A DNA stretch of 32,067 nucleotides from a virus: positions 1-32,067 of the IMG/VR virus record IMGVR_UViG_3300032282_006880. One strand, given 5' to 3'. Positions within the stretch are counted from its first letter, which is position 1. The number at the start of each line of letters is the position of its first letter. The notes under the pieces were generated by a model that saw only the letters and a list, made by a program, of their open reading frames with translations, searched no databases and had not been told where the DNA came from. This document shows positions 1-32,067 of the stretch, piece after piece. Both the position numbers and the translations under genes were made by a program.

Positions 1-258
1 AGCTGTTCCATCAATTACATAGTTTGCTTCAACCTTGTACTCGTGAGACTGTAGAGAACTCATATTGCCTTCATTCATATGAATTAATTTGAATGCATAA
101 AATTCTGTCAAATCAAGCCATAATTCATAGCCCCAAGGTTTGTCAACTTTGTAATTTGATAAAGATAATTTAAATGGCTTTTGGCTATCAATTTTTGAAA
201 CATATTCTTCTAAACATTTTTCGATGTCGTTCTTTGTTTCTTGTGTCAAATTAATCAT
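1..258 (-). CDS. Cupin-fold sugar-phosphate isomerase-like protein (3' truncated by window)
   Basis: Only the first 86 codons are present; the reading frame is open at base 1, so the gene continues to the left. The start at 258 is preceded by an AGAGG ribosome binding site. The N-terminal half carries KPWGYELW (residues 40-47), followed by a cupin motif in which GNMSSLQSHEYKVE leads into YVIDGTA (residues 64-86), with H72 and E77 at metal-ligand positions. This matches the C-terminal cupin of type II mannose-6-phosphate isomerase/GDP-mannose pyrophosphorylase proteins and stand-alone cupins of sugar operons, where the family typically has an S-L-Q-x-H core and an E before the Y-V-x-x-G turn. 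It diverges from the sugar operon starting at 339, so it probably supplies or modifies a hexose phosphate for the same pathway. The substrate is inferred; another cupin epimerase is possible. Confidence 0.72.
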   Translation of the reverse strand, partial: MINLTQETKNDIEKCLEEYVSKIDSQKPFKLSLSNYKVDKPWGYELWLDLTEFYAFKLIHMNEGNMSSLQSHEYKVEANYVIDGTA

Positions 259-338
259 ACGTACCTCTTTATTTAGTAAATCCAATACTACATTATACCT
301 TTATTTTAAATGTATAATTCTATCAAGAGTTCAAATAT
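259..338. promoter_or_regulatory. Divergent promoter region between cupin gene and sugar operon
   Basis: This 80-bp spacer separates two divergently read genes. It has back-to-back -10-like hexamers: TATAAT at 313-318 reading right, and TATAAT on the minus strand at 292-297 reading left. Neither has a convincing TTGACA-like -35 at 16-18 bp. An AAGAG ribosome binding site at 325-329 precedes the ATG at 339. In such AT-rich DNA these hexamers could be chance, so the promoter call rests mainly on the divergent layout. Confidence 0.4.
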
Positions 339-698
339 ATGATTCAATCCAAACCCACTATTTTTTGCGATATTGATGGAACATTAATTCAACATAGGCC
401 TTTATCTGAATCTTGCAAAAAGAATCATCAGATGATTCTTTTACCAGGAACAATCGAAAAAATTACTGATTGGGATAGAAAAGGTTATAAAATTATTCTA
501 ACAACTGGACGTAAAGAATGTATGAGAGAAGCCACTGAAGTTCAACTTGCTGAAGCTGGGATATTTTATGATCAACTTGTAATGGGAATTGGCGGAGGAC
601 CAAGGTATTTGATCAACGATAAAAAACCAGATGGGGAAAATGCTTGCTTTAGCATCTCTTTAGACAGAAATGTTGGCATAAAGGATGTGGATATCTAA
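339..698 (+). CDS. HAD-superfamily phosphatase, capsule/sugar type
   Basis: This 119-aa protein is a compact HAD phosphatase. Motif I is FCDIDGTL, with nucleophile D11 and acid/base D13. Motif II is ILTTGR around residues 53-58, and the acidic motif IV falls near N93-D94. There is no room for a large cap domain, as in small HAD enzymes that act on sugar phosphates or nucleic acid ends. It is the first gene of the plus-strand sugar operon, so removal of phosphate from a sugar-phosphate intermediate is the likely role. The substrate cannot be read from sequence. The start at 339 has an AAGAG site 9 bases upstream. Its stop overlaps or abuts the start of the next gene, which suggests translational coupling. 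Confidence 0.8.
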   Translation: MIQSKPTIFCDIDGTLIQHRPLSESCKKNHQMILLPGTIEKITDWDRKGYKIILTTGRKECMREATEVQLAEAGIFYDQLVMGIGGGPRYLINDKKPDGENACFSISLDRNVGIKDVDI

Positions 699-699
699 A

Positions 700-1758
700 A
701 TGATTTTGTTCTTTAATGTATATTTGACAAATGAAGCTCCAAAAGGTCACGGATTAGGTTTTGTAAACAGAGATAATGCCAAACTATCTGACAAACTTGA
801 TGTCTTTAAATACAATATTGCAAGTTTATCAAACATTTATAGCTGGAAAAAAGTAATCATAAATTGCAAACTAGATGATTATTTCTCTCTAAGAGAACAA
901 GAACTTCACGATTTTATAAAATCAGAATTTACAAATGTAGAATTACATCTACGAAATTATCGTAATGAAACTCAAGGTCAATGGCAATCTGATTACGATC
1001 TTTTAGATGACAATTTGATTTGGTTTTCTTGTAACCATGATCATATATTCATAGATACTAATTTAGAATATTTTAATTCTGTTATTGATGAATTGAAAAA
1101 TAAGGATGAATATTTTTCAATTAGAGTTTCTCACTGGCAAGAGTGTATAGCAGAAGCTTCGAAATTCAATGCTTTATCAAGTTACAATCACAAATTGCAC
1201 GATAAATTTTTAACATATAATATTCCGCATTTAGATTCAATACAAATTATAACAAAAATGACTTATCATCATTGGTGGTTTGATTATAAATTACCTGAAA
1301 GAAACTGGGGCAGACCTGATTATTTTGAAAATTATATAAATCACTTCGTACCAATCAAACATGGGTTATGGCATGTTCCGTTCAGAGAATGGTGCAGACA
1401 TTTTGATGGTTATCAACAATGTGTTCACCCATATGACAATAGAAAAATTCCTGTACTTGAAATTCCTGATGGTTTTTTTAAAAATGATATAAAAATTTAT
1501 TATGGACCAAATTATAAAGAAGGATATACCAATATAGATCCATTCTCAAAGATTACAAAAATAACTGATGATACAAAATGCGACTTGAATATTGATATAA
1601 ATTCAGTTCCATTATTTTGGCTACCTAGAATTTCTGAATTTATAAATGATTATCCTGGCAAAGAACTTATAACAAAATCTATACACAAAAGTAGAATTTT
1701 AGCTACTTTGCATGATGTTGGTTTTGAGCTTAAAAACAGAATAGGAAAAAACTACTAA
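700..1758 (+). CDS. Glycosyltransferase-like protein of the sugar operon
   Basis: I do not recognise a firm family. The frame is open from an ATG at 685, inside the preceding gene. The ATG at 700, giving an N-terminus MILFFNVYLTNE, lies just after the upstream stop and has an AAGGAT-like site 13 bases upstream, so I prefer it (about 352 aa). Near residue 110 there is a DDNLIWFSCNHDHIFID stretch, where an acidic D-H-D group follows a hydrophobic strand, as at the DxD metal/nucleotide-sugar site of GT-A enzymes. Aromatic-rich segments such as HHWWFDY and the following RNWGRPDYF lie near residues 190-215. No signal peptide or membrane helix is evident. Its place inside the operon supports a sugar-transfer or sugar-recognition role, but this is context-based. 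Confidence 0.45.
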   Translation: MILFFNVYLTNEAPKGHGLGFVNRDNAKLSDKLDVFKYNIASLSNIYSWKKVIINCKLDDYFSLREQELHDFIKSEFTNVELHLRNYRNETQGQWQSDYDLLDDNLIWFSCNHDHIFIDTNLEYFNSVIDELKNKDEYFSIRVSHWQECIAEASKFNALSSYNHKLHDKFLTYNIPHLDSIQIITKMTYHHWWFDYKLPERNWGRPDYFENYINHFVPIKHGLWHVPFREWCRHFDGYQQCVHPYDNRKIPVLEIPDGFFKNDIKIYYGPNYKEGYTNIDPFSKITKITDDTKCDLNIDINSVPLFWLPRISEFINDYPGKELITKSIHKSRILATLHDVGFELKNRIGKNY

Positions 1759-1759
1759 T

Positions 1760-2713
1760 ATGAAAATCGCATATGTCACAGGTTGTTTGGGCTTTATTGG
1801 TAGACATGTCACTCAATGTCTTTTAGAAAAAGGATGGTATGTTTACGGTATTGATAATTGCACTTATGCATCAGATCTAAATTGTATTGAAAGTTTTTCT
1901 TCTAATAAAAATTTTAAATTTGAAAATAAAAATATTTGTGAAATTGATAGACTTGTAGATTGTGATTACTTCATAAATATTGCTGCTGAAACTCATGTTG
2001 ATAATTCTATAAGAGATAGTAAAGTTTTTGTAGATTCTAATATTCATGGTGTTCATAATATTTTAGAATTGTTAAAAGTTTACAAAAAAGAAGGTTATGT
2101 TGTTCCACGATTTATTCATTTTAGCACTGATGAAGTATATGGTGACATTTCAGATGGAGAACATATTGAAACTGATATTTTAAAACCTAGTAATCCTTAT
2201 TCAGCAACAAAGGCTGCTGCTGATCAACTTATCATAGCTTGGTCTAGAACATACAATATACCATATAATATTATCAGGCCTACAAACAATTATGGAGTAG
2301 GTCAATATGTAGAAAAACTAATTCCAAAAACTTGTAAATTTTTAGGATTAGGGAGAAAAATACCTCTTCACAATCAAGGCACTCCTATACGAAATTGGTT
2401 ACATGCCAAAGATACAGCTAGAGCAGTTATGGCTATTATTGAATCAGGATCAAGCAACGAAATTTACAATGTAGCTGGTGGATTCGAACAATCTAATATT
2501 GATACTGTCAAAAAAGTAATTAATACTTATTATGGAAAAGAGATGTCCAATTACGGAGATTTTATAAACTTTGGCATTGAAAGGCCTGGACAAGATGTTA
2601 GATATGCATTGAATGATGAAAAAATTCGCAGCTTGGGATGGAAGCCATTATGTGTTTTTGATGAAGAAATCAAACATATTGTTGAATATTACAAAAACAA
2701 CTTCATTTGGTAA
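1760..2713 (+). CDS. NDP-sugar 4,6-dehydratase (dTDP-glucose 4,6-dehydratase-like)
   Basis: This is an extended short-chain dehydrogenase of 317 aa. The Rossmann motif TGCLGFIG is at residues 7-14. The dehydratase signature AAETHVDNSI is near residues 75-84, FSTDEVYGD at 121-129 supplies the T123-D124-E125 catalytic set, and Y147-x3-K151 follows. The TDE set distinguishes 4,6-dehydratases from simple epimerases of the same fold, so the predicted reaction is NDP-hexose to NDP-4-keto-6-deoxyhexose with enzyme-bound NAD+. It is slightly shorter than typical RmlB proteins (roughly 330-360 aa). The start lies two bases after the previous stop. The expected next steps (ketoreduction, epimerisation, branching) could come from the later SDR, cyclase and ThDP genes. 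Which nucleotide sugar is used is unknown. Confidence 0.85.
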   Translation: MKIAYVTGCLGFIGRHVTQCLLEKGWYVYGIDNCTYASDLNCIESFSSNKNFKFENKNICEIDRLVDCDYFINIAAETHVDNSIRDSKVFVDSNIHGVHNILELLKVYKKEGYVVPRFIHFSTDEVYGDISDGEHIETDILKPSNPYSATKAAADQLIIAWSRTYNIPYNIIRPTNNYGVGQYVEKLIPKTCKFLGLGRKIPLHNQGTPIRNWLHAKDTARAVMAIIESGSSNEIYNVAGGFEQSNIDTVKKVINTYYGKEMSNYGDFINFGIERPGQDVRYALNDEKIRSLGWKPLCVFDEEIKHIVEYYKNNFIW

Positions 2714-2722
2714 AATATAAAT

Positions 2723-3523
2723 ATGAATAACAGAGAATTTGAATGTGTAAGAATTCTTACAGACTTGGTTGAAAACTATGGACTTGTTGGAATAAAAACA
2801 AGTTTTGAGGATGAAGGCGCCAGTTTCAATGAAGTTCTTAGACTCAAAGAAATTTGTAATCAATCAAAAACAAAAGTCACATTGAAAATCGGTGGGCCAG
2901 AAGCTATAAGAGATATCAAAGACTCTATGATCATTGGTGTCAAAGGCTTAGTTGCTCCAATGGTTGAGTCTGAATTTGGGCTACAAAAATTCATAGGAGC
3001 AGTGAATGCTAATTTGCCAAGCGAAGTAGTTAGCTCTTTACAATTAAACGTAAACATTGAAACTATCACTGCAGTTTTGGGCATTGATAAAATTCTGTCA
3101 AACCAAAACGCTTCTTCTTTATATGGAGTTACTGTTGGAAGAGTAGATTTAGTTTCTTCAATGGGTGCGGATAGAAACCATGTAAATTCTGAAGAAGTTT
3201 ACAATATGGCTCATGATGTTTTTGAAAGAACTAAGAAGCTAGGAGCTAAAGCTTGTATTGGTGGTGCTGTTTCAATTGATTCATTGGATTTTTTGAAGAA
3301 ATTACACTCCGAAAAACTTCTTGATAAGTTTGAAACAAGATATGCAATATTTGATCCTTCAATTACACTAAAGAATTTATCTAGAGCGCTTTTTAAGGCT
3401 CAAATGTTTGAATATGAATGGCTTACAAATAAAATGGAATATTATCAATCTCAAGCCAGTCAAGATGAATCCAGGGTCAAAATGATTCAAGCTCGTATAA
3501 ATAAGTCAGCTTCTGAATTATGA
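2723..3523 (+). CDS. HpcH/HpaI-type aldolase (citrate lyase beta-like TIM barrel)
   Basis: This 266-aa protein matches the phosphoenolpyruvate/pyruvate-binding TIM-barrel aldolases. In order: LVAPMVESEFG at residues 76-86 (the family's P-K/M-V-E-S strand), NVNIETI at 109-115 with E113 as the metal-ligand Glu, and TVGRVDLVSSMG at 137-148 with D142 as the metal-ligand Asp. Family members make or break C-C bonds with pyruvate, oxaloacetate or short-chain acyl-CoA using Mg2+ or Mn2+. In a sugar operon the inferred role is adding or removing a short keto-acid unit on a sugar precursor. The usual substrate-binding Arg is not obvious; the KIGGPE stretch occupies that place. Its stop overlaps the next gene's start by ATGA, indicating translational coupling. 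Confidence 0.75.
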   Translation: MNNREFECVRILTDLVENYGLVGIKTSFEDEGASFNEVLRLKEICNQSKTKVTLKIGGPEAIRDIKDSMIIGVKGLVAPMVESEFGLQKFIGAVNANLPSEVVSSLQLNVNIETITAVLGIDKILSNQNASSLYGVTVGRVDLVSSMGADRNHVNSEEVYNMAHDVFERTKKLGAKACIGGAVSIDSLDFLKKLHSEKLLDKFETRYAIFDPSITLKNLSRALFKAQMFEYEWLTNKMEYYQSQASQDESRVKMIQARINKSASEL

Positions 3524-4158
3524 GAATACTTATCACTGGTGGGTCAAGAGGCATAGGCAGTGATATTTGTGAAATTTTCAAAAAAGATGGTCATGAAGTT
3601 ATTGCTCCAACTCGTGAAGAACTTGATTTGTCTCAACCCTTTTCTTTTATTCCAGACAAAATTGATATCTTGATAAATAATGCTGGAATTAATATAATAG
3701 ATTCTCTTTTTGAAGGTGAGAATTATGAAGAAATAATGACAGTAAATTATTTCTCGCCTTTAAGATTATTCAAACTTTGCTTACCTCATATGAAGAATCA
3801 AAATTATGGTAGGGTTGTAAATATTGGAAGTGTATGGGTAGATTATGCAAAGCCTGGTAGATCCTCATATAGTGCTAGTAAAAATGCCTTACACTCTCTT
3901 ACAAAAGCTATAACTGCTGAATATGGTACTTATAATATTTTGGCAAACACTGTGTCTCCTGGATTTTTTATCACGGATATGACTTTTCAAAATAATACAG
4001 AAGAAGATTTGAAAGATTTAAGAAGTAAAATTCCACTTGGTAGATTGGGATATACAAATGAAGTTGCAGATTTAGTATATTACTTGAGTGTAAACAATTC
4101 ATATATTTCTGGTCAAAATATAGTGATAGATGGTGGTTATTCATGTACAGCCAAATAG
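3520..4158 (+). CDS. Classical SDR oxidoreductase (FabG-like), sugar operon
   Basis: This is a 212-aa short-chain dehydrogenase/reductase with all core motifs: GGSRGIG (residues 7-13, cofactor binding), NNAG (53-56), catalytic S104, and Y117-x3-K121 within YSASK. The C-terminal ISGQNIVIDGGYS is the standard family ending. The protein is short compared with the usual 240-260 aa; the beta2-beta3 region is compressed, with HEVIAPTREELDLSQ in place of a longer segment. This is common in SDRs of polysaccharide clusters that reduce or oxidise a sugar carbonyl. It starts with ATGA inside the aldolase stop, and its own end overlaps the next gene by 16 bp. The substrate is unknown; the best guess is a keto group generated by the dehydratase or cyclase. 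Confidence 0.85.
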   Translation: MRILITGGSRGIGSDICEIFKKDGHEVIAPTREELDLSQPFSFIPDKIDILINNAGINIIDSLFEGENYEEIMTVNYFSPLRLFKLCLPHMKNQNYGRVVNIGSVWVDYAKPGRSSYSASKNALHSLTKAITAEYGTYNILANTVSPGFFITDMTFQNNTEEDLKDLRSKIPLGRLGYTNEVADLVYYLSVNNSYISGQNIVIDGGYSCTAK

Positions 4159-5189
4159 ATGTCAAATCAAAAATCAAAGATTATTCTATAAAGTTTACAA
4201 GTATTGATGAAGTTTACAAACTGATTGGTGAAGACTATCATTTAGCAGTAGTAGATAGCAATATTACAAAGTATTTTCCTAAATTTGAATTGGGTGACAT
4301 CATAGTCGTAGACACAAATGAAGACTTGAAATCATGGCGTGGTTTAGAAAAAATATTTGACGAATTTGCTGCAAAAAAAGTCAATACGCAAACTAAACTT
4401 GTAGTTATTGGTGGTGGAGTTCTGCAAGATGCTGTAGGTTTTTGTGCTTCTGTTTATTGTCGAGGCATTGAATATTATTTAGTTCCAACAACATTGCTTT
4501 CTCAAATAGATAGCTGTGTTGGTGGCAAAACTTCTATCAATTATGGTTTAAGAAAAAATATTCTTGGTACATTTTATCCTCCAAAAGAAATTCTTGTTTG
4601 TGAAGATTGGCTTTGTGGTTTGAGTAAAGAAAACTTTTGCAGTGGCTTGGGAGAACTCTTCAAATTTGATATTTTGAGAAATAAAATTCAAGAATCAAAA
4701 GTTGTTGATTTAATTTCTGGAAATGAAAATGTTCTTGATCACATTTATAAAAGTTTGAGTTATAAAATTTCTATTTTAGAAATTGATGAATTTGATAAAA
4801 AAGAACGTAAATATTTAAACTTTGGTCATACTTTTGGTCATGCTTTAGAAATTACTTCAAAATATAAACTATCACATGGTTATGCAGTAGCGATTGGGTG
4901 TTTAATAGCCTTGAGAACAAGTGAATTATATTATAATTGTAACTACAAAGATTATTATGTAACATTGAGTATTGCAAAAAAACTTTTAGAAAATACAATA
5001 TCTATAAAGAAAAAATGGTTTGATTATGATGCATTGATGGAATGTGTAAAATCAGACAAGAAAAATACTGGCTGTTTAAATATGGTGCTAATAAAAGACA
5101 ATAATCCAGTAGTTCAAAAAATTGATGATTATTCTATAATTAAAGAGGCACTGGAAAACGTATATGAAGCTCTCAGACTATGTAATTAA
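4143..5189 (+). CDS. 3-dehydroquinate synthase-family cyclase
   Basis: This 348-aa protein belongs to the sugar-phosphate cyclase superfamily (3-dehydroquinate synthase and relatives). Visible in order: the NAD-binding GGG at residues 90-92, VPTTLLSQIDSCVGGKT (114-130), the RKNILG lysine region (137-142), GLGELFKFD (168-176) and NFGHTFGHALE (226-236). The metal ligands correspond to E171, H229 and H245, with the same 16-residue His spacing as in fungal AroB. The SQIDSCVGGKT core is DHQS-like rather than like the sedoheptulose-phosphate cyclases. One deviation is GGGVLQDAVGF, where most DHQS proteins have a Gly before the Asp. No other shikimate-pathway gene is present, so a carbocycle for a glycan is as plausible as dehydroquinate. 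The gene overlaps both neighbours. Confidence 0.85.
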   Translation: MYSQIDVKSKIKDYSIKFTSIDEVYKLIGEDYHLAVVDSNITKYFPKFELGDIIVVDTNEDLKSWRGLEKIFDEFAAKKVNTQTKLVVIGGGVLQDAVGFCASVYCRGIEYYLVPTTLLSQIDSCVGGKTSINYGLRKNILGTFYPPKEILVCEDWLCGLSKENFCSGLGELFKFDILRNKIQESKVVDLISGNENVLDHIYKSLSYKISILEIDEFDKKERKYLNFGHTFGHALEITSKYKLSHGYAVAIGCLIALRTSELYYNCNYKDYYVTLSIAKKLLENTISIKKKWFDYDALMECVKSDKKNTGCLNMVLIKDNNPVVQKIDDYSIIKEALENVYEALRLCN

Positions 5190-6888
5190 ATTTCTCAACG
5201 ACAATTATGATGTTGATACAATTTTCACTTTGTCAGGTGGGGGTTGTATTCATTTAATTGACTCACTAGGCAAATCAGAAAATGTAAATTACATAGCAAC
5301 ACATCATGAACAAGCTGCTGCAATTGCTGCGGAAGGTTATGCACGTAAGAAAAACAAGTTGGGAGCCTGCCTAGTAACTTCTGGTCCTGGAGGTACAAAT
5401 GCTCTTACTGGTACTCTTTGTAGTTTTTTAGATTCTATTCCAGTAATTGTAATTAGTGGGCAAGTTAACAAATCTTTAACAACCAATTATACAAATCTCA
5501 GTTTAAGACAATTAGGTGATCAAGAATTTGACATTGTAAAAACTGCCAAAACTATGACAAAATATGCTGTTCAAGTTAATGATGCAGAAGAAATCAGATA
5601 TCATTTAGAAAAAGCTTGTTATTTAGCAACTAGTAAAAGACCAGGACCTGTTTGGATCGATATACCACTTGATGTTCAATCCGCTCAAATTGATCCATCA
5701 AGATTAAAACCATTTATTCCTAACATATTTGATTTTGCCCCCAAACACCATGATTATGTTTCAATTGTGAATAAATGGAATAGAGCAAAAAAACCATTAT
5801 TAATAGTTGGAAATGGAGTAAGACTTTCAGGTGCAATTGAATCATTATTTGAATTATTGGATAAAACGAATATTCCAGTAATTACTGCAGTTAATGGAAA
5901 TGATATTGTAAACGAATCTTATCCCTATTATTTTGGAAGATTTGGAACTCATGCACAGATTTGTGCTAACAAACTTATTAATGAGGCAGATTTTATAATT
6001 TCCATTGGATCAAGATTATATGTAAGACAAATTGGTTACAATTTTGACGATTTTGGTAAAAATGCATACAAAATAGCTGTAGATATCGATCAAAATGAAC
6101 TTGACAAACCCACATTGAGACTTGATGAAAAAGTGTGTGAAGATGCTAAAAAATTTATCAATGACTTAAATAAAGTTTTTATTAACAAATGCTCCAAAGA
6201 CTGGTTGCAATATTGTGAATCATTTAGATCGCCAAGTGTCTTAGACAAACATAGAAATAAAACAGATTATGTTAGTAATTATCATTTGATTGAAAAATTA
6301 TCTGAAATACTGCCCCAAAAATACGATATTGTGACTAGTGATGGTTCTGCAAATGTAGTCACAATGCAAGTAGCTAAGCTCAAAGGTGATCAAAGACTAA
6401 TAACTAATACAGGTTGTGCTCCAATGGGCTATGGACTTCCTTGCGCAATTGGTGTTGCTTCTACTGGGCAAAAAACATTATGTATTGAAGGTGATGGTAG
6501 TTTGCATTTAAACATTCATGAACTTCAAACTATGATGCACAATAAATTGCCGATAAAGTTACTGCTTTTAAACAACGATGGTTATTTATCTATCAAAGTA
6601 ACTCAAAAATCTTTTTTCAATGGGTATTATGTGGCTTCAGAAAAATCTAGTGGAGTGACTTTTCCAGATTTCAAAAAAATTGCAGATGCATACAGTATTC
6701 CATATTTTGAAATAAAAACAAATAATGAAGTTAGTAAAGTTTTAGAAAACTTTTTAGCATTTAATGGTCCTTGTATTTGTCAAGTTTTTACTGATCCAGA
6801 TGAAATTTTTGAACCTAAAGTAGTAGCAAAGATGGATGAAAATGGCAGGTTTATTCCAGGGTGTTTGTCTGAAGCTCAATGGAGTTAA
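5164..6888 (+). CDS. Thiamine-diphosphate enzyme, acetolactate synthase-like
   Basis: This 574-aa protein has the three-domain layout of acetolactate synthase/pyruvate decarboxylase-type enzymes. The N-terminal PYR domain has LSGGGCIHLIDSL and E49 in THHEQAAA, the Glu that activates the thiazolium ylide, followed by LVTSGPGGTNALTG. The middle domain carries KPLLIVGNGVR near residue 215. The C-terminal PP domain has the GDG motif (GDGS, 443-446) and NND from residue 470, the usual spacing for ThDP-Mg2+ binding. In sugar clusters such enzymes add a two-carbon acyl unit to a keto sugar (YerE in yersiniose synthesis is the known example) or cleave diketo cyclitols. Either fits beside a cyclase and a 4,6-dehydratase. 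The start at 5164 overlaps the upstream gene by 26 bp. The exact reaction is not predictable. Confidence 0.88.
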   Translation: MKLSDYVIKFLNDNYDVDTIFTLSGGGCIHLIDSLGKSENVNYIATHHEQAAAIAAEGYARKKNKLGACLVTSGPGGTNALTGTLCSFLDSIPVIVISGQVNKSLTTNYTNLSLRQLGDQEFDIVKTAKTMTKYAVQVNDAEEIRYHLEKACYLATSKRPGPVWIDIPLDVQSAQIDPSRLKPFIPNIFDFAPKHHDYVSIVNKWNRAKKPLLIVGNGVRLSGAIESLFELLDKTNIPVITAVNGNDIVNESYPYYFGRFGTHAQICANKLINEADFIISIGSRLYVRQIGYNFDDFGKNAYKIAVDIDQNELDKPTLRLDEKVCEDAKKFINDLNKVFINKCSKDWLQYCESFRSPSVLDKHRNKTDYVSNYHLIEKLSEILPQKYDIVTSDGSANVVTMQVAKLKGDQRLITNTGCAPMGYGLPCAIGVASTGQKTLCIEGDGSLHLNIHELQTMMHNKLPIKLLLLNNDGYLSIKVTQKSFFNGYYVASEKSSGVTFPDFKKIADAYSIPYFEIKTNNEVSKVLENFLAFNGPCICQVFTDPDEIFEPKVVAKMDENGRFIPGCLSEAQWS

Positions 6889-6889
6889 T

Positions 6890-7717
6890 GTGAAAAAAAT
6901 ATTGATAACTGGCAGTGATGGATACGTTGCTAGAAATATAGCTAAAAAATTATGTAATTATGATTTGACAATTACAAATCGATCTAACTTAAATTTGTTA
7001 GATGCAAAATCTGTGAAAAATTTTTTTGAACATAAATATTTTGATGCAGTAATTCATACTGCAACTTCAGGAGGAAGCAGACTCAAAGAAGATAATTCAG
7101 ATGTTTTTTTTGAAAACTGCACAATGCATCAAAACATTTTAGATAATTCTTCCTCATTTAATAAATATATTTCGTTTGGATCTGGTGCAGAATTAGATAG
7201 AAGATATGATATTGACCCTTCAGCTGATCTTAAAAGTGCTTTCCCAATTGATCCTTATGGGATGAGTAAAAATTTTATAGCTAAGTCAGGTCTTTTATAT
7301 CCACATTTTTACAACATTAGAATATTTAATGTATTTGACCAAGATGAATTGTCAAGTAGAATGATAAAAGCAAATATTATAAATTATATAAGTAAAAAAC
7401 CAATTATAATTCATCAAGATAAATGGATGGATTTTTTTTATATGGACGATTTGTGTGAAGTTGTAAAATTTGCCATCGAATCAAATACAAAACAAAAAAT
7501 TATCAATTGTTCTTATCAAGAGAAATATAAACTTAGCACAATTGCAGAAATTATCAATCAATTGTCAAGTTACAAAGTTGAAATTGTAATCAATAATAAA
7601 TCTCTGGGTTTAAATTATTATGGTGATTACAATTTGCATTTATTTGATGTAAATTTATCTGGATTGCATTTGGGTATAACAAATACATACAATAAATTAA
7701 GGGATGAATTAAATTGA
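6890..7717 (+). CDS. NAD-dependent epimerase/dehydratase (extended SDR), GTG start
   Basis: An open frame exists from an ATG at 6836, but its first 18 residues lie inside the ThDP gene and look nothing like a Rossmann start. A GTG at 6890, one base after the upstream stop and behind GGAG at 6881-6884, gives VKKILITGSDGYVA, a normal N-terminus; I therefore call 275 aa. The GxxG motif is at about residues 8-13, SFGSGAE holds the catalytic Ser near residue 97, and Y123-x3-K127 lies in PYGMSK. The QDKWMDFFYMDDLCEVV segment is typical of NDP-sugar epimerases and reductases (the R/K-D-F-x-Y-V-x-D motif). It probably reduces or epimerises the keto-sugar product of the pathway. The exact activity is unknown. 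Confidence 0.8.
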   Translation: MKKILITGSDGYVARNIAKKLCNYDLTITNRSNLNLLDAKSVKNFFEHKYFDAVIHTATSGGSRLKEDNSDVFFENCTMHQNILDNSSSFNKYISFGSGAELDRRYDIDPSADLKSAFPIDPYGMSKNFIAKSGLLYPHFYNIRIFNVFDQDELSSRMIKANIINYISKKPIIIHQDKWMDFFYMDDLCEVVKFAIESNTKQKIINCSYQEKYKLSTIAEIINQLSSYKVEIVINNKSLGLNYYGDYNLHLFDVNLSGLHLGITNTYNKLRDELN

Positions 7718-8514
7718 AAAACTTATTGGTAAACTTTTCTGTTGGAGATAAATGTATTGACTCTTTAGAAGGAGATATATTTCTAAACTCTCTTTCAAAA
7801 TTCAAGACATTTGAAAAAGCTGTATTTGTAAGCAATGTAAGCCCACATAATATTAAAAAGCTTGAAAAGTATTTTGATATTATCATTCCTAATAATGAAA
7901 ATCTGTACACAAGCTATTTAGCATTATATAATTGGTTGTCAGAGCACGTTAATGAATATAAGTATGTTATGCACTCTGATTTGCGTGATGTTGTAATTCA
8001 AAAAGATCCTTTTGAATTTTTTGAATCAAACCCCGAAATAAATATGTTTTATTCCTTAGAAGGTATGAAAATTACAGAAAATGATTGTAATTTATGGTGG
8101 GAGCAAAATCTTAGAACAATTTTAAGATCTCATAATAATTCTTATGAAAATGAATATGTAATTAATGGTGGAATTTTTGGTGGAAAAATTGAACACATGA
8201 TAAACCATTGCTTGATGATGTTTTCTAATACTAATAGAAAATCTCAATTTTTAGTAATGGATCAACAATTTTTGGGATACTTGAGCCAATATCTAAAAAA
8301 GAATCCCAAAAATATGTTATGCCATCCTTACAAAGATACATTTGCTTGTACTGGAGAAGCAATAAAAAGAGATAATGTGGAAGTTTTTTTTGATGGCGAG
8401 TATGTTACAAACAAAGATGGTATTCCTTATTGTATTTTTCATCAATGGGATAGAACAGATCTAGCAAATTACTATGTAAAAAAAGAATCAGATACTTTAA
8501 GATTCTCTATCTAA
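7714..8514 (+). CDS. Glycosyltransferase-like protein, last gene of sugar operon (TTG start)
   Basis: This is a 266-aa protein starting at TTG, which overlaps the previous TGA as TTGA, with GGGATGA about 9 bases upstream. YVMHSDLRDVVIQKDPFEF (residues 84-102) is a strand followed by a D89-x2-D92 pair, resembling the S-D-x-R-D-V-x-F-Q-x-D-P-F segment of some GT-A-fold transferases. Later INGGIFGGK (150-158) and MDQQFLGYL (182-190) occupy places where such enzymes bind acceptor and nucleotide sugar. No signal peptide or membrane helix is seen. A role in attaching the operon's sugar to a virion or host-surface acceptor is inferred from order. Its last 18 bp overlap the convergent tail gene. Confidence 0.6.
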   Translation: MKNLLVNFSVGDKCIDSLEGDIFLNSLSKFKTFEKAVFVSNVSPHNIKKLEKYFDIIIPNNENLYTSYLALYNWLSEHVNEYKYVMHSDLRDVVIQKDPFEFFESNPEINMFYSLEGMKITENDCNLWWEQNLRTILRSHNNSYENEYVINGGIFGGKIEHMINHCLMMFSNTNRKSQFLVMDQQFLGYLSQYLKKNPKNMLCHPYKDTFACTGEAIKRDNVEVFFDGEYVTNKDGIPYCIFHQWDRTDLANYYVKKESDTLRFSI

Positions 8515-9081
8515 ATCAAGATCAAGGTCAGCTGCTGTTTCTGGTTTAGCTTCATTTTTAGTTGCTAATATAAGTTGAATGGTTTCAAATTCTTTCATAC
8601 TAAGATTAGAAAATTCATCTTTACTCATAGAAACTAAACCTCGTGTCATATAATCAATTTCAACAATTAGTGGTGGCACGGGGTATGTTTCTGTATCATT
8701 AGGATTATAATATTTTTTTGTTGCAATATAATAGAAATTAGCTTCATCAGCGTTAAGATAAAGATAATTTTGATATTCGACCCATAATTTTTCAATAGTG
8801 GCGTGATCTATTTTTTGAAGAAGAGAACTTTCAAAATCTGGAAAATAATCAGTATTTGACTCATTATCATATGCCCTCAAAATTGCAAGATTGAGTATTT
8901 CTCTTTTTTCAAATTCAGAATTTTGATATACAATATTGTCCTTTTTTCTGAAAGATTTAGCATCTATCAATAGGCCTTCTTTCCATGTAATTTCACGAAC
9001 AATGAATTTCACAGAATCAATTGTAATGATATGTACTTTATTTGATTTATTTTTTTCGTAAAACTCAACAAATTCTTTCAT
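8497..9081 (-). CDS. Hypothetical protein, candidate tail assembly chaperone
   Basis: I do not recognise the family from motifs. The 194-aa protein is acidic and mainly helical, with an early beta segment (VHIITIDSVKFIVREITWKEG) and a C-terminal acidic tail DLDLDLDRES. It is the last gene of the tail block, directly downstream of a tail-tube-like gene and coupled to it by ATGA. In many tailed phages the gene after the tube protein encodes the tail assembly chaperone that binds the tape measure. The N-terminal pattern of a short beta hairpin followed by W-K-E and helices is compatible with chaperone-like proteins of that position. I saw no convincing slippery heptamer for the programmed frameshift common in such genes. 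The function is inferred from position only. Confidence 0.45.
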   Translation of the reverse strand: MKEFVEFYEKNKSNKVHIITIDSVKFIVREITWKEGLLIDAKSFRKKDNIVYQNSEFEKREILNLAILRAYDNESNTDYFPDFESSLLQKIDHATIEKLWVEYQNYLYLNADEANFYYIATKKYYNPNDTETYPVPPLIVEIDYMTRGLVSMSKDEFSNLSMKEFETIQLILATKNEAKPETAADLDLDLDRES

Positions 9082-10328
9082 AAAAATTCTGATACTCTAT
9101 AATTCAAAAGGCCATTAAAAGCCGTAAATTCTGTCATTCTTGCAGCAAAATTATACTCAATAAAATATCCAACTCCAGGATCAATAGTAACCCTTGGTTG
9201 CTGCCAATCTACATTTTTCATACTGTAGAAAAATACGCTTCCAAAATACATTGTTAGAGATGATGCATTGGTGTCGATAAAACTATAGTTTTGGGGACTA
9301 AATAATTTAATAGAACCAGTAACTCTTCTACTACTTAATGAAGCAAATCTTGGCCCAACAATATCACCAAACTCAATAGGTAGATTAGTGCCTATTGAAT
9401 ATCCCGGGTAAGTATATGCAAAATCTACACTTTGTTGTATCGAAAGTGACATACTAACAATTTTGTGAATTGGCATTTGGTTTGGACTATAAGCGCTTTG
9501 AACTGCTTTGCCAAAATTTCTAAATGCATCACTACCTGTAAACAAAGCAGGGTAATATGCACAATCGGAAAGGTTTATTGACCTATATTTATCTTGAAAA
9601 TTATTAAATTCAACAGTATTTGATTGATTATCTTGTTCATTCAAGGTTTTCATTTTAATATAGTTATCATTCAAGTATGGTCTATAAGTTGTCACATTAT
9701 CAGGAGAAATTATTGACCTTCCACCTACCAAAGAACAGGAAATATCAACATCACCAAGTTGATTCATACCGTCTGCTTTGATATTAAAAGAGCTAATAAA
9801 AGCTGGACCAAAAGATTTATGTGTTGGAATGCTTGAACAGAAAATTAAAGGGAATAAAGGAATTACTGATGCTCTGTAAATTACATTTTCTGCAGCATAT
9901 TGTTGGTTTACATTTGTTGACAATATTGGGTTAAAAGAAAAACTACCTGAATATTGATACTGACTAAAAACTGGATGATTTAAAACCGATAAACCAGAGA
10001 AATTTGGTATTGGTTGATAAATGTTTTCACCAGCATTGTCAGTAAAATTTGAACAATATAATGGTTTGTAATCAGATGAAAATCTTTTATATTTAAAATT
10101 TCCTGATATATGGCTAGCTGAATTAGTCATATATATAGCTAACAAATACAAATCCCAAAAATGAGATCTTGAACCTACAAGATTTTTAACTACTCTATAA
10201 CCACCAAATGACTTTTGTTGCAGAAGGTATAAATTTGTCTGTGTAAAGGGAGCCAGCTCACAAACATAAATACTATGTCCTGAAGATGGGTATATTCCAT
10301 TTATGACATTATTTATAATATCTGGCAT
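9078..10328 (-). CDS. Tail-tube-like virion protein (416 aa)
   Basis: This is a beta-rich 416-aa protein without a signal peptide or catalytic motifs. The second half has MSLSIQQSVDFAY, then SSRRVTGSIKLFSP (from about residue 325), then repeated strands. The pattern 'ordinary beta strand of the S-L-x-I-x-x type, followed by S-R-x-V-x-G-S-I' is characteristic of tail tube proteins of the Phage_tube_2 type. A similar SEGRKISGSITYTG segment occurs in the protein two genes upstream, so the two may be paralogous or structurally related. It lies between a 128-aa gene and the putative chaperone gene; its ATG directly follows the upstream stop, with GGCGG as ribosome binding site. A baseplate tube-initiator is an alternative. 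Confidence 0.55.
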   Translation of the reverse strand: MPDIINNVINGIYPSSGHSIYVCELAPFTQTNLYLLQQKSFGGYRVVKNLVGSRSHFWDLYLLAIYMTNSASHISGNFKYKRFSSDYKPLYCSNFTDNAGENIYQPIPNFSGLSVLNHPVFSQYQYSGSFSFNPILSTNVNQQYAAENVIYRASVIPLFPLIFCSSIPTHKSFGPAFISSFNIKADGMNQLGDVDISCSLVGGRSIISPDNVTTYRPYLNDNYIKMKTLNEQDNQSNTVEFNNFQDKYRSINLSDCAYYPALFTGSDAFRNFGKAVQSAYSPNQMPIHKIVSMSLSIQQSVDFAYTYPGYSIGTNLPIEFGDIVGPRFASLSSRRVTGSIKLFSPQNYSFIDTNASSLTMYFGSVFFYSMKNVDWQQPRVTIDPGVGYFIEYNFAARMTEFTAFNGLLNYRVSEFL

Positions 10329-10715
10329 TTATTTTCCGCCTGTCATCTCTAGCCATTTTTTTGATAAAGCTTTTACCAATTCATATCTCATCAAGCTAAC
10401 ATTATTAGGATCTGGATAATAAGTTTCTTCATTATCACCATCTTTAATCTTGATGACAGAAAAGAAACTAATAATAATATTTTTGCAGAGCACAGAGGTT
10501 CTCAATAATGGATTTCCAGTTACAGAATTGATAATAGTTGCGTCTTCTATAATATTTGACATATCAGCAAAATTTCTTCCTTTGACATCGCAAGAAATTT
10601 CACAATCACCACTTGGATCAATCTTATAACAAAGAATATCACCAGCATCATTTTTTATGATTTTGCAATTAATTTTAAGTTCAAATCTTTTGCCAGCATC
10701 TACAAAAATACTCAT
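10329..10715 (-). CDS. Hypothetical small virion-block protein (128 aa)
   Basis: I do not recognise this protein. It is 128 aa, beta-rich for the first 100 residues (alternating hydrophobic strands such as FELKINCKIIK and VLCKNIIISFFSVIKIK) and ends in an amphipathic helix, YELVKALSKKWLEMTGG. It contains several cysteines without the pairing expected of a zinc site. It sits between the two tail-tube-like genes, starts by TAATG overlap with the upstream gene behind an AGGAAG ribosome binding site, and its stop abuts the next ATG. Such tight coupling suggests made-to-measure amounts with the tube proteins, for example a tube cap or completion factor. That is inference. Confidence 0.6.
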   Translation of the reverse strand: MSIFVDAGKRFELKINCKIIKNDAGDILCYKIDPSGDCEISCDVKGRNFADMSNIIEDATIINSVTGNPLLRTSVLCKNIIISFFSVIKIKDGDNEETYYPDPNNVSLMRYELVKALSKKWLEMTGGK

Positions 10716-12187
10716 TAATAACTTCCTGTTGGTTTTAATATTGGGTCAAATGTATAGTTTTGAGTTGCTACTGAAAAATTAACTTTGCTCTTTTGAAAAT
10801 CCATTCTAGAATGTTCTTGAGATTCAGTTGACCATACAACTTCAGGCAATTCTAACTTAATTGGCCCCATATCAAAAGTTATACCGTCATTGTTTACGCT
10901 ACTTGGACCTGATAAAAACTCAACCATTGCCCAAGGTTTTATTGGCCCAGTATATGTAATTGATCCTGAAATTTTACGTCCCTCAGAATAATATGCATAG
11001 GGCAATGAATTTTTAAATGAATTTATTTTTTTATCACTGCTTTTGCTATTTAAGGTAAAAACTGGTTTCAAGTTATTTTCAATACTTATGTCCATTTCAG
11101 TAACATAAATACTGTCTAGTTGAGATTGTTGAAAGCCTCTAAATAATTTAGAATCTAAAATACCACCCAAGCCAAATAGACCGTATTCTGGAGCACTTTT
11201 ATAAACTCTTACATTATAACCATTCAATATATAACTTGGTTTTTTCTTAAAATAATTCTGTATTATGGAAGCAAAATTATTATACATTTGAACCTGATAA
11301 GTTCTATCAACATTCAAAACTTTCAAGTCTATATAAGCAATAATTTGTTCTCCAGGCTTAAAATTTATTGCAAACTTTTCAACAAGACATCCACTCAATA
11401 GTCCTTGTTTCAATGTAAATAAGGAGAATGAAGCTTCTTTGCCATTTGATTGTGGATAAGCTGAAATGTAAGAAGTGTCTCTAGCAAAAGCAGCATTAAC
11501 TCCAGCTCCAACAGTTAATAATCGATTAGCTTTATCAATTGCAGTAACTGTCACTAAATCATAACTTGTGTTTGTGTCTGATTTTATCTTTGCTTGAAAA
11601 GGTAAAGATAATCCCATAAATTCAGCAATATTATCAATGTAAAGCTGACTTGTTCCAGCAGCAATAGTAGAGGAATTATCAGATGTGAATCTACCTATAA
11701 AAGATGTTGGAGAGCCTTTAAAAGCTTCTATGCAGTAATCGAAAAAAGCTGCTAAAGAAAAATCCAAATATCCCCAGCTATCCACTTTGAATGGAAAAGT
11801 AAAACTAACATTATACTCTTTTGGACCTAATTGAAAAGTATTTGGGTTTGCTCCTTCTCCTGCATATCTTTCTCCAGCGTCAGATTCTTGAGCACCTTGT
11901 ATGTTAAAATTATCTATAGAAAATAAATAATTTGTGTTGATATTAGAAAATGATAAATTAAAATCAGGGTCTTCTCCAAATTCTCTAGAAAGTGCAAAAA
12001 TATCGTAATAACCAGTTTCAAAAGATGGAGCATATAAATGTGAGCTAAAGTTATTATAAGCTTCTTTGTAGAGGTATTGTGATGGTGAATATTCTGAGCT
12101 GCCAATACTTGGAACTGTTACTGTTTGATCTGCGCCAAAAGCTTGGATATTTGATTTAAGTGAACTGGCTTTAATACTTTTTCTCAT
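10715..12187 (-). CDS. Tail-tube-like major tail protein (490 aa)
   Basis: This 490-aa beta-rich protein has features of tail tube proteins. EMDISIENNLKPVFTL is followed by a SEGRKISGSITYTG segment near residue 400 and then by strands ending PEVVWSTE; the sequence 'strand I-x-N-N-L-x-P, then G-R-x-x-x-G-S-I' is the hallmark of the Phage_tube_2 type. Residues about 178-238 form a separate insert (AGTSQLYIDNIAEF, then DLVTVTAIDKANRLLTV), the beta module common in fibres and tubes as a surface-exposed insertion. The gene is long for a tube protein (often 150-350 aa), which this insert explains in part. It follows the 816-aa fibre-like gene. No frameshift is seen. Confidence 0.6.
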   Translation of the reverse strand: MRKSIKASSLKSNIQAFGADQTVTVPSIGSSEYSPSQYLYKEAYNNFSSHLYAPSFETGYYDIFALSREFGEDPDFNLSFSNINTNYLFSIDNFNIQGAQESDAGERYAGEGANPNTFQLGPKEYNVSFTFPFKVDSWGYLDFSLAAFFDYCIEAFKGSPTSFIGRFTSDNSSTIAAGTSQLYIDNIAEFMGLSLPFQAKIKSDTNTSYDLVTVTAIDKANRLLTVGAGVNAAFARDTSYISAYPQSNGKEASFSLFTLKQGLLSGCLVEKFAINFKPGEQIIAYIDLKVLNVDRTYQVQMYNNFASIIQNYFKKKPSYILNGYNVRVYKSAPEYGLFGLGGILDSKLFRGFQQSQLDSIYVTEMDISIENNLKPVFTLNSKSSDKKINSFKNSLPYAYYSEGRKISGSITYTGPIKPWAMVEFLSGPSSVNNDGITFDMGPIKLELPEVVWSTESQEHSRMDFQKSKVNFSVATQNYTFDPILKPTGSY

Positions 12188-12195
12188 ATCAAAAC

Positions 12196-14646
12196 CTATG
12201 GTGTAGTTTCAATAGTTATAAGATCATAGATATCCCATAAAATTGGACCATTATTTATTCTTGTTACGTCAGTTCCAGGAACTACATAAGCATCTAAAAC
12301 TCTATCAAAAACTTGTAAATCATTGCCTAATGGAAATCTTTGATTTCTTGTTGTACCTTTTGGAATTGTTGTTGTAAGAGTTGTAGGTGTACCTGTATTA
12401 CCAAGCTGAGCTATAACTGTAACAACTAAATCATTTTTAATTGTTTGATCATCTGTTGTTGCAATTCCAGTTGTAGAGCCATTGAAAACAACATTGGAGG
12501 AAGTCAAGTCATCAACGTAAGGGACATAGACTGATAATTTTCTAGCTTCTAAAGCTATTCTATTTGTTAGCTTGATTCCACGTCTCAAGATTTCTCCTGA
12601 TATATTTCCATCATCAAGATATCCTCTAAACTTGTAGTAAGCTGTTCCACCTGTACCTGTCCAAGAAGATCCGCTATTTATAGATGTCAAACCTTGTCCA
12701 GAGCTGCCTGCAATAACTCTAGTATAAAGAGTAGTTGATCCTAGGCCAGTTGCAAAATCTGATGGCTTATTAATCATCAACCAATAACTTGCGCCTTGTA
12801 GTAGATTTGCTCCTGTGCTGAACTTGACGGTGTATTCGTTTGTACCTTGTAGAATATCAGAATTTCTTATCACTGAAGAACTTGTGATCATTCCATTTGG
12901 TGTTGGTGTCGATCCAGTTGCAGAATAAATAGATATATTTATGCCTGTTGTTCCAGATCCAGTAGTTTGACCACCAGCAGTATATTTTAATTTTAAGGTA
13001 ACTCCGCCAACAAAACAATTTTCGTTAGGAGTTATCTTAAATGCTGTCAATCCATTTCTTAAAACCAAATCTGTATCATCTGTAATTGATGTCATTGTGT
13101 TATAAGCTGGATACTGAATTTCATTGACATTAGTAAGTTTTCTTTCTATCAAATCACTGCTTAATTGTGGTTTTTTATAAACGTGGTAAAAGAGTGGATT
13201 TGTTATTCCAGCACCTGACCAATTTAATTCAACAAGATAATTACTAGAAGTGAAATTTGAAGAAACAAGATTACTATAAACTGGAATACTTTCTACGTAT
13301 TCATCTGTTGAAATATTATAAACAATAGTAGTGCCATAAATCTGAGTTCCAGATGATAAAGAAGAAATATAATTAGAACAAGGGATAACTAAATTAGTAA
13401 ACCCTGTTGCTGATGCTGCATTGTTGCTTCCAATTGCTGAGTTGTAAGTAATAAGATCTCCTCTAAAAATAGCAAATGTATGCTGAACATCAGATCCAAC
13501 AGTTTCATAATAAGCTTTTGCAAAATTATAGGGCAATTCAAATCTTTCTAAACCACTAAAAGATGTTCCCTTTGAATAAAATTCTGTTTTTCTAAATGGC
13601 TGTGTAGCTAAAAGTTCTCTATTAGTTTGACTAGAGTTATAAGAAACTGTATTCAAATATCTGTAAACTGCAGAAACTGTATTTGTAACATAATCATTTG
13701 TTTGATAAGCAGCTAAAGCATTATTAGCATTAGTACAGCTTTGAATTATTAAACTTTTATCTGCAGAATCACCCAAAATTTGATAAGTTGAAATATCTGT
13801 TGGCATATCTACAATTGTTCTTGTCAATCCCGTTCCTGAATCAACAACTACTGGATTTTCAGGATTTTTAACCATTACTTTACTTATAGGAATCCAACTT
13901 TTGGGTAATGGTGGAAAATAAGTAAAAGTATTTATATTTTCACTTGTTTCTAAAACTGGAAAGCCTGTAATATATTTGACTCTTGGCTGAAACAAGAAAG
14001 TTACAGGATTATCAAGATAATAAGTTGCAGGTAGTGATCCGAAAGAAGAACCATTGTAGTATGATGGATCTACAATTAATCCAGTCAAATCATCAGTTAC
14101 ATTTGAAAAACTAATCAAATAATTGCCAACAAATGCCTGAATTGGAAAACCTAAATTTACAGCAATAGTTGCATCTTTTACATATAAAACGTTTGTTCCT
14201 GACAAACAAGTTGTGCTTACTGTCGTAGTCCAAGTTTGAGTAGCTTTTTTTACTTCAGATATAGGCAATCCCAAAGTAACTCCGTATTTATAACTTGCAC
14301 CAAATCCACTTGAAGAATAATTTTTTGACCACTCTTTCTTTAGTGGAATTTTTTGTGGTTGTAAGTTGAAAACAGAACCATTGTACGCAACTTGTCCACT
14401 TCTTACAGTAACATAATAAGGATCATATGTAATATCATAAGTTGTTTCACATCCTAATGGAGCTGTTTCAAGAATGCCAAAATAAGGGATTCCTGTATTA
14501 GCCATTAAAAGCAAATTGTTGATTTCAAAGATAGAAGAACCAGGAGTATCAATATCTCCAATGCCATAATTTAAAGCATCGTAAATATTGCCCACTGTTT
14601 TTGTCAATTCAAGAACTATCTCTTCTACTTTTGATGATATTGCCAT
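12196..14646 (-). CDS. Fibre/baseplate-like virion protein (816 aa) with choice-of-anchor-like domain
   Basis: This 816-aa Ser/Thr/Gly-rich protein has no enzyme motifs. The N-terminus begins with a helix (KVEEIVLELTKTVGNIYDAL), then YYVTVRSGQVAYNGSVFNL (near residues 77-95), resembling the 'x-V-x-x-G-x-A-x-V-N-G' attachment strands of proteins docked on baseplates. Around residues 530-680 is a beta sandwich: FKITPNENCFVGGVTLKLKY, then ISIYSATGS, then YWLMINKPSD. The order 'F-x-x-x-P-N ... V-x-L-x-L ... I-S-I-Y ... Y-W-L-x-I' is that of the choice-of-anchor R-like domains found in surface proteins. The 1567-aa protein carries the same order of strands. A receptor-binding or baseplate-periphery role is inferred. 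Start 14646 leaves one base after the upstream stop. Confidence 0.6.
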   Translation of the reverse strand: MAISSKVEEIVLELTKTVGNIYDALNYGIGDIDTPGSSIFEINNLLLMANTGIPYFGILETAPLGCETTYDITYDPYYVTVRSGQVAYNGSVFNLQPQKIPLKKEWSKNYSSSGFGASYKYGVTLGLPISEVKKATQTWTTTVSTTCLSGTNVLYVKDATIAVNLGFPIQAFVGNYLISFSNVTDDLTGLIVDPSYYNGSSFGSLPATYYLDNPVTFLFQPRVKYITGFPVLETSENINTFTYFPPLPKSWIPISKVMVKNPENPVVVDSGTGLTRTIVDMPTDISTYQILGDSADKSLIIQSCTNANNALAAYQTNDYVTNTVSAVYRYLNTVSYNSSQTNRELLATQPFRKTEFYSKGTSFSGLERFELPYNFAKAYYETVGSDVQHTFAIFRGDLITYNSAIGSNNAASATGFTNLVIPCSNYISSLSSGTQIYGTTIVYNISTDEYVESIPVYSNLVSSNFTSSNYLVELNWSGAGITNPLFYHVYKKPQLSSDLIERKLTNVNEIQYPAYNTMTSITDDTDLVLRNGLTAFKITPNENCFVGGVTLKLKYTAGGQTTGSGTTGINISIYSATGSTPTPNGMITSSSVIRNSDILQGTNEYTVKFSTGANLLQGASYWLMINKPSDFATGLGSTTLYTRVIAGSSGQGLTSINSGSSWTGTGGTAYYKFRGYLDDGNISGEILRRGIKLTNRIALEARKLSVYVPYVDDLTSSNVVFNGSTTGIATTDDQTIKNDLVVTVIAQLGNTGTPTTLTTTIPKGTTRNQRFPLGNDLQVFDRVLDAYVVPGTDVTRINNGPILWDIYDLITIETTP

Positions 14647-14647
14647 T

Positions 14648-15502
14648 TTAAATATTTATACTCAACTCTGATGATAGATAGGATAAAAGTCTGGTTGGTA
14701 ATGGTTTCCCAGAATTTTGCCAATAAGATTTGAAATCTGGATCCCAAGTTGAACTTCCTGTCCAATTTGTAATGATTTCTTTAGTTAAATTTTTCTGCGT
14801 ATTATATTGTTCTGAAATTAATACATAATTTCTTATAATTGATGCTACTAATATTTTAGAAATATTTTCTTCAGTATAGCCAAAATAGCCTCTTGGCAAT
14901 CTTTCATCTATAAGCTTGAAGAAAACTCTAGAATTTTTGATTGTTCCATCATAATAAGAAACGTCAGCAATAAATTTATAAATTTCCAATTGATATGTTT
15001 TGTTTGTAGTAAAAGAAAGCTCTTGAGATGTTCTTATAATTTCTTCAGCAGTATCTATATCAATGTCTTTGCTAATGATCAATGGGCTCCCACTAGGATT
15101 ACTAATAGGTCTAGCTAAAGAAAAAGTAATGGCTTGTCCCCCTGTATTATCGGAAGTCAAAAATACTTTTCCAAATATATAGCCATCAGACATTGTGTCA
15201 AGATTTCCTAATATTTGCTGTATTGTGTATCCTTGCTCATTACCAGTTGGCAATTCAACATTTGATTTAGATAAGGCTGTTTTTACAAGTCCTTTTCCAA
15301 AACTCAAAACATTTAAAACCATATTATAATTTTGAGATTTTATAGCAGACAATCCATATAATAATTGCAAATTACGTTCAACTGTGTTATTTGACAAAGC
15401 ATATTCTTGAGAAGCTAAGGCCATATCAACTGTACTTGCTGTTTGATCTAGAGCGAGCACTAAATTATTCATTGTGATCGCTGACGCATAATTCATTGCC
15501 AT
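14648..15502 (-). CDS. Hypothetical virion protein of the tail block (284 aa)
   Basis: I do not recognise this protein. It is 284 aa: the first 110 residues are mostly helical (MNNLVLALDQTASTVDMAL, then VERNLQLLYGLSAIKS), the middle (about 110-205) is a beta sandwich-like stretch with SDGYIFGKVFLTSDNTGG and YQLEIYKFIADVSYYDG, and the last 80 residues are helical with conserved-looking W and Y (NWTGSSTWDPDFKSYWQNSG). It starts by TAATG overlap with the stop of the 1567-aa gene behind an AGGAA ribosome binding site and abuts the 816-aa gene. Sandwiched between two large fibre/baseplate-like genes, it is probably a connector or small structural component of the same assembly. Confidence 0.55.
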   Translation of the reverse strand: MAMNYASAITMNNLVLALDQTASTVDMALASQEYALSNNTVERNLQLLYGLSAIKSQNYNMVLNVLSFGKGLVKTALSKSNVELPTGNEQGYTIQQILGNLDTMSDGYIFGKVFLTSDNTGGQAITFSLARPISNPSGSPLIISKDIDIDTAEEIIRTSQELSFTTNKTYQLEIYKFIADVSYYDGTIKNSRVFFKLIDERLPRGYFGYTEENISKILVASIIRNYVLISEQYNTQKNLTKEIITNWTGSSTWDPDFKSYWQNSGKPLPTRLLSYLSSELSINI

Positions 15503-18500
15503 TATTTGTTCCTGATCACAATCTTGTCAGTAAGTGGAAATCCATAATATTGATCATTGATTTCTTCTAAAGTTTTACCGACAACTAAATAAGAGAGTTT
15601 TTCTATTTTGTTACTACTAATTAAAACTGGATTTGCTGATACATCTTGATAGAAAGAACTATCAACTTCCTGCCAAGTTGATGATCCTGTCTTTCTCCAT
15701 TCCAATTTTAAATTATGAATATTTTGATAATTATTAAATTGTAATTCTAAAGATATTGGCTGTGAGCTTCCAATTGCTACATATGAGGCTGAGAATGATG
15801 TTGAAGTTGTGTTTTTCCAGTTGCTTATATAAGGTTTTTCTTCATTATTGATATATAATTTAACTCCACCATTTGTAGTTACTTTGAAATCAAAAGTTGA
15901 CCCTAATGATGATTGAGCTGTGAAATTACCAACTGCAAATCCATTAAAATAATTTGTTTGCCCTAATCCACTAAAATTATCAAAATTTACATTATGATGA
16001 GCAGAAGTCAAATTGCTCATTTCATTACTATCAAAATCAAGATAATTCCAAGATGATTTACTATACCAATGAGTAATCCAAGTTGGTGATTTGTCAAGTT
16101 TTACATAAGTTGTTTGCAATTTATTGTCAACAAAATATTTAAGATATATATGAACATCATTTGCTCTTTTTATAAATCTATTTACATTATCTCCAAAATA
16201 ATGAGTACTGGCAGATCCAGAAAGATTATTACTTAAGTAAATCTTGTAAATACTATTAGTTGAATCATAAACCAAGCTAGTAATTGCTGTTCCGCTAGCT
16301 ATTACGCTTGAAGTTACTGCAATTCCAACCATCACTGAAGGATCAAAGTTTTCAAATGGCATATAAAGAAGATTTGTTCCAGAAGTTCCAGTAGCTCCAA
16401 TCCCCACCACTCTAGAAACAAATGATCTTGGATAAATATAAAGTTGAGATGGAGTAAATAGTTCTTGGTTATTTATTGTCCAAAATTCATCTACATAGTA
16501 ATCTGAATTATTTGCTCTAGTCTTATTAGGTTCAGGCATAAGTAAAGATGAGGTGCTAAAATCTCTATTAAATCCAGCGTAAATTTCATCATCTATTCCA
16601 AAGAAACTAACATATGGTGTGCCTGTAGAAATTGTCCAAGAATATCCATCGAAAAAGGCCATATTTGATAATGTTGGAGTTGATGTTTCTTGTATTTGTA
16701 ATCTCAAATCATACTTAATGACATAATTTTGGTTTGAACTTGTTGTTGCACTTCCTGAAAGAGTCATTGCAGTAGATGAGCCAATAGAAGCAATTTCATA
16801 CCAAGTTGAGATATCACTATAAGTTGAACTACCAAATCCTATAGAAGCATATTTTTGATATTTATTAAAATCTGCAGTTGTATTATTTGCTGGATTATAA
16901 AGTCCACTTACCGCTGTTCCACTTACACTTACTAACCCTAAAGTTTTAGCGTCATAGTTTGGAGGATTTGTATTTGATTCAAAAACAATCCAATAAGTTC
17001 TGTTTTTTGTGAGTGAATAATTCACATAGAAATAAACATCATCAAGAATATTTTTTATGTTTGTATAGAAAACTTTCGAACCTGTAATTAGTTTGGTATT
17101 AGGAAGACTATTGTAATTATCCCAAATACTAATTTGAATATAAGCATCAGGATTATTACAGACTGCTAAACTTTGTAGTCTAATTTTTAAAGATTTGATA
17201 TTCTGGTAATCGTTTGGTGTAATTTTGAAAGCAAATCTATTATAATTGACGCTCTTATATCCACCTTTAGTAGTCTGATTAATATTTGTCGCATCAATAA
17301 TAGGAAGTTGTTGTTTATATATATTTTCTAAATTATTGGCTGAAGCATCTGTAGTTGAATAGCCAGCTATACTGATTACAAATGAATCAGATCTCAAATC
17401 AAGTAAATTTTGTGCTGTGAATGTTTTGTAGTCTTTTTCTGCTCCAACAACTTCTTCATAGTTTGAAACCCAGTGTTTGTTTCTGTTGTATGCGTAATTA
17501 GAAACAGTCATTCCTATTTCTTTAATATTTGTAAATGTATTAGAAAATTGACTAGAATCAGGGGTGTAGAAAGATTTTGTTAATTCATAATCACTAATTT
17601 TGTCTTGAATTTCAGTTTCAGTAATATTAGGATTTGCCAACTTTAGATTGTTTATAAAATCTATTTCAGTTTGTTTTGTAGAATCAATGGGCTGAACTTG
17701 TTTGGTTAAAATTGCTCTACTTTCTCCCATTTGCATATTTGGGATAATTGCAGCGGTTCCATAAAGTCTATACTCTTCCATTGAGTTGAAAGTACCAGGA
17801 GAATTATTATTTCTTTCTGTTTGAGAACCTTGTTTGAAGTATCCAGAAGTAGTTAGATTTTTCTTTTTTCTATTAGAGTATTCGTCATCTGTAATATAGA
17901 ACTTTGATGAATTTAACTTAATATTTTTTACAAATCTATCACTTTTAGAATTTTCAAAAACAATTGCAAATGAATAATCTTTAGTTAGTCTGTTTCCAGT
18001 ATTTTCTTGATCTAATAAATCTGGAATATTAGAAACTTCTTGATAGAACTCGAACTCTGTATCACTTTCAAAATTGATATCTTTTAATGACATTCCATTT
18101 TCATCATATCTGAATGCAATTGTAGTTGGAGGATTTGCAAGCCAAGATATCATTGCATTAGCGCCAGATTCTTGAACTTCAATATTGATAGGCTCTGTTT
18201 CTAATGGACTGTTTTTGATACCATAAGTTTGACTATCTACAGTAGATTTATAATTTTCCTCAAGAGTTAAATATGTATCATTAATAACTGAAAGAACTTG
18301 CCCAAATAATGTCAAGCCATCAGAACTGTAAAGATAGTCACCCTCTGTAATCTCTGTAGTAAATTTAGATAAATTTCCAATAACAACATTATTTCCAGAA
18401 GAAATAGTAATTTTACCAGAACCTTTAGTTGTTTGATAATTTGATTTCAAAGCTGGTGCAATTGGATATTTTAACAAGTTGTGTAATAAAGTAGTTTTTT

Positions 18501-20205
18501 TAAAACTATTATTTTTTACATCTATATAGCTGGTGGTTCCATAAAGTTTAAAATTAGTAAATGGAGCTATCAAATCTACACTTAACTTATCGTATATATT
18601 TACATAATCTGAGCTTCTGGTAAAAGTTGTCATTGAAATAACTTCTGACAAAGTTTCATTTATCAAATCACTATCACCAATTGGAGAAACAGCAAAATTG
18701 TCTGCTTTTCTATCTATGTAGATGATAGATGCATTATTTAAGTTATATGTAGTGTTTGACTTATTCTTAATAATTCCTGAAGTTTTAAAAGATGGATAAG
18801 AAAGAATTATTCTTGCAATAATATCGTAATCATTATCAACTGTTGGGTAATTGTTAAAATCGTCCCAATCTACAGGAACAGATTCTTGAGGCATTGCTTT
18901 TCCAAAAAATAAATAAAAATCAATGTCTCCATTCTCATATTGATTTCCAGAGATAATATTTTTTGTAGCAACTACAACTGGTAGATATTCAAAAGAATTC
19001 AGTGAAACATAATTTGCCAAAGAGTTCGTATCTCCAAATGCGCTAAATGTTTCAGGATACAAATATCTAAAAGGCTCAGTCGTTGTTATATAATCACCAT
19101 CAAAATATTTTTGATTTGTTTTACTTCTTGAAAAAAGATAAACATTTGTGTCATTTACACCTGTTTTTTCAAATGTAAGATAATTCTTGATATCTTTCTG
19201 TAAGTAAGTTTTTCTAGGATAAATATTCCAAGTCGAACCTAAATTGCTAGGACTGAAAGTAGTTGCAGTTCCTGAAGTATATGCTGGATAAGTTGATAGA
19301 AAATTTGTATCGTGAGTATCCCAATAAAAAGCTAAATGATACCAGTAATCTGCCGTCCAAGTTGCTGGAGTTTTAACTTTAAATAAATAATGATCTCTAA
19401 TTCTATCTGTTGTGGAACCAGTAGATGAAACTTCTGAAATATTGTAAGCAAGATAAGTTAATGCTAATCCTGCCATAGTTCCGCCAAGAGAAAAAGTCGA
19501 TCCTATACCTTGAGTTTTAAGATATGTATGAGAAGCAATACCTAAATCTTTTGGTGTGTTTGTATATGGATTTATAAATTGAGCACTTTCAAAATAAGAC
19601 TTTGGAATTAAGATATGTGCTTCATTGTTTGAAACTGAGCCTGTATTTTTTACTGAAATCCATCTAGAAGAATTGAATAAATTTACTCTTTGATATGCAC
19701 TTCCATCCCATCTTACAGGATAGTCATAATTTGTTCTTTCAGACCCATCACTAGGTTCAGAATTTATATTGTAAATAATGTAAGCAGTATTAGCATTACC
19801 AGCAGCATTGTATGGTGGGAGATAATATTGCCAAGCGTTGTAATCCCAAACTCCCCAGCCTTCTGTAGCTGGTGGATTATAGTATTGTGGTGTCCATCCA
19901 CCTGTGTTAGCAAAGCTTGCTATTTTAGAATCTACAGTGTATTGACCACCTTGAAAACCAAAAGAAATTTTATCATCAGTGCCAAAAGTTTGATAAGGTT
20001 TTGTAGTCAAACCGTGAGGAGTAAGTCCAGCCAAATCGTAATCGTGAAATATTGTTGATCCTCTAAATTTAACTACAATTCTTTCGTAATCCAAAAAATA
20101 TCCGTGTTTCGTAGACAAATCACCAATCAAATCTTTGTAAGCGTATTTTGCTTTTCCGATTTGATTGACAATAAATTCAAGGCCTTTTTTGGATACGAGA
20201 CTCAT
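15502..20205 (-). CDS. Giant multidomain fibre/baseplate-like protein with PA14-like domain (1567 aa)
   Basis: This is the largest complete gene here, 1567 aa, rich in Ser, Thr, Asn and Tyr. An N-terminal helix precedes Gly- and Trp-rich strands. Near residues 588-665 is a TTKGSGKITISSGNN, FTTEITEGDYLYSSDG, NDTYLTLEE module, the 'G-x-G-T-x-F ... G-D ... V-x-x-I-x-x-D-x-x-L-T-L' pattern of phage tail fibres. About residues 988-1148 form a choice-of-anchor-like sandwich (FAFKITPNDYQNIKSLKIRL to RTYWIVFES). About 1410-1525 form a PA14-like domain: FKVTTNGGVKLYINNEEKP, ISLELQFNNYQN, then LKLEWRKTGSSTW; this domain often binds carbohydrate. No signal peptide. A receptor-binding or adhesin role on the tail is inferred. 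No clear ribosome binding site precedes the start. Confidence 0.65.
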   Translation of the reverse strand: MSLVSKKGLEFIVNQIGKAKYAYKDLIGDLSTKHGYFLDYERIVVKFRGSTIFHDYDLAGLTPHGLTTKPYQTFGTDDKISFGFQGGQYTVDSKIASFANTGGWTPQYYNPPATEGWGVWDYNAWQYYLPPYNAAGNANTAYIIYNINSEPSDGSERTNYDYPVRWDGSAYQRVNLFNSSRWISVKNTGSVSNNEAHILIPKSYFESAQFINPYTNTPKDLGIASHTYLKTQGIGSTFSLGGTMAGLALTYLAYNISEVSSTGSTTDRIRDHYLFKVKTPATWTADYWYHLAFYWDTHDTNFLSTYPAYTSGTATTFSPSNLGSTWNIYPRKTYLQKDIKNYLTFEKTGVNDTNVYLFSRSKTNQKYFDGDYITTTEPFRYLYPETFSAFGDTNSLANYVSLNSFEYLPVVVATKNIISGNQYENGDIDFYLFFGKAMPQESVPVDWDDFNNYPTVDNDYDIIARIILSYPSFKTSGIIKNKSNTTYNLNNASIIYIDRKADNFAVSPIGDSDLINETLSEVISMTTFTRSSDYVNIYDKLSVDLIAPFTNFKLYGTTSYIDVKNNSFKKTTLLHNLLKYPIAPALKSNYQTTKGSGKITISSGNNVVIGNLSKFTTEITEGDYLYSSDGLTLFGQVLSVINDTYLTLEENYKSTVDSQTYGIKNSPLETEPINIEVQESGANAMISWLANPPTTIAFRYDENGMSLKDINFESDTEFEFYQEVSNIPDLLDQENTGNRLTKDYSFAIVFENSKSDRFVKNIKLNSSKFYITDDEYSNRKKKNLTTSGYFKQGSQTERNNNSPGTFNSMEEYRLYGTAAIIPNMQMGESRAILTKQVQPIDSTKQTEIDFINNLKLANPNITETEIQDKISDYELTKSFYTPDSSQFSNTFTNIKEIGMTVSNYAYNRNKHWVSNYEEVVGAEKDYKTFTAQNLLDLRSDSFVISIAGYSTTDASANNLENIYKQQLPIIDATNINQTTKGGYKSVNYNRFAFKITPNDYQNIKSLKIRLQSLAVCNNPDAYIQISIWDNYNSLPNTKLITGSKVFYTNIKNILDDVYFYVNYSLTKNRTYWIVFESNTNPPNYDAKTLGLVSVSGTAVSGLYNPANNTTADFNKYQKYASIGFGSSTYSDISTWYEIASIGSSTAMTLSGSATTSSNQNYVIKYDLRLQIQETSTPTLSNMAFFDGYSWTISTGTPYVSFFGIDDEIYAGFNRDFSTSSLLMPEPNKTRANNSDYYVDEFWTINNQELFTPSQLYIYPRSFVSRVVGIGATGTSGTNLLYMPFENFDPSVMVGIAVTSSVIASGTAITSLVYDSTNSIYKIYLSNNLSGSASTHYFGDNVNRFIKRANDVHIYLKYFVDNKLQTTYVKLDKSPTWITHWYSKSSWNYLDFDSNEMSNLTSAHHNVNFDNFSGLGQTNYFNGFAVGNFTAQSSLGSTFDFKVTTNGGVKLYINNEEKPYISNWKNTTSTSFSASYVAIGSSQPISLELQFNNYQNIHNLKLEWRKTGSSTWQEVDSSFYQDVSANPVLISSNKIEKLSYLVVGKTLEEINDQYYGFPLTDKIVIRNK

Positions 20206-20207
20206 TG

Positions 20208-20984
20208 TTAATATGCAGTTGTTGGTACATTATCTGGACCAAAATAAATTTGTCTAACTAATTCTTTAGCTGTAATTGTAATATTTCCACTTCTAAAAAG
20301 TTGTTTGCCTGTAGCATCATCTGAAGACTTGTTATCATTGCAAAGTACATCGTAAAGCATTCTAATAGGTTCAACATTATCTGCTTGCATTCTTAATATA
20401 TTGTTTCTTGCAGTTGTAGATAAATTTGCTACTGATGTCCCAACTCCAACATCGTTATACATTCTGATAAATGCTTCTGCTGCTTTTCCAGAATCAGGCA
20501 AGGAAGGAGCGGATAGAGTTGCCGGATGTGTTTCTGACCAAAGAGTGTTAAATTCATTTGTTACTGTTGTTGCATATGAACTTAAAACATTATTGTGGTC
20601 AACAGTAAAGTGAGCTGGAGAAAGAGTAAATTTCTCACACATTGGACAAATATCAACCACCCAAATTCTTCTGTGTTTTCTCAATATTGATAAAATGATT
20701 CTAGTTGCTTCTTGAGTAACTCTTTCAGTAGTTTCAATATTATCAGCGCCAACATTTATTTCAATGCTTACATTATGCTCAAATTCTTGCAAACCAAATG
20801 AAATATCTTTTAGTGGAGAACTTGCACCTTTGAAAACAATAGCAATTCCATTAGGTCTTACTGCAGCTTCTCCAATATAAAATCCAGAAACAGGGCGATC
20901 AAAGATAACTGCTTCTCCCTTAGCATTCTTTGGTAATTCGTAAAATAAAATGCCCCTTAAGGTATCATAAACTCGTTCAAGCAT
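20208..20984 (-). CDS. Tail-terminator-like neck/tail completion protein (258 aa)
   Basis: The first 110 residues alternate strands and helices: PVSGFYIGEAAVRP, NGIAIVFKG, then HNVSIEINVGAD followed by helix ERVTQEATRIILSILRKH and strand RIWVVDI. This order (strands, then a long helix that leads to a measurement of a value and a strand) is like tail terminator/minor tail proteins of the lambda gpU type, which cap the tube at the neck. CPMC at residues 113-116 could contact metal but has no partner pair. The remaining 140 residues are unrecognised. It is directly downstream of the DUF1320-like neck gene and has an AGGTGA ribosome binding site. Position strongly supports a neck/tail completion role; the fold assignment is tentative. 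Confidence 0.5.
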   Translation of the reverse strand: MLERVYDTLRGILFYELPKNAKGEAVIFDRPVSGFYIGEAAVRPNGIAIVFKGASSPLKDISFGLQEFEHNVSIEINVGADNIETTERVTQEATRIILSILRKHRRIWVVDICPMCEKFTLSPAHFTVDHNNVLSSYATTVTNEFNTLWSETHPATLSAPSLPDSGKAAEAFIRMYNDVGVGTSVANLSTTARNNILRMQADNVEPIRMLYDVLCNDNKSSDDATGKQLFRSGNITITAKELVRQIYFGPDNVPTTAY

Positions 20985-20993
20985 TTATTTCAC

Positions 20994-21488
20994 CTATTGA
21001 CTTTGGCCTTTAGATCGTTTACCTTCTGTTGGGTTGTTGACAACGCCTCTTAATGTAGATCTAACAAATCTATCTCCACGAGTATTTCTTTGCCCAAATA
21101 ATCTAATTTCGCCATTTTGAATTCTAACTATTTCATTTTGAGCAAAATCAAATCTAACTTTTTGTGCTTCAGAATATTGTGGATCAGCCCCTTGAAGTGC
21201 TTGCATATAATACATTTGAGCAGCTAATATTGCACAAATGACAGGTACAGGATGAGGATAGGACACATCTCCTCCCATATTAACTTGTTTCAAAGGAACA
21301 TCATACATTGTAGCAAGACTTGCATCAATTTCTGCTGATGCTTGCTGAATGAAAAAATCTAAATTAATATTTGATGCAGATTCAGGAGTTGGGTTTCTGA
21401 AGTTCGGTATAGGATTGTCGCCTTCTGTAACTACATTAGGGGGAAGATATTGTTTGACATCGTTTGTTGTGCAATAAGAACGTGGCAT
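20994..21488 (-). CDS. DUF1320-like head-tail connector (neck) protein
   Basis: This 164-aa protein resembles the DUF1320/Mu gp36-like group of head-completion proteins. Its helix INLDFFIQQASAEIDASLA (about residues 40-58) is followed by MYDVPL, matching the family's 'I-x-x-A-x-x-A-S-A-E-I-D-x-Y-L-x-x-x-Y-x-L-P-L' core. A second helix, VPVICAILAAQMYYMQALQ, continues with helical QKVRFDFAQNEIVRIQNGE. In the family these helices dock on the portal as an adaptor ring. The C-terminal 30 residues are basic and flexible. It starts by TAATG overlap with the upstream gene behind AGGAG. The neighbouring terminator-like gene downstream agrees with a neck role. Confidence 0.7.
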   Translation of the reverse strand: MPRSYCTTNDVKQYLPPNVVTEGDNPIPNFRNPTPESASNINLDFFIQQASAEIDASLATMYDVPLKQVNMGGDVSYPHPVPVICAILAAQMYYMQALQGADPQYSEAQKVRFDFAQNEIVRIQNGEIRLFGQRNTRGDRFVRSTLRGVVNNPTEGKRSKGQSQ

Positions 21489-22168
21489 TATACTACTCCT
21501 GTGTTTGGCTTTAAATATTTTGGTGTGTAATCAACACCTTCGTCACCTTGTACTAATCCCATTTCTTGTGCTGTTTTTCTTTGCATCAAGGTAAAAACAT
21601 TTGAATTGTCTAAATCGTTAGCTGAAGTTGCGCCTGAATTTACAAATCTTGGAAAATCAATATCAATATCTCTGTATCCACCTGATTTTGCGTTAAAAAT
21701 CTCAACACCATCAGGAGCATACTTACTTCCTTGCAATTTGTTTAATGTAGGTCCTAATTTTGAGTTGACGTTTGTTGCTAAAACAAATCCATTGTTGTCG
21801 TGTGCATAGCCACAAGCTTTGTCAATTGAAAGATTTCTTGGTACTGGCTTAAGTAAATTGTAAATATACAATTCTTCTTTACCAGAGCAGACATAAGTTT
21901 GTCCTGGAACAACAACAATATCCATCTGTTGTTGAATTGCCATTTGCTTAGCTCTCAATCCAACGTTTGGCGTATCTGGAGATAAAATGCCAACTATATC
22001 CAGGCCATTAATGATTGCTGACGTGAGAACTGATTTTATGGTTGAATTTAAATAGTCTTCGTTTGAAAATGATTCTTCTTTATCAATGAATATGCACAAA
22101 TCAACTCTTAAGACATTTTTTCTAAGGGCTGTACATTCTTTTGCGATGTGATACCAGGAGCGTTCCAT
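21488..22168 (-). CDS. PHP-fold-like protein with lost metal ligands, neck region
   Basis: This 226-aa protein follows the order of PHP (polymerase and histidinol phosphatase) phosphoesterases while lacking their ligands. VDLCIFID (residues 22-29) takes the place of D-L-H-x-H, helix SVLTSAIINGLDIVGIL (46-62) leads into SPDT in place of T-D-H-D-T, VVVPGQTYV (86-93) matches P-G-x-E, GFVLATNV (127-134) matches the 'G-x-x-x-x-A-H-P' strand, VEIFNA (155-160) matches 'I-E-V-x-N', and SGATSAND (178-185) sits where S-D-A-H would be. So each histidine or acidic ligand is replaced. Known PHP enzymes need these ligands, so catalysis is unlikely; a structural or binding role in the neck is inferred. The start lacks a clear ribosome binding site. 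Confidence 0.55.
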   Translation of the reverse strand: MERSWYHIAKECTALRKNVLRVDLCIFIDKEESFSNEDYLNSTIKSVLTSAIINGLDIVGILSPDTPNVGLRAKQMAIQQQMDIVVVPGQTYVCSGKEELYIYNLLKPVPRNLSIDKACGYAHDNNGFVLATNVNSKLGPTLNKLQGSKYAPDGVEIFNAKSGGYRDIDIDFPRFVNSGATSANDLDNSNVFTLMQRKTAQEMGLVQGDEGVDYTPKYLKPNTGVV

Positions 22169-22202
22169 AATAAAGAAAATACTAGGCCAAGGCTCTTTTT
22201 AC

Positions 22203-22751
22203 CTATCTTTTATTTCCACAATCAGGGCAGAACTTTTCCATTCCAGGAAAACTATATCCACATTCAGTGCAGAATTTTGGCATTTGAGGGGTTCCACATT
22301 TAAGACAGAATTTAGCATCTTTTGGAAGACTGTACATACAACCCTGATTGAGACAGTTCTTGAAATGTAGATTTTCAATCTGCTTACGTTCAGTAGTACC
22401 ATCCATTTCATCGAGCTCAGAAATCAAAGCTGCTATATCAACACTGTTTGGAACTATTGAGTTCTTTTCGGCAATGCGAGCTTGTTCTATTGGTTGTCCA
22501 GCTTCAGAAGTCTTCAAAATAGGCTGATTTTCTGCCCATTTTTGAAATTCCGGACTGTCGAAAAGACTTTGCTTTGGTTCAGCACTAATATCCCCAGATT
22601 CATCGATTTTCAGGTCTATCTCACGTTCTGACATTACCATTTCATCCCCAAGCACTGTGTGACCAAATTTATTGACTTTTGGCTTGGGGAGATCTTCACG
22701 ATGAGGATTGGTGAATGAATGTCTTAAGACCTTGATTTGTTCGTCGTCCAT
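22203..22751 (-). CDS. Double zinc-ribbon protein (182 aa)
   Basis: This is a 182-aa protein with a polar, acidic N-terminal 125 residues of low predicted order and a C-terminal double zinc ribbon. The first ribbon uses C133, C138, C149 and C152 (C-L-N-Q-G-C, then FCLKCG); the second uses C161, C164, C175 and C178 (FCTECG, then FCPDCG). Such DZR modules bind nucleic acid or protein in regulators and assembly factors. The N-terminal region includes FDSPEFQKWAENQP, an amphipathic stretch that may bind a partner. It lies between a small acidic protein and the PHP-like gene, upstream of the neck genes. It could be a virion-assembly factor or a transcription regulator for late genes. No specific function can be assigned. 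No ribosome binding site is evident. Confidence 0.75.
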   Translation of the reverse strand: MDDEQIKVLRHSFTNPHREDLPKPKVNKFGHTVLGDEMVMSEREIDLKIDESGDISAEPKQSLFDSPEFQKWAENQPILKTSEAGQPIEQARIAEKNSIVPNSVDIAALISELDEMDGTTERKQIENLHFKNCLNQGCMYSLPKDAKFCLKCGTPQMPKFCTECGYSFPGMEKFCPDCGNKR

Positions 22752-22767
22752 AAACTAATTTTACAGT

Positions 22768-23184
22768 TTATTGCTTCTTTTTATCGTCTCTTCTTTCGTA
22801 TTTGAAGCTAACAACCTCAAAAGAATTAGATTCTTCTTCATCTCCAGCAGCGTATTCCTTTGCTGTATCTGAATGGCTTTCAATCGCTTGTAAAATCTTG
22901 GACATCAATTGTGTGTCTGGGATTGGTCCATTATGTTTTGCTTTAATTTCAACTGCAAAACTATGAACTGTTCCATCATCACCAACAACACTTACATTTG
23001 GACGTGGTCTTGCAAATGTTTGAATGTTTGGATTCATCCCAGTGTCAATTGTAGAATTTTCTGTTTCCATTGGTTCATTTTCGCCCATATCAAATACGGC
23101 ATCATTGATCTTGTTTCCAAGCTCTGGGTTGACTTGTGCAACTCTTGTCTTGATATCGTCTAACACTCTTATTACTCTGTTCAT
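22768..23184 (-). CDS. Hypothetical acidic protein (138 aa)
   Basis: I do not recognise this protein. Two in-frame ATGs lie six bases apart; AGAGG touches the first one, so the second, at 23184 (MNRVIRVLDDIKTRV), has the usable 6-base spacing and I choose it. An N-terminal helix is followed by an acidic linker (MGENEPMETENS), then a small beta-alpha unit (NVSVVGDDGTVHSFAVEIK, then helix QLMSKILQAIESHS), and finally SFEVVSFKYERRDDKKKQ. No cysteines or catalytic motifs. It precedes the zinc-ribbon gene on the same strand. The unit resembles small scaffolding or adaptor proteins only in size and charge, so a function is not proposed. Confidence 0.6.
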   Translation of the reverse strand: MNRVIRVLDDIKTRVAQVNPELGNKINDAVFDMGENEPMETENSTIDTGMNPNIQTFARPRPNVSVVGDDGTVHSFAVEIKAKHNGPIPDTQLMSKILQAIESHSDTAKEYAAGDEEESNSFEVVSFKYERRDDKKKQ

Positions 23185-23215
23185 TTTCATCCTCTTAGGT
23201 TTTCACTTTTTTACA

Positions 23216-23230
23216 CCCATTAATAATGGG
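23216..23230. repeat. Perfect palindrome upstream of the 138-aa gene
   Basis: CCCATTAATAATGGG has 7-bp arms (CCCATTA and TAATGGG) around one central base. It lies 32 bp before the ATG at 23184, in the leader of that gene. It has no flanking T-run in the right place for a terminator. It could be an operator half-site pair or a weak RNA hairpin (5-bp stem, 5-base loop). Confidence 0.45.
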
Positions 23231-23266
23231 AATTAACATTTAATATAATTAAGTATATTAATGATC

Positions 23267-23307
23267 TTTAATTAAAAGAAAATTTTAAATTTAAATTTTT
23301 AATTAAA
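23267..23307. repeat. AT-only inverted repeat downstream of the 369-aa gene
   Basis: TTTAATTAAAA at 23267-23277 is matched by TTTTAATTAAA at 23297-23307, giving an 11-bp A/T-only stem around a 19-base A/T-rich loop. It follows the stop of the 369-aa gene (minus strand) by about 28 bases. With no G-C pair it would be a weak hairpin. The rest of the 23185-23334 spacer holds no other clear element. Confidence 0.35.
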
Positions 23308-23334
23308 TTGTTGATATAATAGCAAAGGAACAAT

Positions 23335-24444
23335 TTACCCTCCAGTACCAATATTCCAGATATATCTGAAGAATCTACTTCTTCCTCCAGGCATATTAAA
23401 TTCTGGTACAACAACTGATCTAATTCCTGGATATGTAGCAATAGGTAATTTTTCCAACATCTTTTCAAATTCTTCTTTGTACATTGTTGCTGATTGTCTT
23501 AAATCATCAGTCACTCTTGCATCTGGATCTTCAATAAGTAATCTTCTTTGTCTATTTGTCAAGCTAGTAAGTAAACTTCTTAGAATGTAGTAAGCTGCTC
23601 CATATACCAAAGCTGGATCATAAAAGTAAGGAGCTGCAGATACATTAGGATATTTTCTAGCACCAGGTTGAGAATTTATTGCTTGTAATGCCATATAAAG
23701 ACTACTGTTCATATGGTCATTAGTAATCATTTTTATGCTATATGAAACTAAAACATTGTCATAGCTATGGATGTTTACAGGATCACCACTAGAATCAATA
23801 AAATAGATATTTCCCATAAAGTCATATTTGACCATCAATCCATTTGGATAGTTTTTTCCATCTGTATATTGAGATTCATATCCATCTCTATTTTTAATGA
23901 TTGGATCATAAGTAGTATTGATTGTTGAATAAATTGGTGTTGTTTCTGATAATTGAATCAATGGATCTCTATCGCCTTGATTTGAAGGACCACTTATTCT
24001 TACTTCAGGTTTTGGTATAGAATTCCAAAAAGGAAATGCTACAGAACCAACACTTCTACTTCTTCTAAAAATTACTTCTTCATCATAGATAGGAATGTTC
24101 AAAAGATGCTCTAATTCATATCTTAAAGAGCTTTTTACGAGCAATTCATCTCCTAGCATTGGAGATGAAGTATTAAGTACATTTCCATTGGTATCTACTT
24201 CTTGAATTCTATAGTAGTCTGAAGGAGAACCATTTGTATCTACACCTTCGTTTGCTGGGTATGATACTGTTGCAATTGTTGTGTAGGTACCTTCAAAGTT
24301 TGAACTTTTTTGAATTTTATAAAAGGCAACATTTTGTGTACCAGTTCTTTCCCATTCAATAAAAATTCCTGGATATGATGGTTGTGTATTGTAATAAACT
24401 AAAGTACTGTTGTTAAATGATTGAGCCGAAAAATCGTTTGCCAT
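23335..24444 (-). CDS. Virion protein with FN3-like N-terminus and helical connector-like C-terminus (369 aa)
   Basis: This is a 369-aa protein in two parts. Residues about 22-90 look like a fibronectin type III sandwich: PGIFIEWERTG, FYKIQKSSNFEGTYTTIATV, then YYRIQEVDTNGN. Residues about 270-350 are helical: YGAAYYILRSLLTSLTNRQRRLL, then DDLRQSATMYKEEFEKML, followed by a Pro/Gly-rich tail with RFFRYIW. Helices rich in Y-Y-x-L and L-L of this sort occur in head-tail connectors, so a neck adaptor displaying an Ig-like decoration is a reasonable guess. The start at 24444 is preceded by GGAG only six bases after the U-tract of a terminator hairpin, so its transcription probably relies on read-through. 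Ends in a 150-bp AT-rich gap. Confidence 0.55.
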   Translation of the reverse strand: MANDFSAQSFNNSTLVYYNTQPSYPGIFIEWERTGTQNVAFYKIQKSSNFEGTYTTIATVSYPANEGVDTNGSPSDYYRIQEVDTNGNVLNTSSPMLGDELLVKSSLRYELEHLLNIPIYDEEVIFRRSRSVGSVAFPFWNSIPKPEVRISGPSNQGDRDPLIQLSETTPIYSTINTTYDPIIKNRDGYESQYTDGKNYPNGLMVKYDFMGNIYFIDSSGDPVNIHSYDNVLVSYSIKMITNDHMNSSLYMALQAINSQPGARKYPNVSAAPYFYDPALVYGAAYYILRSLLTSLTNRQRRLLIEDPDARVTDDLRQSATMYKEEFEKMLEKLPIATYPGIRSVVVPEFNMPGGRSRFFRYIWNIGTGG

Positions 24445-24453
24445 ATTTACTCC

Positions 24454-24491
24454 AAAAAAAATAAAGGCTACCCAACTGGATAGCCTTTATT
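24454..24491 (-). terminator. Strong rho-independent terminator between the 261-aa and 369-aa genes
   Basis: AATAAAGGCTA at 24460-24470 pairs perfectly with TAGCCTTTATT at 24481-24491 around a 10-base loop (24471-24480). On the minus strand the stem is followed by eight T residues (24454-24461). This is a textbook intrinsic terminator for transcripts coming from the right. It lies after the stop of the 261-aa gene (24510) and ends right before the ribosome binding site of the 369-aa gene. Confidence 0.88.
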
Positions 24492-24509
24492 CAGTCTAGA
24501 TTAAATTTT

Positions 24510-25295
24510 CTAAACTCTTCTTATTGAGCCCTCTTCTCCATCGCCCATATCTGCTTCTAAATCAATTGCATCTGCAATAGCATCATAGCCATCATCAGCA
24601 TTATCATCATAGTTAAAGTCTGCTCCGGCAACTCTTCTATCTCTGTTGTAGTTTGTCATCTCAACTTCTCTTACTGTAGATCCTCTTATTGCATCTCCAG
24701 GAGGTTCAGCTACAAATGCTCTGCCTCTAGTTTCAACACCTGAGACTGAACTATTTGCATCAAGATTCTTTTGCTGGGCTAATAATTGATTGATTATGCC
24801 AGGATTTCTTTGAACTCTTTCAGCAAATTGTTCAACTGAAAGATCTTCACCTTGTAATTCAGCTTGAGTCTGAGCAATGTCCAATGCCATAGCATAAGAA
24901 AGTGAGTCGTTTGCATATCCAGCAGTGGTGACATTATTGTCTTTATTAGAATATGCTTTCTCTGCATCTATGCTTTCTGCTTCAATAGTTTTTCCATCTA
25001 CATCAACAGTTCGAAGGTTCTTATTATTTTGCTGTTTGAGAAGTTCTTTTTTACCTTTAATTGCTGCTTTTTCTTCAATACTATCAAATTGTTCTGGGGA
25101 AATTTTTCTCAATAATCCCAGACGAAGAGAATTTCTTAAGTCCTTGGATGCCTTGACTACTTTTGGATCTTCCCAAGTTAAGTCAATAGCTTGCAAAGGT
25201 CCAAAGTTTAATCTAATATCACTTACATAATGAGGACCAAGAGTTACATTTTGCACGATAAATGATTCTGGCTCTTGATTTACACTTTCATTCAT
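24510..25295 (-). CDS. Hypothetical acidic virion-block protein (261 aa)
   Basis: I do not recognise this protein. It is 261 aa and highly charged. The first 45 residues hold beta strands (FIVQNVTLGPHYVSDIRLNF); the next stretch is helical and basic (SPEQFDSIEEKAAIKGKKEL to QQNNKN). A helical core near residues 130-178 (SLSYAMALDIAQTQAEL, then VEQFAERVQRNPGIINQLL) follows, and the last 40 residues are acidic and disordered (FNYDDNADDGYD to GDGEEG). The start has an AAGGAT ribosome binding site and lies just before the FmdB-like gene's stop. It is followed by a strong terminator. A scaffold, adaptor or DNA-mimic role could be argued from charge, but none is supported. Confidence 0.6.
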   Translation of the reverse strand: MNESVNQEPESFIVQNVTLGPHYVSDIRLNFGPLQAIDLTWEDPKVVKASKDLRNSLRLGLLRKISPEQFDSIEEKAAIKGKKELLKQQNNKNLRTVDVDGKTIEAESIDAEKAYSNKDNNVTTAGYANDSLSYAMALDIAQTQAELQGEDLSVEQFAERVQRNPGIINQLLAQQKNLDANSSVSGVETRGRAFVAEPPGDAIRGSTVREVEMTNYNRDRRVAGADFNYDDNADDGYDAIADAIDLEADMGDGEEGSIRRV

Positions 25296-25299
25296 TTTT

Positions 25300-25644
25300 T
25301 CAATCCTTTTTATTTACTGGTAAAGATGTTATACCGTCCAAGCCTTCTTTTCCGGTCCAATATTCATTTGATTTAGCTTCTCTAGACGTTGGGTCATATG
25401 AATTTTTTCTAACTGATTTTTGATCTTTGACAAATTCAGTCATTTGTTTTCTTTTGACAGTGGTTCCAAATTGTTTTTCTTTCGCTGTAAGACCTTCTTG
25501 AACAGTGAAACTATTGAAAACTCTTTTAGCTTCACCAATTCCACAAGGACAAGGAATTACAGGTTCGTATTCACTATAAGAAAGAGATATTGTGAATGTT
25601 TTAGGTTCAGTATCGCATTCGCAAAGGTATTCGTATCTAGGCAT
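25300..25644 (-). CDS. FmdB-like zinc-ribbon protein with CxC knuckles (114 aa)
   Basis: This 114-aa protein begins MPRYEYLCEC and continues through PCPCGIGEAKRVFNSFTV, matching the FmdB/CxxC zinc-ribbon family ('M-P-x-Y-E-Y-x-C-x-x-C-G ... C-P-x-C-G'). Both knuckles are shortened to C-x-C (C8/C10 and C32/C34) instead of the usual C-x-x-C. The C-terminal 70 residues are polar and basic with no recognised motif. It is the first gene of the long minus-strand block, transcribed from the spacer at 25645-25720; no clear ribosome binding site precedes the ATG (AAAACGAAAA). Family members are small nucleic-acid- or protein-binding factors of unknown detailed function. Confidence 0.7.
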   Translation of the reverse strand: MPRYEYLCECDTEPKTFTISLSYSEYEPVIPCPCGIGEAKRVFNSFTVQEGLTAKEKQFGTTVKRKQMTEFVKDQKSVRKNSYDPTSREAKSNEYWTGKEGLDGITSLPVNKKD

Positions 25645-25720
25645 TTTTCGTTTTTTAAAAATAGAGATTAAAGGTATTTGTACAATATCTTTTGAAATCT
25701 TATTAAAGGAGTACTCAAAA
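25645..25720. promoter_or_regulatory. Divergent intergenic region starting both virion transcription blocks
   Basis: This 76-bp spacer separates the leftward and rightward blocks, so at least one promoter in each direction is expected here. TACAAT preceded by TG (about 25679-25687) is a possible -10 for the rightward unit, without a clear -35. AAGGAG at 25706-25711 is the ribosome binding site for the ATG at 25721. The leftward promoter is not evident. Confidence 0.4.
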
Positions 25721-25897
25721 ATGAGTTCAGAAATTACAGACGCAGGGACAACCCATCATATGTATTGTGTTAAGTGCAGAACAATGGTTATGGTTTCAGG
25801 TCCTAAGAAAATTGTTATGAAGAGTAGTAGACATGCACTTCAAGGCAAATGTCCACACTGTTCTACATCTACTTTTAAAATTACAAAAGCAGAATAA
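25721..25897 (+). CDS. DUF5679-like small zinc-ribbon protein (58 aa)
   Basis: This is a 58-aa protein. The upstream in-frame ATG at 25592 lies inside the opposing gene, whereas the ATG at 25721 has AAGGAG 9 bases upstream, so I choose 25721. C16-x2-C19 (YCVKCR) and C44-x2-C47 (CPHC) flank a central basic stretch, SGPKKIVMKSSRHALQGK. The layout 'Y-C-V-K-C-R ... basic ... R-x-A-x-x-G-x-C-P-x-C-x-T-x-x-F-x-I' is that of the DUF5679 family, small ribbon proteins common in phages and bacteria and of unknown function; nucleic acid binding is the usual inference. It is the first gene of the rightward unit and is followed closely by the 914-aa gene. Confidence 0.8.
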   Translation: MSSEITDAGTTHHMYCVKCRTMVMVSGPKKIVMKSSRHALQGKCPHCSTSTFKITKAE

Positions 25898-25902
25898 TTC
25901 CT

Positions 25903-28647
25903 ATGAAATTTGTATTCAATGATAGTTTGACAGCATCAATATCAGCTAGTGAACAAGATTTAGCTGATGTTCGTTTTGTACCTAGCGGCATTATATTAGA
26001 AAAAAAAGTTGTGACTTCTGCAACTATTAACAATGTTGATGAATTATTTAACGCAATAAAAGGTTTCAAAACAAGAGCAGAGGTAGCAAATTTTCTCAAA
26101 TCTAATGCTGATGCTCAAACTATCTTGAAAGATCCAAACAATATGGTTGAATTAGCTGGAAAAATGTCATCTATGTTTGGTAATAGTTCGAATACTTCAA
26201 GCGTTGGAGATGATCCTGTAGCTCAAGCAAATCAAATGTTGTTAGGTGGAGCAGATCAAGTTGGAGAAGCTGCATCCAAATATGCTCCTTATCTTTCTCA
26301 AAAAGATCAAATTATAGCAAGACTCAAACCTTTTATGTCTGATGTTCAGATAGGTGAAATTTTTAAGAGATTTTTAGAAGAGATTAAATTGCCTTTTACT
26401 GAAGTAATTGGTATTTTAGAATTCTGCATTCAACAATCTAGATCTAGTAATACAAATGTAAAAAATATAATTGATTTTTACTTAGAACATTATTCTCAAA
26501 AAAGACAAGGGGCAAATACAAAGAGAATTATTGAAACAGCTTGTACTTATCATAAACTTAATCCAACAGTTGATATTTTTTCTGTATTAAGAGATTCTGT
26601 TGCTGGAAATCAACCGAAAGTCAATTTGGGTTATTTATCAAAAGACCCTGATGCACAATTAGTTTTCAATAACTTAATTATGCTTTCTCAAGCAAATTTA
26701 CCTGAACAAAGTGAAGAAATTAGAAGACGTTTTCAATCTAGTAGAGATGCGCTTCAAAACCAGCAACAAAAAGTTAATATGCAGAGAGCTATTTATGACA
26801 TGATGAAAACTGAAGAAATGAATCTTCAGTTATCAAGAATTATTGGTTTTTTTGGAGATGCTTTCAAGGGTATGCTTACTCAGCCTATGTTTAGAGCATT
26901 GAAAAATATGTTTTATGATTTACGTGCTGGTGGAATTATCATGAATCAGGCGACTTCTATATTTGGTGCTGATACTTCACCAGAAGACAGAAGACAACAA
27001 TACCATGAACAACAAACTGAGGGTGAAAACGTTTTTTCCCAAATTCCTGAAACAAAACAACCTTATACTTCGTACAATCAATATAATTTTTTAAAGTTAG
27101 CTAGTCCAGAAGTTACAAAACATATTTATGCTCAAACAGCACCACAAGCTGCACAGCCAGCAACAACACCTACACCTGAACAAAAAAAAGAAGTAGAAAA
27201 TGGTTTTTCTTCTATTATGAGTCAAATTAAAAAAACTTATGATGAAATAGTTGCAAAGGTTACAGTTGGTGCAGTAAATATATTTTCTAAAATAAAAGAT
27301 TTTTTTGATGCTCTTTATAATGCTTTTAAAACTTTATTGGATCTTATTCGACAAAATAAACTGACTCCTGCTGATCTTGAGAAACAATTTAGCAATGTAA
27401 TAAGTGTACTTACTGGACAAAAATCTGGAGGTGCTGGTTCTATTGCATCAAGTGCACTCGGATTAGTAGTTCCTGGAGCTGCTCCTGCTGCAGTAGGAGC
27501 AGCAATTGGATCTGGTTTTACAAAGAAAAACTCAAGCTTACAAAATATTAAGATTTCACAGAGAGCTCCACAAACAGGCACTACCTATGCTGGAGGAAAT
27601 AGAGTTACTCAATACATATATAATGCTACAGGTTTGATTGCTCAAATTGGAACTATTATTGCAAGTTTTATATATGGACCTGATTTAGTTGCTTCAATGT
27701 TGAAATCAGGAGATTTTAGTTCCTTAATTAATGGTATATTACCTTTCGTAAATTTTATCAAAAACAATATTCTTGAAATGTTAAAAACATTTAATTTCTT
27801 TGGTGGGCAAGCTCCTCAAAGTAATATGTTTTTAGATAATAAAGGTAATTTGACTGCTAGTGGGGCACAAATGCTTGCAAATTATAGAGAAACTATGATA
27901 GCACTTGGAGCATCTGACGAAGATGCAATGATTTTTGGCAGATTTACAGTTCAAAAAGTTTATTATATGGAGCAATTAAGAACTAAAGAATCAAATTTAA
28001 AAAGTGCAGAATCTCAAGCTGTACAAACAGGTAATCCAAACTCTCCAGAAACAACAGTTGGAGATTTGCCAGCAGATTTTCAAAATAAATTAAAAGATTT
28101 TCTTGATTTTTGTAGAAAAATTGAAGTTGAGTTTAAAGCTAATATAAATTTGTTTAGTACAGCTGTAAAAAACACTAAAAACTTTGATCAGGCGCAAAAA
28201 ATACAAGCTGAAGGTCTTTTAGCTCAATTACAAAAAGATCTTATAGAGATACAATCAAAAATTTCTGAATGGTCCAGTATGAAAAATATTGCAGGCCATA
28301 TGATGAGAAAAAGAGTTTTATTACAAAAGCTAAAACCTCTTCAGACACAATTAGATACTTTGAAGAAACTTGGTATTCCTATTTCAAACATTATTGCTTC
28401 TCCTAATGGCATATTAGCTCAAGTTGGCAGAATTAGAAATGAAGAGCAACAAGCTTTAGATACATTGAGAAAAGAGTATTATGAAAAAATAGATCTTCTC
28501 AAAAATCCTGATAAGATAGCACCTTTAACAAAGTATCCAACAAATACTGGTGTTACAAAATTGCCAGAAAGTCCCGATCAAAGTGTTTCATCTGAATCAC
28601 CTTTTAATACTAAAGAAGATTTAGTTTCTGCACCTGGAGTAAAATAA
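25903..28647 (+). CDS. Large helical virion-associated protein, candidate tape measure or ejected protein (914 aa)
   Basis: I do not recognise this 914-aa protein. It is mainly helical. Residues about 60-380 form many short amphipathic helices, with an M/Q-rich stretch near 285-310. Residues 510-542 are Gly/Ala-rich and hydrophobic (GSIASSALGLVVPGAAP, AAVGAAIGSG), and 576-596 are again hydrophobic (GLIAQIGTIIASFIYG), as in membrane-spanning segments of tape measure and ejected virion proteins. Residues 690-860 look coiled-coil (LKPLQTQLDTLKKLG, EEQQALDTLRKEYYEKID). No catalytic motif is seen. There is no clear ribosome binding site (AATAATTCCT precedes the ATG). It overlaps the next gene by TAATG. 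Confidence 0.6.
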   Translation: MKFVFNDSLTASISASEQDLADVRFVPSGIILEKKVVTSATINNVDELFNAIKGFKTRAEVANFLKSNADAQTILKDPNNMVELAGKMSSMFGNSSNTSSVGDDPVAQANQMLLGGADQVGEAASKYAPYLSQKDQIIARLKPFMSDVQIGEIFKRFLEEIKLPFTEVIGILEFCIQQSRSSNTNVKNIIDFYLEHYSQKRQGANTKRIIETACTYHKLNPTVDIFSVLRDSVAGNQPKVNLGYLSKDPDAQLVFNNLIMLSQANLPEQSEEIRRRFQSSRDALQNQQQKVNMQRAIYDMMKTEEMNLQLSRIIGFFGDAFKGMLTQPMFRALKNMFYDLRAGGIIMNQATSIFGADTSPEDRRQQYHEQQTEGENVFSQIPETKQPYTSYNQYNFLKLASPEVTKHIYAQTAPQAAQPATTPTPEQKKEVENGFSSIMSQIKKTYDEIVAKVTVGAVNIFSKIKDFFDALYNAFKTLLDLIRQNKLTPADLEKQFSNVISVLTGQKSGGAGSIASSALGLVVPGAAPAAVGAAIGSGFTKKNSSLQNIKISQRAPQTGTTYAGGNRVTQYIYNATGLIAQIGTIIASFIYGPDLVASMLKSGDFSSLINGILPFVNFIKNNILEMLKTFNFFGGQAPQSNMFLDNKGNLTASGAQMLANYRETMIALGASDEDAMIFGRFTVQKVYYMEQLRTKESNLKSAESQAVQTGNPNSPETTVGDLPADFQNKLKDFLDFCRKIEVEFKANINLFSTAVKNTKNFDQAQKIQAEGLLAQLQKDLIEIQSKISEWSSMKNIAGHMMRKRVLLQKLKPLQTQLDTLKKLGIPISNIIASPNGILAQVGRIRNEEQQALDTLRKEYYEKIDLLKNPDKIAPLTKYPTNTGVTKLPESPDQSVSSESPFNTKEDLVSAPGVK

Positions 28648-29291
28648 TGTTTAAAAAAGTTTTTGCTCAAGTAGATATTTACACTCCAAAATTAACTAAA
28701 GCTGATTTTGATAATAATGAATCTAAAATTAAGCAAGAAATTACTGATATTGAAAAAAAGTTTACACCAGATAGACAAATTGCAGTAAATGTAACATTTG
28801 ATAATAAAAAAATGAAGTTGTCTGATTTTTTGAAAAAACTCAAACAACAAATTTTTGATTTAAATGAGATAAAAGATGTCAAAGGTGTTTACGATACAGC
28901 TTTGTTTTCAAATATTGGTGGAAAAAATGTTTCAGTTGATGCAAAAGATGCACAAGAAGCTTTGAAAAGAGATTTAGCTGCTCTAGAAAAGCAAATTCAA
29001 GTAAGAGAACAAACTTTAGCTGAAATTGACAATTACGTTGTCACACTTTTGTCGGGAGAAATGGGGCAATTTAATATATCACATACTAATGCAAAATTTG
29101 TCAAGATTGCCGATAAATCATCAGAAGAAGAAGTATTAGAACCTGTTGAAGAATATTTTGATGATCTTTACAATGAAACTCCAGGCAGTCCAAATTATGG
29201 TAAGTTGATGACTCATCCAGAAAAACACAGAAATGAATTATCAACTGAAGCACAAGCGCAAACTTCACAGCCAAAGTTTAAAAAGAAATAA
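28647..29291 (+). CDS. Coiled-coil protein coupled to the 914-aa protein (214 aa)
   Basis: This 214-aa charged protein is not recognised. Residues 20-85 are K/D/E-rich with coiled-coil spacing (ESKIKQEITDIEKKF, LSDFLKKLKQQIFDLNEIK); a second coil, AQEALKRDLAALEKQIQVRE (residues 106-125), is followed by helix LAEIDNYVVTLLSG. The C-terminal third is acidic, then ends in a basic tail (QPKFKKK). It starts by TAATG overlap with the upstream gene, behind GGAG at 8-base spacing, so both are translated together. A chaperone, scaffold or partner of the large helical protein is likely by context; no function is known. Confidence 0.6.
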   Translation: MFKKVFAQVDIYTPKLTKADFDNNESKIKQEITDIEKKFTPDRQIAVNVTFDNKKMKLSDFLKKLKQQIFDLNEIKDVKGVYDTALFSNIGGKNVSVDAKDAQEALKRDLAALEKQIQVREQTLAEIDNYVVTLLSGEMGQFNISHTNAKFVKIADKSSEEEVLEPVEEYFDDLYNETPGSPNYGKLMTHPEKHRNELSTEAQAQTSQPKFKKK

Positions 29292-29310
29292 TCTCCTTTA
29301 CAATTAATTT

Positions 29311-32067
29311 ATGTTAGATATTGATTTTATCGAATATGATAAAATTTCAATTAAGTCAGACGCATTTATTACGTCTGCCGAATTAAATTGTTATTTTCAG
29401 TATATTCCGTCAACCAAAGCAATTTCTTATAACATTAAGAAAGAATTGCATACTGCTGGCACGACTGAAGATCCATATGATTATAAAATTCCTGACGTTT
29501 CTCAAAAAATTCTTCCAAGAAAACTTTATAGAATAAATCCTTTTCATACAAACTATTCTGAAAATTTAGAACTTAATAAAGTTAATATTGATCCTGATAT
29601 TATCTATCCAACCAAAATAAAAGAATTTAAAGAAAAGAAAGTTGATTATAGCGCATTGGGATTAAATTCAGATCAAATTGAATTTATGATGGCATTGCAA
29701 AACTTAAAGTCTTTAAAAGTTGATGATTCATCTAGCAAATTAGATATTGAGCAATTTGAAACTGTAGATGAAAAAGTTATGAATGGTTTTTTTCAACTTT
29801 ATCCAAGATTTATGGAAATGTTGACTACAGGAATGAGTTCAAATGGTTTTAATCAATTTTATGAAGATACTGAATCTAATGAATCTATAAGTGAGAATGA
29901 AGCACTTATAAATGAAAGCATAAAAAAGTTAGGTCTAAATCCAAGCGATGTTAGAATAAAAAAAAAATTTGAAGTAAGATCAGGTAATACTAAGAAAGAC
30001 GAAGTAAATTCATATCTTCAGGATGTTTCTTTTTCAAACAACACTTCAAATAACACAAGATCAATCAACAATAATTCAGTAACAAATTTAAATCAAATCA
30101 ATTTACAAAATAATAATAAAATAGATTTGCAAGTTCGTTCTTCTAAAACTATAAACAATATTAGAACTGCTAACAACACTGATTTCAATTTTATAAATAA
30201 TACTAACAGAACTGTCAATCAACTTGTAACAAATGTAAGTAAATTTTCTGAAGCTACTAAAATTGATTTTGAAAATTTATATAAATCTTTTTTGAAAGAT
30301 TTGAATATTACGCCTAATGTTGAAAATCAATTCTACAAGATTGTTAATCAATATAGTAAAAACTTGAGTATTGAATTTAATAAAATTTTAAATCATTCTG
30401 AAAAAACAGTATACGAAACAAATCTCAAGAACTTGACAAGTTCATATAATTTTTACAGACACATAGAAAACAGATATAGGGAATTTATTCAGAACTTAAA
30501 TTTCTTCAGTCAAACTGTGGAAGATATCAAACAGACTGAAATCAATCTTAAAAATACATATCAAAATATTCACAGGCATAGTGTTACTCATAAAAACAAT
30601 CATTACAAAAATATTGTTAACTTGACTAAAAATGTTAATTATGAATACACTGCAAATGATTATGAATTTCAATATGCAGTCTTGAAAACAATTAAGAATA
30701 GTAATCAGTATGTTGAAAATAAAATTACTAAAATTAAGAATGACTTAAACGTTGCTCAGCAAAATATTTCTTTTGTTCATCATAGAATGGTTCATATTCA
30801 AGAGAAGACTAATAATTATGTTGCTAGAGAAATTAGGAATGTACTCAATAATACAGAATATATTGATGACTACTCAAACATAATTGTTAACAAAATAAGC
30901 AATATTTCAAACAATCAAACAGTTAGAGCTTTATTGTCTTTGGTTACAAATGAAGAACAACTAAACAGTATTTACACAGTTCTAAGACAAAGTAACATTA
31001 ACACTTCTAACATCAAGAATTTAGTAGATGTGATAAATTATTCAAAAAATAATAATTTAGAAATTACCAAAGTTTCAAGCTCAACAGTAGAAAATATTAA
31101 GAATTTAGTCAGCCTTTCTAAAAATATTGTTGATTTCAATAATACTGAAAATAAGATAATCCAGAATGTTGATAAAAATATTGTTAACAAATTATCTTCA
31201 TCTAATTTTACTGAAGAAATAAAATCTTTTGTCAATTTAACTGAATCAAATTCTTTTACAAATATTGTCAAAAGCATTAATAATGTAAATCATCAAGACG
31301 TCAAGAATTTACTATCTCTTTTATCAGATGTAAAGAATTTGTATTCATTATCCAAGTTCAGTAATATTGATTCTACAAACATTGAAAATTTATATAAATT
31401 GATAAATTATTCTAAAAATAATAATTTTGATATTACAAGAGTTAGTGGATCAACAATTGAAAATATTAAGAATTTAGTTAGTCTATCAAATAATCAATTC
31501 TTATCTAAAATTGATCAAAATATTATTAATAAATTTTCTTCTTCTAATTTTAGTGAAGAATTAAAATCTTTTGTAAATTTATCTGAATCTAAATCTTTCA
31601 CCAGGATAGCGCAAAGTTATAAAAATATTTCAAATATTGTTGAAAATTTAAACACAACTTCTATCAATCCTAAATTATCAACTTTTTACGTCGATCAGAA
31701 AAATGTTGATAATTTAAATATTTTGAAAAATGTACAGAATGTCCAGCAAATTAAAGAATTATTGCAAGTTGTAAATAAAGCAAATACTTCTTATGTATTA
31801 GAAAAGTTATCAAACTTTAATACTGAAAATGTCATTGAGAAAATCAATTTACTAAAGAACATAAATGTAACACAGGATATTAAGAAGACAGAAAATATAG
31901 TTAGAAAAATAACTAGATTAGCCAGATATAATAACGTGAAACAGCTTACTGAAAATTTTGAAGAAATTACAAATTTAGAGAACAATATAAGCACAACTCA
32001 ATTTAAGACTGAAATACAAAACTTAAAGAATCTTATTAACTTGACAAAAAATGTTGATCAAGTAAAT
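29311..32067 (+). CDS. Giant Asn-rich helical repeat protein, 3' truncated by window (candidate tape measure/virion protein)
   Basis: The frame is open from ATG 29311 to the last base: 919 codons without a stop, so the protein is longer. The first 150 residues are polar with Tyr and Pro; residues about 230-310 are Asn-rich and low-complexity (NNTSNNTRSINNNS). From about residue 380 to the edge it is long, amphipathic and helical, with the recurring unit 'N-I/L-K-N-L-x-x-L-S/T-K-N' (for example NIVNLTKNVNY, NIKNLVSLSKN, NLKNLINLTKNVDQ). A diverged duplication lies at residues 561-655 and 684-769. Composition strongly favours N, I, K, S and T. The length and helical repeats fit tape measure or internal virion proteins. 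Sequence drift also fits adhesin-like fibres. No ribosome binding site is evident. Confidence 0.6.
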   Translation, partial: MLDIDFIEYDKISIKSDAFITSAELNCYFQYIPSTKAISYNIKKELHTAGTTEDPYDYKIPDVSQKILPRKLYRINPFHTNYSENLELNKVNIDPDIIYPTKIKEFKEKKVDYSALGLNSDQIEFMMALQNLKSLKVDDSSSKLDIEQFETVDEKVMNGFFQLYPRFMEMLTTGMSSNGFNQFYEDTESNESISENEALINESIKKLGLNPSDVRIKKKFEVRSGNTKKDEVNSYLQDVSFSNNTSNNTRSINNNSVTNLNQINLQNNNKIDLQVRSSKTINNIRTANNTDFNFINNTNRTVNQLVTNVSKFSEATKIDFENLYKSFLKDLNITPNVENQFYKIVNQYSKNLSIEFNKILNHSEKTVYETNLKNLTSSYNFYRHIENRYREFIQNLNFFSQTVEDIKQTEINLKNTYQNIHRHSVTHKNNHYKNIVNLTKNVNYEYTANDYEFQYAVLKTIKNSNQYVENKITKIKNDLNVAQQNISFVHHRMVHIQEKTNNYVAREIRNVLNNTEYIDDYSNIIVNKISNISNNQTVRALLSLVTNEEQLNSIYTVLRQSNINTSNIKNLVDVINYSKNNNLEITKVSSSTVENIKNLVSLSKNIVDFNNTENKIIQNVDKNIVNKLSSSNFTEEIKSFVNLTESNSFTNIVKSINNVNHQDVKNLLSLLSDVKNLYSLSKFSNIDSTNIENLYKLINYSKNNNFDITRVSGSTIENIKNLVSLSNNQFLSKIDQNIINKFSSSNFSEELKSFVNLSESKSFTRIAQSYKNISNIVENLNTTSINPKLSTFYVDQKNVDNLNILKNVQNVQQIKELLQVVNKANTSYVLEKLSNFNTENVIEKINLLKNINVTQDIKKTENIVRKITRLARYNNVKQLTENFEEITNLENNISTTQFKTEIQNLKNLINLTKNVDQVN
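30991..31275 (+). repeat. Internal repeat copy A in the Asn-rich protein (95 codons)
   Basis: This copy starts SNINTSNIKNL and includes INYSKNNNLEITKVSSS, VENIKNLVSLSKN and KLSSSNFTEEIKSFVNLTES. It aligns to 31360-31617 with most residues identical or similar, apart from about nine extra codons after NLVSLSKN. Offset between copies is 369 bp (123 codons). DNA identity is clearly imperfect, so the duplication is not recent. Confidence 0.8.
31360..31617 (+). repeat. Internal repeat copy B in the Asn-rich protein (86 codons)
   Basis: This copy starts SNIDSTNIENL and includes INYSKNNNFDITRVSGS, IENIKNLVSLSNN and KFSSSNFSEELKSFVNLSES. It matches copy A at 30991-31275 but lacks about nine codons in the middle. 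Substitutions are mostly conservative (T for S, E for D, I for V), showing selection for the helical surface. Confidence 0.8.

Follow-up and report, generated by a model that had tools for sequence, protein, structure and literature searches.

The window analysed here, a stretch of 32,067 nt (positions 1 to 32,067 of IMG/VR record IMGVR_UViG_3300032282_006880), contains a phage-borne operon of sugar enzymes (Table 1), the core of which was identified in about 50 viral contigs, in two mutually exclusive forms. In one form (hereafter referred to as A), a class II pyruvate aldolase-like enzyme of the HpcH/HpaI fold (HpcH) is followed by a short-chain dehydrogenase/reductase (SDR), a sugar phosphate cyclase (SPC) homologue and a ThDP-dependent lyase; in the other (hereafter referred to as B), a HAD phosphatase lies between HpcH and the ThDP enzyme. 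Our reading of the genes at 1760-8514, a tentative one for which the balance is close to even, is that they would make an activated higher-carbon 4-C-branched 6-deoxyhexose with a ring-closed branch, transferred by at least one phage glycosyltransferase.

Table 1. Features of the cassette region and its surroundings in the window.
Feature	Coordinates	Strand	Basis and remarks
Cupin gene, 5' part, mannose-6-phosphate isomerase C-terminal-like; runs off the window	1..285	-	PF01050 1.5e-4, slightly below cut-off
g1, small HAD-like phosphatase, 119 aa	339..698	+	Weak Pfam Acid_phosphat_B/Hydrolase_3 matches, phrog_415, DxDGT motif; neighbour outside the conserved cassette
g2, possibly GT-A-like glycosyltransferase	685..1758	+	Neighbour outside the conserved cassette
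g3, RmlB-like NDP-glucose 4,6-dehydratase	1760..2713	+	TIGR01181 7e-89, 298 bits; STDEVYGD and YSATK catalytic motifs
g4, divergent HpcH/HpaI-fold (class II pyruvate aldolase-like) enzyme	2723..3523	+	PF03328 above cut-off; AlphaFold2 model
g5, SDR	3520..4158	+	PF13561/adh_short; TGGSRGIG and YSASK motifs
g6, SPC homologue, TIGR04425 group, AroB-related	4143..5189	+	TIGR04425 290 bits
g7, ThDP-dependent YerE/JanthE-like lyase	5164..6888	+	8rph E 7e-117; HHEQ and GDG...N ThDP motifs
g8, extended SDR, WcaG/Fcl-like reductase or epimerase	6890..7717	+	Epimerase PF01370 6e-20; GDP-fucose synthase-like; YxxxK motif
g9, glycosyltransferase-like protein	7714..8514	+	phrog_1579 glycosyltransferase 2e-5; observed only in the window lineage
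Convergent phage structural block t10-t24	8497..25644	-	42-96% identical gene by gene to relatives, syntenic there

An earlier note on this DNA had described nine tightly coupled genes convergent with a tail block. All nine ORFs were recovered on the plus strand at the positions in Table 1, with overlaps or gaps of no more than about 50 bp, mostly about 10 bp or less, facing a long block on the minus strand that begins at 9081, and the families given there (HAD motif, 4,6-dehydratase, HpcH_HpaI, SDR, DHQ_synthase, ThDP and extended SDR) held. The cupin gene is the edge of a glycan gene island. The start of g8 is probably GTG 6890 rather than ATG 6836; the alignment with its homologue on a related 358-kb contig begins only at residue 19. 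As a unit, the nine-gene set was drawn too wide: judging from the comparison of relatives, the conserved unit is the six core genes (1760-7717) plus g9, and g1 and g2 are absent from the corresponding place in the four nearest relatives. The g1 homologue of the 358-kb relative is about 40 kb away from the cassette, and the g1 HAD could not be aligned with the HAD of the alternative cassette; it is ruled out as a pathway member by this lack of alignment and by its absence from the site in the nearest relatives. Profile searches gave no Pfam, NCBIfam or PHROG match for g2, homologues of which are present in three other glycan islands, with an invariant CNHDHIF.D motif; its low-confidence structure model (pLDDT 52) matched nucleotide-sugar/GT folds weakly. 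No Pfam match was obtained for g9 by profile search, and its identity across the four nearest relatives is 57-92%.

Within the window alone, the phage signal obtained by profile search is weak (a head-tail adaptor/Mu Gp36-like protein at 20994-21488), and this scarcity of recognisable hallmark genes is what a misbinned host fragment or a bacterial chimera, the latter named by the earlier note among the outcomes fatal to a phage-pathway reading, would look like. Nevertheless, four other viral contigs have the same cassette next to the same tail genes; one of them, of 358 kb, carries terminase, portal, DNA polymerase and RNR genes in addition to the cassette and was assigned to a jumbo phage on this content. 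The jumbo-phage assignment is that of this relative, the window itself being a 32-kb fragment. Terminase, portal and DNA polymerase genes are found in relatives whose synteny with the window extends over some 24 genes, in agreement with the phage origin proposed before; the terminase of these relatives is divergent, missed by PF03237 and found by phrog_2 in two of three. Terminase-bearing contigs from other lineages also carry the cassette. The dN/dS values across g3-g9 (0.03-0.26), which are similar for cassette and tail genes, point to purifying selection on the cassette and, together with the shared junction, argue against a chimera. The recurrence of this junction in four other contigs rules out a bacterial chimera at the sequence level, leaving it barely conceivable; the operon is real and phage-borne. 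A search of INPHARED phages with HpcH yielded zero matches; those for the SPC and the ThDP enzyme were about 21-38% identical and of AroB and IlvB type, with many records resembling bacterial contamination. Plasmid searches gave distant matches only, none with the cassette.

The order of the six genes is the same in roughly three dozen further viral contigs. The A form was found in 39 viral contigs and the B form in 13, with no contig having both, and the SDR and SPC genes (g5 and g6) travel as a pair in a two-gene slot. HpcH ranks with the best conserved genes of the cassette; its tree requires about eight switches between A and B, at least five of them on well-supported branches, and HpcH therefore serves both forms. 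The HAD proteins that fill the slot are of three types dissimilar from one another. SPC plus SDR and the HAD phosphatase thus substitute for each other at the same step. The viral ThDP tree largely tracks the A/B division, which would also fit a ThDP enzyme acting after the variable step, although adjacent genes may simply travel together.

The bacterial survey covered one phylum group, Bacteroidota with Chlorobia (green sulfur bacteria). In Chlorobia, the carriers are seven of the 86 genomes of one family and display the same either/or pattern (five A, two B), with a HAD unrelated to that of the phages; the cassette was also found in one Bacteroidota cluster. These bacterial clusters include RfbF, RfbG and RfbH and are O-antigen-like, with glycosyltransferases and polytopic membrane proteins. 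As in the phages, the green sulfur clusters (L113-L119) bring HpcH, ThDP and either SDR and SPC or HAD together in an operon-like arrangement, and several of them also encode an extended SDR; unlike the phages, they have a CDP route with RfbF, RfbG and RfbH, the ThDP gene first and HpcH last, and membrane glycan genes. The RfbF/RfbG/RfbH route leads to CDP-3,6-dideoxy-4-keto-glucose, the known acceptor of YerE and ErwE (PMC12247030). In one A and one B cluster of Chlorobia, the ThDP enzymes are 86% and the HpcH proteins 83% identical, as expected if both act before the variable step.

The family scores place most of these enzymes near, rather than within, characterised groups. For g3, the TIGR01181 score (298 bits) is below the equivalog cut-off (365 bits), with the catalytic DE and YxxxK kept; we therefore call it RmlB-like rather than an RmlB member, and the nucleotide of its substrate is not fixed by the family score. 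The PF03328 (HpcH_HpaI) score of g4 is 30.6 bits (cut-off 25), and its AlphaFold2 model (pLDDT 96) matched HpcH/HpaI aldolases and SbnG (E about 1e-9, TM about 0.6). The metal-ligand positions E113 and D142 are invariant among 25 sequences, whereas equivalents of HpaI His45 and Arg70 were not evident in a rough alignment. Thus, g4 appears to resemble HpaI-type aldolases in fold and metal ligands only, which counts against the step proposed for it below.

The best family for g6 is TIGR04425, an AroB-related putative sugar phosphate phospholyase (cyclizing); it scored 289.8 bits (cut-off 400), and its score against aroB (TIGR01357) was 245 bits, short of the cut-off of 305. A homologue from Chlorobia with the same gene neighbourhood reached 451.9 bits with TIGR04425, above the cut-off. 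On these scores, g6 is best described as related to TIGR04425, not as a member, and as belonging to the SPC superfamily; the DHQ synthase domains PF01761 and PF24621 are above cut-off and the aligned DHQ synthase catalytic positions are retained. To our knowledge, no function has been tested for TIGR04425, and the model describes itself as putative. The best solved homologue of g7 is 8rph (E 7e-117, all others 5e-76 or worse), which we take to be JanthE of Janthinobacterium; by profile, g7 is an acetolactate-synthase-type ThDP enzyme below the acetolactate synthase model cut-offs, with HHEQ (catalytic Glu) and EGDGSLHLN motifs. JanthE accepts bulky ketones (PMC12188165); it has a CDG motif where g7 has the canonical GDG. 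Automatic annotation yields AroB- and IlvB-type names for g6 and g7, as would be the case for an ordinary AroB and acetolactate synthase boosting aromatic and branched-chain amino-acid synthesis. We regard such a role as highly improbable: both proteins fall below the corresponding cut-offs, g7 has a JanthE-like best solved relative, and the block contains no other shikimate or branched-chain amino-acid genes, its adjoining genes being sugar enzymes. The family scores rule out the housekeeping identity itself.

A YerE-like lyase is co-encoded with a sugar 4,6-dehydratase both in the phage cassette (g3) and in the bacteria (RfbG). The pathways of yersiniose A (YerE) and erwiniose (ErwE) in O-antigens likewise combine a 4,6-dehydratase with a YerE-like ThDP lyase, which attaches a 2-oxo acid-derived unit to an NDP-deoxy sugar at its C4 ketone. 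Unlike them, the present cassette is phage-encoded and has an RmlB-like dehydratase without RfbF or RfbH, a dedicated HpcH-fold enzyme and the SPC and SDR pair. Class II pyruvate aldolases make 4-hydroxy-2-oxo acids. Such acids are the donors preferred by ErwE (PMC12247030), which favours HpcH as the donor source of the ThDP enzyme.

In the scheme that we infer as the simplest reading, from the catalytic steps and their order to the aldehyde, product and target (a virion protein being favoured), g3 would convert host NDP-glucose, probably dTDP-glucose, to NDP-4-keto-6-deoxyglucose. From pyruvate and a sugar-aldehyde phosphate, for which erythrose 4-phosphate is the most economical choice, g4 would form a 4-hydroxy-2-oxo acid phosphate (DAHP or an epimer). 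Decarboxylation of this acid by g7 would yield an acyl anion that attacks the ketone at C4 of the NDP-sugar; the product would be a tertiary alcohol bearing a ketone branch that still carries the phosphate. Then, g6 would eliminate the phosphate and close the branch onto its own ketone to form a six-membered ring, in parallel with DHQ synthase acting on DAHP, the sugar C4 standing where DAHP has its carboxylate. The ring ketone would be reduced by g5, and g8 would reduce or epimerise. In the B form, the HAD phosphatase would remove the phosphate and the branch would remain linear. If the aldehyde is erythrose 4-phosphate, the sugar expected on release would be C12H20O9 (308) after g6 and C12H22O9 (310) once reduced, against C12H24O10 (328) for the B form. 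The six-gene order, the exclusivity of the two forms, the HpcH switches, the three HAD types, the RfbF/G/H context, the g6 catalytic positions and the dN/dS values are all consistent with this scheme. The earlier proposal of a pathway to a branched or carbocyclic sugar is partly supported: the pathway is coherent, both elements are plausible in one product, and the proposal is sharpened by the mutual replacement of SPC plus SDR and HAD.

In the C7-cyclitol synthases EEVS, DDGS and EVS and in DHQ synthase, phosphate is the leaving group for ring closure. These enzymes belong to the same superfamily as g6, which keeps their catalytic positions; unlike them, g6 is embedded in an NDP-sugar branching cassette and alternates with a phosphatase. 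However, g6 and its relatives also retain the DHQ synthase Lys and Arg positions that contact the DAHP carboxylate, and this counts against our scheme, because that carboxylate would already have been lost. It favours another order, in which the substrate of the SPC would be a free phosphate of a keto-acid or ketose resembling DAHP or sedoheptulose 7-phosphate; the cyclitol, modified by the SDR, would then be a substrate or separate partner of the ThDP lyase or of a transferase. Sedoheptulose 7-phosphate is the substrate of other SPCs (PMC5133447), and the division of the viral ThDP clades along A and B lines also speaks for this order. We nonetheless consider it unlikely, given that closely similar ThDP and HpcH proteins serve both forms in Chlorobia and that neither the phosphatase as an alternative to SPC and SDR nor the constant HpcH would be explained.

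Bradyrhizose, a bicyclic sugar of ten carbons hydroxylated at C4, C5 and C9 (PMC9912281), is a natural carbocycle-bearing sugar compatible on paper with ThDP and SPC chemistry, and an 11-gene Bradyrhizobium O-antigen cluster including a dTDP-glucose 4,6-dehydratase, as in the phage scheme, has been implicated in its synthesis (PMC4743980). On comparison of the sugars themselves, its ring is fused, whereas that of the proposed phage product would be pendant. A phage sugar of this kind, with the new ring spanning two hexose carbons, seems distinctly improbable: HpcH is highly conserved, yet bradyrhizose needs no obvious 3-deoxy branch. We found no cluster of the present type with a product of known structure.

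The use of the sugar was considered from predicted membrane proteins. The 358-kb contig and 16 further sequences from the phage side all lacked ORFs with at least four predicted TM segments, whereas such polytopic proteins were predicted in all five bacterial loci tested, a pattern mildly favouring virion decoration. Transfer to host machinery altering the surface glycan (seroconversion or superinfection exclusion), compatible with any of the chemistries, is quite possible, albeit not what we expect: in bacteria, the cassette is part of O-antigen-like clusters that also encode glycosyltransferases and polytopic membrane proteins, but no flippase, polymerase or GtrB-like multi-spanning protein was predicted in the phage-side sequences. 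The sugar may alternatively serve in DNA glycosylation.

No phage pathway of this kind seems to have been described so far, in line with the earlier note: searches of the literature on SPCs in O-antigen or polysaccharide clusters, and on YerE with an aldolase, yielded nothing on such a combination. The gene set is nevertheless confined neither to this phage nor to phages, being present in the viral contigs, Chlorobia clusters and Bacteroidota cluster described above. It would be a bold and rather unlikely extension to propose that phages and some green sulfur bacteria share a new class of NDP-sugars of about 12 carbons, in which the SPC closes a ThDP-installed branch on the sugar and with which the phages coat their virions. 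The cassette links YerE-like keto-sugar branching, pyruvate aldolases and cyclitol-forming SPCs, chemistries usually studied apart, and the repeated exchange of a phosphatase and a cyclase plus reductase for each other at one step constitutes a natural experiment. The chemistry is directly testable with soluble enzymes; it could supply the first function for the TIGR04425 group and would show that phages encode de novo pathways of several steps to exotic sugars.

The nine ORFs at 339-8514 lie close-coupled on the + strand and converge with a minus-strand block of the 32-kb virus record, which bears out the gene arrangement described in the earlier note. Family-model scores fell short of strict membership of TIGR04425, AroB and RmlB, and these names are therefore used as resemblances only. 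At the other end of the window, an ORF of more than 900 aa, very A+T-rich (22-29% GC), occupies 29311-32067 and runs off the end.

Genes of the cluster at 339-8514
Gene	Start	Assignment	Strand
g1		small HAD	+
g2		family unassigned	+
g3		RmlB-like 4,6-dehydratase	+
g4		HpcH/HpaI-like	+
g5		SDR	+
g6		sugar phosphate cyclase (SPC) homologue	+
g7		ThDP lyase	+
g8	GTG 6890 (very probably)	extended SDR	+
g9		glycosyltransferase-like	+

The SPC query recovered four contigs (84% identity), all of which keep the order and orientation of g3-g9 and, beside it, the convergent genes t10-t14 of the window; t10-t26 were also present in the three relatives examined at length. One of the four, a 358-kb contig (G003; loci L078 and L089), has PHROG matches to terminase large subunit, portal, head protease, DNA polymerase (DnaE-type), helicase, RNR and a RecJ-like nuclease, and its ORF list, read by eye, includes GroEL- and DnaK-like proteins and both gyrase subunits. 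The cassette of L005, the fourth contig, matches that of the 358-kb contig gene for gene and may come from the same phage or a very close one. The window is phage DNA, as had been proposed; recurrence of the cassette-tail junction in the four contigs speaks against a bacterial chimera.

Upstream of g3, the DNA differs among relatives, encoding other glycosyltransferases, epimerases, a DegT aminotransferase, parts of transketolase and a PhyH dioxygenase. Genes g1 and g2 thus belong to a variable island of glycan genes, and the proposed nine-gene pathway unit holds for g3-g9, the order of which is kept in four relatives, but not for g1 and g2. Two such islands (L003, 207-2519; G003, ~35.5-38.7 kb) contain, besides a DegT aminotransferase, adjoining half proteins resembling transketolase, with an HldE-like kinase (by eye) in that of the 358-kb phage; this set may represent another unusual sugar route. 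Pairwise dN/dS across g3-g9 was 0.03-0.26, within the range of the tail genes, indicating purifying selection on all these genes. Between the window and the 358-kb phage, dS was 0.19 for the SDR and 0.52 for the SPC (3520-5189) and at least 1.2 for all other genes compared, which suggests that the SDR-SPC pair was swapped recently between phages as one unit.

The HpcH alignment scan yielded 58 viral contigs. After removal of repeats of the same contig, and with the window included, 39 viral sequences had HpcH, SDR, SPC and ThDP (form A), in nearly every case together with dehydratase and extended SDR genes, and 13 had HpcH, HAD and ThDP without SDR or SPC (form B); none of these 39 and 13 sequences carried both. 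The pathway is not confined to this phage. Near-copies remain, as 60 HpcH rows, bacteria included, represent 51 distinct sequences. Six of the longer contigs whose cassette is intact, with both forms represented, also carry terminase; the viral status of the others is that of the IMG/VR classification. The HpcH search of INPHARED gave no match. Several loci depart from these forms. In L058 (10001-18000, on a 210-kb terminase-bearing contig), form A is rearranged, with a B-clade ThDP, an SDR and a divergent SPC that follows ThDP. L009, L010 and L011 (8135-16367) carry a different viral cassette (SDR, SPC and dehydratase), with HpcH and ThDP not found nearby, and L071 and L072 have a distant HpcH (33%) adjoining a small HAD, with no ThDP match nearby. 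At L067 (10001-13000) and G019:C1:57385-57819, frames are broken in HpcH, ThDP and terminase alike, through sequencing errors, decay or recoding.

The bacterial survey covered 396 genomes of the phylum of Arsenicibacter, eight of which had a close HpcH. Seven of the eight are small genomes of a single family (7 of its 86 genomes), and the presence of the FMO protein in six identifies them as green sulfur bacteria. Complete clusters run RfbF, RfbG, RfbH, ThDP, then SDR-SPC or HAD, then HpcH; the extended SDR adjoins HpcH in several green sulfur clusters, and other clusters are partial or rearranged. Of the green sulfur clusters, five contain SDR-SPC and the other two a HAD-IIA phosphatase; in Arsenicibacter, ThDP-HpcH is preceded by a HAD of a third type. 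Single-cell work on Chlorobium viruses (PMC8226683) listed rfbG and a gene for acetolactate synthase as viral, which may represent an unrecognised relative; a 2025 report of aquatic jumbo phages with several glycosyltransferases does not mention acetolactate or dehydroquinate enzymes (PMC12619734).

On the HpcH tree, at least eight changes between A and B are needed (five of them forced by well-supported branches), implying that HpcH moves freely between forms; on the ThDP tree the number is five (four forced). Phage ThDP mostly travels with its neighbour gene. In a pair of Chlorobia clusters, one of each form, identity was 86% for ThDP and 83% for HpcH. The three HAD types (phage form B, HAD-IIA and Arsenicibacter) have no meaningful mutual similarity, and dissimilar phosphatases in the SDR-SPC slot imply, in the simplest reading, that the variable step concerns a phosphate, either removed by the HAD or serving the SPC as leaving group.

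RfbF, RfbG and RfbH lead to CDP-3,6-dideoxy-4-keto-glucose, which YerE and ErwE use as acceptor, and class II pyruvate aldolases, the fold of which g4 shares in structure model comparison, yield 4-hydroxy-2-oxo acids. ErwE accepts such acids as donors (PMC12247030). The cyclase would fix the chain length, since a six-membered ring needs a four-carbon aldehyde phosphate, pointing to erythrose 4-phosphate and a DAHP-like acid. We infer that g4 would form this acid from erythrose 4-phosphate, that ThDP coupling would give a branch equivalent to DAHP with the sugar C4 in place of the carboxylate, and that closure of this branch by the SPC would follow the DHQ synthase reaction on DAHP, leaving a ring ketone for reduction by the SDR; the steps, their order and the product are all conjectural. 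Two observations count against this scheme: the SPC retains the residues that in DHQ synthase hold the DAHP carboxylate, and the viral ThDP clades track the A/B form. A bradyrhizose-like fused ring is another possible product.

By a simple hydropathy count, all five bacterial loci examined had at least one ORF with four or more predicted membrane segments, and the 358-kb contig and 16 other phage-side sequences had none. Use of the sugar on the host surface through host enzymes is possible, as is DNA glycosylation. The absence of such ORFs suggests that the phages supply an activated sugar together with soluble transferases and have no lipid-linked assembly; a soluble acceptor, for example a virion protein, is accordingly favoured.
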